Positions 1 to 64,000 of a stretch of DNA of 64,000 nucleotides are shown here, one piece after another. The stretch covers positions 1,178,001 through 1,242,000 of the forward strand of contig NZ_JAPEMC010000001.1 of NCBI RefSeq assembly GCF_026343115.1, given 5' to 3'. Numbering within the stretch: the first letter of the stretch is position 1; every line of letters begins with the position of its first letter. The notes beneath the pieces are model-generated. The model ran no database searches. It was not told the DNA's origin and saw only the letters and a program-made list of their open reading frames with translations. Made by a program: the position numbers and the translations under genes. Source of the DNA: Streptomyces sp. NBC_00102 (GTDB lineage Bacteria > Actinomycetota > Actinomycetes > Streptomycetales > Streptomycetaceae).

Positions 1-51
1 CAGCGCTCCCGCGCGGCGCCATATCCGAACCACTCCAACGGAGGCCCTGCG

Positions 52-981
52 GTGCACGAACTGCCGCAACAGCTGGCCAACGGACTCATCCTCGGCGCGA
101 TGTACGGACTCATCGCGATCGGTTACACGATGGTCTACGGAATCATCCAGCTCATCAACTTCGCACACGGCGAGATCTTCATGATCGGAGGCTTCGGGGC
201 ACTCACCGTGTACCTCTGGATGCCCTCCGGATCCAACCTCCTCGCCATCGTCCCCCTCATGATCGTCGGCGGCGTGATCTGCTCCGTCGCCGTCAGCGTC
301 GCCGCCGAACGCTTCGCCTACCGGCCCCTGCGCAACGCACCCCGCCTCGCCCCGCTCATCACCGCGATCGGCCTCTCCCTCGCCCTCCAGCAGGCCGTCT
401 GGAAGTGGTACCCCGACGCGACCGCCGACCGCTCCTTCCCGCAGTTCAAGGGCGGCGCCTTCGACCTGCTCGGCGCCCACATCCAGCGCGGCGACCTCTT
501 CGTCCTCATCTCCGCACCCGTCTGCATGCTCGCCCTCGGCCTCTTCGTCTCCAAGACCCGCGCCGGCCGCGGCATGCAGGCCACCTCGCAGGACCCCGAC
601 ACCGCCAAGCTCATGGGCATCAACACCGACCGGATCATCGTCATGGCCTTCGCCATCGGTGCCGCGTTCGCCGCCGTCGCCGCCGTCGCCTACGGGCTCA
701 AGAACGGCCAGATCGGCTTCCGGATGGGCTTCCTCATGGGCCTCAAAGCCTTCACCGCCGCCGTACTCGGCGGCATCGGCAACATCTACGGCGCCATGCT
801 CGGCGGCGTCGTCCTCGGCCTCGCCGAAGCCCTCGCCACCGGCTACATGAGCGACGTCCCCGGCATGGACCTCTTCGGCGGCGGCGCCTGGAAGGACGTG
901 TGGGCCTTCGCGCTCCTCATCATCGTCCTGCTGCTGCGGCCACAAGGGCTGCTCGGCGAACGCGTCGCGGACAGGGCGTGA
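52..981 (+). CDS. livH: Branched-chain amino acid ABC transporter permease, LivH type
   Basis: Inner-membrane permease of a branched-chain amino acid (HAAT family) ABC importer. The 309-residue protein is mostly hydrophobic with about eight membrane-spanning stretches. It opens with the typical LivH segment GLIAIGYTMVYGIIQLIN, followed by the NFAHGE motif, and its C-terminal part has the glycine-rich AAVLGGIGNIYGAMLGG loop that contacts the ATPases. The GTG start is preceded by a GGAGG-type ribosome binding site (about 41-45). Length is normal for the family. livM follows at once and then the two ATPase genes, so this is one operon. The solute-binding protein is not in the window and probably lies just upstream. 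Confidence 0.93.
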   Translation: MHELPQQLANGLILGAMYGLIAIGYTMVYGIIQLINFAHGEIFMIGGFGALTVYLWMPSGSNLLAIVPLMIVGGVICSVAVSVAAERFAYRPLRNAPRLAPLITAIGLSLALQQAVWKWYPDATADRSFPQFKGGAFDLLGAHIQRGDLFVLISAPVCMLALGLFVSKTRAGRGMQATSQDPDTAKLMGINTDRIIVMAFAIGAAFAAVAAVAYGLKNGQIGFRMGFLMGLKAFTAAVLGGIGNIYGAMLGGVVLGLAEALATGYMSDVPGMDLFGGGAWKDVWAFALLIIVLLLRPQGLLGERVADRA

Positions 982-986
982 CACGG

Positions 987-2795
987 ATGACCACTCACAC
1001 CTCCGGCGCCCCCCTCGGCCTGCTGCCCCCCGCCACCGCCCGCGCCGTCACGACGGCAGGCGCGGCCGTCTCCCTCGCAGGCACCTTCCTCGCCTGGACC
1101 TGGACCGACGAATTCCCCGGCGACCTCACCGTCACCGGATACCCCGGGGGCCTCCAGGTCCTCACCCTCGTCGGCTCCCTCATCACCCTGCTCCTCGCCC
1201 TCTCCGGATACGGCATCCGCGGACTCGGCTGGCTCACCCCCGGCGGCACCAACGCCTCCGTGCGCTTCGCCGCACTCGGCATCCTCGCCACCACCGGCTA
1301 CGCCGCCGGCGCCATCACCGTCGACCTCGGCGGCGTCGTCAACCTCGAACCCGGTGCCTGGGTCAGCCTCGCCGGCTCCCTCGTCGCCGCACTCGGCGCC
1401 TTCGGCCTCCCCGCCGACCAGGCCCTCGCCGATGAGAACCCCAGCGGCCCCGCCGTCCTCCGCAACAGCCTCACCGCACCCGCACCCGGACGCGCCCGCG
1501 AACTCCCCTCCTGGGCCGAGATCCTCATCATCACGGCGAGCTTCGGCGCCGGCCTCTACCTCTTCTCGTACGGCATCGACACCGAGTACACCGAACTCTT
1601 CATCGGGTTCCTGCTCACCGCCGCCTTCGGCTTCACCGCGCTGCACCGGGCCGGCCTCGTCGCCCGCATCTCCGCGCTGACGGCCAAGCACCGCAACGTC
1701 ACCCTCACCGCCGCCCTCGCCGCAGCCTTCTGCTTCCCCTTCACGCAGACCACCGGCGAGTACGCGCTCATCGGCACCAACATCCTCGTCTTCGCGACCG
1801 TCGCCCTCGGGCTCAACGTCGTCGTCGGCCTCGCCGGCCTCCTCGACCTCGGCTACGTCGCCTTCCTCGGTGTCGGCGCCTACACCGCCGCCCTCGTCTC
1901 CGGCGCCTCCGCCTCCGCGATCGGCGTCCACTTCCCCTTCTGGGCGGCCATCCTCACCGGCGGCGCCGTCTCCATGATCTTCGGCGTCCTCATCGGCGCC
2001 CCGACCCTGCGGCTGCGCGGCGACTACCTCGCCATCGTCACCCTCGGCTTCGGAGAGATCTTCCGCGTCACCGTCAACAACCTCAACGGCAACAGCGGCC
2101 CCGACCTCACCAACGGCTCCCAGGGCATCCCCTCCATCCCCGACCTCGACCTCTTCGGATTCGAGTTCGGAGCCAACCACGACATCGGCCCCTTCAGCCT
2201 CAGCAGGCCCGCCAACTACTACCTGCTGATGCTCCTCGTCACCGCCGTCGTCATCCTCGTCTTCCGCCGCTCCGGCGACTCCCGCATCGGCCGCGCCTGG
2301 GTCGCCATCCGCGAAGACGAAACCGCCGCCACCGCCATGGGCATCAACGCCTTCCGGCTCAAGCTGCTCGCCTTCGCCCTCGGCGCCACCCTCGCCGGTC
2401 TCGCCGGAGCCGTACAGGCACACGTCAACTACACCGTGACGCCCGAGCAGTACCAGTTCGCCGGCTCCGTACCCCCGAACTCCGCCTTCCTCCTCGCCGC
2501 CGTCATCCTCGGCGGCATGGGAACCCTCAGCGGACCCTTCGTCGGCGCCGCACTCCTCTACCTCATCCCGGCCAAACTCCAGTTCATGCAGGACTACCAG
2601 CTGTTCCTCTTCGGCATCGCGCTCATCCTGCTGATGCGCTTCCGCCCCGAAGGCCTCATCGCCGACCGGCGCAAGCGACTCGAATTCCACGAGTCCGCCA
2701 AGAACGACGCGGAGAGCACGGCCGGCCGGCCCGACGTACCCGAAACACGGCAGCCCGAGGACACCGGCGCCGGCATCGCCAAGGCGGGGGCGTGA
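987..2795 (+). CDS. livM: Branched-chain amino acid ABC transporter permease, LivM type (long form)
   Basis: Second permease of the LIV importer. At 602 residues it is longer than a typical LivM core (roughly 330-420). The extra N-terminal part holds several hydrophobic segments, and the LivM core starts near residue 230, with the family motif GLNVVVGLAGLLDLGYVAF and later LRGDYLAIVTLGFGEI. I chose ATG 987. An in-frame GTG at 978 would overlap the livH stop and is possible, but AGGGCG at 973-978 sits at better spacing for 987. The C-terminal 35 residues are polar and poorly conserved-looking. The stop overlaps the livG start (GTGA), which implies translational coupling. Confidence 0.9.
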   Translation: MTTHTSGAPLGLLPPATARAVTTAGAAVSLAGTFLAWTWTDEFPGDLTVTGYPGGLQVLTLVGSLITLLLALSGYGIRGLGWLTPGGTNASVRFAALGILATTGYAAGAITVDLGGVVNLEPGAWVSLAGSLVAALGAFGLPADQALADENPSGPAVLRNSLTAPAPGRARELPSWAEILIITASFGAGLYLFSYGIDTEYTELFIGFLLTAAFGFTALHRAGLVARISALTAKHRNVTLTAALAAAFCFPFTQTTGEYALIGTNILVFATVALGLNVVVGLAGLLDLGYVAFLGVGAYTAALVSGASASAIGVHFPFWAAILTGGAVSMIFGVLIGAPTLRLRGDYLAIVTLGFGEIFRVTVNNLNGNSGPDLTNGSQGIPSIPDLDLFGFEFGANHDIGPFSLSRPANYYLLMLLVTAVVILVFRRSGDSRIGRAWVAIREDETAATAMGINAFRLKLLAFALGATLAGLAGAVQAHVNYTVTPEQYQFAGSVPPNSAFLLAAVILGGMGTLSGPFVGAALLYLIPAKLQFMQDYQLFLFGIALILLMRFRPEGLIADRRKRLEFHESAKNDAESTAGRPDVPETRQPEDTGAGIAKAGA

Positions 2796-3742
2796 CCACC
2801 GTGACCACCACCACGAACACCACAGAGAACCCCGGAGCCCCCGCCACCGGCGGCACCGTCCTCGACGCCACCGGCGTCACCATGCGCTTCGGCGGCCTCA
2901 CCGCCGTACGCGACGTCTCCCTCACCGTCGACAGCGGCGAGATCGTCGGCCTCATCGGCCCCAACGGCGCCGGGAAGACCACCTTCTTCAACTGCCTCAC
3001 CGGCCTCTACGTCCCCACCGAGGGCAAGGTCAGCTACAAGGGCACCGTCCTGCCGCCCAAGCCCCACCTCGTCACCCAGGCAGGCATCGCCCGCACCTTC
3101 CAGAACATCCGGCTCTTCGCCAACATGACCGTCCTGGAAAACGTCCTCGTCGGCCGCCACACCCGCACCGACGACGGACTCTGGTCCGCCCTCCTGCGCC
3201 TCCCCGGCCACACCCGCGCCGAAAAGGCCAGCCGCGAACGAGCCATGGAACTCCTGGAGTTCATCGGCCTCGCCCACAAAGCCGACCACCTCGCACGCAA
3301 CCTCCCCTACGGAGAGCAGCGCAAGCTGGAAATCGCGCGCGCCCTCGCCAGCGACCCCGGACTCCTCCTCCTCGACGAGCCCACCGCCGGCATGAACCCG
3401 CAGGAAACCCGCGTCACCGAAGAACTCATCTTCGCCATCCGCGACCAGGGCATCGCCGTACTCGTCATCGAGCACGACATGCGCTTCATCTTCAACCTCT
3501 GCGACCGCGTCGCCTGCCTCGTCCAGGGCGAGAAACTCGTCGAAGGCACCCCCAGCACCGTCCAGGGCGACGAACGCGTCATCGCCGCCTACCTCGGCAC
3601 CCCCTTCGAAGGAGCCCCCGGCGCCGACGAAGTCGCCGAAGTGGAAGCCGCCGAAGCAGGCCACGGCACCACGGCGGGCGGCACAGCCGCCGAAAGCACC
3701 AGCAGCACCACCGGCACCCCCGCCGAGGAGGAAACCTCATGA
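2792..3742 (+). CDS. livG: Branched-chain amino acid ABC transporter ATP-binding protein, LivG type
   Basis: Cytoplasmic ATPase that powers the LIV importer together with LivF. It has a Walker A motif GPNGAGKTT near residue 55, the LivG-specific AGIARTFQNIRLF segment, an atypical signature region NLPYGEQRKLEIARAL, Walker B LLLLDEPTAGMNP and the switch histidine in VIEHDM. The 316 residues exceed the usual ~255-290 because both ends carry low-complexity tails: a Thr-rich start and an Ala/Glu/Thr-rich C-terminus of about 55 residues with no recognised domain. The GTG start overlaps the livM stop. A more internal start would remove the Thr-rich leader and cannot be excluded. Confidence 0.93.
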   Translation: MTTVTTTTNTTENPGAPATGGTVLDATGVTMRFGGLTAVRDVSLTVDSGEIVGLIGPNGAGKTTFFNCLTGLYVPTEGKVSYKGTVLPPKPHLVTQAGIARTFQNIRLFANMTVLENVLVGRHTRTDDGLWSALLRLPGHTRAEKASRERAMELLEFIGLAHKADHLARNLPYGEQRKLEIARALASDPGLLLLDEPTAGMNPQETRVTEELIFAIRDQGIAVLVIEHDMRFIFNLCDRVACLVQGEKLVEGTPSTVQGDERVIAAYLGTPFEGAPGADEVAEVEAAEAGHGTTAGGTAAESTSSTTGTPAEEETS

Positions 3743-4455
3743 CCGCGCTCCTGGAAGTCGAGGACCTCCGCGTCGCCTACGGCAAGATCGAAGCCGTCAA
3801 AGGCATCTCGTTCAGCGTCGAAGCCGGCCAGGTCGTCACCCTCATCGGCACCAACGGCGCCGGAAAGACGACCACGCTGCGCACCCTCTCCGGGCTCCTC
3901 AAACCGGCCGGCGGGCGCATCGTCTTCGACGGAAAGCCCCTCGCCGACGTCCCCGCGCACAAGATCGTCGCCCTGGGCCTCGCCCACTCCCCCGAGGGAC
4001 GCCACATCTTCCCCCGGCTGACGATCGCCGAAAACCTCCTCCTCGGCGCCTACCTGCGCAGCGACAAGACAGGCATCGAACAGGACGTCCAGCGCGCCTA
4101 CGACCTCTTCCCCATCCTCGGGGAACGCCGCAAGCAGTCCGCCGGAACCCTCTCGGGCGGCGAGCAGCAGATGCTTGCCATGGGACGCGCCCTGATGTCG
4201 CGGCCCAAGCTGCTCATGCTCGACGAGCCCTCCATGGGCCTCTCTCCGATCATGATGCAGAAGATCATGGAGACCATCGTCGAACTCCGGTCCTCCGGTA
4301 CGACGATCCTCCTGGTCGAGCAGAACGCCCAGGCGGCTCTCTCCCTCGCGGACCAGGGCCACGTGATGGAGATCGGCAAGATCGTCCTCTCCGGCACCGG
4401 GGCCGACCTGCTGCACGACGAGTCGGTCCGCAAGGCCTACCTCGGCGAGGACTGA
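3739..4455 (+). CDS. livF: Branched-chain amino acid ABC transporter ATP-binding protein, LivF type
   Basis: Second ATPase of the LIV importer, 238 residues, the usual LivF size. Visible motifs are Walker A GTNGAGKTT, the LivF-typical SPEGRHIFPRLTIAENL, signature LSGGEQQMLAMGRAL, Walker B LLMLDEPSMGL and the H-loop region ILLVEQN (Gln/Asn in place of His, as is normal for LivF). ATG overlaps the livG stop (ATGA). This is the last gene of the operon, and a perfect hairpin follows 27 bp downstream. Confidence 0.95.
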   Translation: MTALLEVEDLRVAYGKIEAVKGISFSVEAGQVVTLIGTNGAGKTTTLRTLSGLLKPAGGRIVFDGKPLADVPAHKIVALGLAHSPEGRHIFPRLTIAENLLLGAYLRSDKTGIEQDVQRAYDLFPILGERRKQSAGTLSGGEQQMLAMGRALMSRPKLLMLDEPSMGLSPIMMQKIMETIVELRSSGTTILLVEQNAQAALSLADQGHVMEIGKIVLSGTGADLLHDESVRKAYLGED

Positions 4456-4482
4456 CCCCGCGCACACCGCGCCCGCACTGCA

Positions 4483-4521
4483 CAGGGCCCGCACTCCGAG
4501 CGATTCGGAGTGCGGGCCCTG
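4483..4521. terminator. Bidirectional terminator between livF and the ANTAR regulator
   Basis: A perfect 17-bp inverted repeat (4483-4499 with 4505-4521) around a 5-nt loop GCGAT, between two convergent genes. It lacks a long T tract, as is common in Streptomyces, and could serve both strands. Confidence 0.85.
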
Positions 4522-4551
4522 TGGCGTCGTGGAACGGGAAGGGCGGCGCCG

Positions 4552-5208
4552 TTACTCGGCGGCCTTCTTCTTCTCCGCTGCGTCCTCGATCAGCGCCTCG
4601 GCCAGCTGCTGCATCGAGAGCCGCCGGTCCATCGAGGTCTTCTGGATCCAGCGGAACGCGGCCGGCTCGGAGAGGCCGTAGTCGGTCTGGAGAATGCTCT
4701 TCGCCCGGTCGACCAGCTTCCGGGTCTCCAGCCGCTGGGCCAGGTCCGCGACCTCGTTCTCCAGCGCCCGCAGCTCGGCGAAGCGGGACACCGCCATCTC
4801 GATGGCGGGCACCACGTCGCTCTTGCTGAACGGCTTCACCAGGTACGCCATCGCCCCGGCGTCGCGGGCCCGCTCGACCAGGTCGCGCTGCGAGAAGGCG
4901 GTGAGCATGAGGACCGGGGCGATGGACTCCTCGGCGATCTTCTCCGCCGCGGAGATCCCGTCGAGCACCGGCATCTTGACGTCGAGGATGACCAGGTCGG
5001 GCTTGTGCTCCCGGGCCAGCTCGACGGCCTGCTGGCCGTCACCGGCCTCACCGACGACCGCGTACCCCTCTTCCTCCAGCATCTCCTTGAGGTCCAGGCG
5101 GATGAGCGCTTCGTCCTCGGCGATGACGACTCGGGTCGTCAGCGGCGGGACGTGCGACTTGTCGTCGTCGACGGCGTCTACGGGCTCGGGCGACTCGGGC
5201 GTGGTCAC
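4552..5208 (-). CDS. pdtaR: ANTAR-domain response regulator (PdtaR-like)
   Basis: Cytoplasmic response regulator that acts on RNA: ANTAR domains bind paired hairpins in leaders and prevent transcription termination. The receiver domain spans about residues 24-140, with acidic pair E31/D32, phosphoacceptor D76 in LVILDVKMP and the conserved Lys in LVKPFSK. A short coiled linker (FAELRALENEVADLAQRLETR) leads to the ANTAR helix region ending in the MDRRLSMQQLAEALIE motif. At 218 residues it matches mycobacterial PdtaR (Rv1626). GAGGAG (complement of 5214-5219) precedes the GTG start. No cognate PdtaS-type kinase is in the window. Single gene, convergent with livF. Confidence 0.9.
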   Translation of the reverse strand: MTTPESPEPVDAVDDDKSHVPPLTTRVVIAEDEALIRLDLKEMLEEEGYAVVGEAGDGQQAVELAREHKPDLVILDVKMPVLDGISAAEKIAEESIAPVLMLTAFSQRDLVERARDAGAMAYLVKPFSKSDVVPAIEMAVSRFAELRALENEVADLAQRLETRKLVDRAKSILQTDYGLSEPAAFRWIQKTSMDRRLSMQQLAEALIEDAAEKKKAAE

Positions 5209-5308
5209 GGGGGCTCCTCGGTAAGGACAGGGGTACTGCTCCCAAGAGCCTACCTAGCTGCGGTATGGTGGATCATCAGCGGGTCGAGGTTAACCTTTGA
5301 TTCTGCGA

Positions 5309-5383
5309 GCCCCGGTAGTCCAATTGGTTAGAGACAATGGATTCAAAACCCATACAGTGTCGGTTCGAGTCCGACTCGGGGTA
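5309..5383 (+). tRNA. Atypical tRNA(-like) gene, anticodon CAA, class I variable loop
   Basis: Folds as a cloverleaf. The acceptor stem 5309-5315/5376-5382 has G-U pairs at both ends. The D arm has the GG pair of the D loop but only a 3-bp stem. The anticodon arm is 5337-5353, with loop TTCAAAA giving anticodon CAA at 5344-5346. The variable loop is only 5 nt (5354-5358), followed by a perfect T arm with loop TTCGAGT (5359-5375) and discriminator A5383. CCA is not encoded, and TTTT follows. CAA would read UUG (Leu), yet bacterial leucine tRNAs are class II with a long variable arm, and the A31/C39 pair is mismatched. It could be a specialised or degenerate tRNA rather than a normal tRNA-Leu. 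Confidence 0.75.
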
Positions 5384-5492
5384 CTTTTCCTTCGTTTCGA
5401 AGGCTCGCACATATTCGCCGAACTTCACTTGATCTGAGTACGGATCACGGATTCCCGCGCCCGTTCCACGTCTTCGGGCGAAGCTCGGCGCC

Positions 5493-6269
5493 ATGTACGA
5501 CCTGGGAACCCGGAAGCATGCCCTGACGCTGGTGGCACAGGGCCGCAGTCTCAACTCCGTGAGCAGGCTCACCGGCGTCTCCCGCTCCGCCATCCGCTCC
5601 TGGCAGACCCGTCTCGAACCGCTCGAACCCGCCCGCGCGGAGCCCTGCCCCCGGTGCGCCTCCGCGCCCACCGCGGTCGAGCCGACCGCCGCGTACGCGT
5701 ACCTGCTGGGGCTCTACCTGGGCGACGGATGCATCAGCGCGGCACCCCGCGGGGTGTACGCCCTGCGCATCGCGTGCGCCGACGCCTGGCCCGGGCTCAT
5801 CGACGCCTGCGCCGAGGCGGTGCGGCAGGTCCGCCCCACGAACAAGGTCATGCGGGTCAGGGCCACCGGATGCCAGTACGTCACCTCGTACAGCAAGCAC
5901 TGGCCCTGCCTCTTCCCCCAGCACGGACCCGGCAAGAAGCACGAGCGCCGCATCGTCCTCGACCCCTGGCAGCGGGAGATCATCGCCGCGCGCCCCTGGG
6001 AGTTCGTGCGCGGGCTGGTCCACTCGGACGGCTGCCGGGCCACGAACTGGACGACCCGGACGGTCGGCGGGTTGGTGAAGCGGTACGAGTACCCGAGGTA
6101 CTGGTTCACCAACGTCTCGGACGACATCCGCCGGCTCTACACGGACACGCTGGACACGCTCGGCGTGGAGTGGACCCACTGCGACCGGGCGGGGCGGCGG
6201 TACAACGTCTCCGTCGCCCGACGGGCGTCCGTCGCGCTCATGGACGCGCACGTCGGGCCGAAATACTGA
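5493..6269 (+). CDS. Free-standing LAGLIDADG-type homing-endonuclease-like protein with N-terminal HTH
   Basis: 258 residues. An N-terminal helix-turn-helix (about residues 8-38, SLNSVSRLTGVSRSAIRSW) resembles those of transposase or resolvase-type DNA-binding proteins. Two LAGLIDADG-like helices follow: AYLLGLYLGDGCI near residue 70 and EFVRGLVHSDGCR near 172, each ending in the acidic residue that coordinates Mg2+. The layout matches single-chain LAGLIDADG proteins widespread as stand-alone genes in actinomycetes. No intein or intron is recognisable around it. It starts 110 bp after the atypical tRNA and ends 7 bp before the convergent pyruvate kinase stop. The start codon lacks a strong RBS. 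Whether it still cuts DNA or acts as a regulator is unknown. Confidence 0.75.
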   Translation: MYDLGTRKHALTLVAQGRSLNSVSRLTGVSRSAIRSWQTRLEPLEPARAEPCPRCASAPTAVEPTAAYAYLLGLYLGDGCISAAPRGVYALRIACADAWPGLIDACAEAVRQVRPTNKVMRVRATGCQYVTSYSKHWPCLFPQHGPGKKHERRIVLDPWQREIIAARPWEFVRGLVHSDGCRATNWTTRTVGGLVKRYEYPRYWFTNVSDDIRRLYTDTLDTLGVEWTHCDRAGRRYNVSVARRASVALMDAHVGPKY

Positions 6270-6276
6270 GAGCGGG

Positions 6277-7713
6277 CTACTTCGGGCTGTCGTCCTCGCC
6301 GACGTGGTGGACGCGGACCAGGTTGGTGGAGCCGGCGACACCGGGCGGGGAGCCGGCGGTGATGACGATGACGTCGCCCTTGGCACAGCGGCCGATGCGC
6401 AGGAGTTCCTCGTCGACCTGGGCGACCATCGCGTCGGTGGAGTCGACGTGCGGGCCGAGGAAGGTTTCGACGCCCCAGGTGAGGTTGAGCTGGGCGCGGG
6501 TGGCGGCGTCGGGGGTGAAGGCGAGGAGCGGGATGGGTGAGCGGTAGCGGGAGAGGCGTTTGGCGGTGTCGCCGCTCTGGGTGAAGGCGACGAGGAATTT
6601 GGCGCCGAGGAAGTCGCCCATTTCGGCTGCGGCGCGTGCGACGGCGCCGCCCTGGGTGCGGGGCTTGCTGTGGTCGGTGAGCGGGGGCAGTCCCTTGGCG
6701 AGGATGTCTTCCTCGGCGGCTTCGACGATGCGGGACATGGTGCGGACGGTCTCGATGGGGTATTTGCCGACGCTGGTCTCGCCGGAGAGCATGACGGCGT
6801 CGGTGCCGTCGATGACGGCGTTGGCGACATCGGAGGCTTCGGCGCGGGTGGGGCGGGAGTTGTCGATCATCGAGTCGAGCATCTGGGTGGCGACGATGAC
6901 GGGTTTGGCGTTGCGCTTGGCGAGTTTGACGGCGCGTTTCTGGACGATCGGGACCTGTTCCAGGGGCATTTCGACGCCGAGGTCGCCGCGGGCGACCATG
7001 ATGCCGTCGAAGGCGGCGACGATGCCGTCGATGTTCTCGACGGCCTGGGGTTTCTCGACCTTCGCGATGACGGGGAGGCGGCGGCCTTCCTCGGTCATGA
7101 CGCGGTGGACGTCGTCGATGTCCTTTCCGCTGCGTACGAAGGAGAGGGCGATGACGTCGGCGCCGATGCGCAGGGCCCAGCGGAGGTCGTCGATGTCCTT
7201 TTCGGAGAGGGCGGGGACGGAGACGGCGACGCCGGGGAGGTTGAGGCCCTTGTTGTCGGAGACCACGCCGCCTTCGAGGACGGTGGTGTGGACGCGGGGG
7301 CCGTCGACGGCGGTGACCTGGAGTGCGACGCGGCCGTCGTCGACGAGGATGCGCTCGCCGGGGGTGACGTCGGCGGCGAGGCCGTCGTAGGTGGTGCCGC
7401 AGGTGTTCTTGTCGCCGTCGGTGTGGGGTTCGACGGTGATGGTGAAGGTGTCTCCGCGTTCAAGGAGTACGGGGCCTTCACGAAATCGCCCGAGGCGGAT
7501 CTTCGGGCCTTGGAGGTCGGCGAGGATGCCGACGTTGCGGCCGGTCTCCTCGGCGGCTTTGCGGACGTGGTGGTACCGCTGTTCGTGTTCGGCGTAACTG
7601 CCGTGGCTGAGGTTGAAGCGGGCGACGTCCATTCCGGCTTCGACCAGGGCTTTGATCTGGTCGTACGAGTCGGTTGCGGGGCCCAGGGTGCAGACGATTT
7701 TCGCTCGGCGCAT
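6277..7713 (-). CDS. pyk: Pyruvate kinase
   Basis: Glycolytic enzyme converting phosphoenolpyruvate and ADP to pyruvate and ATP in the cytoplasm. At 478 residues it has the usual bacterial length. It starts MRRAKIVCTLGPATDS, with the active-site NLSHG segment, the signature around IAKVEKPQAV with the catalytic Lys, metal-binding MVARGDLGVEMPLEQVP, and the ATQMLDSMI...PTRAEASDVANAV stretch. The C-terminal domain (AFTQSGDTAKRLSRYR) is complete. Transcribed alone, convergent with the LAGLIDADG gene and divergent from the nucleotidase. Streptomycetes usually encode two pyruvate kinases; which one this is cannot be told from the window. Confidence 0.97.
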   Translation of the reverse strand: MRRAKIVCTLGPATDSYDQIKALVEAGMDVARFNLSHGSYAEHEQRYHHVRKAAEETGRNVGILADLQGPKIRLGRFREGPVLLERGDTFTITVEPHTDGDKNTCGTTYDGLAADVTPGERILVDDGRVALQVTAVDGPRVHTTVLEGGVVSDNKGLNLPGVAVSVPALSEKDIDDLRWALRIGADVIALSFVRSGKDIDDVHRVMTEEGRRLPVIAKVEKPQAVENIDGIVAAFDGIMVARGDLGVEMPLEQVPIVQKRAVKLAKRNAKPVIVATQMLDSMIDNSRPTRAEASDVANAVIDGTDAVMLSGETSVGKYPIETVRTMSRIVEAAEEDILAKGLPPLTDHSKPRTQGGAVARAAAEMGDFLGAKFLVAFTQSGDTAKRLSRYRSPIPLLAFTPDAATRAQLNLTWGVETFLGPHVDSTDAMVAQVDEELLRIGRCAKGDVIVITAGSPPGVAGSTNLVRVHHVGEDDSPK

Positions 7714-8093
7714 GTTTCGAGCCTAGACCTTACCTACGGGTACGTAATTGGCTCGGCATGACCGTCCAACATCCTTTCGGTTAAGGGACGTTGACAAGTG
7801 TTGAATTGCGCGGGCCGTCGCTCCGATGAGCGTTTCCCGGGCGCCGAGGGAAGTCCGGGAGGGGTTCCGGGGGACTTCCGAGGGCTTCCCGAGGCTGGAT
7901 GATCGACCGGATGTTCCGTCAGGGACAGCCGTTCGTGCGCAGACAGTCACCAGATCGAAATGTGAACAGGGTGTTCTGTATGCGTCGACTGCGTCAGAAT
8001 CTACGCGCGTCATGAACGTGGAACAGCCCGCCCCGCGCCGGTCGCCCGCGTCGTCCGAGTGAAGAGTGAAGAGTGAACGAGGAGTACCGAAAA
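7714..8093. other. Divergent intergenic region between pyk and the nucleotidase gene
   Basis: 380 bp without a convincing gene; it must hold the pyk promoter (minus) and the nucleotidase promoter (plus). A small inverted repeat GAACA-GGG-TGTTC lies at 7964-7976. Three imperfect 7-bp repeats of GTGAAGA run from 8059 to 8079 directly before the RBS GAGGAG (8079-8084). I find no clean -35/-10 pair. Confidence 0.4.
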
Positions 8094-9908
8094 ATGCCGT
8101 TGAACCGCAGGACGTTTCTGGGCCGTTCGGCTGCCGCGGGTGCGGGTGTCGCACTGGCGGGCGGAGTTGTCGCGGGAGAGGCCCAGGCCGCCGCACCCTC
8201 AAACCACGGGCACGGCGAGAGCCACGAGAAGCGGTACTCGTTCACCGTCATGGGCACGACGGACATGCACGGAAACGTCTTCAACTGGGACTACTTCACG
8301 GACAAGGAGTACGACGACGCCGCGCACAACGACGTCGGTCTGGCGAAGATCTCGACACTGGTGGACCAGATCCGCAAGGAGCGGGGGCGTGGCAACACGC
8401 TGCTGATCGACGCCGGTGACACGATCCAGGGCACCCAGCTTTCGTACTACTACGCGAAGATCGACCCGATCACCGCGAAGCGTGGTCCGGTGCACCCGAT
8501 GGCGCAGGCGATGAACGCGATCGGTTATGACGCGGCGGCGCTCGGGAATCACGAGTTCAATTACGGCATTCCCGTGCTGCGGAAGTTCGAGGAGCAGCTG
8601 GACTTCCCGCTGCTCGGTGCGAACGCGCTGGACGCGAAGACGCTGAAGCCGGCGTTCGCCCCGTATGTGATCAAGCATGTGCGGACGCCGCACGGCAGGG
8701 ACGTCCGGGTGGCGATCCTGGGTCTGACGAACCCGGGCATCGCGATCTGGGACAAGGCGAACGTGAGCGGGAAGATGGTGTTCCCGGGTCTTGAGGAGCA
8801 GGCGGCCCGCTGGGTGCCGAAGCTGCGTTCGATGGGTGCGGACGTCGTGATCGTCTCGGCGCACTCGGGCACGTCGGGCACGTCCTCGTACGGTGACCAG
8901 ATCCCGTACGTCGAGAACGCGGCCGGTCTGGTGGCGGAGCAGGTGCCGGGGATCGACGCGATCCTGGTGGGTCACGCGCACTCGGAGATCCCCGAGTACT
9001 TCGTGACGAACAAGGAGACGGGCAAGCAGGTCGTGCTCTCGGAGCCGGCGAAGTGGGGTCAGCGTCTGACGCTGTTCGACTTCGACCTGGTGTGGGAGAA
9101 GGGCCGCTGGGCGGTCGAGAAGGTCGGCGCCCAGGTGCTGAACTCCAACACGGTGGCCGAGGACAAGAAGATCACGCGGCTCCTGAAGGACGAGCACGCG
9201 AAGGTGGTGGCCTATGTGAACCAGGTCATCGGTACCTCGGTCGCGGCGATGACCACGGCGGACGCGCCGTGGAAGGACGAGCCGATCATCGACCTGATCA
9301 ACCACGTCCAGGCGGAGACGGTGAAGGCGGCGCTGGCGGGCGGGGAGTTCGCGTCGCTGCCGGTACTGTCGCAGGCGTCGTGCTTCTCGCGTACGGCCTC
9401 GATCCCGGCGGGCAACGTCACGATCAAGGACGCGGCGGGCCTGTACCCGTTCGAGAACACGCTGGAGGCGCGGGTCGTGACGGGTGCCCAGGTGAAGGAC
9501 TACCTGGAGTTCTCGGCCCGGTACTACGTGCAGACGGCGGCGGGTGCCGCGGTGGACACCTCGAAGCTGACGAACGCGAACAGCACGCCGGACTACAACT
9601 ACGACGCGCTGTCGGGCGTGACGTACGACATCGACATCGCGCAGCCCGCGGGCTCGCGGATCGTCGGGCTGTCGTTCGAGGGTGCGCCGATCGACCCGGC
9701 GGCGAAGTTCGTGCTGGCGGTGAACAACTACCGGGCGAGCGGCGGTGGCAACTTCCCGCACGTCCCGGCCGCGCAGCAGGTGTGGGCGAACTCGGACGAG
9801 ATCCGGAACACGATCATCGCGTGGGTGACGGCGAAGGGTGAGGTCGACCCGGCGGAGTTCGCGACGGTGGGCTGGCGTCTGACGCGGGACGGCGTGCCGG
9901 TCTTCTAG
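8094..9908 (+). CDS. Tat-exported 5'-nucleotidase / 2',3'-cyclic phosphodiesterase family protein (UshA-like)
   Basis: Probable extracellular metallophosphoesterase releasing phosphate from nucleotides. The N-terminus is a Tat signal (NRRTFLGRSAAAGAG, then an Ala-rich stretch, likely cut after AQA near residue 30). The calcineurin-like domain shows metal ligands in TTDMHGNVFN, DAGDTIQGT, LGNHEFNYG and VGHAHSEIPE. The 5'-nucleotidase C-terminal domain has the substrate-binding region NNYRASGGGNFP. I chose ATG 8094, which has GAGGAG at 8079-8084; the upstream GTG 8073 lacks one. It is 604 residues, normal for the family. Single gene followed by a hairpin. Phosphate control is likely from family knowledge, but I could not see a good PHO box. 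Confidence 0.9.
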   Translation: MPLNRRTFLGRSAAAGAGVALAGGVVAGEAQAAAPSNHGHGESHEKRYSFTVMGTTDMHGNVFNWDYFTDKEYDDAAHNDVGLAKISTLVDQIRKERGRGNTLLIDAGDTIQGTQLSYYYAKIDPITAKRGPVHPMAQAMNAIGYDAAALGNHEFNYGIPVLRKFEEQLDFPLLGANALDAKTLKPAFAPYVIKHVRTPHGRDVRVAILGLTNPGIAIWDKANVSGKMVFPGLEEQAARWVPKLRSMGADVVIVSAHSGTSGTSSYGDQIPYVENAAGLVAEQVPGIDAILVGHAHSEIPEYFVTNKETGKQVVLSEPAKWGQRLTLFDFDLVWEKGRWAVEKVGAQVLNSNTVAEDKKITRLLKDEHAKVVAYVNQVIGTSVAAMTTADAPWKDEPIIDLINHVQAETVKAALAGGEFASLPVLSQASCFSRTASIPAGNVTIKDAAGLYPFENTLEARVVTGAQVKDYLEFSARYYVQTAAGAAVDTSKLTNANSTPDYNYDALSGVTYDIDIAQPAGSRIVGLSFEGAPIDPAAKFVLAVNNYRASGGGNFPHVPAAQQVWANSDEIRNTIIAWVTAKGEVDPAEFATVGWRLTRDGVPVF

Positions 9909-9956
9909 TACCTGTTCCTCCAAGGGGCTTTCGGTACGCGTCCGCGTACGTGTGTG

Positions 9957-9997
9957 GGGCGGTCGCTCCGGCTTTCGGGCCGGGGTGGCCGCCCTTT
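9957..9997. terminator. Terminator hairpin downstream of the nucleotidase gene
   Basis: Interrupted stem: GGGCGG (9957-9962) pairs with CCGCCC (9989-9994), and inside it CCGGC pairs with GCCGG around TTTCGG. TTT follows on the plus strand. It lies between two convergent genes. Confidence 0.7.
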
Positions 9998-10026
9998 CGC
10001 GTGGGTGGGCGTGGTGGGGCGGGGCG

Positions 10027-11487
10027 TCAGGTGTTCTGTCGCAGGGGGACGGGGCGTGGGTTCTGCGGGGGGACGGCGGGGTGGGGGGTGAGGCCGAAGG
10101 TGGTGAAGGCGGTGCGGTCGGGGAGGGGGTAGGGGGTGGTGCCGGTGAGGTGGTTGAGGATGGTGGCGCTCCGGTGGGCGGCGAGGCCGAGGTCGGGGGC
10201 GCCGACGCCGTGGGTGTGGCGTTCGGCGTTCTGGACGTAGATGTTGCCGGTGACGGCGGGATCGAGTTCGAGGCGGTGGTGGAGGTCGACCCGGGGGCGG
10301 CCCGCGGTGTCGCGGCGGATGTGGGGGGCGAGGGCGGTGAGGAGGGTGTCGAGGGGACGTTCGCGGTAGCCGGTGGCGAGGACGACGGCGTCGGTGGTGT
10401 GGCGGGTGCGGGTGCCCTGCTCGATGTGTTCGAGGTGGAGTTCGAGGCGGTTCCCGGCGAGGCGGCCGGCGGTGCGTACCCGGACGCCGGGGGTGAGGGT
10501 GGCGTCGGGCCAGCCGCCGTGGAGGGTGCGCCGGTAGAGCTCGTCGTGGATGGCGGCGATGGTGTCGGTGTCGATGCCCTTGTGGAGTTGCCATTGCCGG
10601 GTGACGAGGTGGTCGCGGGTCTCTTCGGGCAGTCCGTGGAAGTAGCGGGTGTAGTCGGGGGTGAAGTGTTCGAGGCCGAGTTTGGAGTATTCCATCGGGG
10701 CGAACGCGGGTGTGCGGGCGAGCCAGTGGAGTTGTTCGCGGCCGTGGGGGCGGGCGCGGAGCAGGTCGAGGAAGATCTCGGCTCCGGACTGTCCTGAGCC
10801 GATGACGGTGATGTGTCCGGCGGTGAGGAGTTCCTCGCGGTGGTCGAGGTAGGTGCCGGAGTGGATGACGGGGAGGTCCTCGGCGGCGGCGAGGGGCTGG
10901 AGCGGGGCGGGGACGTGGGGTTCGGTGCCGATGCCGAGAGCGATGTGGCGGGTGTGGGCGCGGCCGAGGGCTTCGGCTTCGCCGTCGGCGTCGAGTTGGG
11001 TGAAGTCGACTTCGTAGAGGGCGCGTTCGGTGTTCCAGCGGATGGCGTCGACCTGGTGGCCGAAGTGGAGTCCGGGGAGTTGTCGGCTGACCCAGCGGCA
11101 GTAGGCGTCGTATTCGGCTCGTTGGATGTGGAAGCGCTCGGCGAAGTAGAAGGGGTAGAGGCGGTCGCGGGTGCGGAGGTAGTTGAGGAAGGTCCAGGGG
11201 CTGGTGGGGTCGGCGAGGGTGACGAGGTCGGCGAGGAAAGGGACCTGGAGGGTGGCGCCGTCGATGAGGAGGCCGGGGTGCCAGTGGAAGGCGGGGCGTT
11301 GTTCGTAGAAGGCGGTGTTCAGCGGGGCTTGTGGCACATGGAGGGCTTGCGGGTCGTGGGGGGCTTGCGGGTCGTGGGGTCGGCGGACGTCGTGGGCGAG
11401 GGCGGCGAGGGAGAGGTTGAAGGGGCCGATGCCGATGCCGATGAGGTCGTGGGGCTGGTCGGCGGTGGGGGTGGGACGGTCGGTCAT
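10027..11487 (-). CDS. L-lysine/cadaverine N-hydroxylase (siderophore-type FAD monooxygenase, DesB-like)
   Basis: Flavin-dependent N-hydroxylase of the SidA/IucD/PvdA type; in desferrioxamine synthesis DesB hydroxylates cadaverine. The 486-residue protein has FAD-binding GIGIGPFNLSLAALAHD at the start, NADPH-binding VIGSGQSGAEIFLDLL in the middle and the family hallmark VVLATGYRERPLD near the end. ATG overlaps the desA-like stop (ATGA), so translation is coupled. A proline/histidine insert after residue ~28 contains an exact two-copy 18-bp repeat, placed where homologues normally run straight from the FAD loop to the YEQ strand. No desC or desD follows: the next gene is a convergent nucleotidase. 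A desferrioxamine role is therefore not established. Confidence 0.85.
   Translation of the reverse strand: MTDRPTPTADQPHDLIGIGIGPFNLSLAALAHDVRRPHDPQAPHDPQALHVPQAPLNTAFYEQRPAFHWHPGLLIDGATLQVPFLADLVTLADPTSPWTFLNYLRTRDRLYPFYFAERFHIQRAEYDAYCRWVSRQLPGLHFGHQVDAIRWNTERALYEVDFTQLDADGEAEALGRAHTRHIALGIGTEPHVPAPLQPLAAAEDLPVIHSGTYLDHREELLTAGHITVIGSGQSGAEIFLDLLRARPHGREQLHWLARTPAFAPMEYSKLGLEHFTPDYTRYFHGLPEETRDHLVTRQWQLHKGIDTDTIAAIHDELYRRTLHGGWPDATLTPGVRVRTAGRLAGNRLELHLEHIEQGTRTRHTTDAVVLATGYRERPLDTLLTALAPHIRRDTAGRPRVDLHHRLELDPAVTGNIYVQNAERHTHGVGAPDLGLAAHRSATILNHLTGTTPYPLPDRTAFTTFGLTPHPAVPPQNPRPVPLRQNT
11344..11379. repeat. 18-bp tandem repeat (2 exact copies) inside the lysine hydroxylase gene
   Basis: Two identical 18-bp units, 11344-11361 and 11362-11379, plus a decayed third copy on the 11340 side. 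In frame they encode HDPQAP-type hexapeptides in an N-terminal loop of the flavoprotein. Copy-number change would keep the frame. Confidence 0.85.
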
Positions 11488-12974
11488 CGGTGGGTGGAGC
11501 CTTCCGTGAGTTCGGTGTCGGGGAGGGTGAAGTGGGCGCGGTGGGTGGCGTGCGCGTGGCCGGTGACGTGCGCGTGGCCGGTGACGTGCGCGTGGCCGGT
11601 GACGTGCGCGTGGCTGGTGACGTGGGCGAGGAGAGTGGTGAGGTCGGCGGGGGTGGTGCCGGGGTTGAGCAGGGTGGCTTTGAGCCAGAGCCTGCCGTCG
11701 GCGTGGGCGCGGCCGAGTACGGCGTGGCCCCGGTCGAGGAGGGTGCGGCGGAGGGTGGCGACGGTGTGGTCGTCGGCGTCGGTGGGGCGGAAGAGGACGG
11801 TGCTGATGGTGGGGGGTGCGTGGAGTTCGAGGCCGGGGGTGCGGGTGATGAGGGTGGCCAGGTGGTGGGCGGCGGCGACGGTCCGGTCGATGAGGTCGGC
11901 GAGTCCGTCGCGGCCGAGGGCCTGGAGGGTGACGGCGATCTTGAGGGCGTCGGGGCGTCGGGTGGTGCGCAGGGAGCGGCCGAGGGTGTCGGGGATGCCG
12001 GCTTCGGTGTCGTCGTCGGCGTTGAGGTAGGGGGCGAGGTGGTGGAGGGGTGAGAGGTGGTGGTGGCCGGGGACGGCGAGGATGCCGGCGGGGGCGGGCT
12101 GCCAGCCGAGTTTGTGGAGGTCGAGGGTGACGCTGTGGGCACGGTGGATGCCCTGGATCTTGGTGCGGTGGGTGGGGCTGAAGAGGAGGGTTCCGCCGTA
12201 GGCGGCGTCGATGTGGAGTTCGGCGCCGTGGGTGTCGCAGAGGTCGGCGATCTCGGTGAGGGGGTCGATGGCTCCGGTGTCGGTGGTGCCGGCCGTGGCG
12301 GTGACGAGGTGGGGGCCGGGGGTGGTGGTGAGGGCGTGGTGGAGGGCTGCGGGGTCCATGACGCCGGTGGGCGTGGGGAGGACGTGGGGTGCGGGGAGGC
12401 CGAGGAGCCAGGCGGCGCGGGTGATGCTGTGGTGGGCGTTGGCACCGTGGATGGTCCGTACGGGGCCGTGGCGTTCGCGGGCGAGGAGGAGGGCGAGTTG
12501 GTTGGCTTCGGTGCCGCCGGTGGTGATGACGGCGTCGGGGCGGGGGTGGTGGGGGTAGATCTCGCGGGCGAGCGTGGCGGTGAGTTCGGCTTCGAGGGTG
12601 GTGGCGGCGGGGGCCTGGTCCCAGGAGTCCATGGAGGGGTTGAGGGCCGAGGCGGCGAGGTCGGCGGCTGCGGCGAGGGCGAGGGGCGGGGTGTGGAGGT
12701 GGGCGGCGCAGTGGGGGTGTGCGGGGTCGGCGGCGCCTTCGGCGAGTGCGGTGACGAGGGTGCGCAGGGCGTGGTGGGCGCCGGTGCCTTCGTCGGGGAG
12801 GAGGGGGCCGACGGCGTGGCGGGTGCGGGCGGTCGTGGTGGTGGGGCCGCCGGCGGGGAGGGGACCGTCGCGGCGGGCGGCGCCTTCGTGGAGGGCGGCG
12901 AGGACGGTGTCGAGCAGGGGGCGGAGGTGGTCGGGGCCCGCGGTGCCGCCGGAGAGGGGTGGGGTGGGGGACAT
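11484..12974 (-). CDS. PLP-dependent lysine/ornithine-type decarboxylase (group II, DesA-like)
   Basis: Pyridoxal-phosphate decarboxylase of the group II family; DesA converts lysine to cadaverine for desferrioxamine. Of 496 residues, the PLP Lys lies in LDLHKLGWQP, with conserved HIDAAYGG and VTTGGTEANQLAL-like cofactor contacts upstream (VITTGGTEANQ). I chose ATG 12974 because AAAGGAC sits at proper spacing just upstream. The C-terminus is unusual: four 18-bp repeats encode a histidine-rich tail of HVTGHA units with about ten His in thirty residues, absent from typical group II decarboxylases. The pair with the hydroxylase is transcribed together. I saw no iron box upstream. Confidence 0.87.
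   Translation of the reverse strand: MSPTPPLSGGTAGPDHLRPLLDTVLAALHEGAARRDGPLPAGGPTTTTARTRHAVGPLLPDEGTGAHHALRTLVTALAEGAADPAHPHCAAHLHTPPLALAAAADLAASALNPSMDSWDQAPAATTLEAELTATLAREIYPHHPRPDAVITTGGTEANQLALLLARERHGPVRTIHGANAHHSITRAAWLLGLPAPHVLPTPTGVMDPAALHHALTTTPGPHLVTATAGTTDTGAIDPLTEIADLCDTHGAELHIDAAYGGTLLFSPTHRTKIQGIHRAHSVTLDLHKLGWQPAPAGILAVPGHHHLSPLHHLAPYLNADDDTEAGIPDTLGRSLRTTRRPDALKIAVTLQALGRDGLADLIDRTVAAAHHLATLITRTPGLELHAPPTISTVLFRPTDADDHTVATLRRTLLDRGHAVLGRAHADGRLWLKATLLNPGTTPADLTTLLAHVTSHAHVTGHAHVTGHAHVTGHAHATHRAHFTLPDTELTEGSTHR
11551..11622. repeat. 18-bp tandem repeat (4 copies) encoding a His-rich tail
   Basis: Four 18-bp units start at 11551, 11569, 11587 and 11605; the first three are identical and the last differs by one base. 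They encode repeated HVTGHA in the C-terminus of the lysine decarboxylase. Degenerate copies may extend on both sides. Confidence 0.9.
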
Positions 12975-13322
12975 GGGTGTGGGCTGTCCTTTCGGTGGTG
13001 GGGTGGTGGTGGACGTGCGGGCGTCTCTTTGTTCGGGTTGCGGCAGGGCCGTCCGGTCCAACGATGCCGACCCTAGAGGGGTATGGGCGTGTGTCGCGGC
13101 GCACGCGTACGTATTACCCATCCCTGTACGGGAGTTCGAGTTGGACGGGCGCATGCGGAAGGGGTGGCGGGCTTGCGCAGGGCGCTACCCGCCGCACCCG
13201 ACCGGCCCCTGCTGCGGCATGGTTCGGAGCGCGTCCGGATACGGCCGCGCCCGGCGCCCCTCGGGTGGAGGGGCGCCGGGCGCGGGTGGCGGCGGAGGCC
13301 GGCGGGCCTGCCGCCGGGTGGG
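12975..13322. other. Intergenic region upstream of the desA-like gene
   Basis: 348 bp between two minus-strand genes. It holds the leader and promoter of the decarboxylase-hydroxylase pair (12975 to about 13200) and the aminopeptidase terminator. I searched for the DmdR/IdeR iron box (TTAGGTTAGGCTCACCTAA) on both strands and saw nothing close. Confidence 0.5.
13246..13284. terminator. Terminator of the aminopeptidase N gene
   Basis: A perfect 15-bp stem, 13246-13260 with 13270-13284, around a 9-nt loop, 39 bp beyond the pepN stop on the minus strand. Confidence 0.8.
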
Positions 13323-15818
13323 TCAGTGGGCGTCGCGTACGGCCAGTGCGCGGCGCAGGTCGTCGAGTTCGTCGACGAGCTTGCGCCGGAGGGCGGGGGT
13401 GAGGGTGGGGTCTTCGAGGGCGCTGGTGCCCCGTGCGAGCGAGTCGGCGTCGACGTCGTACGCGGGGAAGGCGGACCGGCCGGCGGCGGTGGCGATGGCG
13501 GGGCCCCGGCGGGCGGCGAGGGCCGCCGCGTCGGGGTAGTAGCGAGCGACGTACTCGCGGGTGAGCGCCGCCTGTTCGGGCTGCCAGAAGCCCTGGGCGG
13601 TGGCGGTGAAGAGGTAGTTGGACAGGGTGTCGTCGTGGAACAGGGACTGCCAGGCGGCGGCCTTGGCCTCCGGGTCGGGCAGGGCGGCGCGGCAGCGGGC
13701 GGCGCCTTCCTGGCCTGTGGCGCTGGGGTCCAGGGTGAGTTCGGCGGCGATGGCGGCCTCGTCGGTGGCGCCGAGGACGGCGAGGCGGGTGAGGACGCGC
13801 CAGCGCAGTTCGGGGTCGAGTTCGGGGCCGCCGGGCGCGGTGCCGTCGGCGAGCCACTCCCGGAGGGTGTCGGGCTGGGGGGCGGCGTCGATGAGGTGGC
13901 GTACGGCGACGAGGCGCAGGCCGGGGTTGCTGCCGTCCTCGGTGCGGCGGAGGAGGTCGCGGCAGAGGTCGGTGAGGGTGGCGAGCGCGGCGGGGCGTTC
14001 CTCGGGGGTGAGGTAGCGGTCGGTGACGAGGGCGGCGAAGCCGAGGACGCCCTGGACGAGGGCGAGGTCGGTCTCGTGCGGGAGGTGGGTGCGGGCGAGG
14101 GCGAGGTGGGCGGTGGGGTGGAGGTCGCCGTCACGGACCATGTCGCGGGCGGTGTTCCAGATGACGGCGCGGGTGAGCGGGTCGGGGATGCCGGAGAGGC
14201 CGTGTTCGACGGCCGTCCAGGACTCGGCGTCGAACCGGACCTTGGCGTAGGTGAGGTCCTGGTCGTTGGGGACGACGAGGACGGGGCGCCGGCCGGGGAG
14301 GGTGAGGGGTTCGCCGGTGCCGGGGACGTCGGTCTCGACGCGGTCGCGCAGGACGAGCCGGTCGGGGCCGGTGCCGAGTTCGTGGTCGTAGAGGCCGACG
14401 GCGATGCGGTGGGGGCTGCTGCCTCGGTGGTCGACGGTGAGGGTCCACTGGTTGCCGAGGTCTTCGACGTGGGCGGTGAGGGTGTCGGGGCCGGTGGTGC
14501 GCAGCCAGGTGTCGGCCCAGCCGTGGACGTCGCGGTCGGTGGCGGAGGCGAGGTTGTCGATGAAGTCGGCGAGGCCGGCGTTGGCGAACTTGTGACGGGC
14601 GAAGTGGGCGTTGACGCCGGCCAGGAAGTCCTTCTCGCCGATCCAGGCGACGAGTTGGCGGAGGGCGGAGGCGCCCTTGGCGTAGGAGATGCCGTCGAAG
14701 TTGACGAGCGCGGAGGCGGTGTCGGGGACGGCGGCGGGGTCGGGGGCGACCGGGTGGGTGGAGGGGCGCTGGTCGGCGTCGTATCCCCAGCCCTTGCGGG
14801 CGACGCCGAAGTCGACCCAGGTGTCGGTGAAGCGGGTGGCTTCGGCGATGGTCTGGTAGCCCATGTACTCGGCGAAGGACTCGTTGAGCCAGATGTCGTC
14901 CCACCAGCGGAGGGTGACGAGGTCGCCGAACCACATGTGGGCCATCTCGTGGGAGATGACCATGGCGCGGGTCTGGCGTTCGGTGTCGGTGACGGCGGAG
15001 CGGTAGACGAACTCGTCGCGGAAGGTGACGAGTCCGGGGTTCTCCATGGCGCCGGCGTTGAACTCGGGTACGAACGCCTGGTCGTACGAGTCGAACGGGT
15101 AGGGCTCGTCGAACTTCTCGTGGTAGCGGTCGAAGCAGGCGCGGGTGATGTCGAGGATCTCGTCGGCGTCGGCGTCGAGGTGGGGGGCGAGCGAGCGGCG
15201 GCAGTGGATGCCGAAGGGGATGCCGGCGTGCTCGGTGGTGACGGAGTGCCAGGGGCCGGCGGCGACGGCGACGAGGTAGGTGGAGATGAGGGGCGTGGGG
15301 GCGATGGTCCAGCGGCCGTCGCCGGTGTGGGTGGCGATGCCGTTGCCGAGGACGTTCCAGCCCTCGGGGGCGGTGACGGCGAGTTCGAAGACGGCCTTCA
15401 GGTCGGGCTGGTCGAAGGCGGCGAAGACGCGCTGCACGTCGTCGAGGAAGAGCTGGGTGTAGACGTAGCTCTCGCCGTCGGTGGGGTCGGTGAAGCGGTG
15501 CATGCCTTCGCCGGTGCGCGAGTAGCGCATGGTGGCGTCGACCCGGAGCTCGTGGGGGCCGGCCGTCAGCCCGGTGAGGGGGTAGCGGTCGTCGGCGAGG
15601 AGGGCGGGGTCGAGCGGCTGTCCGTCGAGGCTGAGCGAGCGCAGCGCGGCGGGCTTGACCTCGACGAACGTGTCGGTGGTGGTTCGTGCGGTGAACCGGA
15701 TGACGGTGCGGGACCCGAAGGTCTCGTCGCCGGTGGTGAGGTCGAGGTCGACCGTGTATCGCTGGACATCGATGGCGGTGGCTCGGGTCTGCGCTTCGTC
15801 GCGCGTCAGTACGGACAT
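13323..15818 (-). CDS. pepN: Aminopeptidase N (M1 family zinc metallopeptidase)
   Basis: Cytoplasmic exopeptidase removing N-terminal amino acids from peptides. The 831-residue protein has the substrate-binding GAMEN motif (NAGAMENPGLVTF, near residue 255) and the zinc site HEMAHMWFGD followed by NESFAEY, giving two His and a downstream Glu. The ERAP1-like C-terminal domain is complete, and the length is typical for actinobacterial PepN. ATG start. A strong hairpin follows, and 120 bp separate it from the chorismate mutase gene on the same strand, so the two are probably transcribed independently. Confidence 0.96.
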   Translation of the reverse strand: MSVLTRDEAQTRATAIDVQRYTVDLDLTTGDETFGSRTVIRFTARTTTDTFVEVKPAALRSLSLDGQPLDPALLADDRYPLTGLTAGPHELRVDATMRYSRTGEGMHRFTDPTDGESYVYTQLFLDDVQRVFAAFDQPDLKAVFELAVTAPEGWNVLGNGIATHTGDGRWTIAPTPLISTYLVAVAAGPWHSVTTEHAGIPFGIHCRRSLAPHLDADADEILDITRACFDRYHEKFDEPYPFDSYDQAFVPEFNAGAMENPGLVTFRDEFVYRSAVTDTERQTRAMVISHEMAHMWFGDLVTLRWWDDIWLNESFAEYMGYQTIAEATRFTDTWVDFGVARKGWGYDADQRPSTHPVAPDPAAVPDTASALVNFDGISYAKGASALRQLVAWIGEKDFLAGVNAHFARHKFANAGLADFIDNLASATDRDVHGWADTWLRTTGPDTLTAHVEDLGNQWTLTVDHRGSSPHRIAVGLYDHELGTGPDRLVLRDRVETDVPGTGEPLTLPGRRPVLVVPNDQDLTYAKVRFDAESWTAVEHGLSGIPDPLTRAVIWNTARDMVRDGDLHPTAHLALARTHLPHETDLALVQGVLGFAALVTDRYLTPEERPAALATLTDLCRDLLRRTEDGSNPGLRLVAVRHLIDAAPQPDTLREWLADGTAPGGPELDPELRWRVLTRLAVLGATDEAAIAAELTLDPSATGQEGAARCRAALPDPEAKAAAWQSLFHDDTLSNYLFTATAQGFWQPEQAALTREYVARYYPDAAALAARRGPAIATAAGRSAFPAYDVDADSLARGTSALEDPTLTPALRRKLVDELDDLRRALAVRDAH

Positions 15819-15939
15819 CGTTCCATGCTGCCGTACGGCTCCGCGGGCGTGCGACGGGGTTCTCCGGTGGGGGCGCGGGTGCCCGCGCGGGAGCGGGCGG
15901 CTCTTCGGTGGGGGCCGCCCGTTCCCCGCGGAGGAACCG

Positions 15940-16287
15940 TCAGGCGCCGGTCGGTGCGTCGCCCTCCGCCGTCCGGTCGCCGCCGGTCGTCTCCTCGGCG
16001 ATCCGCTCGTGGTGGCGGATCACCTCGGCGACGATGAAGTTGAGGAGCTTCTCCGCGAAGGCCGGGTCGAGCTTGGCGCTTCCGGCGAGCTGGCGGAGCC
16101 GCTCGATCTGCCGGGCCTCGCGCGCCGGGTCGGCGGGCGGGAGCTGGTGGGCGGCCTTCAGGTGGCCCACCTGCTGGGTGGCCTTGAACCGTTCGGCGAG
16201 CATGTGGACAACGGCGGCGTCGATGTTGTCGATGCTCTCGCGCAGCCGGTTCAGTTCCGCGCGTACGGACGGATCGATGTCGTTCAT
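15940..16287 (-). CDS. Chorismate mutase, AroQ type
   Basis: Small all-helical enzyme rearranging chorismate to prephenate for Phe and Tyr synthesis. The 115-residue protein has the AroQ pattern: the first helix with the catalytic Arg (LNRLRESIDNIDAAVVHML), a Lys in the ERFKATQQVGHLK segment, and the C-terminal ARQIERLR...LLNFIVAEVI region. The last twenty residues are acidic and variable. The start at ATG 16287 is chosen by homology; longer minus-strand reading upstream does not look like protein. The RBS is weak. It stands apart from other aromatic genes, though trp genes lie 28 kb away. Confidence 0.88.
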   Translation of the reverse strand: MNDIDPSVRAELNRLRESIDNIDAAVVHMLAERFKATQQVGHLKAAHQLPPADPAREARQIERLRQLAGSAKLDPAFAEKLLNFIVAEVIRHHERIAEETTGGDRTAEGDAPTGA

Positions 16288-16422
16288 GGTGGACGAGCTT
16301 AAACGTTGCGCGCGGGTCGTCGGCCGCCGGTGGGTGATCCCGGTCCGGAACCCCGGTGCGCGGCCCCGTGAACCACCCCGCGCGGGCCGATCGTCACATG
16401 ACCCGACCGCGCGCACCGTACC

Positions 16423-17355
16423 GTGGAGAACGAGCGGCGCGAGCCGTCTACCGGGGGTGGGGACGTGGCGGAGAGCAGCCGGACCGGGAGCCCCGTGGCG
16501 CGCGGTTACCCGCATCTGCACACGGTCAGGGCCGCGATCACCGCGCTCCACCGGCGCCTGGGCGCCGAGGGCGTGCGCGCGTACGCGTCGAGCCTGCCGG
16601 CGGCGGAGGTCGCGTTCACGGACGCCGAGGAACTGTACGCGGGCGCCCAGCGGATCGCCCGGGCGACGGTGCTGCATCTGCGGCTGCCCGATGCCCGCGT
16701 GATCGTCGGCTTCCGTCGGACGGAACACGCCGCGACCGTCGAACTCGGCGCGGGACCCGAGTACTTCGTGGAGCTGAACGACCGTTTCCGGTCCCACCGG
16801 CGCGACGTCGGGGCCGCGCTGGCGCACGAGGTGACCCATGTGCTGCTGCACCGGCTGGGGCTGGAGTTCACCGGTGAGCGGGAGAACGAGATCCTCACCG
16901 ACACGGTGGCGGTCTATCTCGGCGCGGGCTGGCTGCTGCTGGACGCGTACCGGCAGGACGCGCTGACCCGCCAGAAGCTGGGCTATCTGACCCCGGAGGA
17001 GTTCGGGTACGTCCTGGCGAAGAGGTCGCTGGCGTTCGGCGAGGACCCTTCGCCGTGGTTCACCAGCCCGCAGGCGTACCAGGCGTACACCGAGGGCCGG
17101 TCCAGGGCGCTGCGGGACCTGCGGGTGCCGCCGCTGCGGGCGGCGGGCGCGATGGGCCGGGCCCGGTACGCCCGGGACCGGCACCGGGGGGCCGCGGCGT
17201 CCGGCGCCCCGTACGCCTTCGAGGGCGGCGGCGGGCCGGTGGCACGGGTGCTGTTCGACTGTCCGGTGTGCCACCAGCGGCTCCGGGTGCCGGTACGCGG
17301 CCCGGTCCGGGCCCGCTGCGGGGTGTGCGGGACCCAGTGGGAGTGCGACACCTGA
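16423..17355 (+). CDS. Hypothetical protein with HExxH site and C-terminal zinc ribbon
   Basis: 310 residues, no family name recognised. The middle has ALAHEVTHVLLHRLGLEF (about residue 130), an HExxH zinc-peptidase type motif, followed by LTDTVAVYLGAG, which could supply the third ligand as in gluzincin-like families. The C-terminal 35 residues form a zinc ribbon with CPVC and CGVC knuckles, after an Ala/Gly/Arg-rich linker. There is no signal peptide or membrane helix, so it is cytoplasmic. GTG 16465 is an alternative start preceded by a G-rich stretch. It lies divergent from the chorismate mutase gene and convergent with the MpaB gene. Peptidase activity is inference. Confidence 0.7.
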   Translation: MENERREPSTGGGDVAESSRTGSPVARGYPHLHTVRAAITALHRRLGAEGVRAYASSLPAAEVAFTDAEELYAGAQRIARATVLHLRLPDARVIVGFRRTEHAATVELGAGPEYFVELNDRFRSHRRDVGAALAHEVTHVLLHRLGLEFTGERENEILTDTVAVYLGAGWLLLDAYRQDALTRQKLGYLTPEEFGYVLAKRSLAFGEDPSPWFTSPQAYQAYTEGRSRALRDLRVPPLRAAGAMGRARYARDRHRGAAASGAPYAFEGGGGPVARVLFDCPVCHQRLRVPVRGPVRARCGVCGTQWECDT

Positions 17356-17406
17356 GCCACCGGGTCCGCGTCTCCCCCGGCCGGCCCGAACGGTCCCGGC
17401 CGAGGG

Positions 17407-18564
17407 TCAGACGACCGGGGCGGGCGGGGTCCACCGGCGGTTGCGGGGGACGGCGGTGCTGAGGCCGTACTCCTTCTTGAGCTGTTCGGGGATCGCGTAG
17501 TGCATCACCCGGCCCCGGGTGAGCGAGGAGAGCTCGAACAGGGTGGTGAAGTGGCCGAGGCGGTCCAGGGCCCAGGCCCCGAGCGGTGAGCGGTCCTCGA
17601 TCGTCTCCAGTACGTTCATCAGCGCGGGGGCGGCCTTGACGAGGGTGTCCCAGGGGGTGCGGGCCACGCCGAGCCAGTCGGCGCAGGTGTCGCCGATCAG
17701 GTGGCGGATCAGCGCGGAGACGACCGGGTCGAGCAGGGTTCCGGGGACCACCTCCTCGTACAGGTCGACCAACTGCCGGGTGAGGGCGGCCCCTTCGTCG
17801 CTGGGGCCCATGTGCCGGGTCATGTAGAGGTCGGAGAAGGCGCGGGCCTGGTCCAGGTCCCCCGGCGCGTGCTCCTGGTCGACGCCGAGCATCGCCCCGA
17901 CGACGCGCCAGGCGTAGTGGTAGGCCTCCGCGCCCTCCTCGCTCATGTGGATGCCGAGCCGGTGCAGGGCGTCCAGGACCTGGATCGAGAACATCATCTG
18001 ACCCCCGATCATGTCCTCCTGGCAGATCGGTGTGCCGAGGGCCCCGGTGTCCCAGCGGCCCTCGCGCCGCAGGTGGTAGCGGATGGAGGCATGGAGCAGG
18101 CGCACCTTCTGGGCGGCGGGCAGGAAGCGTCCGCCGGCCTCGAAGGCGTCGGGCTGCATGAGGTAGACGGTGAACTGCCCGGTCTCCGCCATGCGTTTGG
18201 AGGGGTAGTTCAGGGAGTGCGTGGCCGAGAGGAGCTTCGCGATGTGCGGGACGACGTAGCAGGCGGGCATGGCGGCGAACGACAGGGCGGTGGAGATGTG
18301 CACGTTGTTGTCGATGAAGAAGAGCCGCGCCCTCTCCATCTCCTCCCAGTCGACCCAGGAGGGCGGGCTGCCGGTCTCGTGCAGGTACGCGCGGGCGACG
18401 TCCGGCAGCCCGTCCGGGAGGGGCTGCCCGGCCACCGAGACGTACCGCATCAGGGTGTTGAACTTACCCGTCTCGCCGCGCTCGAAGAGGGTGGCCACCG
18501 TGGCGTCGGCGAGTTCGTCGCCGCTCTGCCGCAGCGCGTTCATGGACTGTTCGGTCGGGTACAC
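17407..18564 (-). CDS. MpaB-family oxygenase (DUF2236, latex-clearing-protein-like)
   Basis: The family holds b-type haem oxygenases, including the rubber-cleaving Lcp of Streptomyces and fungal MpaB, which cleaves a farnesyl side chain. The 385-residue protein contains VRLLHASIRYHLR, which resembles the Lcp haem region (RLLHAxIR, with the proximal His), preceded by FDN-like and GQFTVYLM segments. Unlike Lcp, no Tat signal is present, so it should be cytoplasmic. I chose GTG 18564 for its AAGGAG at good spacing; the long upstream extension is noise. It lies 76 bp downstream of a polyprenyl synthase gene on the same strand, suggesting an isoprenoid substrate (inference). Confidence 0.82.
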   Translation of the reverse strand: MYPTEQSMNALRQSGDELADATVATLFERGETGKFNTLMRYVSVAGQPLPDGLPDVARAYLHETGSPPSWVDWEEMERARLFFIDNNVHISTALSFAAMPACYVVPHIAKLLSATHSLNYPSKRMAETGQFTVYLMQPDAFEAGGRFLPAAQKVRLLHASIRYHLRREGRWDTGALGTPICQEDMIGGQMMFSIQVLDALHRLGIHMSEEGAEAYHYAWRVVGAMLGVDQEHAPGDLDQARAFSDLYMTRHMGPSDEGAALTRQLVDLYEEVVPGTLLDPVVSALIRHLIGDTCADWLGVARTPWDTLVKAAPALMNVLETIEDRSPLGAWALDRLGHFTTLFELSSLTRGRVMHYAIPEQLKKEYGLSTAVPRNRRWTPPAPVV

Positions 18565-18640
18565 GGGTGGCTCCTTGGGACTTTCCGTGAGGGTGCGCCC
18601 TCGACGCGTGGCCGGCCGGGGCTCGGTGCGGGAGGGGGCG

Positions 18641-19786
18641 TCAGGCGGGGCGGGTGGTGACCGCGGTGGCCAGGTGGGTGAGGGCGGTGTGCGCGGGGGC
18701 GGGCAGGCCGGCTCCATCGATCGCACGGGTGGCGAGGGAGACCCGGTCGCCGATCATGCGCTCGACGCGGGCGCGCGCGCCGGTGGACTCCACGACCCCC
18801 CGTACCAGGTCGAGTTGGGCGTCGGTGAGGGCGGAACGCCCGAGGAGCCGGGTGAGTTCGCGGCGTTCGGCCGGGGCGGCTTCGGCGAGGGCGTGGGCGA
18901 TCAGCGCGGTGGGCCGGGCGCCGGTGATGTCGTCGGTGTTGGCCTTGCCGGTGTGTTCCGGTTCGCCGAAGAGGCCGAGCAGGTCGTCGCGGAGCTGGAA
19001 CGCCTCGCCGAGCGGCAGCCCGTACGCGGTGAAGGCCTCCCGCAGGTCGGCGTCCCCGCCGGCGAGCGCGGCCCCGATGTGCAGCGGGTGTTCGACGGTG
19101 TACTTGGCGGTCTTGTACCGGATCACCTTCAGCGACCGCGCCACGTCGGGCGGTCCGGCGGTGCGCAGGATCTCCAGGGCCTCGCCGGCGACGAGTTCGC
19201 GTGCCAGTACGCCCCAGAGCGGGCGGCCCCGGGCCAGGTAGGCGCCGGGCAGGCCGCAGCCGGTGAAGAGCTGTCCGGCCCAGGACATCAGCAGGTCGCC
19301 GGCGAGCATGGCGAGGGAGGCGGCGCGGGGGTTCACCCGGGTCCCCCGGGTGCCGCGCGTGAGGGCGGAGCGCAGGGCGACGTGGGCGGTGGGCAGACCG
19401 TGGCGGAGGTGGCTGTCGTCGATGATGTCGTCGTGGACGACGGCTGCCGCGTGGACGAGTTCCATGCTGGCCGCCGCCCGGACCATGGCCTCGCTGTCCG
19501 GCTGCCGCGCCGACCGCCAGCCCCAGTAGCAGAAGGCCGACCGCAGCCGTTTGCCGTGGGCGGTGGCGTCCGCCAGGACGGCCGCGAGCGGGGCGAGGTC
19601 CTCGTCGACGGCGAGCAGCGCCTCGGTCTCCGCGTCGGTGAACCGGCGCAGCTCGTGGTCCACCCGGGCGCGCAGCGCGGCGAGTTCCGTCGGCTCGGCG
19701 GGGGCGGGGACGGGGGACGACGGTGAGCGGGGTGCCGGCATGGCGAGGGCCGGAAGTCCGGGGGCGAGGCTCGTGGTCTCAGGCAC
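18641..19786 (-). CDS. Polyprenyl synthetase (trans-isoprenyl diphosphate synthase)
   Basis: Condenses allylic diphosphates with IPP. The 381-residue protein has HGKRLRSAF (IPP binding), a first Asp-rich motif DDIIDD after ELVHAAAVVH, and a second motif in FQLRDDLLGLFG. The residues before the first motif (SMELVHAA) set product length, but I cannot read chain length reliably. The first ~35 residues are Pro/Ala-rich. Its start overlaps the end of the upstream 90-residue gene by 8 bp, and MpaB follows, so the three probably form one transcript. Confidence 0.9.
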   Translation of the reverse strand: MPETTSLAPGLPALAMPAPRSPSSPVPAPAEPTELAALRARVDHELRRFTDAETEALLAVDEDLAPLAAVLADATAHGKRLRSAFCYWGWRSARQPDSEAMVRAAASMELVHAAAVVHDDIIDDSHLRHGLPTAHVALRSALTRGTRGTRVNPRAASLAMLAGDLLMSWAGQLFTGCGLPGAYLARGRPLWGVLARELVAGEALEILRTAGPPDVARSLKVIRYKTAKYTVEHPLHIGAALAGGDADLREAFTAYGLPLGEAFQLRDDLLGLFGEPEHTGKANTDDITGARPTALIAHALAEAAPAERRELTRLLGRSALTDAQLDLVRGVVESTGARARVERMIGDRVSLATRAIDGAGLPAPAHTALTHLATAVTTRPA

Positions 19787-20051
19787 CGGGCCCGCCCGCG
19801 CCCTGGTGACGGGCGTGGCGCGCGAGGATCTCCAGGTGTGCGGGACCGGTGCCCACCCGGTCGAGGGCCAGCCTGCCGCGGGCCCGCAGGTCCTGCTCCC
19901 CCTGCTGGGCGAGGTCGGTGAGGTCCGAGCGGCCGAGCACTCCGCGCGCGGCCGACCAGGCGGCCGTGCAGGTGGTCAGGGCCAGGTCGGCCAGACCGGC
20001 GGCGAGCAGGACCGGCCCGCCCCCGCCGTCCCCCCGGGTCTGCGATGTCAT
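19779..20051 (-). CDS. Small hypothetical protein coupled to the polyprenyl synthetase
   Basis: 90 residues, Ala/Leu-rich with one weakly hydrophobic stretch (VLLAAGLADLALTTC) and a charged helical part (LAQQGEQDLRARGRLALDRV). No family recognised. ATG 20051 follows a GGGGAGGGG sequence; earlier in-frame starts lack one. Its stop lies 8 bp inside the polyprenyl synthetase gene, so the two are translationally coupled and probably act together, perhaps as an accessory subunit. Confidence 0.65.
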   Translation of the reverse strand: MTSQTRGDGGGGPVLLAAGLADLALTTCTAAWSAARGVLGRSDLTDLAQQGEQDLRARGRLALDRVGTGPAHLEILARHARHQGAGGPGA

Positions 20052-20300
20052 GTGGTGCCCGCCCCTCCCCTGCCGTGCGACGCCGCTCCGGCGCCGTTCG
20101 GTGGGCAGGCTGCCCCGGCGGAGGGCGGGGGAAGCCCCGGCCACCCCATGTGATGATCACTCGTTCGCCCGTACTACTCCCGGCCGTCCCGGGCCCGGGA
20201 CGCGCCGCCCGGGTGCGCCCCGGACAGCACGACGCCCGGTCCGGAGAACCGGACCGGGCGTCGCCCTTCGTTTCCTGTACGTCCCGGGGGACGCGCCGCC

Positions 20301-22088
20301 TTACGCGGCCCGGCGGGTCCGGGGTGCGCCCCCGCCGTTGCCGCCGTTGCCGCGGCCCGCACCGGCGGGACGGCCGGAGCCGGTGCCCGTGCGGCCCGAA
20401 CCGGTGCGGCCAGCGCTCGCGCCCGTACGCCCGGAGCCCGCACCGCGGGCCTCGCCGCGCGGCGCGCCGGCGGAGGCTCCGCCGCGGCCGCCGCCGTTGC
20501 CCGTACCGCGGGCGCCGCCGTTGCCCGTACCGCGGGCGCCGCCGCCGTTGCCGGTGGTGCGGGCGCCGCCGGTGGCGCTGCCCGTACCGCCGGCGGAGGC
20601 AGCCGCACCGCCCGCGCCGCCTCGGCGGCCCCGGCCCCGGCTGCCCGAGCGGGTGGTGGTGCCGGTGCCGGCCGCGCCACCGGAGCGGGTGCGCTGCTTC
20701 GGCGGGGTCGGCTGCGGCACCTCGATGACGACCGCGATGCCGGAGGGCTCGCGGGCGCCGGTGATCCGGCTGAGCTCCGGGTCGCTGGAGGTGATGCGGG
20801 TGGTGTGCGGGGCGATGCCCGCGTCCTGCATGAGGCGGGTCATGTCCCGCTTCTCCTCGGGCAGCACCAGCGTGACGACGCTGCCGGACTCGCCGGCGCG
20901 CGCGGTACGGCCGCCGCGGTGGAGGTAGTCCTTGTGGTCGGTGGGCGGGTCCACGTTGACGACGAGGTCGAGGTCGTCGACGTGGATGCCGCGGGCCGCC
21001 ACGTTGGTCGCGACGAGCGCCGTGACCTGGCCGTCCTTGAACTGGTCCAGGGTGCGGTTGCGCTGCGGCTGGGACCGGCCGCCGTGCAGGGCGGCGGCGC
21101 GGACACCGGCGGCGAGCAGGCGCTTGGCGAAGCGGTCGGCGGCACGCTTGGTGTCGACGAACATGATCACGCGGCCCTCGCGGGCGGCGATCTTGGTGGC
21201 GACGGCCTTCTTGTCGGTGTCGTCCAGCACGTGCAGCACGTGGTGCTCCATCGTGGTGACGGCGCCGGCCGACGGGTCGACGGAGTGCACGACCGGGTCG
21301 GTCAGGAACATCTTGACCAGCCGGTCGATGTTCTTGTCCAGGGTGGCGGAGAAGAGCATCCGCTGGCCGTCCGCCTCGACCTGCTTGAGCAGGGCGGTGA
21401 CCTGCGGCATGAAGCCCATGTCGGCCATCTGGTCGGCCTCGTCGAGGACCGTGATGGAGACCTCGTCCAGGCGGCAGTCGCCGCGCTCGATGAGGTCCTT
21501 CAGCCGGCCCGGGGTCGCGACGAGCACCTCGGCACCACGCCGGAGCGTGGCGGCCTGCTTGGTGAGGGACATGCCGCCGACCACGGTCGCCAGCCGCAGG
21601 TTCACGGAGGTGGCGTACGGGGTGAGCGCGTCGGTCACCTGCTGGGCGAGCTCGCGGGTCGGGACGAGGACCAGGGCCAGCGGGGCGCGGGGCTCGCTGC
21701 GGCGTCCGGCGGTACGGGCCAGCAGCGCGAGGCCGAAGGCCAGCGTCTTGCCGGAGCCGGTACGGCCGCGGCCGAGGATGTCCCGGCCGGCGAGCGAGTT
21801 CGGCAGGGTGGCGCCCTGGATCGGGAAGGGGTCGGTGACACCCTGCGCGGCGAGCGTCTTCAGCAGCGCGGCGGGCATGTCCAGCTCGGCGAACGCCTCG
21901 ACGGCGGGCAGAGCGGGGGTGAGGGTCTCCGGCAGGGCGAACTCGCCACCCTGCGGAGCGGCGGGGCGGCGGCGCGCGGGGGCCTTGCCGGCTCCCCGGC
22001 GGGCGGGGGCGGCCTGGGACTGGGCGCGGCCCCGTCCACTCGGCTGACGGTTGCCGGCCGGGCGGTCCTGGCGTTCGAAGCGGGTCAT
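20301..22088 (-). CDS. DEAD-box RNA helicase
   Basis: ATP-dependent RNA unwinding protein, probably for cold adaptation or ribosome assembly. The 595 residues carry all core motifs: Q motif (FPIQGATLP), motif I GRTGSGKT, Ia PTRELAQQV, GG, TPGRLKDL, motif II with VLDEADQM, motif III SAT, and motif VI HRGGRTARAG. After about residue 440 the protein is a long Gly/Arg/Ala/Thr low-complexity tail with RGG- and GTGNGG-type repeats, as in RNA-binding tails of such helicases. The start is ATG 22088, with AGGAGGGA at proper spacing. It lies downstream of a cold shock gene on the same strand, with a strong terminator between them. Confidence 0.93.
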   Translation of the reverse strand: MTRFERQDRPAGNRQPSGRGRAQSQAAPARRGAGKAPARRRPAAPQGGEFALPETLTPALPAVEAFAELDMPAALLKTLAAQGVTDPFPIQGATLPNSLAGRDILGRGRTGSGKTLAFGLALLARTAGRRSEPRAPLALVLVPTRELAQQVTDALTPYATSVNLRLATVVGGMSLTKQAATLRRGAEVLVATPGRLKDLIERGDCRLDEVSITVLDEADQMADMGFMPQVTALLKQVEADGQRMLFSATLDKNIDRLVKMFLTDPVVHSVDPSAGAVTTMEHHVLHVLDDTDKKAVATKIAAREGRVIMFVDTKRAADRFAKRLLAAGVRAAALHGGRSQPQRNRTLDQFKDGQVTALVATNVAARGIHVDDLDLVVNVDPPTDHKDYLHRGGRTARAGESGSVVTLVLPEEKRDMTRLMQDAGIAPHTTRITSSDPELSRITGAREPSGIAVVIEVPQPTPPKQRTRSGGAAGTGTTTRSGSRGRGRRGGAGGAAASAGGTGSATGGARTTGNGGGARGTGNGGARGTGNGGGRGGASAGAPRGEARGAGSGRTGASAGRTGSGRTGTGSGRPAGAGRGNGGNGGGAPRTRRAA

Positions 22089-22215
22089 ACGGAATTTCCC
22101 TCCTGGGGGATTCCTGGGTCGCTGCGACATGCTCTTCGGACCGCTTTCATGTGCGCCCCAGGATGCGGCACATGGCGGGTGCTCCGGCGACAGGACGTCC
22201 CGGAGACAGCACAAA

Positions 22216-22248
22216 CCGGGGCCCGCACCGTGAAGGTGCGAGCCCCGG
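22216..22248 (-). terminator. Terminator of the cold shock gene
   Basis: A 14-bp stem (22216-22229 with 22235-22248) including one G-U pair in the minus-strand RNA, 5-nt loop, followed by TTTGT on the minus strand. Confidence 0.8.
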
Positions 22249-22272
22249 CTGCGAGGTACGCGTCCGGCCGAA

Positions 22273-22476
22273 TTAGGCGGGGACGATGTTCTCCGCCTGC
22301 GGGCCCTTCTGGCCCTGCGTGACGTCGAAGGAGACCTTCTGGCCCTCCTGGAGCTCACGGAAGCCCGAGGTGGCGATGTTGGAGTAGTGGGCGAAGACGT
22401 CGGCGCCGCCGCCGTCCTGCTCGATGAAGCCGAAGCCCTTTTCCGAGTTGAACCACTTCACGGTTCCAGTAGCCAT
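22273..22476 (-). CDS. Cold shock protein, CspA family
   Basis: A 67-residue single-stranded nucleic acid binding protein acting as an RNA chaperone. RNP1 (KGFGFIEQD) and RNP2 (DVFAHYS) are both present on the five-strand cold-shock-domain layout, and it starts [14 protein letters not shown] as usual. AGGAGAATGAC before the ATG is a good RBS. A leader with a stable hairpin about 100-130 nt upstream is typical of cold-inducible csp genes. The neighbouring DEAD-box helicase fits a cold-response pairing. Confidence 0.97.
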
Positions 22477-22792
22477 GTCATTCTCCTAAAAGAGGTGCAG
22501 TGCCGAGAATCCGCACTTCACGAATTCCAAGTCGCCGCATTGAGCCCCATCCGGAGAAAGCCGGAAAACAATAATGCGCCTGAGGAAGCATTCCCGTCAG
22601 GCGCACATAAAGTTCATGGGTACCAAAACTGCAACTGGAACACCGTAGCACGTCCTCCCGGCGGGTGGTGGATCTTGAGGCTCCGGATCGCGGAAACTTG
22701 CCCGCCGGGGGCCCGCAGGCCCCCCACCAGGCGGTTGCGGCGGGTCGCGGGGAGACGCGACTCACCCGGGCGACCGCACCCCTCCCCCGGCG
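22477..22792. other. Leader/intergenic region between the ArsR-like gene and the cold shock gene
   Basis: 316 bp. It contains the cspA RBS and leader, an AT-richer stretch (about 22500-22640) and the hairpin at 22576-22604. A promoter for cspA must be here; candidates such as TTGCAG...TTTATG on the minus strand (about 22600-22635) are weak. Confidence 0.45.
22576..22604 (-). terminator. Hairpin with T-rich tail: ArsR-gene terminator or cspA leader element
   Basis: An 8-bp perfect stem, GCGCCTGA (22576-22583) with TCAGGCGC (22597-22604), and a 13-nt loop. On the minus strand it is followed by ATTATTGTTTT. This shape is an intrinsic terminator and lies both after the upstream ArsR-like gene and within the probable cspA leader, so it may act as an attenuator. 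Confidence 0.55.
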
Positions 22793-23470
22793 TCAGGCGT
22801 CCGGGCCGCCCTCGGGCAGCAGCGGGAAGAGCCGTGTGACGACGGCGACAGGGAGGGCGCCCTCGGGGCGCGTGGCGGGGTCGCGGTCGCGTTCCCGGTA
22901 CCCGGCCAGCAGGCGCGTGACGAAGGCGGCGACTTCGGCAGCCTCCTCCGGAGTGAGGTGGACGACGGCGCTGAAGGACGGGTCGCCGCGCCAGGGCACC
23001 GGAGCCTCGTCCCGGCGAGCGAGCCAGTGCCGGTAGCTCTCGCCCTCCAGCCCCCGGGAGAGCACGCCGAAGGGCTCCGGCACAGGCGTTCCGGCCGGCC
23101 CGCGGCCCGGCACGGCCCTCCCGCGCGCCGCCCCGTCCCCACCGGGCCGCCGGGGCTGCTCACCGCTCCCCCACCGCAGTCGCCACGGCTTGGCCCGTCC
23201 GTGACTGTCCGGGACCTCCTCGATCAGGCCGTGACGGGCCAGCTGTCGCAAGTGGAAGGAGCAGAGCCCTGAGCTGTGGCCGAGACGGCTCGCGGCCTCG
23301 GTCGAGGTGAGCGTCCCCTTCTCGGCGAGGAGGTCCAGCAGGGCGAGGCGCAGGGGGTGGTCGGGGAGCGGCTCCCCGGCATCCTCGCGCGGGACCTCCA
23401 CGACTGGGGCGGCCTCGGCCGGGGCGCCCTTGCGCGGGGTGCGGTTCTCTGCGATGTCCTCGTCAGTCAC
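22793..23470 (-). CDS. ArsR-family winged helix-turn-helix regulator
   Basis: 225 residues from GTG 23470. An ArsR-like winged HTH covers about residues 34-95: DHPLRLALLDLLAEKG, the TEAASRLG helix, SSGLCSFHLRQLARHGLI recognition helix and a wing. No metal-binding ELCVCDL box is visible, so a non-metal signal is likely. The C-terminal half (YRHWLARRDEAPVPW, LTPEEAAEVAAFVTRLL) resembles the effector part of HTH_20-type regulators. Two identical palindromes begin exactly at the start codon, implying autorepression. It is divergent from the deformylase gene, which is probably co-regulated. Confidence 0.85.
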   Translation of the reverse strand: MTDEDIAENRTPRKGAPAEAAPVVEVPREDAGEPLPDHPLRLALLDLLAEKGTLTSTEAASRLGHSSGLCSFHLRQLARHGLIEEVPDSHGRAKPWRLRWGSGEQPRRPGGDGAARGRAVPGRGPAGTPVPEPFGVLSRGLEGESYRHWLARRDEAPVPWRGDPSFSAVVHLTPEEAAEVAAFVTRLLAGYRERDRDPATRPEGALPVAVVTRLFPLLPEGGPDA

Positions 23471-23496
23471 TTTGCAAAGTCTGCTACTTTGCAAAG
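23470..23496. promoter_or_regulatory. Twin palindromic operators (CTTTGCAAAG) between the ArsR-like gene and def
   Basis: The 10-bp palindrome CTTTGCAAAG occurs at 23470-23479 and 23487-23496, centres 17 bp apart. The first copy includes the first base of the GTG start codon of the regulator. On the minus strand the operators surround TAGCAG (complement of 23481-23486), downstream of TTGACC (complement of 23502-23507). The 15-bp spacing is short, but a leaderless transcript is plausible. Confidence 0.7.
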
Positions 23497-23566
23497 CATC
23501 TGGTCAAGCGCTTTCGGCCGTGGCGTGCGCCCGGCTGCGCCACAGACGCGAAGGGCGTTGATCTTC

Positions 23567-24229
23567 ATGACGGACGCGTTCGACGGGCCCCGCCCGAGCG
23601 GCGGGGTACGCGTACAGGGGGTGCCCGTGGCCTCGTATCCCAGGCGGGTACCGGAAGCCGTGCGGGGTGAGGTGCGGCGGATCACCGTCGTCGGCGAGGA
23701 GGTACTGCACCGCCCCTGCCGGGAAGTCACCACCTTCGGCACACCCGGGCTCTCCCGCCTGGTCGACGACATGTTCGCCACCAACGAGGCGGCCGAGGGC
23801 GCGGGGCTGGCCGCCAATCAGGTGGGCGAGGACCTGCGGCTCTTCGTGTGGGACATCACGGACGACTGGGGCGTTCGGCACGTGGGCCACATCGCCAACC
23901 CCGTACTCGACGAACTCCCCGCCGGGCAGCGCCACTTGATCGACGAGGCGGAAGGGTGCCTCTCCGTGCCGGGTCCCTACCGGACGGTGCCCCGCCCGGG
24001 CCTCGCCGTCGTACGGGGGACGGACAAGGACGGTGCGCCTCTGGTGATCGAGGGCCGGGGGTACTTCGCGCGGTGCCTCCAGCACGAGACCGACCACCTG
24101 GAGGGCCGCCTCTACCTCGACCGGCTCGCCCGGCGGGAGCGGCAGTCGGCCCTGCGCGAGATGGCCGTGTCGGCGGACGCGGTGCACGCGCGCCGGGCCG
24201 CCCGGGCGGCCGGACTCGGCCGGGGGTGA
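23567..24229 (+). CDS. def: Peptide deformylase
   Basis: Metalloenzyme removing the formyl group from nascent proteins. The 220-residue protein has all three signature motifs: motif 1 GAGLAANQVG, motif 2 EGCLSVP (Cys ligand) and motif 3 QHETDHLEG (two His ligands and catalytic Glu). The N-terminal ~35 residues are extra compared with short bacterial Def. I chose ATG 23567; the region upstream in frame overlaps the divergent regulator. This is probably an additional deformylase, since it sits away from fmt and next to a dedicated ArsR-like repressor. A regulated copy could provide resistance to deformylase inhibitors (inference). The 3' end lies in a 20-bp tandem repeat. Confidence 0.93.
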   Translation: MTDAFDGPRPSGGVRVQGVPVASYPRRVPEAVRGEVRRITVVGEEVLHRPCREVTTFGTPGLSRLVDDMFATNEAAEGAGLAANQVGEDLRLFVWDITDDWGVRHVGHIANPVLDELPAGQRHLIDEAEGCLSVPGPYRTVPRPGLAVVRGTDKDGAPLVIEGRGYFARCLQHETDHLEGRLYLDRLARRERQSALREMAVSADAVHARRAARAAGLGRG

Positions 24230-24270
24230 ACGGACTGGGTCGGGGGTGAACGGACTGGACCGGGGGGTGA
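24211..24270. repeat. 20-bp tandem repeat spanning the def stop codon (3 copies)
   Basis: Three consecutive 20-bp units (24211-24230, 24231-24250, 24251-24270) differ at a few positions. Each contains GGGGGTGA or similar, so the TGA stop codon is itself repeated. Slippage here would leave the protein end nearly unchanged. Confidence 0.85.
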
Positions 24271-24342
24271 CCGGACGGTGCCGGCCCCCGGCCCCCTCTC
24301 CGGCCGCCCCTCCCCCCGCGACGCGGAAGACCGCGCCGCGCC

Positions 24343-24873
24343 TCAGCCCACCGGCCCCTCGTTCCCCCGGCGGACCGTGCGCAGGGCGCGGCCCGGGGTC
24401 CAGGAGCGGACGACGAGCTCCTCGCCGTCCATGCCGGTGTGGACCACCTCGGCGATGTCGACGCGGAAGAGGTGGAACGGCTCGGGGGGTGTGGCCTCCT
24501 CGATGAAGCGGGCCAGCAGGGCGGGGTCGGTGACCTCGATCGCGCGGCCGGCGACGCGTACGTCGCCGTCGGCCATCTCGGCATCCGGCCCGGGGTTCGC
24601 CTGGATCGCGAAGCGGGGGTCGCGGAACAGGTCGAGAGCCTTGCGGGAGCGGGGCATCATGCCGAGCAGCATCTCGCCGAAGCGGAAGTCGGCCTCCAGC
24701 CCGGAGACCCGCGGCGACCCGTCCTTGCGGAGGGTGGCCAGGACCTGGTGGCGGTAGAGGCGGAAGCGCTTCTCGACGGTGGCGGCGAAGGCGGGTTCCG
24801 ACGCGTGGAAGTCCGCCCAGGTGGTCGGGGTGGTCGTGGCGGGGGCGGGGGTGTTCGGTGTCATGCCTCCCAT
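24343..24873 (-). CDS. Pyridoxamine 5'-phosphate oxidase-like (split-barrel flavin-binding) protein
   Basis: 176 residues with the split beta-barrel pattern of PNPOx-like proteins: LATLRKDGSPRVSGLEADFRF, then GMMPRSRKALDLFRDPRFAI, GDVRVAGRAIEV and a C-terminal LFRVDIAEVVHTGMDG strand. These usually bind FMN, F420 or haem, and the exact cofactor cannot be told. ATG 24873 has GAGG at 7-nt spacing; ATG 24864 is a nearby alternative. Monocistronic, with the def repeat region on its 3' side. Confidence 0.8.
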   Translation of the reverse strand: MGGMTPNTPAPATTTPTTWADFHASEPAFAATVEKRFRLYRHQVLATLRKDGSPRVSGLEADFRFGEMLLGMMPRSRKALDLFRDPRFAIQANPGPDAEMADGDVRVAGRAIEVTDPALLARFIEEATPPEPFHLFRVDIAEVVHTGMDGEELVVRSWTPGRALRTVRRGNEGPVG

Positions 24874-24995
24874 CGAAGCGCCTCATCCCGACACCTTCTG
24901 TCAGGATTTCCGGCGGGTCACCGCAACGGGTGCGGAGGCCGGGGGCGTCCGGCCGCGCACCCTCGAAGCGCCCCTGCGCGGGGCGCCTCCCCGGA

Positions 24996-25757
24996 TCACT
25001 CCACGATGCCGCGCTCCCGGGCCGCCGCGAGCCACAGCGGGAACTCGGCCACGAGCCGGTCGTAGAGCTCCTCGTCGGGGACGGTACGGGGGTCGGGTCC
25101 GGCGTGGAAGTACCCGGCGTTGTCGACCACGCGCTTGGCGGGGACGGCGAGTTCGTCGAGCTTGCGCAGGAAGTCGAACTGGGTGCTGCGGGTGTTGCCG
25201 AACCCGACGAACTGCCAGAACAGCGGGAGTTCGGCGGCCTTGCAGAGGTAGCGTTCGGCCGCGAGTTTGTTGATGGGGCCGCCGTCGGTCTGGAAGACGA
25301 CGAGAGCGGGGGCGGTGGAGCCGCTGTCGAGGTAGTGGTCGATGACCGCGTCCATCGCCAGGTGGTAGCTGGTCTTCCCCATGTGCCCGAGGCTCGCCGC
25401 GATCGCGTCGACGCGCCCCCGGTGGTTGTCGAGGGCGATGTCGGTGACGGCGTCGATGTCGGTGGAGAAGAAGACGACGGGGACGCGTCCGTCGTCGTCG
25501 AGGTGGGCCGAGAGCCCGAGGACCTGGTCAGCGAGGGCCTGGACGCTGCCGTCCTTGTAGTAGTCCTTCATCGAGCCCGAGTAGTCGAGGACCAGGTAGA
25601 CCGCCGCCCGGGCGCCGTCCATGCCGCGCTTGCGCAGGGAGACGCCCGCCCTCTTGTAGAGGCTGACGAGGCCGGGCGCACGCGCCGCCACCTTGTCGAG
25701 GGAGAGCGCGGGGCCCGCACCCGTGCCCGTGCCCGTGCCCGTGGGTGATCCGATCAT
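24996..25757 (-). CDS. VWA-domain protein (TerF-like)
   Basis: 253 residues. A von Willebrand factor A domain begins near residue 50, with MIDAS motif YLVLDYSGSM (DxSxS) and further ligands in FFSTDIDAVTDIA and VVFQTDGGP. The N-terminus has a Gly/Thr linker followed by LVSLYKRAGVSLRKRG, a segment typical of tellurium-resistance-associated vWA proteins (TerF/TerY type). No signal peptide, so cytoplasmic. ATG 25757 follows GGAGAC at good spacing. No other ter genes are nearby. Substrate or partner unknown. Confidence 0.85.
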   Translation of the reverse strand: MIGSPTGTGTGTGAGPALSLDKVAARAPGLVSLYKRAGVSLRKRGMDGARAAVYLVLDYSGSMKDYYKDGSVQALADQVLGLSAHLDDDGRVPVVFFSTDIDAVTDIALDNHRGRVDAIAASLGHMGKTSYHLAMDAVIDHYLDSGSTAPALVVFQTDGGPINKLAAERYLCKAAELPLFWQFVGFGNTRSTQFDFLRKLDELAVPAKRVVDNAGYFHAGPDPRTVPDEELYDRLVAEFPLWLAAARERGIVE

Positions 25758-25770
25758 GCTTGTCTCCGTT

Positions 25771-25805
25771 CCGATCCGGTCCGATCCCGAGCGATCCGAT
25801 CCGGT
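25771..25805. repeat. GATCCG-rich short repeats upstream of the vWA gene
   Basis: About 35 bp contains four near-copies of CCGATCC(G/C) at 5-11 bp spacing in the divergent promoter region. It could be a regulator site or simple-sequence drift. Confidence 0.4.
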
Positions 25806-25983
25806 TGCGCCGGACACCGAGTCACCGCTCCACGCCTGCTTGGTACGGGGGTCGGTGGTCGCGCCGCCGCCCCCAGGCTGCCATCCGACACCCGGGCATA
25901 TGGTCCGAATTTCGGGTTCGCTATCTTGATCGCCGCCGTCACCTCGGCACCGCGCACCACCTCGCCCAGTGAAGGAGCCGGTC

Positions 25984-26907
25984 ATGGAGGCCGACACCCC
26001 CGCCGACACCCCCACCTGTTACCGCCATCCGTCCTTCGAGACGCATGTCCGCTGCACCCGCTGCGACCGCCGGATATGCCCGGACTGCATGCGGGAAGCC
26101 GCGGTCGGCCATCAGTGCCCGGAGTGCGTACGGGAGGGCAACCGCACGGTCCGCCAGTCGCGGAGCCTCTTCGGCGGAGGGGTCCCGTCGGGCACGAAGC
26201 CCCTGGTCACGTACGCGCTCATCGCCCTGAACGTCCTCGCCTACGTCGCCGAGGTCGTGAAGCCGGAGATCCTCGACCGGTTCGGGCTGCTCGGGGCGGC
26301 GCTCACCGGCCCCGACGGAGCCCTGTACGTGTACGACGGCTGGACGCCGCCCGGTTACGAGTTGACCGGGGTGGCCGGCGGCGAGTGGTACCGGCTGCTG
26401 ACCGGATCGTTCCTGCATCTGCCGCCGGACTCGTCGATCGGCGTGATGCACCTGGTCTTCAACATGCTGGCGCTGTGGAACCTCGGCCGGGACGTGGAGA
26501 CCCAGCTCGGCAAGGTCCGGTACACGGCGCTGTACCTGCTCTCCGCGGTGGGCAGTTCGGTGCTGGTGTACGTACTGGCGCCCGACAGCAACACCGTGGG
26601 GGCCTCCGGCGCGATCTTCGGGCTTGCCGCCGCCTTCTACGTCATCGGCCGGCGGCTGGGCCGCGACGTGGGTCAGCTGAACCGCTTCATGGCCGGGTTC
26701 CTGGTCTGGATGGTGATCTCCGCCTTCTTCACCTCCTGGCAGGGCCACCTCGGCGGCCTCCTCACCGGCGGCCTGGTGATGTCCGGGCTGGCGTACGCCC
26801 CCGCGAAGCTCCGCAACGGCCTCGCGCAGAGCGTCTCCGCCGTGGTGCTGCTGGGTCTGCTGGTGCTCGTGCTGGTACTGAGGACGAACGCGCTGACGGG
26901 CGGCTGA
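25984..26907 (+). CDS. Rhomboid-family intramembrane serine protease with N-terminal B-box-like zinc finger
   Basis: 307-residue membrane protein. The first ~55 residues form a Cys/His zinc-binding region (CYRHP, CTRCDRRICPDC, HQCPEC) typical of actinobacterial rhomboids. Six or seven membrane helices follow. Catalytic Ser is in VGASGAIFGL (GxSG) and catalytic His in WQGHLGGLLTGG; the HLVFNMLALWNLG helix carries the conserved His and Asn of the oxyanion region. ATG 25984 has AAGGAG upstream. Divergent from the vWA gene; a 21-bp hairpin follows. Confidence 0.93.
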   Translation: MEADTPADTPTCYRHPSFETHVRCTRCDRRICPDCMREAAVGHQCPECVREGNRTVRQSRSLFGGGVPSGTKPLVTYALIALNVLAYVAEVVKPEILDRFGLLGAALTGPDGALYVYDGWTPPGYELTGVAGGEWYRLLTGSFLHLPPDSSIGVMHLVFNMLALWNLGRDVETQLGKVRYTALYLLSAVGSSVLVYVLAPDSNTVGASGAIFGLAAAFYVIGRRLGRDVGQLNRFMAGFLVWMVISAFFTSWQGHLGGLLTGGLVMSGLAYAPAKLRNGLAQSVSAVVLLGLLVLVLVLRTNALTGG

Positions 26908-26922
26908 GAGCCGGGGACCGCA

Positions 26923-26968
26923 CGTACGAATGCCCGGCACGGACGACTCCGTGCCGGGCATTCGTACG
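26923..26968. terminator. Bidirectional terminator between the rhomboid gene and gltD
   Basis: A perfect 21-bp stem (26923-26943 with 26948-26968) with a 4-nt loop CGAC, among the strongest hairpins in the window, lying between convergent genes. Confidence 0.9.
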
Positions 26969-27080
26969 CTCCGCCGACCCGCCCCGTCACGCGCCACGGC
27001 GCCCACCCAAGTCCGGTCGGGGACGAGGTGGGCGCCGCGTTCAGTTCCGTACGCCGTTGTACGGGACGTCTGCTCCGGGG

Positions 27081-27102
27081 CCGGCCGCGGAAGTGCGGCC
27101 GG
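27081..27102 (-). terminator. Hairpin just after gltD
   Basis: CCGGCCGC (27081-27088) pairs with GCGGCCGG (27095-27102) around GGAAGT, 16 bp beyond the gltD stop on the minus strand. Probable first terminator of gltBD, backed by the larger hairpin at 26923-26968. Confidence 0.6.
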
Positions 27103-27118
27103 TTCCGGCGATCGGGGG

Positions 27119-28579
27119 TCAGACCATCAGGGAACGGTCCGTGGGGCGGATCGGGGCCGGCAGGGCGCTGGTCCCGGTCAGGAAGCGGTCCACGCCGCGT
27201 GCCGCGGAGCGGCCCTCGGCGATGGCCCACACGATGAGCGACTGGCCGCGGCCGGCGTCACCGGCGACGAAGACGCCTTCGACGTTGGTCGCGTAGTCGG
27301 CGTCGCGGGCGATGTTACCCCGCTCGTCGAGGCCGACACCGAACTGCTCGACGAGACCGTTGGCCTGGTCGGTGCCGGTGAAGCCCATGGCGAGGGTGAC
27401 GAGCTGGGCCGGGATGCGGCGCTCGGTGCCGGCCTTCTGCTCCAGCTTGCCGTCCTTGAACTCCACCTCGATGAGGTGCAGTGCCTGGACGTTGCCGTCC
27501 TCGTCGCCCTCGAAGTGGGTGGTGGAGACGGAGTAGAGCCGCTCGCCGCCCTCCTCGTGCGCGGAGGTGACCTTGTAGAGCATGGGGAAGGTCGGCCAGG
27601 GCTGGTTGGCGTTCCGGTCCTCGCCGGGCCGCGGCATGATCTCCAGCTGCGTGACGGAGAGCGCGCCCTGGCGGTGGGCGGTGCCCACGCAGTCGGCTCC
27701 GGTGTCGCCGCCGCCGATGACCACGACGTGCTTGCCCTCGGCGCTGATCGGGGAGACCGTCAGGTCGCCCTCCTGCACCTTGTTGGCGAGCGGCAGGTAC
27801 TCCATGGCGAAGTGGACGCCGTTGAGCTCGCGGCCGGGGACCGGGAGGTCGCGGGAGACCGTGGCACCGGCCGCGACGACGACCGCGTCGTAGCGGCGGC
27901 GCAGCGCGTCGGCCGGCATGTCGGTGCCGATCTCCACCTCGGTGCGGAACTTGGTGCCCTCCGCGCGCATCTGCTCGATGCGGCGGTTGATGTGCGACTT
28001 CTCCATCTTGAACTCGGGGATGCCGTAACGCAGCAGGCCGCCGATGCGGTCGGCGCGCTCGTACACGACGACCGTGTGGCCGGCCCGGGTCAGCTGCTGG
28101 GCGGCGGCGAGTCCGGCGGGGCCGGAGCCGATGACGGCGACGGTCTTGCCGGAGAGGCGCTCGGGCGGCTGCGGGGTGACGTCGCCGCTGTCCCACGCCT
28201 TGTCGATGATGGAGACTTCGACGTTCTTGATGGTGACGGCCGGCTGGTTGATGCCGAGCACGCACGCGGACTCGCAGGGAGCCGGGCACAGCCGCCCGGT
28301 GAACTCCGGGAAGTTGTTCGTGGCGTGCAGGCGCTCGGACGCGGCGGTCCAGTCCTCGCGGTAGGCGTAGTCGTTCCACTCGGGGATGAGGTTTCCGAGC
28401 GGACAGCCGTTGTGGCAGAACGGGATGCCGCAGTCCATGCAGCGGCCGGCCTGCTTGCTGATGATGGGGAGCAGGGAGCCCGGAACGTAGACCTCGTTCC
28501 AGTCCTTGACGCGCTCTCCCACGGGGCGGGTCTGCGCGACCTCGCGCCCGGTGGTCAGGAAGCCCTTGGGGTCAGCCAT
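27119..28579 (-). CDS. gltD: Glutamate synthase (NADPH) small subunit
   Basis: FAD/iron-sulfur subunit that passes electrons from NADPH to GltB. The 486-residue protein has an N-terminal Cys cluster ([19 protein letters not shown]) with a second group further on ([13 protein letters not shown]) for the 4Fe-4S centres, FAD-binding [15 protein letters not shown] and NADPH-binding [13 protein letters not shown]. Normal length. Its ATG lies 8 bp inside the 3' end of gltB, so the subunits are translationally coupled. Confidence 0.97.
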
Positions 28580-31500
28580 TGGTCGCCGCCTCCATCATCT
28601 TCTCGGTGGTCTCCTGCTCGGAGAGACCGGCGAGCTCAGCGGCGTCCTTGGCGGCGAGCACTGCCTTGTAGGTGGACGGGATGATCTTGCTGAAGCGGGT
28701 CACCGAGGTGGCCCACTCGGCGAGGAGCTTCTCGGCGACGGTCGAGCCGGTCTCCTCCTGGTGGCGGCGCACGACGTCGTGCAGCCACTGGGCGTCGGCC
28801 TCGGAGAGCTCCTCGATCGCGCCGAGGTTCCCCGGGTTGACGTGGTCGCGGTTCAGGTCGACGACGTACGCGACGCCGCCCGACATGCCGGCCGCGAAGT
28901 TGCGGCCGGTCTCGCCGAGGACGACCGCGTGGCCGCCGGTCATGTACTCGCAGCCGTGGTCGCCCACGCCTTCGGAGACGACGGTGGCACCGGAGTTGCG
29001 GACGCAGAAGCGTTCGCCGGTACGGCCCCGCAGGAACAGCTCGCCGCCGGTGGCGCCGTAGCCGATGGTGTTGCCCGCGATGGTGGAGTACTCGGCGAGG
29101 TGGTCGGCGCCGCGGTCCGGGCGGATGACGATACGGCCGCCGGAGAGGCCCTTGCCGACGTAGTCGTTGGCGTCGCCCTCCAGGCGGAGGGTGACTCCGG
29201 CCGGGAGGAAGGCGCCGAAGGACTGGCCGGCCGAGCCGGTGAAGGTGATGTCGATGGTGTTCTCGGGCAGGCCCGCACCGCCGAACTTCTTCGTGACCTC
29301 GTGGCCGAGCATCGTACCGACGGTGCGGTTGACGTTGCGGATGGCGACCTGGGCGCGGACCGGCTGGGCGGCTTCCGCGCTGTCGGCGCCGAGCGCGTCG
29401 GAGGCGAGCTTGATCAGCTCGTTGTCGAGCGCCTTGGCGAGGCCGTGGTCCTGCTCGACGATCCGGTGGCGGACCGCGCCCTCGGGGAGCTCGGGCACGT
29501 GGAACAGCGGCGCCAGGTCGAGGCCCTGGGCCTTCCAGTGGGTGATCGCCCGGTCGGTGTCGAGGAGTTCGGCGTGACCGACCGCCTCTTCGATCGTGCG
29601 GAAGCCCAGCTCGGCGAGGATCTCGCGGACCTCTTCGGCGATGAACTGGAAGAAGTTCACGACGTACTCGGCCTTGCCGGAGAAGCGGTCGCGCAGCACG
29701 GGGTTCTGCGTGGCGATGCCGACCGGGCAGGTGTCGAGGTGGCAGACGCGCATCATGACGCAGCCGGAGACGACGAGCGGGGCGGTCGCGAAACCGAACT
29801 CCTCGGCGCCCAGCAGTGCGGCGATGACGACGTCGCGGCCGGTCTTGAGCTGGCCGTCGGTCTGCACGACGATGCGGTCGCGCAGGCCGTTGAGGAGCAG
29901 CGTCTGCTGGGTCTCGGCGAGGCCGAGCTCCCAGGGGCCGCCCGCGTGCTTGAGCGAGGTGAGCGGGGAGGCGCCCGTTCCGCCGTCGTGGCCGGAGATG
30001 AGGACGACGTCCGCGTGGGCCTTGGACACACCGGCCGCGACCGTTCCGACGCCGACTTCGGAGACCAGCTTCACGTGGATGCGGGCCGCCGGGTTGGCGT
30101 TCTTGAGGTCGTGGATCAGCTGAGCCAGGTCCTCGATGGAGTAGATGTCGTGGTGCGGGGGCGGCGAGATGAGGCCGACGCCCGGGGTGGAGTGCCGGGT
30201 CTTGGCGACCCAGGGGTAGACCTTGTGGCCGGGCAGCTGGCCGCCCTCGCCGGGCTTGGCACCCTGCGCCATCTTGATCTGGATGTCGTCGGCGTGGACG
30301 AGGTACTCGCTGGTGACACCGAAGCGGCCGGAGGCGACCTGCTTGATGGCCGAGCGGCGTGCCGGGTCGTGCAGACGGTCGGAGTCCTCGCCGCCCTCGC
30401 CGGTGTTGGACTTGGCGCCGAGCTGGTTCATCGCGATGGCGAGCGTCTCGTGCGCCTCGCGGGAGATCGAGCCGTAGGACATGGCGCCGGTGGAGAAGCG
30501 CTTGACGATGTCGGCGACGGACTCGACCTCGTCGACGGAGATCGGGGCGCGGTCGGACTTGAAGCCGAACAGGCCGCGGAGCGTCATCAGCCGCTCGGAC
30601 TGCTCGTTCACCCGGTCCGTGTACTTCTTGAAGATGTCGTACCGGCGGTTGCGGGTGGCGTGCTGGAGGCGGAAGACCGTCTCCGGGTCGAACAGGTGCG
30701 GTTCGCCCTCGCGGCGCCACTGGTACTCGCCGCCGATCTCCAGCGCGCGGTGCGAGGCCGCGATGCCGGAGGCGGGGTACGCCTTGGTGTGCCGGGCGGC
30801 GACCTCCTTGGCGACGACGTCGAGGCCGGCGCCGCCGATCTTGGTGGCGGTGCCGTTGAAGTACGTCGCGACGAAGGACTCGTCGAGGCCGACGGCCTCG
30901 AAGACCTGGGCGCCGCGGTAGGAGGCGACGGTGGAGATGCCCATCTTCGACATGACCTTGAGGACGCCCTTGCCGAGGGCGTAGATCAGGTTGCGGATGG
31001 CCTGCTCGGGCTCGATGCCCTCGATGAACGTACCGGCGCGGACGAGGTCCTCGACGGACTCCATGGCGAGGTACGGGTTGACGGCGGCGGCGCCGTAGCC
31101 GATCAGCAGGGCGACGTGGTGGACCTCGCGGACGTCACCGGCCTCGACCAGCAGGCCCACCTGGGTGCGCTGCTTGGTGCGGATGAGGTGGTGGTGGACG
31201 GCGGAGGTGAGCAGCAGCGACGGGATCGGCGCGTGCTCGGCGTCGGAGTGCCGGTCGGAGAGGACGATGAGGCGGGCGCCGTCCTCGATGGCGGTGTCGA
31301 CCTCGGTACAGATGGCCTCGATGCGGGCGGCGAGGGCGTCGCCGCCGCCGCTGACGCGGTAGAGGCCGGCCAGGGTGGCGGCCTTCATGCCCGGCATGTC
31401 GCCGTCGGCGTTGATGTGTATCAGCTTGGCGAGCTCGTCGTTGTCGATCACCGGGAACGGCAGCGTGACGCTGCGGCAGGTCGCGGCGTTCGGCTCCAGG

Positions 31501-33131
31501 ATGTTGCCCTGGGGGCCGAGCGAGGAGCGCAGCGAGGTGACGAGCTCCTCGCGGATGGCGTCCAGCGGCGGGTTGGTGACCTGGGCGAAGAGCTGGGTGA
31601 AGTAGTCGAAGAGCAGCCGGGGCCGGGCGGAGAGCGCGGCGATCGGCGAGTCGGTGCCCATGGAGCCGAGCGGCTCGCCGGCGGTGCGGGCCATCGGGGC
31701 GAGGATGACGCGGAGCTCTTCCTCGGTGTAGCCGAAGGTCTGCTGGCGGCGGGTGACCGAGGCGTGGGTGTGCACGATGTGCTCGCGCTCGGGGAGGTCG
31801 CCGAGTTCGATCTCGCCGGTCTCCAGCCACTCCTCGTAGGGCTGCTCGCCCGCGAGGCCGTCCTTGATCTCGTCGTCTTCGATGATGCGGTGCTCGGCGG
31901 TGTCGACGAGGAACATCTTGCCGGGCTGGAGGCGGCCCTTGCGGACGACCTTGGCGGGGTCGATGTCGAGGACGCCGACCTCGGAGGAGAGGACGACGAG
32001 GCCCTCGTCGGTGACCCAGTAGCGGCCGGGGCGCAGTCCGTTGCGGTCGAGGACCGCGCCGACCTGGGTGCCGTCGGTGAAGGTGACGCAGGCGGGTCCG
32101 TCCCAGGGCTCCATCATCGTGGAGTGGTACTGGTAGAACGCGCGGCGGGCCGGGTCCATGGAGTCGTGGTTCTCCCACGCCTCGGGGACCATCATCAGCA
32201 CCGAGTGCGGCAGCGAGCGTCCGCCGAGGTGGAGCAGCTCCAGGACCTCGTCGAAGGAGGCCGAGTCGGAGGCGTCCGGGGTGCAGACGGGGAAGATGCG
32301 GTCGAGCGCGGCGTCCCCGAAGAGTCCGGAGGCGAGCTGCGACTCGCGGGCCTTCATCCAGTTGCGGTTGCCCTTGACCGTGTTGATCTCGCCGTTGTGG
32401 GCGACGAACCGGTACGGGTGGGCCAGCGGCCAGCTGGGGAAGGTGTTGGTGGAGAAGCGGGAGTGGACGAGTGCGACGGCGGTGGCGAACCGGCGGTCGG
32501 ACAGGTCGGGGAAGAAAGGTTCCAGCTGCCCGGTGGTGAGCATGCCCTTGTAGACGAGGGTGCGGGCGGAGAGCGACGGGAAGTAGACACCGGCCTCCCG
32601 CTCGGCACGCTTGCGCAGGACGAAGGCCTTGCGGTCCAGGGCGATGCCGGTGCTGGTGCCGTCGGCGACGAAGAGCTGACGGAACTCGGGCATGGTGGCG
32701 CGGGCGCCCTTGCCGAGGAGGCCGGGGGCGACCGGGACCTCGCGCCAGCCGAGGACGTCGAGGCCCTCTTCGCCGGCGATCTTCTCGATCTCCTGGACGG
32801 CGTCCGTGGAGCCGTCGGCGGGGAGGAAGGCGATGCCGACGGCGTACGCGCCGGCATCCGGGAGGCCGAAGCCGGTCTCTTCGCGGAGGAAGGCGTCCGG
32901 GACCTGGAGGAGAATTCCGGCGCCGTCGCCCGAGTCGGGCTCCGAGCCGGTGGCACCGCGGTGTTCGAGGTTGCGCAGTACGGTCAGCGCCTGCTCGACC
33001 AGCGCGTGGCTGGCCACACCGGTCAGGGTGGCGACGAACCCGACACCGCAGGCGTCGTGTTCGTTACGGGGGTCGTACATCCCCTGCTGGGCGGGGCGAC
33101 CGTCCATGGGCGACCAGGCGTGGATGCGCAT
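28572..33131 (-). CDS. gltB: Glutamate synthase large subunit
   Basis: Catalyses glutamine plus 2-oxoglutarate to two glutamates; with glutamine synthetase it is the main ammonia assimilation route. The 1519-residue protein starts with a ~27-residue propeptide, and cleavage exposes the catalytic Cys28 of DACGVGFVA in the glutaminase domain. The FMN/synthase domain has [21 protein letters not shown]-type conservation around HDIYSIEDL, and the 3Fe-4S cysteines are in [13 protein letters not shown]. The GXGXG-rich C-terminal helix domain is complete ([14 protein letters not shown]). I chose ATG 33131, preceded by GGGAGAG. A GlnR-like site lies about 63 bp upstream. Confidence 0.97.
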
Positions 33132-33193
33132 CGGCTCTCCCGTCGTCGTCGTGGCATATGCATTGCCGAGGGACGACGTTGGCCCTCTGCGAA

Positions 33194-33209
33194 ATTTCGT
33201 GCAGGTTAC
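33194..33209 (-). promoter_or_regulatory. Candidate GlnR half-box upstream of gltB
   Basis: On the minus strand: GTAAC, six bases, GAAAT. The actinobacterial GlnR a-b unit is GTnAC-n6-GAAAC, so nine of ten defined positions match. It is 63-78 bp upstream of the gltB start. The flanking second unit is missing. Confidence 0.4.
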
Positions 33210-33372
33210 ATGATGGGGCGCTTCTCGATGAGCGGAAGGCCCGTTCCAACATGCGGACATTGCATCGCAAGGGATGGGGTCGCAGTCGGAGAGATCAACG
33301 ACCGGGGGAGCCGCAGAGAGCAGGCGTCGTTGCCTGCGGTGTCTGAGGCTCATGCCCGGCGGCCATGCGATC

Positions 33373-33388
33373 GAAACCAGGAAGTAAC
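33373..33388 (+). promoter_or_regulatory. Second GlnR-like element upstream of gltB
   Basis: GAAAC, six bases, GTAAC: the inner half (b1-a2) of the four-part GlnR consensus. Outer halves are not evident. About 240 bp upstream of the gltB start. Confidence 0.3.
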
Positions 33389-33439
33389 GATTACTTATGT
33401 GGTGTCGTGCATAGGCTCTCATTTTACGTCGAGTGAACC

Positions 33440-33461
33440 GTTTCCGCCCAGTGGCGGAAAC
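33440..33461. repeat. Perfect inverted repeat upstream of gltB
   Basis: A 9-bp stem GTTTCCGCC/GGCGGAAAC around CAGT in an AT-richer stretch. It could be an operator or an RNA hairpin; no strong T tract follows on either strand. Confidence 0.6.
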
Positions 33462-33593
33462 CAGGACGTACGTCACACGTATTTCCGGGGTGTTGCGGGT
33501 TGCTTTCCGGACCGCCGTATGGATGGGGCCGTACGGGCTACCGGGCGCACCCCGTGAGGCCGTGGCCCGTCGGGCGGCACCGGGACCGCCCCG

Positions 33594-33672
33594 GGGAGCC
33601 CCTCACCGCGGGCGAACACGGAGGCCCACCGCGGCCTCCGCAGGGGCCCCTGGGAGCCCCTCACCGCGGGCG
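33594..33672. repeat. 21-bp direct repeat pair downstream of the VIT gene
   Basis: Identical 21-mers at 33594-33614 and 33652-33672 (period 58 bp), separated by a small hairpin CGGAGGCC/GGCCTCCG at 33619-33640 that may be the VIT terminator. Confidence 0.7.
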
Positions 33673-33706
33673 GCGCGGATGGCCTCCACGGGGGCCGACC
33701 CGGAGG

Positions 33707-34441
33707 TCAGCCGCCCACCGCGACCCCGAAGAGTCCGCCGAGGCCGAAGGTGAGCGCGGCCGCGGCGCCGCCCAGCGCGAGCTGTCGCAGTCCGCTGAAC
33801 CACCAGCTGCGGGCCGTCACCCGGGCCACCACCGCGCCGCAGCCGAAGAGGCCGATGAGCGCGAGCAGGACGGCCGGCCAGAGCGCGGTCGCGCCGAGCA
33901 GGTACGGCAGCAGGGGCAGCAGCGCGCCGAGCGCGAAGGCCGTGAACGAGGAGCCGGCGGCCACGAGCGGCGACGGCAGGTCACCGGGGTCGATGCCGAG
34001 CTCTTCGCGGGCGTGGATCTCCAGGGCCTGTTCGGGGTCGGCGGAGAGCTGCCGGGCGACCTCGGTCGCGAGGTGCGGCTCGACTCCCCGGGAAATGTAG
34101 AGCTCGGCGAGCTCCCGCATCTCGTCGTCCGGGTGCTTGCGCAACTCGCGCCGCTCCACGTCGAGTTCGGCCTCCACCAGCTCCCGCTGGGAGGCGACCG
34201 AGGTGTACTCGCCGGCCGCCATCGAGAAGGCGCCCGCCGCGAGGCCGGCCAGACCCGTGATGACCATGGTCCGGTGCGAGACGTCGCCGCCGGCGACACC
34301 CGTCATCAGTGCGAGGTTCGAGACCAGGCCGTCCATGGCGCCGAAGACGGCGGGGCGCAGCCAGCCACCGTTGACGTCCCGGTGGGTGTGGTTGTCGCGG
34401 TGCGCCTCGTGCAGTGCGGCGTCGGTCTCGATGATGGACAC
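33707..34441 (-). CDS. VIT/CCC1-family iron/manganese transporter
   Basis: Membrane protein of the vacuolar iron transporter family, exporting or sequestering Fe2+/Mn2+. Of 244 residues, the N-terminal HRDNHTHRDVNGGWLRPAVFGAMDGLVSN is the typical opening with the metal-path Asp. The first helices contain GAFSMAAGEYTSVASQRELVEAE, and the cytoplasmic metal-binding domain has several Glu (EREL, ELAELYISRGV, HAREELGID). Two or three C-terminal helices complete the five-helix fold. GTG start with GGGGAG close upstream. A good DmdR/IdeR iron box lies 128-146 bp upstream. Confidence 0.9.
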   Translation of the reverse strand: MSIIETDAALHEAHRDNHTHRDVNGGWLRPAVFGAMDGLVSNLALMTGVAGGDVSHRTMVITGLAGLAAGAFSMAAGEYTSVASQRELVEAELDVERRELRKHPDDEMRELAELYISRGVEPHLATEVARQLSADPEQALEIHAREELGIDPGDLPSPLVAAGSSFTAFALGALLPLLPYLLGATALWPAVLLALIGLFGCGAVVARVTARSWWFSGLRQLALGGAAAALTFGLGGLFGVAVGG

Positions 34442-34861
34442 AGTGCTCCCCTATCCGTCGGCGGCTCCGCAGCCCCTCCGCCACCGCCCGACATCATCGA
34501 AAGTACGCACGATTTTTGGCGCCCGCCAGCAAGGCAGGCCGTACTTACCACCGCTCTGACCAGGCAAGACAGGTTTGGCTCACCTTCCTTTCCGGGCCTC
34601 CGCACGCACCTTTCGGACGGGTCCGTCCCCGTTCACCCGTCCGGCTGTCTCCCCGAGGAAGGCCGTCATCCTTTCGGGTGGGACTTCGAAAGGCGGAACC
34701 CTTGCCCCGCCGGGGATCCCGCGTTCCTCCGTCCAGCTCCTCGCTCCGTTTCGTCTAGGTTCATCCGCATGGCCCTTTTATTCCGGTTGTCAGCCTTCCC
34801 TCCCGAGTGGCGTGGCACAGATCGGAGAGGGGGAAATCGTGTACGGACGAAGGGTCGACCG
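34442..34861. other. Divergent intergenic region: VIT gene / glycohydrolase operon
   Basis: 420 bp between divergent transcription units. It carries the iron box at 34569-34587 and must contain the promoter of the seven-gene operon starting at 34862. Short open frames here look like noise. Confidence 0.5.
34569..34587. promoter_or_regulatory. Candidate DmdR/IdeR iron box
   Basis: The 19-mer ACAGGTTTGGCTCACCTTC matches the Streptomyces iron-box consensus TTAGGTTAGGCTCACCTAA at 14 of 19 positions, including the central GGCTCACCT block. It lies upstream of the VIT transporter on one side and the glycohydrolase operon on the other. The VIT gene is the sensible target. Confidence 0.55.
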
Positions 34862-35992
34862 ATGGAACCGATCACGGGCAAGGACCGGGCCCGGGGCGCA
34901 TTGCTCGGGCTGGCCGTCGGAGACGCTCTGGGGGCCCCGGCGGAGAACCTGAGACCGTCGGAGATCCGCGCCCGCTGGGGCCGGATCGAGGGCTTCGTCA
35001 GCGAGGACCCGGCGGGCACGGACGACACCGAGTACGCGATCTTCTCCGGGCTGCTGCTGGCCCGCCACGGCTCGGCCCTCACCGTCGCCGACGTGGACCG
35101 GGCCTGGCACCACTGGATCGCCGATCTCGACGAAGGGCCCTTCCGGGGAGCCGGGTTCAGCGAACGCGGCACCCTGGAGAACCTCCGCCGGGGGCTGGCG
35201 GCACCGATCTCCGCGCAGCACCGGCACGCCTGGAGCGACGGACTGGCCATGCGGGCGGCCCCCTTCGGGGTGTTCGCGGCGGGACGGCCCGCCGAGGCGG
35301 CCCGGCTGGTGGCGATCGACGGGCAGGTCAGCCACGACGGCGAGGGCATCTACGGCGGCCAGGCGGTCGCGGCCGGAGTGGCCGCGGCGATGGTCGGGGC
35401 GGGCCCTGCCTCCGTGATCGCGGCGGCGCTCTCGGTGGTGCCGATGGACTCGTGGACCGCGCGGTCCCTGCGCCGGGCGGTGACCGCCGCGGGGCGCGTC
35501 CACCCGGACCGGCTGACGGCCGAGCGCGCGGTGCGCTCCGCGGTGGTGATCGGCGGCTACCCGTGGACGGACCTGGCGCCGGAGGCGGTGGGCCTGGCGT
35601 TCGGCGCCTTCACGGCCGCGCGCGGCGACTTCCGTACGGCCGTGCTGATGGCGGTCAACATGGGGCGGGACGCGGACACCACGGCGGCGGTGGCCGGGGC
35701 GCTGGCGGGGGCCTGGCAGGGGGCGGCGGCGATCCCCTCGGAGTGGGCCACCGCGATCGGCCCGGTGCGCGGCAGCTGTCTGCCGTCGATGCGGGGCTAC
35801 CACGTACTGGACGTCGCGGAGTTGCTGACCGCGGGCGACCCGGCGGGTCCGGCCCTGGCCCCGTTGGCGGCAGCGGTGGCGGTGGCGGATGGTGGTGCGC
35901 CGCCGGATCAGGAGGCGCACGGACCGACGGACGAGCCGGTGGCCGGGTCCCTGCCGGCGGAACTGCTGCACGCGGAAGGGGCACTGCGATGA
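34862..35992 (+). CDS. ADP-ribosylglycohydrolase family protein, paralogue 1 (catalytic residues intact)
   Basis: Family members (DraG, ARH1-3) hydrolyse N- or O-glycosidic bonds to ribose using two Mg2+. The 376-residue protein has GLAVGDALGAPAE at 16-28, metal ligands TDDT at 53-56 and DADT at 270-273 (GRDADTTAAVAG), so the active site looks complete. The C-terminal ~50 residues are Ala/Pro-rich. ATG 34862 has AAGGG upstream. First gene of an overlapping operon; its stop overlaps the next start (ATGA). The true substrate is unknown; ADP-ribosyl protein, ADP-ribose derivatives or another riboside are all possible. Confidence 0.9.
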   Translation: MEPITGKDRARGALLGLAVGDALGAPAENLRPSEIRARWGRIEGFVSEDPAGTDDTEYAIFSGLLLARHGSALTVADVDRAWHHWIADLDEGPFRGAGFSERGTLENLRRGLAAPISAQHRHAWSDGLAMRAAPFGVFAAGRPAEAARLVAIDGQVSHDGEGIYGGQAVAAGVAAAMVGAGPASVIAAALSVVPMDSWTARSLRRAVTAAGRVHPDRLTAERAVRSAVVIGGYPWTDLAPEAVGLAFGAFTAARGDFRTAVLMAVNMGRDADTTAAVAGALAGAWQGAAAIPSEWATAIGPVRGSCLPSMRGYHVLDVAELLTAGDPAGPALAPLAAAVAVADGGAPPDQEAHGPTDEPVAGSLPAELLHAEGALR

Positions 35993-37257
35993 CCGCCGCC
36001 ACCGACGGGGTGCTCCCCCGCGGCGCCGACGACGGCGTCCGTCCCGGGGCGGAGCCCCCGGAGACGACCCGGCGGGCGCGGATCGAGGGCCTGCTGCTGG
36101 GGCTCGCCGCCGGGGACGCGGCCGGCTGGCCCGCAGCCCGCCACCGGGCGGCCCGGATGCCCGAGTGGACGCGGCGGCTCACCCGGGAGCTGGACACCTT
36201 CGCCGAGCAGAACGCGACGACCACGCTGCCGGTGCCGATCGCGCTCAACCAGCCGCCGGAGCCGCTGCGGCTGGGCCCCTCGGACGACGCCGAGTGGGCC
36301 GCGTTCGCCGCCGGTACGGTGCTCGCGGCGGCGGCCGACGAGGCGCACGGGCTCGCCCCCTCCCGCCGGATGCGCGACGCGGTGGACCGCGCCTGGAACG
36401 CGCTGGCCGCCAAGGTCGCGGCGGCCAGCGAGCGGGCGCCCGAGGTGGAGGCGGCGGTGCTGCCGCTGCGCGCCCGGATCTCGGTGCGCGCCGGCCTCGG
36501 CAACCTCGCTGCCGGGCTGCGACCCCCCGCCACCGGCCACGACAACCCGCACTACTTCGACGACGCCGCCTGCGTGCGGGCCGCGGTGCTCGCGGTGGTG
36601 CACCCGGGCGATCCGGCCGCCGCCGCGGCGCTCGCGGAGTTCGACGCCCGGTACACGCAGGACGGCGACGGGGTGCACGGCGCGCGGGCCATCGCCGCCG
36701 CCATCGCCGAGGCGCTCGCCGGGGCGGACGTGACAACGGTGGTGGACGCGGCGCTCGCGCAGCTTCCGGAGGGCACCGAGATCGCGCGCAACGCGGTGCA
36801 CGCGGTGCGGCTCGCACGGGAGTTCGCGGACGAACCCGCCGGGGCGTTCTCGCTCGTCCCGGTGCTGGAGCACCAGATCGTGGACCACGTCTACAGCTAC
36901 GGCATCGCGGCCGCCGAGACGGTGCCGGTGGCGCTCGCGCTGACCACCGCGGCGCGCGGCCAGATCGCCCAGGCGGTCCCGGCCGCCGCCTGCCTCTCCC
37001 GGGTCGCGGACTCGGCGCCCGCGCTCGCCGGGGCGCTGACCGGGACGCTCGGCGGCATCCGGACCGTACCGTCCGGGTGGCGGGAGGCGTGCCGGACGCT
37101 CGCCGGGTGCGCGCTGCCCCGGCTCGCGGGCACCGATCTGATCGAACTCGCCGGGCTGCTCGCAGCCACGGAACAGGCCGCCACGGGTGGACAATTCAGC
37201 CATGATCCCCACAGTGAGTACTCAACACCCCGTATCGGACACGCTTTCCCTCGATGA
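35989..37257 (+). CDS. ADP-ribosylglycohydrolase family protein, paralogue 2 (degenerate metal site)
   Basis: 422 residues with the same all-helical fold (IEGLLLGLAAGDAAGWP near 33-49). The metal ligands have changed: TDDT reads SDDA at 98-101, and the C-terminal DxDT reads VADS at 339-342, so the first Asp is lost and Thr is Ser. The domain otherwise keeps the helix pattern (VHGARAIAAAIAEALAG, AGALTGTLGGIR). It is either an inactive partner or has altered chemistry. Start overlaps the preceding stop; its own 3' end overlaps the next gene by 56 bp if ATG 37202 is used there. Confidence 0.85.
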   Translation: MTAATDGVLPRGADDGVRPGAEPPETTRRARIEGLLLGLAAGDAAGWPAARHRAARMPEWTRRLTRELDTFAEQNATTTLPVPIALNQPPEPLRLGPSDDAEWAAFAAGTVLAAAADEAHGLAPSRRMRDAVDRAWNALAAKVAAASERAPEVEAAVLPLRARISVRAGLGNLAAGLRPPATGHDNPHYFDDAACVRAAVLAVVHPGDPAAAAALAEFDARYTQDGDGVHGARAIAAAIAEALAGADVTTVVDAALAQLPEGTEIARNAVHAVRLAREFADEPAGAFSLVPVLEHQIVDHVYSYGIAAAETVPVALALTTAARGQIAQAVPAAACLSRVADSAPALAGALTGTLGGIRTVPSGWREACRTLAGCALPRLAGTDLIELAGLLAATEQAATGGQFSHDPHSEYSTPRIGHAFPR

Positions 37258-38386
37258 ACGTGTGAGCGGAGCCCTCGTCGGCGCCGCCGTCGGCGACGCC
37301 CTCGGGGGGCCGGTCGAAGGCTGGACCTCCGAGCAGATCGCGGAGCGGCACGGCGGGCGGGTGCACGGGATCGTCGGTCCCTGGTACGGCGACGACTGGC
37401 GTACCGCCCGCCCGATCGCCCCGTACCACAAGGGCGATGGGCACGTCACCGACGACACCTTGATGACCCACGCGCTGGTGCGGGTCTACGACAAGGTCCG
37501 CGACCACCTGGACGCGTACTCCGTCGCCACGCACCTGGTCCCGGACCTGATCTCCACCCCGCGCTGGATTCCGGAGCTGGAGGCGGAGGCGCTGCCGCTC
37601 CAGCGGATCTTCCTCGCGGAGAAGTGGCTCGTGGCCCGGGTGCACTACGGGCACGTGGACCCGCGCGAGGCCGGCAGCGGAAACATCGTCAACTGCGGTG
37701 CGGCGATGTACATGGCGCCGGTCGGGCTGGTCAACGCGGCGCATCCGGAGGCCGCGTACGCGGAGGCGCTGGAGGTCGCGGCGCCGCACCAGTCCAGTTA
37801 CGGCCGGGAGGCGGCCGGGGTGTTCGCGGCGGCCGTCGCGGCGGCCTGCGTGCCGGGCGCCACACCGGTCTCGGTGGTGGAGGCGTGTCTGGCGCTCGCC
37901 AAGGACGGCACCCGCGCGGCGATCGAGGCGGTGTGCGAGGTGGCGGCACGGCACGGCGATCCCGAGTCGGCGCTGGTGCCGCTGCGGGAGGCGGTGGCCC
38001 CGTTCGACACGGTCGGCCCCGACTACCGCTCCCCCTCGCTCGGCGCCCGCCGGCCGTCGCGGCTGCACTCCATCGAGGAACTGCCCGTCGCCCTGGGCAT
38101 GCTGCTGGCGGGCGGCGGCGACTACCGCCGCACGGTGCTGGGTTCGGTGAACTACGGGCGCGACTGCGACTCCATCGCCACGATGAGCGGGGCGATCGTC
38201 GGCGCGCTGCACGGGGAGGCGGCGGTACCCGAGGAGTGGGCGAAGACGGTCGCCGAGGCGAGCCGGCTCGACCTGCACGCCCCGGCGCGCACCCTGACGG
38301 CGGTGGCGCGCGAGGTGTTCGCCGCCGACACCGCCCGCCGCCGCGCGCACGAGGCGGCCTTCGCGGTGCTGGCGGGTGAGCGGTGA
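37202..38386 (+). CDS. ADP-ribosylglycohydrolase family protein, paralogue 3 (catalytic residues intact)
   Basis: 394 residues from ATG 37202; an in-frame GTG at 37187 is an alternative. GALVGAAVGDALGGPVEGW at 23-41, TDDT at 83-86 (GHVTDDTLMTHALV), and DCDS at 321-324 (GRDCDSIATMSGAIVGAL) keep all metal ligands, Ser replacing Thr at the last position. An extended segment between helices (REAGSGNIVNCGAAMYMAPVG) is typical of the longer actinobacterial subgroup. The stop overlaps the following GTG. Confidence 0.9.
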   Translation: MIPTVSTQHPVSDTLSLDERVSGALVGAAVGDALGGPVEGWTSEQIAERHGGRVHGIVGPWYGDDWRTARPIAPYHKGDGHVTDDTLMTHALVRVYDKVRDHLDAYSVATHLVPDLISTPRWIPELEAEALPLQRIFLAEKWLVARVHYGHVDPREAGSGNIVNCGAAMYMAPVGLVNAAHPEAAYAEALEVAAPHQSSYGREAAGVFAAAVAAACVPGATPVSVVEACLALAKDGTRAAIEAVCEVAARHGDPESALVPLREAVAPFDTVGPDYRSPSLGARRPSRLHSIEELPVALGMLLAGGGDYRRTVLGSVNYGRDCDSIATMSGAIVGALHGEAAVPEEWAKTVAEASRLDLHAPARTLTAVAREVFAADTARRRAHEAAFAVLAGER

Positions 38387-39768
38387 ACGTCCGGCTGACC
38401 TGGGTCCAGCCCGAGGACCTGATCGGGCACGAACTGCGCCAGGCCGGACAGGACGGCCGGGACGCCTCCGAGATCGCCGCCCGGTGGTGTGCGGCCGGGG
38501 GCCCGCCCGCACCGGAGCGGGCAGGCGCCTCCGTACCGCCCGCACCGCCCGGGCTGCGTGCGCTCGCCGAGCGGCTGCTCGACGAACTCGCCCTGCTGGA
38601 GAGCCCGTTGGCGGAACAGGAGCCCACCGAGCTGGCGGCCGTCCGGGCGCTCTGCGCCACGTGGCCGGCCCCGCCGGCCGCCCGGTCCGTCCCGGATCCG
38701 GCCCGGCTGCACGCCGGATGGCTGGGCCGGGCGGCGGGCTGCCTGCTCGGCAAGCCGGTGGAGAAGCTCCCGCTGGAGGGCATCCGCGCGCTCGGCCGGG
38801 CCACCGGCAACTGGCCGCTCACCGACTGGTTCACCGCCCGGGGCGTACCGGACGCGCTGCTCGCCGCGTACCCCTGGAACCGCCGCTCCGCCCCCACCTC
38901 GCTGGCGGAGAACATCGACGGGATGCCGGAGGACGACGACCTCAACTTCCCTCTGCTGACGGTGTTGTTGCTCCGGCGTCACGGGCGCCGCTTCAGCACG
39001 GACGACCTCGCGCGGCTCTGGCTGGACGAGCTCCCGGCCGGCCGGGTCTTCACCGCCGAGCGCGTCGCGTACCGCAATCTGCTGGACGGGGTGGAGCCGC
39101 CCCGCACGGCCCGGTACCGCAACCCGTTCCGGGAGTGGATCGGCGCCCAGATCCGCGCCGACGTACACGGCTGGACCTGCCCCGGCGATCCGGGAGCGGC
39201 GGCGGAACAGGCGCACCGCGACGCGGTCCTCACCCACACGGGGAACGGCGTATACGGGGCGATGTTCACCGCGGCGGCGCTGGCGGAGGCGGCCGGCGGG
39301 GCGAGCGACGTGCACGGCTGCCTGGCCGCCGGGCTGCGCGTGGTGCCGCCCGGGTCCCGGTACGCCCGCGCGGTGCGCCTGGGCATCGAGACGGCCCGGG
39401 AGGCACGCACGTCGGGGACGGCGGGCGGCTTCGACGCGGTCGTCGACCGGCTGCACGAGGTCTACGCCGCCACCCACCACTGGGTGCACGTGCTGCCCAA
39501 CGCGGCGCTGCTCGCCGCCGCCCTCACCCACGCCGACGGCGACTTCACCCGCTCGATCGGCAACGCCGTGATGGGCGGCTGGGACACCGACTCGAACGGG
39601 GCGACCGCCGGATCGCTCGCCGGACTGCTGGCGGGCCGCCCGGACGCCCTGCCCGGCCACTGGACCGCCCCGCTCAAGAACCGCCTCGCCACCTCGGTGG
39701 CGGGATTCGACGGCACCGGCTTCGACACCCTCGCCGCTCAGACCTACCAGGAGGCACTGACCCCATGA
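38383..39768 (+). CDS. ADP-ribosylglycohydrolase family protein, paralogue 4 (long, variant motifs)
   Basis: 461 residues: a ~105-residue N-terminal extension of unknown function precedes the glycohydrolase domain. The first motif has Cys instead of Asp (GRAAGCLLGKPVE, C120). The TDDT position reads EDDD at 183-186 (MPEDDDLNFPLL), while the C-terminal motif DTDSN at 401-405 (GGWDTDSNGATAG) is intact. This GCLLGKPVE/PEDDD pattern seems to define its own subfamily rather than decay, since the motifs are charged and well formed. GTG start overlaps the preceding stop; its stop overlaps rbsK (ATGA). Confidence 0.88.
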   Translation: MNVRLTWVQPEDLIGHELRQAGQDGRDASEIAARWCAAGGPPAPERAGASVPPAPPGLRALAERLLDELALLESPLAEQEPTELAAVRALCATWPAPPAARSVPDPARLHAGWLGRAAGCLLGKPVEKLPLEGIRALGRATGNWPLTDWFTARGVPDALLAAYPWNRRSAPTSLAENIDGMPEDDDLNFPLLTVLLLRRHGRRFSTDDLARLWLDELPAGRVFTAERVAYRNLLDGVEPPRTARYRNPFREWIGAQIRADVHGWTCPGDPGAAAEQAHRDAVLTHTGNGVYGAMFTAAALAEAAGGASDVHGCLAAGLRVVPPGSRYARAVRLGIETAREARTSGTAGGFDAVVDRLHEVYAATHHWVHVLPNAALLAAALTHADGDFTRSIGNAVMGGWDTDSNGATAGSLAGLLAGRPDALPGHWTAPLKNRLATSVAGFDGTGFDTLAAQTYQEALTP

Positions 39769-40649
39769 CCCGTATCACGGTGCTCGGCAGCATCAACATG
39801 GATCTGGTCGCCTACGTCGCCCGGGCGCCCGCACTCGGCGAGACCGTCGCCGGGAGGGAGTTCCGTACGGTTCCAGGCGGCAAGGGCGCCAACCAGGCGG
39901 TCGCCGCCGCGCGGGCCGGCGGGGAGGTCACGATGGTCGGCGCGGTCGGCGCCGACGCGTACGGCTCGCAGCTGCGGGGCGGGCTGGAGAGCGCGGGGAT
40001 CGACACCGGTCTCGTGCGGACGGTCGAGGGCGCGAGCGGCACGGCGCACATCGTGGTCGACGACACCGGCGCCAACGCGATCGTGGTGGTGCCCGGGGCG
40101 AACGGCACGTTCACCGCGCTCGGGCCCGCCGAGAGGGAGGCGGTGGCCTCGGCCGATCTGCTGCTGCTCCAGCTGGAGCTGCCGCTGTCCGCGGTGACGG
40201 AGGGGGCGCGGGCCGCCCGTGCGCGGGGCGTGCGCACCATCCTCACCCCGGCCCCCGTCCAGCCGTTGCCCGACGAGCTCCTGGACCACGTCGACCTGCT
40301 GGTCCCCAACGAGCACGAGGCGGCGCAGCTCTCCGGGTACGAGGACCCGTACGCCGCGGCGCGCGTCCTGCTCCGCAAGGTGCCCGAGGTCGTCATCACC
40401 CTCGGCTCGAAGGGCTGCCTGTACGCGGCCCGGGGCGCCGAGCCCGTGCCCTTCGCCGCCCCGGAGGTGACCTCGGTCGACACGACCGGCGCGGGCGACA
40501 CCTTCGTCGGGACCCTGGCCGTGGCCCTCGGCGAGGGCCGGCCGGTCGCCGAGGCGGTCGCCTGGGCGTCCTCGGCCGCCGCCCTGTGCGTCCAGAAGCC
40601 CGGCGCGTCCACCTCCATGCCCTACCGAAGCGAGATCGATGCCTCATGA
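39765..40649 (+). CDS. rbsK: Ribokinase (PfkB family)
   Basis: Phosphorylates ribose (or a related pentose or nucleoside) with ATP. The 294-residue protein has the PfkB signature 1 GGKGANQAVAAARAGG near residue 42 and signature 2 DTTGAGDTFVGTLA with the catalytic Asp near 245. The N-terminal LGSINMDLVAYV and substrate residues (N, D in INMD) match ribokinases. No rbs transporter or LacI regulator is nearby; instead it is overlapped by glycohydrolase and CoA-transferase genes, which suggests that the sugar comes from intracellular glycoside hydrolysis. Confidence 0.9.
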   Translation: MTRITVLGSINMDLVAYVARAPALGETVAGREFRTVPGGKGANQAVAAARAGGEVTMVGAVGADAYGSQLRGGLESAGIDTGLVRTVEGASGTAHIVVDDTGANAIVVVPGANGTFTALGPAEREAVASADLLLLQLELPLSAVTEGARAARARGVRTILTPAPVQPLPDELLDHVDLLVPNEHEAAQLSGYEDPYAAARVLLRKVPEVVITLGSKGCLYAARGAEPVPFAAPEVTSVDTTGAGDTFVGTLAVALGEGRPVAEAVAWASSAAALCVQKPGASTSMPYRSEIDAS

Positions 40650-41857
40650 ACGAATCCGGGACCACCCTCACCGCCACCCCTCTGTCGGGCCTGCGGGTCC
40701 TCGATCTCGCGACCCTCTTCGCCGGTCCGCTCGCGGCGACCATGCTCGGTGACTTCGGGGCCGAGGTGATCAAGGTCGAACATCCGCGCAAACCCGACCC
40801 TTCGCGCGGCCACGGCCCCGCGAAGGACGGGGTCGGTCTCTGGTGGAAGCTGCTGGGCCGCAACAAGCGCAACCTCACGCTGGACCTGTCCAGGCCCGGC
40901 GGGCGCGAGGTGCTGCTGCGGCTGGCGGCGGAGACCGATGTGATCATCGAGAACTTCCGGCCCGGCACCCTGGAGCGCTGGGGGCTCGGCTGGGAGGAGC
41001 TGGAGGCGGTCAACCCCCGGCTGGTACTGACCCGGGTGACGGCCTTCGGCCAGTTCGGCCCGTACTCGCACCGGCCCGGGTTCGGGACGCTCGCCGAGGC
41101 GATGAGCGGCTTCGCGTCGATCACCGGTGAGCCGGAGGGGCCGCCGACGCTGCCGCCGTTCGGGCTCGCCGACTCGATCGCGGCGCTCGCCACCGCGTAC
41201 GCCGTGATGGCCGCGCTCGCCGGGCGCGACCGCACCGGGCGGGGGCAGGTGGTCGACATGGCGATCATCGAGCCGATCCTGACGGTGCTGGGCCCGCAGC
41301 CGCTCTGGTTCGACCAGCTCGGCCACGTCCAGCAGCGCACCGGGAACCGCTCGCGGAACAACGCCCCGCGCAACACCTACCGCACCTCGGACGGCCAGTG
41401 GGTCGCGGTCTCCACCTCGGCGCAGTCGATCGCCGAACGGGTGATGCGGCTGGTCGGACGCCCCGAACTGATCGACGAGCCGTGGTTCGCGTCGGGCGCG
41501 ACCCGGGCGGAGCACGCGGACGAGCTGGACGGGGCGGTCGGGTCGTGGATCGCCCGGCACACCCGGGACGACGCGCTCGCCGAGTTCGAGAAGGCGGAGG
41601 CGGCCATCGCCCCCATCTACGACGTGCGGGACGTGATGGAGGATCCGCAGTACCGGGCGCTGGACAGCGTCACCGAGGTGGACGATCCGGAGCTGGGGCC
41701 GCTGCGGATGCAGAACGTCCTCTTCCGGCTCTCCGAGACCCCGGGCTCCATCCGGTGGGCGGGGCGCCCGCACGGGGCCGACACCGAGGAGATCCTCCAC
41801 GAGCTGGGCCTGTCCGGCGAGCGGATCGCGGCGCTGCGTTCTCAGGGGGCGCTGTGA
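40646..41857 (+). CDS. CaiB/BaiF-family (class III) CoA-transferase
   Basis: Transfers CoA between acyl-CoA and a free carboxylic acid through an Asp-bound intermediate. The 403-residue protein starts PLSGLRVLDLATLFAGPLA, has FGAEVIKVEHP, then LDLSRPGGREVLLRLAAETDVIIENFRPGTLE-type conservation around IIENFRPG, and the catalytic Asp in GRGQVVDMAIIE. Normal family length. ATG overlaps the rbsK stop and the stop overlaps the next GTG. Substrate unknown; pairing with a CitE-like lyase resembles succinyl-CoA:citramalate/mesaconate-type systems. Confidence 0.9.
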   Translation: MNESGTTLTATPLSGLRVLDLATLFAGPLAATMLGDFGAEVIKVEHPRKPDPSRGHGPAKDGVGLWWKLLGRNKRNLTLDLSRPGGREVLLRLAAETDVIIENFRPGTLERWGLGWEELEAVNPRLVLTRVTAFGQFGPYSHRPGFGTLAEAMSGFASITGEPEGPPTLPPFGLADSIAALATAYAVMAALAGRDRTGRGQVVDMAIIEPILTVLGPQPLWFDQLGHVQQRTGNRSRNNAPRNTYRTSDGQWVAVSTSAQSIAERVMRLVGRPELIDEPWFASGATRAEHADELDGAVGSWIARHTRDDALAEFEKAEAAIAPIYDVRDVMEDPQYRALDSVTEVDDPELGPLRMQNVLFRLSETPGSIRWAGRPHGADTEEILHELGLSGERIAALRSQGAL

Positions 41858-42771
41858 CGGCGGCCGAGGCGCACCCTCGCGCCACCGCGGCCGTCCCGCC
41901 CGGCGACATCTCCCCGTACGACTCGTACGACACGACTCCGGTGCCGCTGACCTGGCTCTACGTACCCGGTGACCGGCCGGAGGTGGTGCTCAAGGCGCTG
42001 GGTGCCGGGGCGGACGTGGTGATCGTGGACCTGGAGGACGCGGTCGCCCCGGGCCGTAAGGAGTACGCCCGGTCCGCCACCGCCGAGCTGCTCACCGATC
42101 CGGTGACCACCGCCGAGGACGCCGTACCGGTCCATGTGCGGGTGCACGGGGAGGACGACGTGCGGGCGCTGGCGGGGCTGCCGGGGCTGTCCGGGATACG
42201 GCTCCCCAAGATCACGCACGCGGTGTCCGTGCACCATGTGGCGGCGCTCGCCCCCGGTGTTCCGCTCTATCCGCTGCTCGAATCGGCGCTCGCGATCGAG
42301 CACGCGTACTCCATCGCCTCGGCCCACCACGACGTGCGGGGCATCGCGCTCGGGGAGTCGGACCTCCGCGCCGATCTGGGGGTACGGGACGACGTCGGGC
42401 TCGACTGGTCGCGCAGCCGGATCGTGGTGGCGGCGCGGGCGGCCGGGCTGGAGCCGCCGACGCAGTCGGTCTTCCCCGACGTGCGCGATCTGGACGGGCT
42501 GTGGGCCTCGTGCGGCCGGGGGCGGGCGCTGGGGATGCTGGGCCGGGCGGCGATCCACCCGCGGCAGCTGCCGGTGATCGAGCGGGCCTTCCGGCCGACC
42601 GATCAGGAGCTGGAGGCCGCCGAGGAGATCGTGGCGGCGGCCCGTACGGACGCGGGCGCGCTGGCACTGCCGGACGGCCGGTTCGTGGACGCGGCGGTGG
42701 CCGCGGCCGCGCACCGCACCCTCGCCCTCGGGCGGCGCACGGCCGCGGCGGCGGGTGCGGCCGTGGGCTGA
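41854..42771 (+). CDS. HpcH/HpaI aldolase / CitE-like lyase
   Basis: Mg2+-dependent TIM-barrel lyase of the citrate lyase beta / malyl-CoA lyase superfamily. Of 305 residues, the first half has LYVPGDRPEVVLKA, VIVDLEDAVAPGRK (catalytic Asp/Glu) and VRVHGEDDVRAL (active-site Arg). The Glu of PLLESALAIEHA and Asp in GESDLRADLG bind metal. The ~30-residue N-terminal extension is unusual. Downstream of a CoA-transferase it would cleave a beta-hydroxyacyl-CoA to acetyl-CoA or glyoxylate-type products. It is the last gene of the operon, followed by a perfect hairpin. Confidence 0.9.
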   Translation: MTAAEAHPRATAAVPPGDISPYDSYDTTPVPLTWLYVPGDRPEVVLKALGAGADVVIVDLEDAVAPGRKEYARSATAELLTDPVTTAEDAVPVHVRVHGEDDVRALAGLPGLSGIRLPKITHAVSVHHVAALAPGVPLYPLLESALAIEHAYSIASAHHDVRGIALGESDLRADLGVRDDVGLDWSRSRIVVAARAAGLEPPTQSVFPDVRDLDGLWASCGRGRALGMLGRAAIHPRQLPVIERAFRPTDQELEAAEEIVAAARTDAGALALPDGRFVDAAVAAAAHRTLALGRRTAAAAGAAVG

Positions 42772-42811
42772 CGTCCCACCGCCCGGTCGCGGGCGGTCCG
42801 GAGCACGGAAA

Positions 42812-42843
42812 AGGCCGCCGCACCCGGTCGGGTGCGGCGGCCT
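42812..42843. terminator. Bidirectional terminator at the end of the glycohydrolase operon and lgt
   Basis: A perfect 14-bp stem (42812-42825 with 42830-42843) with a 4-nt loop GGTC, between convergent genes; AAAA precedes it, giving a U run on the minus strand. Confidence 0.9.
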
Positions 42844-42859
42844 CGTGCCGCCTCGGAAG

Positions 42860-43861
42860 TCAGCTCGTACCGGCGGTACGGGCGGCGCCGTCGGTCTCCG
42901 GCTCGTCCACGGCGCCGGTTCCGGCGGCGTCCGCCGGGCCGGTCTCCGTCGCGTCGGCCTTCACCAGGTCGGCCTTGGCCGTGTCGGTGCCGTCGGCCTT
43001 GCCGTCCGTGGGATCCGCCTCGGTGCCGTCGCCGTCGGCATCGTCCTGCGCCCCGGGCTCCACGATCTCCTCGCGGCCGGGACGCACCTTGGCGGAGATC
43101 ACCATGTACGTGACGGCCAGGATGAAGACGATGATCGCGGTCCACACGTTCAGCCGCAGGCCGAGCACGTGGTGGGCCTCGTCGACCCGCATGTACTCGA
43201 TCCAGACCCGGCCGCTGCAGTACGCGGCGACGTACAGGGCGAAGGCCCGGCCGTGTCCGAGCCGGAAGCGGCGGTCCGCCCAGATGACCAGCAGGGCGAC
43301 ACCGACGCACCAGAGCGATTCGTAGAGGAACGTCGGGTGGTAGACACCCTCGGTCCGGTTCGCGGCGCCGCTGATCTTCAGGCCCCACGGCAGGGTGGTC
43401 TCGCGGCCGTAGAGCTCCTGGTTGAACCAGTTGCCCCAGCGCCCGATGGCCTGGGCGAAGGCGATGCCGGGGGCGAGCGCGTCGGCCCAGGCGGGCAGCG
43501 GGATGCCCCGGCGGCGGCAGCCGATCCAGGCGCCGACCGCGCCGAGGGAGATGGCGCCCCAGATACCGAGGCCGCCCTCCCACACCTTGAAGGCGTCGAC
43601 CCAGTCCTCACCGTCGCTGAAGTACAGCTGGTAGTCGGTGATGACGTGGTAGAGACGACCGCCCAACAGGCCGAAAGGCACCGCCCAGACGGCGATGTCG
43701 GCCACGGTGCCGGCTCTGCCGCCCCGGGCGATCCAGCGCTTGTTGCCGAGCCAGACGGCGACGAAGACACCGATGATGATGCAGAACGCGTAGCCGCGGA
43801 GCGGGATCGGTCCGAGATCGATCACGCCGGTCGACGGGCTGGGAATGTAGGCAAGGTTCAT
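42860..43861 (-). CDS. lgt: Prolipoprotein diacylglyceryl transferase
   Basis: Integral membrane enzyme attaching diacylglycerol to the lipobox Cys of lipoproteins, the first step of lipoprotein maturation. The 333-residue protein begins MNLAYIPSPSTGVIDLGPIPLRGYA, has seven membrane helices, the Lgt signature GRWGNWFNQELYGRETTLPWGL (shown here in parts: GRWGNWFNQE, RETTLPWGL) and HPTFLYES. The C-terminal ~65 residues are acidic and repetitive (DGDGTEAD, GKADGTDTAKADL), as in other Streptomyces Lgt. It lies downstream of a DsbA-like gene and trpA on the same strand. Confidence 0.96.
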   Translation of the reverse strand: MNLAYIPSPSTGVIDLGPIPLRGYAFCIIIGVFVAVWLGNKRWIARGGRAGTVADIAVWAVPFGLLGGRLYHVITDYQLYFSDGEDWVDAFKVWEGGLGIWGAISLGAVGAWIGCRRRGIPLPAWADALAPGIAFAQAIGRWGNWFNQELYGRETTLPWGLKISGAANRTEGVYHPTFLYESLWCVGVALLVIWADRRFRLGHGRAFALYVAAYCSGRVWIEYMRVDEAHHVLGLRLNVWTAIIVFILAVTYMVISAKVRPGREEIVEPGAQDDADGDGTEADPTDGKADGTDTAKADLVKADATETGPADAAGTGAVDEPETDGAARTAGTS

Positions 43862-43975
43862 GACGGAACCGACGCTACCCTGCCGGGCCGTGCGGACGGG
43901 ACGTCACCCGGCAACGTATGGATAACAGGGCCGGATTCCACCGTCCGCAGCGGCACCATGATCGAGGTCACTCGG

Positions 43976-44794
43976 TCAGGAGGCCGGCGGCGTGGGGGTG
44001 AGGGTGCCGGCCGGCTTGCCCTTGTTGGCCTCTTCCACCCACTTCTTGAGGTTGGCGACCGAGATCTGCTCGTCGCCCTTCTTGGGGAAGATGGACTCGC
44101 CGTTCAGCAGGGCGGTCGGGGTCCCCTGGAAGCCGCCCTCGCTGAACGCGGCGTTGGACTTCGCGACCCAGCCGTTGTGCTTGCCGTTCTCGACGCAGTT
44201 GCGGAAGGTCGCGGTGTCCAGCCCGGGGACCTTCTTGGCGAGGTCGATCAGGGTGCTGTCCTTGCCGAAGGCGTCGTCCGTCTCGGCGGGCTGGTTGGTG
44301 TAGAGGACGTCGTGGTACGCCACGAACTTGCCGGCGTCCTGGGCACAGGCGGCGGCGTTCGCGGCGCGCACCGAGCCCGTGCCGCCCATGTTGCCGTCGA
44401 TGATCGTGGCCAGGTGGTACTCGACCCGGAGCTGTCCGCTGTCCGTGAGGTCCGCGATGGTGCCGCGGAACGCGTTCTCGAACTGGCCGCAGACCGGGCA
44501 GCGGAAGTCCTCCCAGATGGTGAGCGTGGACGGGGCGTCGCTCGCTCCCACCGGGATGGCGAGGTCGTCCTTGCCGGTGGCGCCGGACGGCGCGACGACG
44601 GGTGCCGCGGTGCTGTCGTCGTCGTCCCCGGCGTTGGCCGCGATCAGGCCGATCACGGCGGCCAGCGCCAGCACGCCGATCACGGCTCCGGCGACGATCA
44701 GCGTGCGGCGGCGGCGCTCTCGCGCCTTCTCCTGCTCACGCTGCTGGACGAGCCGGTCGCGCGCGGCCCTTCTTCCTTCTTGGTTCTCGCTCAC
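43976..44794 (-). CDS. Membrane-anchored DsbA-like thioredoxin-fold protein
   Basis: 272 residues from GTG 44794. A charged cytoplasmic N-terminus (ARDRLVQQREQEKARERRRR) precedes one membrane helix (TLIVAGAVIGVLALAAVIGL), an acidic/Ala linker, and an extracytoplasmic thioredoxin fold with active-site FRCPVCGQF (CPVC) and the cis-Pro loop GTPTALLNG. A second Cys pair (AAACAQDAG, FRNCVENG) is usual for actinobacterial DsbA/DSBA-like oxidoreductases. Probably a disulfide oxidase for exported proteins. Weak RBS. It sits between trpA and lgt, with a terminator separating it from trpA. Confidence 0.88.
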   Translation of the reverse strand: MSENQEGRRAARDRLVQQREQEKARERRRRTLIVAGAVIGVLALAAVIGLIAANAGDDDDSTAAPVVAPSGATGKDDLAIPVGASDAPSTLTIWEDFRCPVCGQFENAFRGTIADLTDSGQLRVEYHLATIIDGNMGGTGSVRAANAAACAQDAGKFVAYHDVLYTNQPAETDDAFGKDSTLIDLAKKVPGLDTATFRNCVENGKHNGWVAKSNAAFSEGGFQGTPTALLNGESIFPKKGDEQISVANLKKWVEEANKGKPAGTLTPTPPAS

Positions 44795-44808
44795 ACCCGC
44801 AGCAACGA

Positions 44809-44838
44809 ACCGGGGAGGCACTCGCGTGCCTCCCCGGT
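44809..44838 (-). terminator. Terminator of the trp gene run
   Basis: A perfect 13-bp stem (44809-44821 with 44826-44838) around TCGC, 32 bp after the trpA stop. Confidence 0.85.
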
Positions 44839-44869
44839 CCCAGTCCACCCGTACGGGTGACGCAGCGCG

Positions 44870-45718
44870 TCAGCGCTTTCGAACACCCTCGGCGAGTTCG
44901 CCCGCGAGCGCCTTCACCGCGGCCGTACCCGCCGCCGCGTCGGGCGCGTCCAGGATCGCCTTGACGAAGGCCGACCCGACGATGACGCCGTCCGCGAAGC
45001 CGGCCACCTCGGCGGCCTGGGCCGCGTTGGAGACGCCGAGACCGACGCAGACCGGGAGGGAGGTGGTGGCGCGGGTGCGGGCCACCAGGTTCTGGGCCTG
45101 GTCGCCGACGGACTCGCGGGTGCCGGTGACTCCCATGAGGGAGGCGGCGTAGACGAAGCCGGAGCCCGCCGCCGTGATGGTGGCGAGGCGCTCGTCGAGG
45201 CTGCTGGGGGCGACGACGAAGACGGTGGCGAGACCGTGCTTCTCCGCGCTCTCGCGCCACACCGCCGACTCCTGGACCGGCAGGTCGGGCAGGATGCAGC
45301 CGGCGCCGCCCGCCGCGGCGAGCTCGGCGGTGAACCGCTCGATGCCGTAGCGGTCGATGGGGTTCCAGTAGGTCATGACGAGGATCGGGGCGCCGGTGGC
45401 TTCGTACGCCTCGCGGACCGTGCGCATCACGTCGGCGATCCGGACACCGCCGCGCAGCGCGATGTCGTCGGCGGTCTGAATGACCGGACCGTCGAGCACC
45501 GGGTCGCTGTGCGGCAGGCCCACCTCGACGACGTCCGCTCCGCCGGCGACGGCGGCCTTCACGGCCTCGATGCCGCCGTCCACGGTCGGGAAGCCGGCCG
45601 GGAGGTAGGCGATGAGGGCCGCGCGGTCCTCCGCCTTCGCGGCGGCGAGGGTGGTGTTCAGCAGGTCGATATTGCCGGTGTGGCCGGTGTTGACGGTGTT
45701 GACAGTGGTGCCGCTCAC
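44870..45718 (-). CDS. trpA: Tryptophan synthase alpha subunit
   Basis: Cleaves indole-3-glycerol phosphate to indole, which is channelled to TrpB. The 282-residue protein has [20 protein letters not shown], the catalytic Glu in [17 protein letters not shown] with the second catalytic Asp in LPDLPVQES, and phosphate-binding GLGVSNAAQ and VIVGSAFV. The first ~20 residues are extra and Thr/Asn-rich. GTG overlaps the trpB stop (GTGA), so it is translationally coupled. Confidence 0.97.
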
Positions 45719-47001
45719 TTGACGTCCCCCTCGATCTCCGCGCCGTGGCCGGCCTCGGCCGCCTCGACGGCCGCGTCCGCGTCGTACAGCCCGAAGTAAC
45801 GGGCCGCCGTGTCCATGTCCTTGTCGCCGCGCCCGGAGAGGTTGATGAGGATCAGCCCGTCCTCGCCCAGCTGCTTGCCGATCTCCAGGGCACCGGCCAG
45901 CGCGTGCGCGCTCTCGATGGCCGGAATGATGCCCTCCGTGCGCGAGAGAAGCCGCAGGGCCGACATCGCGGCGGAGTCGGTCACGGCGACGTACTCGCCG
46001 CGGCCGACGTCCTTGAGGTACGAGTGCTCCGGGCCGATGCCCGGGTAGTCCAGACCGGCCGAGATGGAGTACGGCTCGGTGATCTGGCCCTCGTCGTCCT
46101 GGAGGACGTAGCTGCGCGAGCCGTGCAGGATGCCGGGCTCGCCCGCGGTGAGGGTCGCCGCGTGCTCGCCGGTCTCGATGCCGTGCCCGGCGGGCTCGCA
46201 GCCGATGAGCCGGACGGAGGCGTCCGGGATGAAGGCGTGGAAGAGGCCGATGGCGTTGGAGCCGCCGCCGACGCAGGCGATCGCGGCGTCCGGCAGCCGG
46301 CCGGCACGCTCCAGGATCTGGCGGCGGGCCTCGACCCCGATGACCCGGTGGAAGTCGCGGACCATGGCGGGGAAGGGGTGCGGCCCGGCGACCGTACCGA
46401 AGAGGTAGTGGGTGCTGTCCACGTTGGCGACCCAGTCGCGGAACGCCTCGTTGATGGCGTCCTTGAGGGTGCGGGAGCCGGACTTCACGGCGACGACCTC
46501 GGCACCGAGCATCCGCATGCGGGCGACGTTGAGCGCCTGGCGCTCGGTGTCGATCTCGCCCATGTAGATGGTGCACTCCAGGCCGAACAGCGCGCAGGCG
46601 GTCGCGGTGGCGACGCCGTGCTGACCGGCTCCGGTCTCGGCGATGACCCGGGTCTTGCCCATGCGCTTGGTGAGGAGCGCCTGGCCCAGCACGTTGTTGA
46701 TCTTGTGCGAGCCGGTGTGGTTGAGGTCCTCGCGCTTGAGGAAGACACGGGCGCCGCCCGCGTGCTCGGCGAAGCGGGGGACTTCGGTCAGGGCGCTGGG
46801 GCGGCCCGTGTAGTTGACCATGAGCTCGTTGAGCTCGGCGGCGAAGGCCGGGTCGGCCTTGGCCTTGTCGTACTCGACGGCGACCTCGTCCACGGCGGCG
46901 ACGAGCGCCTCCGGGATGAACTTGCCGCCGTAGGCGCCGAAATAGCCTTCGGCGCTGGGGATCAGACCCTCGGGGTCCGGAACGAAGAAGTCTGAGGACA
47001 T
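45715..47001 (-). CDS. trpB: Tryptophan synthase beta subunit
   Basis: PLP enzyme joining indole and serine to tryptophan. The 428-residue protein starts [25 protein letters not shown], with the PLP Lys in [28 protein letters not shown] and phosphate-binding [13 protein letters not shown]. The C-terminal extension ([16 protein letters not shown]) is short. I chose ATG 47001 with AGGAG 9 nt upstream; upstream in-frame reading is not protein-like. Confidence 0.97.
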
Positions 47002-47173
47002 CCGACATGGCTCCTGGAGATGGCAACGGGTGGGTTCACCGGATGCGCCGGAGCGGAGCGGAAAGCCGCCGCGACCGGGTTCGGTCGGGGCGGGTACGGC
47101 GCGGCGCGTCGACGCGGCACGGACCCTTACGGGTGGGTGCGCGGGACGCGGACGGCCGGGCTCGCTGCGGCGC

Positions 47174-47458
47174 TCAGCCGGTGCGCCATCGCATGCCGTT
47201 GACCTGTCCCGGCTCGTCGCCGATGACGTAGCGGACCCGGCGGCCGTGCACCCGGCGGGCGGGCGCGCGACAGCCCCGGTGCCAGAACGGCGGGGCGCAG
47301 CGGCGGGGCTGCGGGTGGTCGAGCGGGAGGAGCGCGGGCCGGCCTCCGCCGTGCGCCGGGAGCGCGCGCGGCTCACGCACCGGCGACCCGGCGGGGCGGA
47401 TGCCCTGCGGGGACGGCGGTGCGGAGCGCGGGGGCCCCGGCGGCACGGAGACGGTCAC
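47174..47458 (-). CDS. trpM: TrpM, small protein of the trp locus
   Basis: 94 residues, Pro/Arg-rich. The conserved part is the C-terminus ([31 protein letters not shown], in pieces: [20 protein letters not shown], then [10 protein letters not shown]), a pattern I associate with TrpM/TrpX between trpC and trpB in Streptomyces. In S. coelicolor TrpM is reported as a positive modulator of tryptophan supply and differentiation. GTG 47458 lies 8 bp after the trpC stop; GTG 47446 is an alternative. No domain with known activity is visible. Confidence 0.78.
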
Positions 47459-47466
47459 GGCGGGGG

Positions 47467-48276
47467 TCAGCCCCGTCCGTGCCGGAGCGCGGGGTGGGTG
47501 CCGGCGGCGACCAGGTCGGCGACGGCGGCGCGCGGGTCGCGGCCGGTGACGAGCGACTCGCCGACGAGCACGGCGTCCGCGCCCGCGTTGGCGTACGCGA
47601 TCAGGTCGTGCGGGCCCCGGACGCCGGATTCGGCGACCTTGACGATGTGGTCGGGGATCTCGGGGGCGACCCGCTCGAAGGTGGAGCGGTCGACCTTGAG
47701 GTCCTTGAGGTTGCGGGCGTTGACGCCGATGATGCGGGCGCCGGCGGCGACCGCGCGTTCGGCCTCCTCCTCGTCGTGGGCCTCGACGAGCGGGGTGAGG
47801 CCGATGGACTCGGCCCGCTCGATCAGGGAGACGAGGGCCTCCTGGTCGAGGGCGGCGACGATCAGCAGGGCGAGGTCGGCGCCGTAGGCACGGGCCTCCC
47901 ACAGCTGGTAGGAGGTGACGATGAAGTCCTTGCGCAGGATGGGGATGTCGACCTTGGCGCGGACGGCTTCCAGGTCCGCGAGCGAGCCGCCGAAGCGGCG
48001 CTGCTCGGTGAGGACGGAGATGACGGAAGCGCCGCCGGCCTCGTAGTCCGCGGCGAGCGCGGCCGGGTCGGCGATGGCTGCCAGGGCTCCCTTGGAGGGG
48101 CTGGAGCGCTTGACCTCGCAGATGACGTTGACGCCCTCGCCGCGCAGTGCGGCGACTCCGTCCTTGGCCCGGGGGGCGCGCGCAGCGCGTTCCTTGAGCT
48201 CGTCGAGGCTGACGCGCGCCTGCCGCTCCGCAAGGTCCGCACGGACGCCGTCAATGATCTCGTCGAGCACACTCAC
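47467..48276 (-). CDS. trpC: Indole-3-glycerol phosphate synthase
   Basis: TIM-barrel enzyme making indole-3-glycerol phosphate. Of 269 residues, [13 protein letters not shown] holds the catalytic Lys and phosphate contacts; [37 protein letters not shown] and [12 protein letters not shown] match the family order with all catalytic Glu/Lys/Asn present. The GTG start ([10 protein letters not shown]) has AAGGGGG at 8-nt spacing. Monofunctional, as in other actinobacteria. Confidence 0.97.
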
Positions 48277-48417
48277 GCGAGCGGCCCCCTTCCGGAACGA
48301 ACGAATGATGCAACAGGATCAGCCATCTCGATGGTATCCGCAGCGGGGCGCTGGGCCAGCATCCGGCCGGTCGGCATCCCAACAGGTGGTCCGCGGGCCG
48401 GTCCGGCAGGGGGTGGC

Positions 48418-48936
48418 TCAGGGTGCCAGCGCGGCGCCGATGGGCAGGTTCCGTACGACGCTGAAGGCCAGCAGCACCGCGCCGGTCCCCCAGTACCAGC
48501 GGGGCGGCAGGCCCAGCCGCAGGGGCCTTCGGCGGGCGGTCCGTACGAGCCAGAGCGACCAGAGAGCGGCGAAGAGGACGTAGCCGGTGACGGCGAGGGC
48601 GTTGTCGCCGAGGGCTGTGACGAAGTCGCCGTGGGCGAAGGCGTGGGCGCTGCGCAGTCCGCCGCAGCCGGGGCAGAGCAGGCCGGTCAGGCGGAAGAGC
48701 GGGCAGACCGGGTAGTGCCCGGGTTCGCCCGGGTCGACGGCGGCGACGTAACCGAAGGCGCCGACGACGGCGAGGAGGGTGCCGGCCGGCGCCGCGAACC
48801 GCCGCATGCCCGGCTCCGGACGGCGTTGGGCGTACGGGTCCGGCAGGTGCGGGTCCGGCGGTCGCGGGCCGGCCGGGGCGGGCCCGGTGGGTGCGTCCGG
48901 GGGCGGGGTCGCGGCGGGGAGGGGCGAGGCGTCCAC
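48418..48936 (-). CDS. DUF2752 membrane protein
   Basis: 172 residues. A Pro-rich N-terminal ~50 residues is followed by three membrane helices. The DUF2752 hallmark is clear: CPLFRLTGLLCPGCGGLRSAH (in pieces: CPLFRLTGLLCPGCGG), with two Cys pairs near the membrane, then FAHGDFVTALGDN. Function unknown. GTG 48936 has no strong RBS, so translation may be leaderless or coupled. It sits in the trp gene run, as in other Streptomyces. Confidence 0.85.
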   Translation of the reverse strand: MDASPLPAATPPPDAPTGPAPAGPRPPDPHLPDPYAQRRPEPGMRRFAAPAGTLLAVVGAFGYVAAVDPGEPGHYPVCPLFRLTGLLCPGCGGLRSAHAFAHGDFVTALGDNALAVTGYVLFAALWSLWLVRTARRRPLRLGLPPRWYWGTGAVLLAFSVVRNLPIGAALAP

Positions 48937-48964
48937 CCGGCGATTGTGCCCCCGGTACGCGGAA

Positions 48965-48991
48965 AGGCGCAGCCCGGGTGGGGCTGCGCCT
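48965..48991 (-). terminator. Hairpin after the HGxxPAAW gene
   Basis: An 11-bp perfect stem (48965-48975 with 48981-48991), 5-nt loop, in the gap between two minus-strand genes. Confidence 0.7.
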
Positions 48992-49059
48992 CGCGTGTCG
49001 CGCGGTCGCACCTGGCGGGGCCGGACCCCGACGGGAGGGGCCCCGCCACGGGGCGTACG

Positions 49060-49311
49060 TCAGTGGCCGAGCTGGGCCTCACCGGCGCGCGCACGGGCGG
49101 CGGCGTACTCCGGGGTCTCCTTCGGCATGCCGAGTCCGGCCATCTTCATCGCCAGGCCCACGACGGCGCCCGCGAGGACCACGCCGATGCCGGCCCAGAA
49201 TCCGGCCGGGTTGGCCGCGACCATGAAGACGCCTGCGACGCAGAAGCCGATGAACGAGATGATGACACCGGTCCAGGCGGCCGGGGTGTGTCCGTGGCTG
49301 CTGCCCGCCAT
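49060..49311 (-). CDS. HGxxPAAW-family small membrane protein
   Basis: 83 residues with two membrane helices. The N-terminal SHGHTPAAWTGVIISFIGF contains the HGxxPAAW signature, and the tail ends MKMAGLGMPKETPEYAAARARAG. Role unknown; the family is regularly found in actinobacterial trp regions. GAGGAGCAACTC precedes ATG 49311 and supplies an RBS. Confidence 0.88.
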   Translation of the reverse strand: MAGSSHGHTPAAWTGVIISFIGFCVAGVFMVAANPAGFWAGIGVVLAGAVVGLAMKMAGLGMPKETPEYAAARARAGEAQLGH

Positions 49312-49488
49312 GAGTTGCTCCTCGTTGGTGTTGCGCGGTGTGCGTGGTGTGCGGTGCCACCGCACCGGGGGTGCGATGGACAGGCCCGACCCCATTGTCC
49401 CGTACGCGGAGGCGGGACGTGAGCCGGGGGGTCGGTGCTCCAGGTCGTGTCCGGGGGCCTTCCGGGTGGCCGGCCCGGCGGGCCGCCC

Positions 49489-49665
49489 AGGGTGTGTCGT
49501 CAAAGTGTCGTTGTCCGGCCGGAGGCCGGGCCGGGCGGCGTCTGGTGCGTGCGATCGCAAGGCGGAGGGTCGCCCCGATACTGGATGTATCGGGGTGATC
49601 CCGACAACGCGGCGAGCGTGCGTGCCAGGCGTCGCCCGGCAGACGGCAGTTTGACGACACACCCT
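49489..49665. mobile_element. Palindromic MITE-like element
   Basis: 177 bp bounded by a 16-bp perfect inverted repeat, AGGGTGTGTCGTCAAA (49489-49504) and TTTGACGACACACCCT (49650-49665). The two arms are imperfectly complementary along most of their length and meet at a central hairpin CCCCGATAC/GTATCGGGG, so the element can fold into one long hairpin. It has no coding capacity. No clear target duplication. Its right end overlaps the stop codon of the trp-associated membrane protein gene. Confidence 0.75.
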
Positions 49666-50314
49666 AGCCCGTGGGGTCCTCGCCCCGGTCCAGCGCCTTC
49701 CACAGCTCCTCGGGCCGGTCGGGGTCCCGGGGGGTCGCGGGAGCCTTGCGGGGGCGGGGGGTGCCGTCGCGCTCGTAGCGGCCGGACATGGTGGGCCAGC
49801 GGCTTCCGAAGCGCAGCGCGAGTACCCCGGCGACCAGGATGAACAGGCCGCCCAGGGCGGTGACCCAGGGCCACGCGGTGTGGCTGAGGGCGTCGATGGT
49901 GGAGGCGGCGTCACCGGTGGTGGCCGCGGCCTTCTCGTCCAGGGCGGCGCTGTCGGAGGCTCCGAGCCAGGCGCTGAGGCCGGCGCCGAGACCGCTGACG
50001 GCCAGCAGTCCGGCGACGACGTAACGCCCGGCGCCCCGGACGGCGAAGACGGCGACCAGGGCGGCGAGGCCGACGATCGCCAGCGCGGCGGGGACGCCGG
50101 TGACGTCCTGCCCGTCGGCGGTCAGCGGGAGGCTGCCGCCGGCGACGGGGGCCTCGCCCCGGGCCCAGGTCTGCCCGGAGGCGAGCAGGACGACGGCGGC
50201 CCCGACCGCGCCGAGGAGCAGCCCGAGGGCCAGGCTCCGGCGGCTGCCGGGGGCGTCGGGGGCGGTGGTGCGGGAACGGGGCTGGGGTACGGGGACGGCG
50301 CTCACGCCTTCCAC
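49664..50314 (-). CDS. Trp biosynthesis-associated membrane protein (TIGR02234)
   Basis: 216 residues, four membrane helices (LGLLLGAVGAAVVLLASG, ALAIVGLAALVAVFAV, VVAGLLAVSGLGAGLSAWL, WVTALGGLFILVAGVLALRFG, the last ending in the W-rich cytoplasmic start RWPTMSGRYE). Function unknown, but always found with actinobacterial trp genes. The tail ends EELWKALDRGEDPTG, and the TAG stop (49664-49666) overlaps the last two bases of the MITE repeat. GTG 50305 is an alternative start; neither candidate has a convincing RBS. Confidence 0.85.
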   Translation of the reverse strand: MEGVSAVPVPQPRSRTTAPDAPGSRRSLALGLLLGAVGAAVVLLASGQTWARGEAPVAGGSLPLTADGQDVTGVPAALAIVGLAALVAVFAVRGAGRYVVAGLLAVSGLGAGLSAWLGASDSAALDEKAAATTGDAASTIDALSHTAWPWVTALGGLFILVAGVLALRFGSRWPTMSGRYERDGTPRPRKAPATPRDPDRPEELWKALDRGEDPTG

Positions 50315-50364
50315 TATCCCCTACCGCCCCGGCGCGCAGCGGCTGGCCCCCGACGGGCCCGGGG

Positions 50365-51873
50365 TCACCCGGTGGGCGCTCCGTGGTCGCGGAGCCGGTT
50401 GGCGGTGTGGACGGCGCGGAGCACGGCGGCCGCCTTGTTGCGGCACTCGTTGTCCTCGGCCACCGGGTCGGAGTCGGCGACCACGCCGGCTCCGGCCTGG
50501 ACGTAGGCGGTGCCGTCGCGGAGCAGCGCGGTGCGGATGGCGATGGCGGTGTCGGAGTCGCCGGCGAAGTCGAGGTAGCCGACGCAGCCTCCGTACAGGC
50601 CCCTGCGGTTGGGTTCGAGCTCCTCGATGATCTGCATGGCGCGCGGCTTGGGCGCTCCGGAGAGGGTGCCGGCGGGGAAGCAGGCGGTGAGGACGTCGAA
50701 GGCGGTGCGGTCCTCGGCGACGCGGCCGGTGACGGTCGACACGATGTGCATCACGTGGGAGTACTTCTCCACGGACATGAAGTCGACCACTTCGACGCTG
50801 CCGGGTTCGCAGACGCGGCCGAGGTCGTTGCGGCCGAGGTCGACGAGCATGAGGTGCTCGGCGCGCTCCTTGGGGTCGGCGAGGAGTTCCTCGGCGAGGG
50901 CCTGGTCCTCCTGCGGGGTGGCGCCCCGGTGCCGGGTGCCGGCGATGGGGTGGACCATGGCGCGGCCGTCCTCGACCTTGACCAGGGCCTCGGGGCTGGA
51001 GCCGACGACGTCGAAGCCGTCGAACCGGAAGAGGTACATGTACGGGGACGGGTTGGTGGCCCGCAGCACCCGGTAGACGTCGAGCGCGCTCGCGGTGCAG
51101 GGCGTCTCGAAGCGCTGGGAGGGCACGACCTGGAAGGCCTCGCCGGCCCGGATGCGCTCCTTGATGTCCTCGACGGCCTCCTGGTAGGCCGGGCCGCCCC
51201 AGAGGGCGGTGTACGGCGGCAGCTCGGAGGGGGGCAGGACGGCGGGGGCGTTCTCGACGGGGCGGCGCAGGTCGCGCTCCATGGCGTCGAGGCGGGCGAC
51301 GGCGTCGGTGTACGCCTCCTCGACGCCGCTCTCCAGGTCGTTGTGGTTGATCGCGTTGGCGATCAGCAGGACGGTGCCGTCCCAGTGGTCGAGGACGGCG
51401 AGGTCGGAGGTGAGCATCATGGTGAGCTCGGGGAGGCCGAGGTCGTCGCCTCCGTGGTCGCCGATGCGTTCCAGGCGGCGCACGATGTCGTAGCCGAGGT
51501 AGCCGACCATGCCGCCGGTGAAGGGCGGCAGGCCCTCGGTGCCCGCGAGGTCGCGGGGGGTGTGCAGCGCCTCGGTGGTGGCGCGGAGCGCCTGGAGCGG
51601 GTCGCCGTCCAGGGGGACGCCGACCGGCGGGGTGCCGATCCAGTGGGCCTGGCCGTCGCGGGCGGTGAGCGTGGCGTGGCTGTGGACCCCGATGAAGGAG
51701 TACCGGGACCAGGTGCGGCCGTTCTCGGCGGATTCCAGCAGGAAGGTGCCGGGGCGTTCGGCGGCGAGTTTCCGGTAGAGCCCGACCGGGGTGTCGCCGT
51801 CCGCGAGGAGCCGCCGCACGACGGGGATGACGCGCCGGTCCACGGCCAGCTTGCGGAAGGTGTCGAGATCCAT
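50365..51873 (-). CDS. trpE: Anthranilate synthase component I
   Basis: Converts chorismate and ammonia to anthranilate, the committed step of tryptophan synthesis. The 502-residue protein has the feedback-site LLES region ([19 protein letters not shown]), active-site [27 protein letters not shown] and [12 protein letters not shown]. No glutaminase (TrpG) is fused or adjacent. ATG 51873 matches the usual [10 protein letters not shown] start; GTG 51888 overlaps the hisI stop and is possible. Confidence 0.96.
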
Positions 51874-51884
51874 GTCGGCCGGCC

Positions 51885-52280
51885 TCACGGGGTGTCTGTG
51901 TCGAGCAGGACGTCGCGGTCGAAGCAGGTGCGGGCGCCGGTGTGGCAGGCGGCGCCCGTCTGGTCGACCTTGACGAGGACGGTGTCGGCGTCGCAGTCGA
52001 GGGCCACGGAGACGACGCGCTGGGTGTGGCCGGAGGTGTCGCCCTTGACCCAGTACTCCTGGCGGCTGCGGGACCAGTAGGTGCAGCGGCCGGTGGTCAG
52101 GGTGCGGTGCAGGGCCTCGTCGTCCATCCAGCCGAGCATGAGCACCTCACCGGTGTCGTACTGCTGGGCGATGGCGGGGACGAGTCCGTCCGCGCCGCGC
52201 TTGAGGCGCGCGGCCACGGCGGGGTCGAGGGTGCCTGTGGGCGGGGTACCGGGCGTGCCGGACGGGGGCGTGCTGCTCAT
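51885..52280 (-). CDS. hisI: Phosphoribosyl-AMP cyclohydrolase
   Basis: Third step of histidine synthesis. The 131-residue protein has [38 protein letters not shown] in the family order ([21 protein letters not shown]), metal-binding [13 protein letters not shown] and the Cys/His cluster [12 protein letters not shown] 52280 is chosen by homology; ATG 52289 is close. First gene of the run leading into trpE, with an almost overlapping junction. This hisI-trpE linkage ties histidine and tryptophan genes in one transcript. Confidence 0.95.
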
Positions 52281-52352
52281 GGGCCCCATTGTGCCGCGAT
52301 CCAGGGCGCCCGAAGGCGTCCGGTCCACTGGGCGGACCGTGTGCCGCGGTCG

Positions 52353-52358
52353 TAGGCT
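52353..52358 (+). promoter_or_regulatory. Candidate -10 box for a leaderless transcript
   Basis: TAGGCT sits 7 nt before the ATG at 52366, the spacing expected if transcription starts at the start codon; no ribosome binding site is visible. The -35 region is poor. Confidence 0.4.
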
Positions 52359-52365
52359 GGCTGAC

Positions 52366-52998
52366 ATGTCGACCCATGCGAAGCGTGAACGTCTTCTGCT
52401 AGCCGACCTGTTGGAGGCGGCGGGGCCCGGGGCGCCGACCCTGTGCGACGGCTGGCTGACCCGGGACCTGGCCGCTCACGTGGTGGTGCGGGAGCGCCGG
52501 GCGGACGCGGCCGCGGGGATCGTGGTGGGCCCGCTGAAGGGCCGTATGGAGCGGGTGCGCCAGGAGTACGCGGACAAGCCGTACGAGGAGCTGATCCAGC
52601 TCATCCGCACGGGTCCGCCGCGCTTCTCCCCGTTCGGGCTGAAGCAGGTGGACGAGGCCGCCAACACCGTGGAGTTCTACGTGCACGCCGAGGACGTCCG
52701 CCGGGCACAGCCCGACTGGTCGCGGCGGGAGCTGGACCCGGTGTTCGCGGACGTCCTGTGGGCGCGGATGGAGCGGACCGCCCGGATGCTGGGGCACCGC
52801 TCCCCGGTCGGGCTGGTGCTGCGCCGCCCGGACGGGCGGACGGCGGTGGCACGCAAGGGCACCCCGGTGGTGACGGTGACCGGGGAGCCGGGCGAGCTGC
52901 TGCTCTTCGCGTTCGGCCGGCAGTCGGCGACGACGGTGGGCCTGGAAGGCGAGGAGGACGCGGTGGAGCGGCTCCAGCTGTCGCAGCTGGGGATGTGA
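52366..52998 (+). CDS. TIGR03085-family protein (maleylpyruvate-isomerase-like/DinB fold)
   Basis: 210 residues. The N-terminal helical region with conserved [32 protein letters not shown] (in pieces: [17 protein letters not shown]) and [14 protein letters not shown] follows the mycothiol-dependent maleylpyruvate isomerase fold, with His residues that could bind a metal. The substrate is unknown; a mycothiol link is family-based inference. Divergent from hisI across 85 bp. Probably leaderless. Confidence 0.85.
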
Positions 52999-53026
52999 GA
53001 ACCACGGGCCCGGGCCCGTGGTTCTC
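52997..53026. terminator. 30-bp perfect palindrome shared by two convergent stop codons
   Basis: Two fully complementary 15-bp arms with no formal loop. It overlaps the TGA of the TIGR03085 gene (52996-52998) and the TGA of the symporter gene (53025-53027), so it can end both transcripts. Confidence 0.85.
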
Positions 53027-54650
53027 AGGTCCGGGGCGTACCCGGGCCGTACGCGGCGGTGGTGGCCGGCGCCCCGTGGCGAGCGGCGCGCCCGGTGGTG
53101 TGCTCGCCGCGCTCGCGGGCGGGGCGGCGGGACCCGAGGTGGGCGAGCAGGAAGCCCACCGGGATGGTGACGAGCCCCGGGGTCTGCAAGGGGAACCAGT
53201 GGAAGTCGCGGTCCGGGAAGAGGGCGATCGGGGTCCCCGAGACCGCCGGTGAGAACGCCATCAGGAGCACGATCAGCGGCAGGGTCCCGTAGACGGTCCG
53301 GCGCACCGCGCGGGCGGTGAAGCCGGGGCGGAAGAGGGCGTTCAGCAGGACTGGCGGCAGGACGGACGCGGCGGCGGCGAAGGAGAACGAGAGCAGGACC
53401 TGCGGGTTGCGCTCGTGGGTGTACGCGGAGACGAGGACGGCGAGCGCGCCGATCGCGAGGACGGCCCGGCGGGCCCGGCGGATCTCCCGGGCGGAGGCTT
53501 TCCCCTCGCCCTGGGCGCCGGAGTGCGCGGCGAAGTCCCGGGCGACGCTGGAGGCGGCGGCGAGGGTGATGCCGGCCACCGCGGCGAGGGTGGTGGCGAA
53601 GGCGGCGCAGGCGACGACGGCGAACAGCGGGCTCTCGCGGGGGCCGACGGCGCCGGGGTCCAGTGCGCCGGTCACCATCAGCAGGGCGGTGTTGCCGCCG
53701 GGGTCCGCGGCACGCAGCGCCTCCGCGCCGAGCAGGGCCGAGGCGCCGAGTCCCACGACGACGATCCCGGCGCAGAGGACGGCGACCGGAGCGACGGCCC
53801 AGGCCCGCACGCGGCGCGCGGTACGGGCGTCGCGCAGGGGGTGCAGGCGCATGGTGAGGTGCGGCATGCAGGCGGCGCCCAGGACGAGGGTGACCTGGAA
53901 CCCGATCAGGTCCAGCACCCCCGTGCCGGTACGTCCGAACTGGGCGCCGGGCGAGGCGTAGCCGGAGCCGGCCCCGCTGCCCTCGCGTGCGGCGTCGAAG
54001 AGGGCGAAGGGCGACCAGCCGTACCGGGCGAGGACGAGTCCGGCGAGCAGGGTGACGGCGGCCACCACCACGCCGACCTTGAGGATCTGGACGTATCCGG
54101 TGCCGCGCATCCCGCCGAAGGCGGAGTAACCCACCATCAGGGCCCCGCTGGCCACGGTGCATCCGGTCACCGCTCCCTCGGGGAGTCCGAACATGGCCGC
54201 CATCACCTTGCCCGCGGTGGTGAGTTGTACGAGCAGGAGCGGGGCGAGCACGGCCAGGGCGGCGACGCCCAGCGCCCTGCGGACCGCGGGGTCTGCGAGC
54301 CGTCGCGCGAGGAAGTCTCCGAGGGTGAACACCCCTGCGGCGCGCAGCCGTTCGGAGAAGAGGCGCATGAAGAGCACCAGCGAGGCGACGGTCGCGAGCG
54401 CGAAGGTCACCCCGTCGAACCCGGCGAGCGCCACGGAGCCGGTGGTGGAGAGCAGGGTGGCGGCGGAGACGTAGTCCCCGGCGATGGCGAGTCCCCCGCC
54501 GACGGGCCCGAGGGCCGCTCCGCCGCCCGCGTAGAAGTGTTCCGGGTCGTCCTGGTCGGCGGCGGCGAGGCCGCAGAGCAGCAGGGAGAGGGCGACGAAC
54601 CCGAGGAAGATGACGACCGCGAGGGAACGCGCGTCGGTGAGGGAGGACAT
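53025..54650 (-). CDS. Solute:sodium symporter (SSS family)
   Basis: 541 residues, about 13 membrane helices. DQDDPEHFYAGGGAALGPVGGGLAIAGDYVSAA (in pieces: FYAGGGAALGPVGGGLAIAGD) is the typical SSS start, with the sodium-site helix SAFGGMRGTGYVQILK and later SFAAAASVLPPVLLN. It resembles the acetate/propionate ActP/MctC branch, but no DUF485 partner gene is adjacent, so the substrate is open. The C-terminal tail is Arg/Gly/Ala-rich. Weak RBS before ATG 54650. A PucR regulator lies upstream on the same strand. Confidence 0.88.
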   Translation of the reverse strand: MSSLTDARSLAVVIFLGFVALSLLLCGLAAADQDDPEHFYAGGGAALGPVGGGLAIAGDYVSAATLLSTTGSVALAGFDGVTFALATVASLVLFMRLFSERLRAAGVFTLGDFLARRLADPAVRRALGVAALAVLAPLLLVQLTTAGKVMAAMFGLPEGAVTGCTVASGALMVGYSAFGGMRGTGYVQILKVGVVVAAVTLLAGLVLARYGWSPFALFDAAREGSGAGSGYASPGAQFGRTGTGVLDLIGFQVTLVLGAACMPHLTMRLHPLRDARTARRVRAWAVAPVAVLCAGIVVVGLGASALLGAEALRAADPGGNTALLMVTGALDPGAVGPRESPLFAVVACAAFATTLAAVAGITLAAASSVARDFAAHSGAQGEGKASAREIRRARRAVLAIGALAVLVSAYTHERNPQVLLSFSFAAAASVLPPVLLNALFRPGFTARAVRRTVYGTLPLIVLLMAFSPAVSGTPIALFPDRDFHWFPLQTPGLVTIPVGFLLAHLGSRRPARERGEHTTGRAARHGAPATTAAYGPGTPRT

Positions 54651-54790
54651 GACGGGTACGGCACCAGAGCGTCCGCCCGGCGTACAGGGCACGGGCGTTC
54701 GGGGATGCGCCGGTACAGGAACCGGGCCCGCACCTTGTGTGCCGTCACACCCTTACCCCCTCACTCGCCTTCCTCATGCGGTGGTTGATG

Positions 54791-56107
54791 TCAGCCGCCG
54801 AGCAACCGCCGCGCCGCCAGCGCCAGGCAGACCTCCACCGCGTCCGCCGGGCGGGTCAGGCAGCGCCCGGAGAGCTGCTCGAACCGCCGCAGCCGGTTCA
54901 GCACGGTGTTGCGGTGGCAGTAGAGCCGCGCCCCGGCCCGCTGGGCCGAACCGTCGGCCTCGAGCCAGGCGGTGAGCGTCTCGATGAGGACGTCCCGGTC
55001 GGCGGGGTCGATGCCGTCGAGGGGCCCGAGCACCCGGTCGGCGAGCGCGTTCCCGAGGGCGGGCGAGGAGACGACCAGCGCGGTCGGCAGGTGTTCGTCG
55101 AGCAGGACGACCCCGCCGGAGGCCGGGCAGGCCCGCAGGGCCGTCCCGGCGAGCCGCCGGGCCTCGCCGAGCGCGGCGAGCCCCTCGACCGCGGAGCCGA
55201 CCCCGACGCCCGTACCGGCCGGGACGGTCATACCGGCGGCGAGGCGGGCGAGTTCGTCTCCCGTGCCCGGTTTCTCCGCGCACCCCCCGGACGTATCCGC
55301 GGCCGCGGATTCCAGGGCCACGATGGCGAGTTCGGTGTCGGCGTCGGTGTGCCAGAGCGCGACGACTCCGTCCGGCAGGGCCACGGGCGGGGCGGTGGCG
55401 GCGTGCGGGGCGCGCCGGTCTGTACGTACGGCGAGGACCGCGTACCGGCCGTCCTCCGGAAGCCCCAGCGTCGTCGCGGCGTCGGGCAGGTCGGCGATGC
55501 GGGCGGTGCCGTCCAACAGGGCTGCGGTCATGAGGCGTTGACGGTTCTCCCGGCGCCAGTCGATGCGCCGTTCCGCCTGCCGGTAGGCGTCGGTGAGGAC
55601 TCCGCAGTGCTCGTCGACGAAGTTCCACACGTCGGCGGCGACATGGACGAGGAGGCGTACGTCCTCGGGATCGCGGCGGGCCGTCTCGTCCACGAGGCCC
55701 TGCCAGACCATCGCGCCGCCGAGGCGGAACGCGTGCAGGACGGCGTCGAGCGGTACGCCCTGCTCGGCCCTGATCTCGCCGATCCAGCGGGTGGTGCGGT
55801 GGGCGGCCTCGCGGAACTCACGGGGCTGGATGAGCGAGCCGACGTTGTGGCGCAGCGAGTGGTGGACCTCCTGCCAGATGTCGGCGCGGGTGGACTCGAT
55901 CGCCGCGCGGTAGCCGGGCTCCTGTTCGTACAACACCTCGACCAGCCGTTCCGTCAGCTCGGGCAGCTCTTCGAGCAGCACCCGGGCCGAGCGGTGCAGC
56001 ACCTCGACCGCCTCCCGGTCGGCCAGCGAGCGGAAGCGCTGGGGCAGCGGCGTCACGGGGGGCGTCGCGCGCAGCGCCCTGATCCGAGGACGTACGACCT
56101 GTGGCAT
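54791..56107 (-). CDS. PucR-family transcriptional regulator
   Basis: 438 residues. The C-terminal PucR helix-turn-helix (residues ~375-430: VLIETLTAWLEADGSAQRAGARLYCHRNTVLNRLRR, in pieces: LTAWLEADGSAQRAGARL, CHRNTVLNRLRRFEQL) is clear. The central GGDEF-like sensing region and an N-terminal helical RsbRD-type domain (LADREAVEVLHRSARVLLEELPE, in part) complete the common actinobacterial layout. PucR regulators often control purine or small-molecule catabolism. GGAGG precedes ATG 56107. It probably controls the symporter downstream. Confidence 0.88.
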   Translation of the reverse strand: MPQVVRPRIRALRATPPVTPLPQRFRSLADREAVEVLHRSARVLLEELPELTERLVEVLYEQEPGYRAAIESTRADIWQEVHHSLRHNVGSLIQPREFREAAHRTTRWIGEIRAEQGVPLDAVLHAFRLGGAMVWQGLVDETARRDPEDVRLLVHVAADVWNFVDEHCGVLTDAYRQAERRIDWRRENRQRLMTAALLDGTARIADLPDAATTLGLPEDGRYAVLAVRTDRRAPHAATAPPVALPDGVVALWHTDADTELAIVALESAAADTSGGCAEKPGTGDELARLAAGMTVPAGTGVGVGSAVEGLAALGEARRLAGTALRACPASGGVVLLDEHLPTALVVSSPALGNALADRVLGPLDGIDPADRDVLIETLTAWLEADGSAQRAGARLYCHRNTVLNRLRRFEQLSGRCLTRPADAVEVCLALAARRLLGG

Positions 56108-56213
56108 GGGGGCCTCCACCGGGAATCGGCCGGGCCGTTGGGCGCCGGCCCGGGCACCCGGCCCGGCAGGGGCACGAGCGCAACCGAACGATCCTGACGC
56201 CCGCAGAATGGCA

Positions 56214-56229
56214 TACCGGCCAGTCGGTA
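56214..56229. promoter_or_regulatory. Palindrome upstream of the PucR gene
   Basis: TACCG and CGGTA arms separated by six bases, about 105 bp before the PucR start. Possible autoregulatory site; no independent support. Confidence 0.3.
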
Positions 56230-56260
56230 CCTAGGGGTGTGCGTGGTTCTTATCATCACG

Positions 56261-56279
56261 GTCCGGCAACCTGCCGGAC
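56261..56279 (-). terminator. Small hairpin between the SMI1-like and PucR genes
   Basis: GTCCGGCA/TGCCGGAC, 8 bp, with a 3-nt loop. It lies 134 bp after the SMI1-like stop, so its role as terminator is uncertain. Confidence 0.45.
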
Positions 56280-56412
56280 ACATTCGGCCACGGAGGCGGG
56301 CGGGGCGCGAGGGGCCGGGCAGGACGGACGGGGCTGACAGGGCGGGCCCGCGTCGGGACGGGTCCGCGTCGGGGAAGACCGGAGGCCCCTCGGAGCTCCG
56401 CGCCCAAGGTTC

Positions 56413-56943
56413 CTACGAAAGGCCGGGTTCGCCCGTCTCCGCGAATCGGACCACGGCTCCGCGAAGGAGATCGAGGAACTCCGGCAGGTCGTCCGCGACC
56501 CTGTCGAACTCCTCCGCGTCCAGGGAGGCGGTCCGCGTCCGGTGGATCGCGCCGCCCCAGTCGGCAACGAACAGATGGCCTCCTCCGTCCGAGCCGATCA
56601 CCATGCCGTGCGGGTCGTCGGCCTCCGGCACGAAGACGGCGCCTTCCTCCGAGAGCCGGCGCAGAACATCACGCGCCGTGTGGATGAAGTAGCCGTTGCC
56701 CACGTCCGCAAGGGCGACCTCGCCGATGGATTCGTAGAACGTCAGCAAATCATCGAACACCAGTGGCTCCCGGGCCAGGTCGCGGGCAGCGCGGCGCTCG
56801 TCCTCGTCGGCGACGCGGACCCGGTTGTCACCCTGCCCGAAGCCGTGCGTCTCCTCGAAGGCCAGGAGCATCACGCCCACCACGTCCGTGATCTCCTGCC
56901 GCCATCGCGCGAGCCAAGCAGCCGAGTAGGGCGGTCGGTCCAT
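56413..56943 (-). CDS. SMI1/KNR4-like protein
   Basis: 176 residues. The pattern FDDLLTFYESIGEVALADVGNGYFIH (in part: LLTFYESIGEVAL), then VFGSDGGGHLF-like text (VIGSDGGGHLFVADWGG) and a C-terminal DLPEFLDLLRGAVV helix matches SMI1/KNR4 (SUKH) proteins. Many SUKH proteins are immunity proteins for contact-dependent toxins, but no toxin gene is adjacent, so an orphan immunity protein or a housekeeping role are equally possible. Transcribed just downstream of the LAL regulator, with a 27-bp gap. Confidence 0.75.
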   Translation of the reverse strand: MDRPPYSAAWLARWRQEITDVVGVMLLAFEETHGFGQGDNRVRVADEDERRAARDLAREPLVFDDLLTFYESIGEVALADVGNGYFIHTARDVLRRLSEEGAVFVPEADDPHGMVIGSDGGGHLFVADWGGAIHRTRTASLDAEEFDRVADDLPEFLDLLRGAVVRFAETGEPGLS

Positions 56944-56970
56944 GGCCGGATCTTCCCACTCCCGCCGCTC

Positions 56971-59751
56971 TCAAGGCCAACGGCCCATCACCCGGGCCAG
57001 TTCGGTGCGGGAGCGGACCCCGAGGAGGGCGAAGATGTTGCGCAGATGGTGGTCGACCGTGCGAGGGCTGACCGAAAGCCGCCGGGCGATCTCCCGGTTG
57101 GTGGCGCCCTCCGCGACGCAGTGGGCGATGCGCTGCTGCTGGGGGGTGAGCCCGGCCGCCGGCCCGGTGTCGGCCGCCGGGGCGTCCACCGCCTCGCCCG
57201 CGGCGCGCAGTTCACCGGCCGCCCGGTCCACCCAGGCGCGGGCGGAACAACGTTCAAAACCGACCAGGGCGTCACGGAGCGGGCCGCGGGCCTCCCTGGT
57301 ACGCCGCCGCCTGCGCAGCCACTGACCGTAGAGGAGTTGGGTGCGGGCGCGCTCGAAGTCGCCGCCGGCCCGGTCGTGATGGGCGAGGGCTTCCGTGTAC
57401 CGGGCCTCGGCCTCCTCTGCGGGGGCCAGCAGCGCGCGGCAGCGGGCGAGTTGGGCGGGGGCGTGCGGGTCGGTGGTGCGGCTGGTCCAGATCTCGAACT
57501 CACGTACGGCGTCTTGAAGTTCGGCGGCCCATTCGGTGGACCGGCCGCCGAGTACGGCGGCTTCGACGTAGCACGGCAGGGCGAGCATCCGGATGCCGAA
57601 GTGGCCGTGGCGCGGGCCGGGGCGCACCAGGGGGGCGAGCCGCGCCGCCGCCTCTTCGGCGCGTCCCGCCGCGAGGCCGGCGCGGGCGATCGCCCAGGTG
57701 GCGAGGGTGGCGGCCTGGGCGAGACCGTGCGGCCCCGCCCCGGCCAGCGCGGCGTCCGCGTGCGCGGCACAGGCCTCGGCGGGCCCTTCCACCGAGGCGG
57801 TGAGCGCGAGCACCGCGTGCAGATGGGTGGTGGAGTTGGACTGCCCGGTACGGCGGGCAGCGTGCAGGCCCTCCAGTGCGTGCGCCCGCGCCCTGGCGTG
57901 CCGGCCGGCCCGCAGTTCGGCGTAGGCGAGCTGTTCCAGGGCGTGCGCGAGGAGGACCTCGGGGCCCTTGCTCCGTACGGCGGCGAGCGCGCGGGCCCCG
58001 GCCCGGCAGGCGCTCTCGGCCTCGCCGACCACCAGTGCGCAGGCGCCCGCCCGCAGCAGCGCCGGAGGGTCCTCGTCGGCCTCGGCGGCGCGCAGGCACT
58101 GCGCCAGCAGCGCGTGGCCCTCGGCCATGCGTCCCGCGAACACCGCCCGTACGCCCCCGAGATAGGGAGCGACGGCCGGGTCGTGCGGGCGGGCGGGGAC
58201 CCGGTCGAGGGCGGCGAGGTAGGCGATGGCGTCGCCGCTCACCCAGGCGGCCTCGGCCGCGGCGAGCAGGGCGGTGAGGGCGCGCGCCGGATCGTGGGGC
58301 GCGAGCCCGGCCGCGGCGGCGAGGAGCGTCTCGCGGGCGTCGGTGGCCGGGCCGTCGCGCAGGGCGAGCATCCCGCGGGTGAACCGGGTGAGCCCGTCCG
58401 CCGGTACGGGCCGGGACGCGGCACCGCCCGGGGCGTCGGCGACCCGGGCGAGCAGGGCCCGGGCGCGGCCGGTGTCGCCGGCGAGGCGGGCGTGTTCGGC
58501 GGCCCCGGCGAACCGGGCGGCCCGGTCCGCCTCGTCCGTGGAGAGCAGGGCGGCGCGGGTGAGGGCGGCCGAGCGTTCGGCGTGCGGCCGTGGTGCGGTG
58601 GCCGCCCGCTCCAGCGCGCTCGCGAGGGCGGCGTCCGGAGCCGGGGCGGCGCAGGCACGCTGCACCAGGGCGGGCAGCGGATGCGCGGAGGCCCGGCCGA
58701 GCAGGGCGGCGAGCAGTTCGTGGGCGGCCCGCCGGTGCACGGGCGGGGCGTGCCGCAGTACCGCGCGGCCCAGCAGGGGATGGCTGAAATGGACGCGGCT
58801 GCCGGTGCGTTCGAGGACTCCGGGGATGCCGCCGGGCCCGAAGAGCGCGCGGTCGAGGAGGCCGGCGCCGAGTCCGGCCCGGTTGCCGGCCCGCAGCAGC
58901 AGCCCGGCGTCGGCGCCGGTGCCCTGCGGCTCGTGCTCCTGGGCGGCGGCGGCCAGCAGCAACAGGTCACGGGTCTCCGCGGGGAGGCCGTCGAGCTGGG
59001 CGGCGTGGGCGTCGAGCACGCTCTCGCCGCCGGGCAGCGGGAACGGCAGCACCGTGCGGCCGGCCAGCTGGTCCGCGGTGAGGTGCCCCGCGAGCCCGGC
59101 GAGCAGCCGCGGGTTGCCCGCCGCCTCCCGCAGCAGCTCGCCGCGGACCACCGGGTCGATGTCGGGGGCCTTGCCGGTGCAGCGCTCCAGCAGGCAGGCC
59201 GCCGCCTCGTCGTCGAGCGGGCCGAGGCGCAGCGCGGGCAGTCCGGCGAAGCTGGTCTCGTCGGCCGAGGCGATCAGCACGGCGACCCGGCTGCCCGCAC
59301 CCAGCCGGCGGGCCGCGAAGCCGAGGACCTCCCGGGACCGGGGGTCCCAGGCGTGCGCGTCGTCCACGCAGACCAGTACCGGCCGGTCGGCGCCGGTCTC
59401 CCGCAGCAGGGCGAGCAGCGCGTCGGGGCCGATGCCGGAGCGCAGCACCCGCCCGGGCGGTACGGGGAGCGGGCCGGGGGCCGCGCAGAGCAGCGCGTGC
59501 AGCCCGCTGTGCGGGATGCGGCGCTCGGCCGGGACGGCCGTCACGTGCAGCACGGGTCCCCGGTTGCGGGCGCGGTGCGTTCCGGCCGCCGCGTCCAGCA
59601 GGGCGCTGCGGCCGAGGCCGGGCGGCGCGGTCACCACGAGCGCACCGCCGTCGCCCTGCGCGAGGCGGTCCAAGAGGGTTTCCAGTATGGCGAGTTCACC
59701 GCTGCGGCCGTACAGCCGGAGCGGACTGTGCACGGTCGTCGAGGGAGTCAC
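56971..59751 (-). CDS. LuxR-family LAL regulator with altered Walker A
   Basis: 926 residues. An N-terminal AAA-type ATPase region, a long tetratricopeptide-like middle (repeated ALxxAxxA helices, residues ~350-840) and a C-terminal LuxR helix-turn-helix (LTPQQQRIAHCVAEGATNREIARRL, in pieces: GATNREIARRLSVSPRTVDHH). The P-loop reads APPGLGRSALLD, with Arg in place of the Lys of GKS/T; Walker B is VLVCVDDAHAWD. ATP binding may be weakened. LAL proteins activate secondary metabolism or sugar genes, but no cluster is adjacent. GTG start; divergent from an alpha/beta hydrolase. Confidence 0.9.
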   Translation of the reverse strand: MTPSTTVHSPLRLYGRSGELAILETLLDRLAQGDGGALVVTAPPGLGRSALLDAAAGTHRARNRGPVLHVTAVPAERRIPHSGLHALLCAAPGPLPVPPGRVLRSGIGPDALLALLRETGADRPVLVCVDDAHAWDPRSREVLGFAARRLGAGSRVAVLIASADETSFAGLPALRLGPLDDEAAACLLERCTGKAPDIDPVVRGELLREAAGNPRLLAGLAGHLTADQLAGRTVLPFPLPGGESVLDAHAAQLDGLPAETRDLLLLAAAAQEHEPQGTGADAGLLLRAGNRAGLGAGLLDRALFGPGGIPGVLERTGSRVHFSHPLLGRAVLRHAPPVHRRAAHELLAALLGRASAHPLPALVQRACAAPAPDAALASALERAATAPRPHAERSAALTRAALLSTDEADRAARFAGAAEHARLAGDTGRARALLARVADAPGGAASRPVPADGLTRFTRGMLALRDGPATDARETLLAAAAGLAPHDPARALTALLAAAEAAWVSGDAIAYLAALDRVPARPHDPAVAPYLGGVRAVFAGRMAEGHALLAQCLRAAEADEDPPALLRAGACALVVGEAESACRAGARALAAVRSKGPEVLLAHALEQLAYAELRAGRHARARAHALEGLHAARRTGQSNSTTHLHAVLALTASVEGPAEACAAHADAALAGAGPHGLAQAATLATWAIARAGLAAGRAEEAAARLAPLVRPGPRHGHFGIRMLALPCYVEAAVLGGRSTEWAAELQDAVREFEIWTSRTTDPHAPAQLARCRALLAPAEEAEARYTEALAHHDRAGGDFERARTQLLYGQWLRRRRRTREARGPLRDALVGFERCSARAWVDRAAGELRAAGEAVDAPAADTGPAAGLTPQQQRIAHCVAEGATNREIARRLSVSPRTVDHHLRNIFALLGVRSRTELARVMGRWP

Positions 59752-59911
59752 ACCCGCACGTTACTTCCGCGTAAACGGGGCCGGAAGACGCGCGTCCGCT
59801 CCGTCCGTCCGAACGGCCGGGTGCGGTGCGCCCTCCCAGGAGGGCGGCCTCGTGGCTGTGCGCGCGCACAGATTCCGGCGCGCCTGCGGGCCATCGGCAT
59901 ACGTTCGTGCC

Positions 59912-60709
59912 ATGACGACCCCACCGGACACCGGACACCCCGCCGAGCTGCGCACCGAGGACGGACTGACCCTGCGGTACTGGTCCTGGTCCCGCGACCC
60001 CGCCCCGGCCCTGCCCCCCGTGGTGCTGCTGCACGGGTTCGCCGCGCACGCCCGGCTGAACTGGGAGGGCCCTGGTGTGGTGGAGGCCCTTCTCGCGGCC
60101 GGCCGCCGGGTGTTCGCCCTGGACGCCCGGGGCCACGGCGTCTCCGATCGGCCGCACGACGAGTCCTTCTACGGCGAGGAGTTGATGGCGGCCGACGTCC
60201 AGCACCTGGCCGACCGGCTGTCCATGGACGCGTACCACCTCGCCGGGTACTCCATGGGCGCGGTCGTCGCGCTGCTGGCGGCGGCCGCCGACTCCCGGGT
60301 CACCCGGCTGGTGGTCGGGGGCGTCGGCGCGGGTGTGGTGGAGGTCGGCGGCCTGGACACCCGGGCGATGCCGCCCGAGCTGGTGTCGGCCGCGCTGACC
60401 GCGGACGACCTGGCGACCGTCCCCGAACAGGCGCGCGGCTTCCGCGCGTTGGCCGACGCCACCGGGTCCGACCGGTACGCGCTGGCCGCCCAGATACGCG
60501 CGGCGTTCCGGGGGCCGGTGCCACTGGGCCGGATCGCGGTGCCCACGCTCGTACTCGCCGGGGAGGCGGACCCGCTCGCCGTACGCCCCGAGGTGCTGGC
60601 GGGCGCGATACGGGGCGCCCGGGTCACGGTGCTCCCCGGCGACCACCTCACGGTGGTGCGCGAGCCGGGGTTCGCCGCCGCGATCACGGAGTTCCTGGCG
60701 GCGGGGTGA
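59912..60709 (+). CDS. Alpha/beta hydrolase
   Basis: 265-residue alpha/beta hydrolase. The oxyanion region is VVLLHGFAAHARLNWEG, the nucleophile elbow is LAGYSMGAVVA (Ser), the acid is in LAGEADPLAV (Asp), and the final His is in LPGDHLTVVREPGF. No signal peptide, so cytoplasmic; substrate unknown. TACGTT at 59900-59905 lies 6 nt before the ATG, with no RBS, suggesting a leaderless transcript. Confidence 0.9.
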   Translation: MTTPPDTGHPAELRTEDGLTLRYWSWSRDPAPALPPVVLLHGFAAHARLNWEGPGVVEALLAAGRRVFALDARGHGVSDRPHDESFYGEELMAADVQHLADRLSMDAYHLAGYSMGAVVALLAAAADSRVTRLVVGGVGAGVVEVGGLDTRAMPPELVSAALTADDLATVPEQARGFRALADATGSDRYALAAQIRAAFRGPVPLGRIAVPTLVLAGEADPLAVRPEVLAGAIRGARVTVLPGDHLTVVREPGFAAAITEFLAAG

Positions 60710-60931
60710 GAGCCGAACCCGATCCACGGGTGCGCGACGGCAGCCCCGGCACCGCGTTCCAGGTCGCAGGACCCGCGGGCCGATTCCCGGCAAGCCCTCG
60801 GGCGGCGTCCGCGCCGGCCGCCCTCAGTGGTCCCGCCCACGTCCCCCGAGGACCGAGCAACCATTCCGGCTCGGTGGAGGTCCTCCGTACCAGGCCCTGA
60901 CCGGGGCCGTCGGACGCGAGGCTGGAGCGAC

Positions 60932-61270
60932 GTGGTGGGGGTCCGCAGAGTGGCGAAGGGCGTGGGTGACTTCCTGGTCGACACGGCGGGGGAAGCCGTC
61001 GCCGACGCGGTCCTCAGCGCGCTCGCCTGCGCCCTGCTCGGCGGCCTGGCTCTGATCGCCTACCTGAGCTGGTCCTTCAGCCCGCGCCTGACCATCGCGG
61101 GGGCCGGACTGATCAGCCTCTTCCTCGCGCACGGCGCCTGGAAGACCTTCCGCACCTCCGCGAGCGGGCTCCGTCGGGGCCTCGCCGTCCTGACCACCGC
61201 CGGCTTCGCCCTCGCCGCTTCGACGGCCGTTTTCCTGCTGCTCTACACCCCGGGCTGCGGCTGCCTCTGA
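60932..61270 (+). CDS. Small membrane protein, hypothetical
   Basis: 112 residues, two or three membrane helices (VLSALACALLGGLALIAYLS, LTIAGAGLISLFLAHGAW, LTTAGFALAASTAVFLLLY), ending CGCL. No family recognised. GTG 60932 is preceded by CTGGAG at 5-nt spacing; upstream reading to 60827 is less likely coding. Codon use fits a real gene. Confidence 0.6.
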   Translation: MVGVRRVAKGVGDFLVDTAGEAVADAVLSALACALLGGLALIAYLSWSFSPRLTIAGAGLISLFLAHGAWKTFRTSASGLRRGLAVLTTAGFALAASTAVFLLLYTPGCGCL

Positions 61271-61327
61271 GGGCGTTCGCCTCCATGCGCCCGACCAGCG
61301 CGACCGGTACGCCGAAGGGGCGGTGGC

Positions 61328-61414
61328 TCAGCGGACGAGGTGACCGGCTGCCCGCCGGGCGCCCTCGGCCTCGGAGATCCGCGGGGCGCCGAACAGCTCC
61401 TCGGCCGTGGTCAT
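61328..61414 (-). CDS. 28-residue ORF coupled to the GIY-YIG gene
   Basis: Its ATG overlaps the stop of the upstream GIY-YIG gene (ATGA). The predicted peptide is charged and helical ([20 protein letters not shown]). It may be a true small protein, an N-terminal remnant of a truncated gene, or chance. Confidence 0.4.
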
Positions 61415-61974
61415 CCGGTTTCCACTCCTTCCGCGGGCCGGGGACCCGCGCTCTCCCGGTACCGAGCCCGCGCCTCCTCGACCGCTTCCCGGACGCTCCC
61501 GCGCGCGGCGCCCCGGACGTTGAGGGGCGGCCTCCACCGGACGATCAGCTCGTCCTCCACCGCACCCGGACCTGGGTGCACGGCCCAGGTGAGCGAGAGG
61601 TGGCCGCTCATCCACTCCGTGAGCCGTCGCTCGTCCTCCGGCACCAGGACCACCCGGTCGGTCCAGGTAGTGCGGTAGCCCTCGGTGGCCATCAGCAGCC
61701 CCGCCAGGGTCCGCCGCAGGGTCGAACTCCCGGAGCGCCGGAAATGGTTGGCGCCGATACGGCTCCGCAGGCGAGTGGCCTTGCCGAGGTAGAGCAGCCG
61801 CCGCCCGGGGTCCTCGGAGTTCGAAGGTCCCGGGAACGAAGGCAGCACGTCCGGCGGCGCCCACCAGGCGTACAGGCCTGCGGAGTTCGGCGCGGCCTCC
61901 GCTGCCCCGGGCAGCGACCGCGGCGCGGTGGAAAGCGACTCGATGGCCCGCCGCACGTCTTCCCGCTCCGTCAT
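61411..61974 (-). CDS. GIY-YIG nuclease superfamily protein
   Basis: 187 residues. [12 protein letters not shown] corresponds to the GIY strand, [19 protein letters not shown] to the YIG strand with the catalytic Arg (LRSRI), and a Glu follows in the C-terminal part ([18 protein letters not shown] pattern). The insert between GIY and YIG ([16 protein letters not shown]) is longer than usual. This form, found in actinomycetes, is often annotated as GIY-YIG nuclease family. Function unknown; not associated with UvrC. Confidence 0.75.
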
Positions 61975-62240
61975 GGCCGCAGGATAGGGGACGGCGCACG
62001 GTGCGGGCCCTGGATTCCCCGGACCGTACCCGAGGGCTCCCCGGGAACCCGGAGGGAGCGTATGGCAGAGTGGCCTGGCTGTCGCAAGGGAACCACGCCC
62101 GCGAACGCCCGGACGGACGGGCGGGGGATGCGGAGGACCGGCGGCGGCGCGGGGGCCGTGGACAACTCCCGGCCGCTCGGGCCGCGGACACCCCCCGGCC
62201 CCTGCCCCACCTTCCGCACCACCCCTTCCAGGAGTACGTC

Positions 62241-62675
62241 ATGAACGCCAAGCGCCACCGCCTGCTGCTCGCCGCCGTCACCCCGCTGCTCGCGCCCGGG
62301 GAGCGGGTCGAGGTGGCGACCATCGTGAACCTGAGGACGGTCTCGGTCCGCAGGACGGCGGCCTTCGCGGTGGCCTCGGCGGTCCTCAGCGCGGGCGCGA
62401 TGACCGTGATCCCCGTACCGGTGCCCATGTACCTGGTCATGACCGACCGTCACTTCTTCGTCTTCAGGGCCAACCCGAACATCGCCCGGACCGGAGAGCA
62501 CCTGATGACGTTCGCGCGGGCGGGTCTCGTCCGTACCGAGGTCAAGGAGCGCGTGCTCAACTCGTCCTTCGTCGTCTCTTCGCCCGACACCGAGCAGGGG
62601 ATGCGGATCGTCTTCCCGCTGGTCGGCCGGAAGGACCGGAACGCGATAGCCGCAGCCGTGCCGGTGGCGGGCTGA
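62241..62675 (+). CDS. Hypothetical protein with a possible PH-like fold
   Basis: 144 residues. A helical start (NAKRHRLLLAAVTPLLAPGERV) is followed by beta-rich segments around one hydrophobic stretch (AAFAVASAVLSAGAMTVIPV) and VPMYLVMTDRHFFVFRANPN. The strand pattern (LxxxTxxxxxVFR) recalls bacterial PH-like domains that read membrane lipids, but I would not assign a family. AGGAG at 62231-62235 gives a strong RBS for ATG 62241. Confidence 0.65.
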   Translation: MNAKRHRLLLAAVTPLLAPGERVEVATIVNLRTVSVRRTAAFAVASAVLSAGAMTVIPVPVPMYLVMTDRHFFVFRANPNIARTGEHLMTFARAGLVRTEVKERVLNSSFVVSSPDTEQGMRIVFPLVGRKDRNAIAAAVPVAG

Positions 62676-62768
62676 CCTGGACGCCCGGCCTCCGCACGGG
62701 AACGGCACCGGAGCAGGCGCCGTGCCCCCACCACGCTTGGCGTTTCAAGGGAGCAGGCTCGGCAGGGC

Positions 62769-63173
62769 TCACGCCAGCAGAACAGCGTCGAGATAGCGCT
62801 GCACCGGCTCGAACAGCCCGTACGGCACGTACTGAGAAATCTCACCGAGCGTGACCCAGACCGTGTCGGCCACTTCACCAGCGCTCGCAACGGTCGCCTC
62901 GCCCCCGACAGGCCGACATGCGACGTAGTGAATCTCCCGGCCCGTCAGAGGGTGCACTCTGCATCCCAGCGACTTCTGTGGGGCCACCCGTAGTCCGGTC
63001 TCTTCTTGAGTCTCACGTACGGCGGCTTCTTGTGGTGTTTCGCCGGGTTCGATCTTTCCCGCCGGGAACTGCCACGAGAGGGCGCCTTCCGTCACGCGTC
63101 GTTGCACGAGCAGAACACACGCGCCCCGAGCGACGACGGCAGCAGCGACCGCCACTTCTGCCTTACTGGTCAC
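62769..63173 (-). CDS. NUDIX hydrolase
   Basis: 134 residues with a full Nudix box, GKIEPGETPQEAAVRETQEETGL (in pieces: GKIEPGETPQEAAVRE, EETGL), giving the Mg2+-binding Glu residues of the REUXEEXGU core. WQFPAGKIEPGE and the hydrophobic strand before it fit a MutT-like fold, so it may clean oxidised or non-canonical nucleotides. I chose GTG 63173, preceded by GGAGGG; ATG 63197 and 63209 are alternatives. Confidence 0.9.
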   Translation of the reverse strand: MTSKAEVAVAAAVVARGACVLLVQRRVTEGALSWQFPAGKIEPGETPQEAAVRETQEETGLRVAPQKSLGCRVHPLTGREIHYVACRPVGGEATVASAGEVADTVWVTLGEISQYVPYGLFEPVQRYLDAVLLA

Positions 63174-63221
63174 AGGGGTTCCCCCTCCAAGGGCCATCCC
63201 TTGGCGCACAACACCGCGGCC

Positions 63222-64000
63222 TCACCCCTTGATAGGCAAGTTCCTGGCCGCGTAGTAGGCGTGCAGTGCCGCTTCGCTGCCGGAGCCCAGGGCGGTCATG
63301 ATCCGTTGGAAGCGGGCGGAGCGGAGGTCGCCGGCCACGATGAGGCGGGGGTGCTGGTCAGTGGGCGGGCAGTAGCCGTCCGTGCCGCGGGTCAGGTCTC
63401 CGGGTGGGGCGGTGGGGGCGCTTCCCAGGCTGAGGAAGGCCGCGTCCGCCGTGATCGTCCGGTGGGTACCGTCCTGCTCCACTGCCTCGGCCGACAGCTG
63501 GGCACCTTCCCCACCGTGCAGCGTCAGGTGATCGACGGGGAGGAGCGTGACCCGTGGGTCGTCGCGGATCTCGTCGATCTTGTACGCGTCGGTCGCCGGG
63601 TACGCCACGAGGAGGCGCGTGTCCGTGGTCGGGTGGGCGCGCAGGAAGGTGCCGATCGGGCGGTCGCCGCCGAGGACGAGGAGGGTCCGGCCTTGGGCGT
63701 CGTCGGCGTCGGCCTGCCAGAGCGCGGGCAGGGTCAGGCCGGCGGGGGCGGTGATCCAGGTCGCGTCGCTGGGTTGGAGAGGGCCGACGCCCGTGGCGAC
63801 GATGGCGTACGGGGCGGTGAGGGAGGCGCCCGTGTCCAACGTGGCGGCCACCTGGTCGTCGTCGGCGTGAAGGTCGGTGACGTAACGACCGACTGCGAGG
63901 CGGCACAGCTCCGTGCCCTTCAGCTCGGCGACGATGGCGTCGGCCAGCTCGGGGCCGCCGGTGTAGCCGCCGAGGACGTTGTTCAGGGCCGGGATCCGGT
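63222..64000 (-). CDS. Thioredoxin-reductase-like FAD/NAD(P) oxidoreductase (5' end outside window)
   Basis: The open frame runs through the right edge, so only the C-terminal 258 residues are seen. Near the edge it reads RIPALNNVLGGYTGGPELADAI, in pieces IPALNNVLGGYTGG, a stretch typical of TrxR-like proteins. TLLVLGGDRPIGTFLRAHP is an NAD(P)-binding turn (GGDRPIG in place of GGGxSA), and AGDLRSARFQRIMTALGSGSEAA is the FAD-contacting end (GD motif). No CxxC active site is visible in the present part, so it may be a TrxR-related but not disulfide-reducing enzyme. Confidence 0.8.
   Translation of the reverse strand, partial: RIPALNNVLGGYTGGPELADAIVAELKGTELCRLAVGRYVTDLHADDDQVAATLDTGASLTAPYAIVATGVGPLQPSDATWITAPAGLTLPALWQADADDAQGRTLLVLGGDRPIGTFLRAHPTTDTRLLVAYPATDAYKIDEIRDDPRVTLLPVDHLTLHGGEGAQLSAEAVEQDGTHRTITADAAFLSLGSAPTAPPGDLTRGTDGYCPPTDQHPRLIVAGDLRSARFQRIMTALGSGSEAALHAYYAARNLPIKG

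Follow-up and report, generated by a model that had tools for sequence, protein, structure and literature searches.

Why a single Streptomyces operon should carry four proteins of the ADP-ribosylglycohydrolase (ARH) fold together with a ribokinase, a CoA-transferase and a CitE-like lyase is the question raised by this locus. Within the window (the whole 64,000-nucleotide stretch that was analyzed), seven genes at 34862-42771 run in one direction on the forward strand, with a third-position GC of 0.92–0.96 in all of them. These are the ARH-fold hydrolase A1 (34862-35992, 376 aa; PF03747, 198.6 bits), the divergent ARH-fold protein A2 (35989-37257, 422 aa; 110.6 bits), the ARH-fold hydrolases A3 (37202-38386, 394 aa; 181.2 bits) and A4 (38383-39768, 461 aa; 170.3 bits), the ribokinase K (39765-40649, 294 aa; PF00294), the class III (CaiB/Frc-type) CoA-transferase T (40646-41857, 403 aa; PF02515, 417.7 bits) and the CitE-like beta-hydroxyacyl-CoA lyase L (41854-42771, 305 aa; PF03328, 95.5 bits). 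All seven proteins pass the curated Pfam cut-offs (26.2 bits for PF03747 and 25 bits for PF03328), in agreement with the families assigned in an earlier sequence-only reading. The open reading frame coordinates likewise bear out its seven-gene operon with overlaps at six junctions (4, 56, 4, 4, 4, and 4 bp), the 4-bp junctions being ATGA or GTGA and the 56-bp overlap of A2 and A3 varying with which A3 start codon is assumed (GTG 37187, the longest frame, ATG 37202 or GTG 37214). As judged from this sequence, the seven genes would form one transcript. The set is beyond chance, since it holds four of the 10 PF03747 matches in its own genome and its order recurs in other families.

The perfect hairpin said to end the operon is real (42813-42842, 13-bp stem, 4-nt loop; z-score −4.8 for the region 42780-42860), but it has no T-run and a terminator scan gave no site there. 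Because it sits between the convergent operon and lgt genes, it may also serve lgt, possibly as a bidirectional terminator lacking a T-run. At the other end, an alignment of the region upstream of A1 from the window and nine Streptomyces loci yielded a single block of conservation at about 34501-34547. This block may belong to the divergently transcribed VIT gene, and the alignment revealed no LacI operator.

Conservation of catalytic motifs distinguishes the four ARH-fold proteins from each other. The PF03747 motifs that we take to form the metal site (Glu after GDA-G, TDD/DDD, and DxD[ST]) are intact in A1 (GDALGAPAE, TDDTE, and NMGRDADTT), with the Glu, DD, and DxDT kept in 31 of 31 homologues and the first motif residue being Thr in 30 and Ser in one. 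In A3, the Glu and TDDT are present in 117 of 117 homologues and DxDS in 116, the remaining one being gapped, and A4, which has an N-terminal extension of about 110 residues and the motifs PEDDD and DTDS, keeps its Glu, DDD, and DTDS in all 113. In A2, three of these residues are gone from all 27 homologues compared: the Glu, the second Thr of TDDT and the initial Asp of DxD[ST]. Many other columns are nevertheless invariant (26 rows aligned). A recent tandem duplication was rejected as the origin of A1–A4, which fall into separate supported groups spanning families (some on long branches). We propose A3 and A4 as the core members and A1 with A2 as accessory ones.

The remaining three enzymes are assigned at the level of family and, for K, of reaction. 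K exceeds the cut-off of the ribokinase equivalog TIGR02152 of NCBIfam (314.2 vs. 299.65 bits), fails the stricter PRK11142 model (265.2 vs. 341 bits) and shows the [GA]AGD motif in 97 of 97 homologues. The TIGR02152 score would be in keeping with riboside cleavage followed by ribose phosphorylation, as the sequence-only reading had it. Its second proposal, activation of an acid by CoA transfer and subsequent cleavage, is also consistent with the conserved residues: an Asp of T, presumably catalytic, occurs in 112 of 113 homologues (one gap), and a Glu and an Asp of L, which we take to be Mg ligands, in 109 of 109. T fits none of the substrate equivalogs for oxalate, glutarate, mesaconate, or carnitine (best score for succinate-glutarate, 241.9 vs. 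750 bits), and L scores below the RipC (135.4 vs. 375 bits) and citE (110.3 vs. 443.4 bits) cut-offs. Ich/RipC is an itaconate/citramalate-type pair of a CoA-transferase and a CitE-like lyase. The operon resembles such pairs (Ich/RipC; Rv2498c) in having a class III CoA-transferase beside a PF03328 lyase, but it has no hydratase among its seven genes, and the acid would presumably be freed from a glycoside. L matches the structure of Rv2498c (PDB 6AQ4) at 1.4e-24, an enzyme that, according to PMC6689899, cleaves (R)-HMG-CoA and (S)-citramalyl-CoA.

The physiological context is provided by gene order in relatives, since the same arrangement is seen again in Streptomyces and in further families of actinobacteria. 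Named loci were fetched through an associated gene, X (the best 80 of 241), and their usual order is lacI-malF-malG-sbp-A3-A4-K-X-T-L. Of these 80, 68 span at least 20 kb, and every one of the 68 carries malF, malG, and A4; A3, T, and L each occur in 67 of them, lacI in 65, and K in 60; a 38% identity cut-off missed the binding protein in 19 of the 68, and tblastn found it in every one. Similarly, of 20 operon loci from outside Streptomyces that were retrieved via A4, 18 have lacI-malF-malG-sbp ahead of A3 or A1, and the remaining two (L039 and L051) lie on contigs that start inside the operon. One Streptomyces locus (G308) holds a contiguous lacI-malF-malG-sbp-A1-A2-A3-A4-T-L without K. These relatives share with LacI-CUT1 (malEFG-type) operons a LacI regulator, two BPD_transp_1 permeases and an SBP_bac_1 protein (Pfam, locus L048), as well as an arrangement in which the importer comes first and is followed by a sugar kinase and by glycosidases that presumably act inside the cell. 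They differ in that the glycosidases would be ARH-fold proteins and that a CoA-transferase and a CoA-ester lyase come after them; in the window strain, moreover, the importer is detached, no regulator was found, and within the window neither is contiguous with the enzymes. Overall, we consider it probable (roughly 60%) that the seven genes supply the enzymatic half of a sugar-type catabolic module for an imported riboside or acyl-glycoside.

Whether the sugar is ribose is addressed by the alternative that the ARH-fold proteins cut non-ribose furanoside or acyl-sugar linkages and that K phosphorylates another pentose or a deoxysugar. Relatives of A4 have further CUT1-type permeases and a variety of sugar genes as neighbors, the site of A2 is altered, and two additional genes recur: an esterase homologue, less than 500 bp away on the same strand in 22 of the 80 named loci (best 80 of 241; family PF00756 confirmed in the three loci checked), and X, whose model suggests a glycosidase-type barrel with an FGE-like domain. 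Neither X nor the esterase pointed to a substrate. Across 124 loci, X alone is found in 83, A1/A2 alone in 23, both in seven, and neither in 11 (all rhizobial-type), a pattern of alternatives that was not counted as evidence because 80 of the 124 were picked by X. ARH metal sites bind ribose, and the intact sites of A1, A3, and A4, together with the ribokinase score of K, make a non-ribose substrate unlikely.

A second alternative, put forward in the sequence-only reading, is that the cell produces the ribosides itself and salvages them without import. Its observation that no transporter or regulator lies beside the operon holds for the window, and 10 of 12 Streptomyces loci compared carry the enzymes between VIT and lgt with no importer beside them; in another (G317), malF-malG-sbp alone lie between VIT and lgt, and the G308 locus sits elsewhere. 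Against the conclusion drawn from it stand the importers linked to the enzymes in G308, in almost every named locus and in 18 of the 20 loci from outside Streptomyces (Leifsonia poae L128 is an example of a linked locus). The window strain itself retains an orthologous importer about 4.9 Mb from the operon, with its binding protein at C1:6144182-6145399 and with permeases that group with those of G308 and G317 in a Streptomyces clade (SH-aLRT 100, quick tree). An internally made substrate is therefore not supported, since relatives link an importer and LacI to the enzymes and the own genome has the orthologous importer, and we regard this alternative as decidedly unlikely. Two observations nevertheless point against the catabolic-module reading. 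Among 31 Streptomyces genomes, A3 (25 genomes, E ≤ 1e-60) and the binding protein (21 genomes, E ≤ 1e-30) are loosely associated (18 with both, seven with A3 and no binding protein at that threshold, which would suit internal salvage, three with the binding protein only, and three with neither). In addition, a search of the own genome gave no clear orthologue of the operon-type LacI, the best of 37 matches reaching 41%; LacI proteins linked to the operon in relatives fall as low as 37% identity.

A comparable assembly occurs on rhizobial plasmids, where A3 is 42–48% identical to proteins of 20 rhizobial or related plasmid records. Eleven rhizobial-type plasmid loci all carry LacI, two permeases, and A3, with an A4-like gene in 10, T in six, and L in five of those six; in Agrobacterium, a ribokinase follows the module. 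The rhizobial permeases show only 24–27% identity, and the rhizobial A4 (29–32% identity) groups in the tree with A4 plus A4-like paralogues rather than with the operon A4 group, so that this module is parallel, and not proven orthologous throughout. The ribose and acid halves appear separable, since K is absent from eight of the 68 long named loci (best 80 of 241), from G308 and from locus L061, and T is absent at five of 11 rhizobial loci.

To our knowledge, those ARH enzymes whose function has been established use ADP-ribosyl compounds as substrates, which points against a catabolic role. A1, which from gene order we take to be probably SCO2028 of S. coelicolor, and A3 match solved DraG, ARH3, and Tri1 members by sequence and share their metal motifs. 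The operon proteins differ from DraG and Tri1 in falling below the equivalog cut-offs for DraG (TIGR02662; A1 73.4 and A3 47.6 vs. 337 bits) and Tri1 (NF041672; A1 50.8 and A3 45.9 vs. 490 bits), with A2 and A4 giving no match to either, in their carbohydrate context and in the lost metal site of A2. In PMC5087735, SCO2028-SCO2030 are given as uncharacterized DraG/ARH homologues, as are SCO2028-SCO2031 in PMC9411070, which indirectly supports the similar S. coelicolor gene order that the sequence-only reading mentioned. A role of the ARH proteins in removing ADP-ribose from proteins, nucleic acids, or small molecules, with K recycling ribose and T and L as unrelated passengers, would agree with PF03747 membership and with this classification, but is very unlikely given the scores below the equivalog cut-offs, the sugar-type importer linked in two phyla, the retention of T and L next to A3-A4 in 67 of the 68 named loci of at least 20 kb (best 80 of 241) and the inactivity of SCO2028 and SCO2030 on a single substrate, uracil-ADP-ribose (PMC13036486). 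The "ADP-ribose" enzymes of this operon are probably sugar-cleaving catabolic enzymes and not erasers of protein modification.

The E. coli yegTUV operon (regulator GgaR/YegW), invoked earlier in favor of riboside cleavage, lends this little support. It resembles the present operon in one PF03747-type protein and one putative sugar kinase, but it has an MFS-type transporter and a GntR regulator, in which it differs from the relatives examined here, and its annotated stretch contains neither T nor L. The kinship proved remote, YegU being 26% identical to A3 and forming a long branch, uncertain in its placement, that falls outside the A1–A4 groups. The effector of GgaR/YegW is ADP-glucose, and the function of the operon is given as unassigned, in PMC10819704; a yegTUV-like staphylococcal set of ADP-ribosylglycohydrolase, permease, and ribokinase is tabulated in PMC3900703. 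The sequence-only reading knew of no assigned pathway, and the open-access literature contained no paper on the operon or its pathway among the matches listed.

From the observed genes, families, catalytic motifs, overlaps, and synteny with importer and regulator, we infer every enzymatic step of the catabolic module, their order, and a single substrate giving both ribose and an acid. Uptake would be through a CUT1 ABC importer, whose genes lie at another site in the genome, and would bring in a riboside or acylated glycoside whose glycosidic bonds to ribose would be hydrolyzed at binuclear metal sites by A3 and A4, with A1 and its altered partner A2 as accessory enzymes. K would convert ribose to ribose 5-phosphate, the freed acid would gain CoA through T from a donor such as succinyl-CoA, and L would split the resulting beta-hydroxyacyl-CoA into acetyl-CoA and an oxo acid. 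Our guess for the acid is a compound of the same kind as 3-hydroxy-3-methylglutarate, citramalate, or malate.

The module appears to be a widespread bacterial system for importing and degrading a sugar-linked acid, spanning many soil actinobacteria with a parallel form on rhizobial plasmids, and ligand screening of the binding proteins linked to it would offer a direct test. A broader proposal, somewhat likelier to fail than to stand, is that the ARH fold includes a large branch, spread across phyla, whose members are metal-dependent glycosidases acting inside the cell on an environmentally common ribose-acid conjugate, that A3/A4-T-L represents a new pathway, and that Streptomyces "erasers" serve carbon nutrition. 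If true, the substrate would be common enough to hold together an importer with several glycosidases and a pair of acid-degrading enzymes, joined in some cases by an esterase. Four of the eight S. coelicolor DraG/ARH homologues given in PMC9411070 would then move from ADP-ribosylation signaling to catabolism, and the literature on ADP-ribosylation in Streptomyces would read differently.

The seven genes that the sequence-only reading had placed at window positions 34862-42771 (+ strand), comprising four PF03747 (ARH-fold) genes (A1-A4), a ribokinase (K), a class III CoA-transferase (T) and a CitE-like lyase (L), were confirmed on the sequence together with their coordinates and overlaps, and all seven products passed Pfam cut-offs. 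Five 4-bp overlaps are independent of start choice, while the 56-bp A2/A3 overlap hinges on the start picked. The perfect hairpin described earlier is present 3' of the operon (42813-42842; 13-bp stem), has no T-run and sits between convergent genes. Pfam analysis places gltB-VIT (divergent) on one flank, and lgt followed by a DsbA-like gene on the other. Upstream of A1, the window and nine Streptomyces loci share a conserved block (34501-34547); instead of serving the operon, it may be where a promoter or regulator acts on the divergent VIT-family gene (PF01988).

Conservation of the gene order across Actinobacteria, proposed as a check on the original reading, was borne out: A1-A2-A3-A4-K-T-L recurs outside Streptomyces. 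A class-wide search matched A4 in 58 of 296 genomes (17 of 114 genera), 46 of these 58, including the window strain, at E<=1e-120; A3 is present in 25 of 31 Streptomyces. Position was compared across 12 Streptomyces loci; in 10 of them the enzymes occupy the VIT-lgt slot, with all seven genes in eight (L059, L060, L062-L066, L101), no K in L061, and a decayed-looking copy in L100 (genome G305; 5377-13222), where A2 and K are missing and A4 and L fragmentary. G305 keeps its importer elsewhere in the genome.

Among 20 non-Streptomyces loci fetched through A4, 18 carry a LacI regulator, two CUT1 permeases and a binding protein (lacI-malF-malG-sbp) ahead of the ARH genes, and the contigs of the other two (L039, L051) start within the operon; in L048 Pfam identifies the four as LacI, two BPD_transp_1 permeases and SBP_bac_1. 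Ten of the 20 also contain an associated gene, X, inserted in some loci between K and T; L040 is rearranged, with T-L first and K absent. In the best 80 of 241 loci fetched with X (Kribbella, Nocardioides, Amycolatopsis, Cellulosimicrobium, Leifsonia, Glycomyces and others), the commonest order is lacI-malF-malG-sbp-A3-A4-K-X-T-L, with A3-A4 interrupted by an insertion in some Kribbella loci and neither A1 nor A2 detected in any of the 80. The 68 of these that span at least 20 kb contain malF, malG and A4 in 68 cases each, A3, T and L in 67 each, lacI in 65 and K in 60. L041 lacks A1, A2 and K and retains LacI, importer, A3, A4, X, T and L (locus GC 0.47) in a 1.8-Mb, 98% complete genome (G262), so the pathway seems to persist even where the genome has been reduced.

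Streptomyces G308 has regulator, importer and enzymes in one uninterrupted run that lacks K; in G317 the VIT-lgt slot holds the importer only, with no A3 in the genome at E<=1e-60. The window strain has malF-malG-sbp at ~C1:6142351-6145399 vs. the operon at C1:1212862-1220771, and its permeases cluster with those of G300, G305, G308 and G317 (SH-aLRT 100, quick tree). Importer and enzymes thus appear to have become separated in most Streptomyces sampled. Two observations count against this separation: the distribution over 31 Streptomyces (A3 and binding protein, 18; A3 only, 7; binding protein only, 3; neither, 3), and the lack of a clear orthologue of the operon-type LacI in the window strain's genome (best match 41%).

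A plasmid search with A3 took the analysis into a second phylum. Of its 26 records, 20 are rhizobial or related (42-48%), one comes from Nonomuraea (70%), and the rest are one haloarchaeal and four Salmonella (26-31%, partial). Gene context, taken from 11 of the 20, includes a LacI-type regulator, two permeases and A3 in all 11, an A4-like gene in 10 (the exception being Pseudochrobactrum), T in six (43-45% identical; split in two pieces in Rhizobium RCAM05350) and a detected L in five of those six (28-31%). A ribokinase lies downstream in Agrobacterium HAMBI 105 and upstream, divergent, in R. leguminosarum Gr 12/7 (41%), with a fragment upstream in Phyllobacterium; neither T-L nor ribokinase was seen in the Nitratireductor and Pseudochrobactrum loci. 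That T-L and ribokinase can occur apart from each other points to two product branches. In the tree, rhizobial A3 is nested in the A3 group (100/100), and rhizobial A4 groups with A4 plus A4-like paralogues from other sugar clusters (100/100), outside the operon A4 group. Given this placement and a permease identity of 24-27%, the module is parallel in design, with only A3 and T looking clearly orthologous.

The glutamate and aspartate motifs, presumed to bind metal, are retained in essentially all homologues of A1, A3 and A4, as are the presumed catalytic residues of T and L. In all 27 A2 proteins the Glu is absent, [SGT]DDA replaces TDDT and xxDS replaces DxDS; because many of its residues are invariant, A2 looks, by alignment, like a protein that has been kept with its site altered and not a decaying copy. 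The best PDB matches of L are acyl-CoA lyases, including Rv2498c (6AQ4); this enzyme cleaves (R)-HMG-CoA and (S)-citramalyl-CoA, and its authors warn that bioinformatics alone is unreliable for assigning PF03328 function (PMC6689899). Two papers list SCO2028-SCO2030 (PMC5087735) and SCO2028-SCO2031 (PMC9411070) as uncharacterised DraG/ARH homologues, and a third records no activity of SCO2028 and SCO2030 on uracil-ADP-ribose (PMC13036486). By gene order, SCO2028 would be A1 and SCO2030 A3. No paper on this module was found in the open-access literature searched.

X, absent from the window and from the Streptomyces loci examined, encodes a protein in which an FGE-sulfatase domain is joined to a glycosidase-type barrel (L047 5240-7210, - strand; 10001 onward in most of L103-L181). 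Its predicted model is of good quality (pLDDT 87.1, pTM 0.89) and gives matches, at TM-scores of 0.17-0.48, to alpha-amylase-type barrels and to formylglycine-generating-enzyme-like folds; in the two proteins scanned, the barrel had no Pfam family match. Across 44 aligned rows Asp184 and Glu209 never vary, and their placement corresponds to that in retaining glycosidases, with presumably matching roles. Elsewhere, L070 (4911-17969) is a second, paralogous cluster within one genome, with LacI, A4-like, binding-protein, permease and ribokinase genes, A1 and A2 as a divergent pair, and a PF03747 protein of 651 aa whose N-terminus is signal-like, and in L072 (7531-10742) an A4-like gene adjoins a nucleoside hydrolase (PF01156), a ThuA gene (PF06283) and CUT1-type permeases. 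In 22 of the best 80 of 241 loci fetched with X, a homologue of a PF00756 esterase is encoded on the same strand at a distance of up to 500 bp; three further loci have it on the opposite strand at 3 kb, which brings the total to 25 of the 140 loci searched. Together, X and the esterase suggest an acylated glycoside as the substrate, which would fit with a freed acid being available to T and L.
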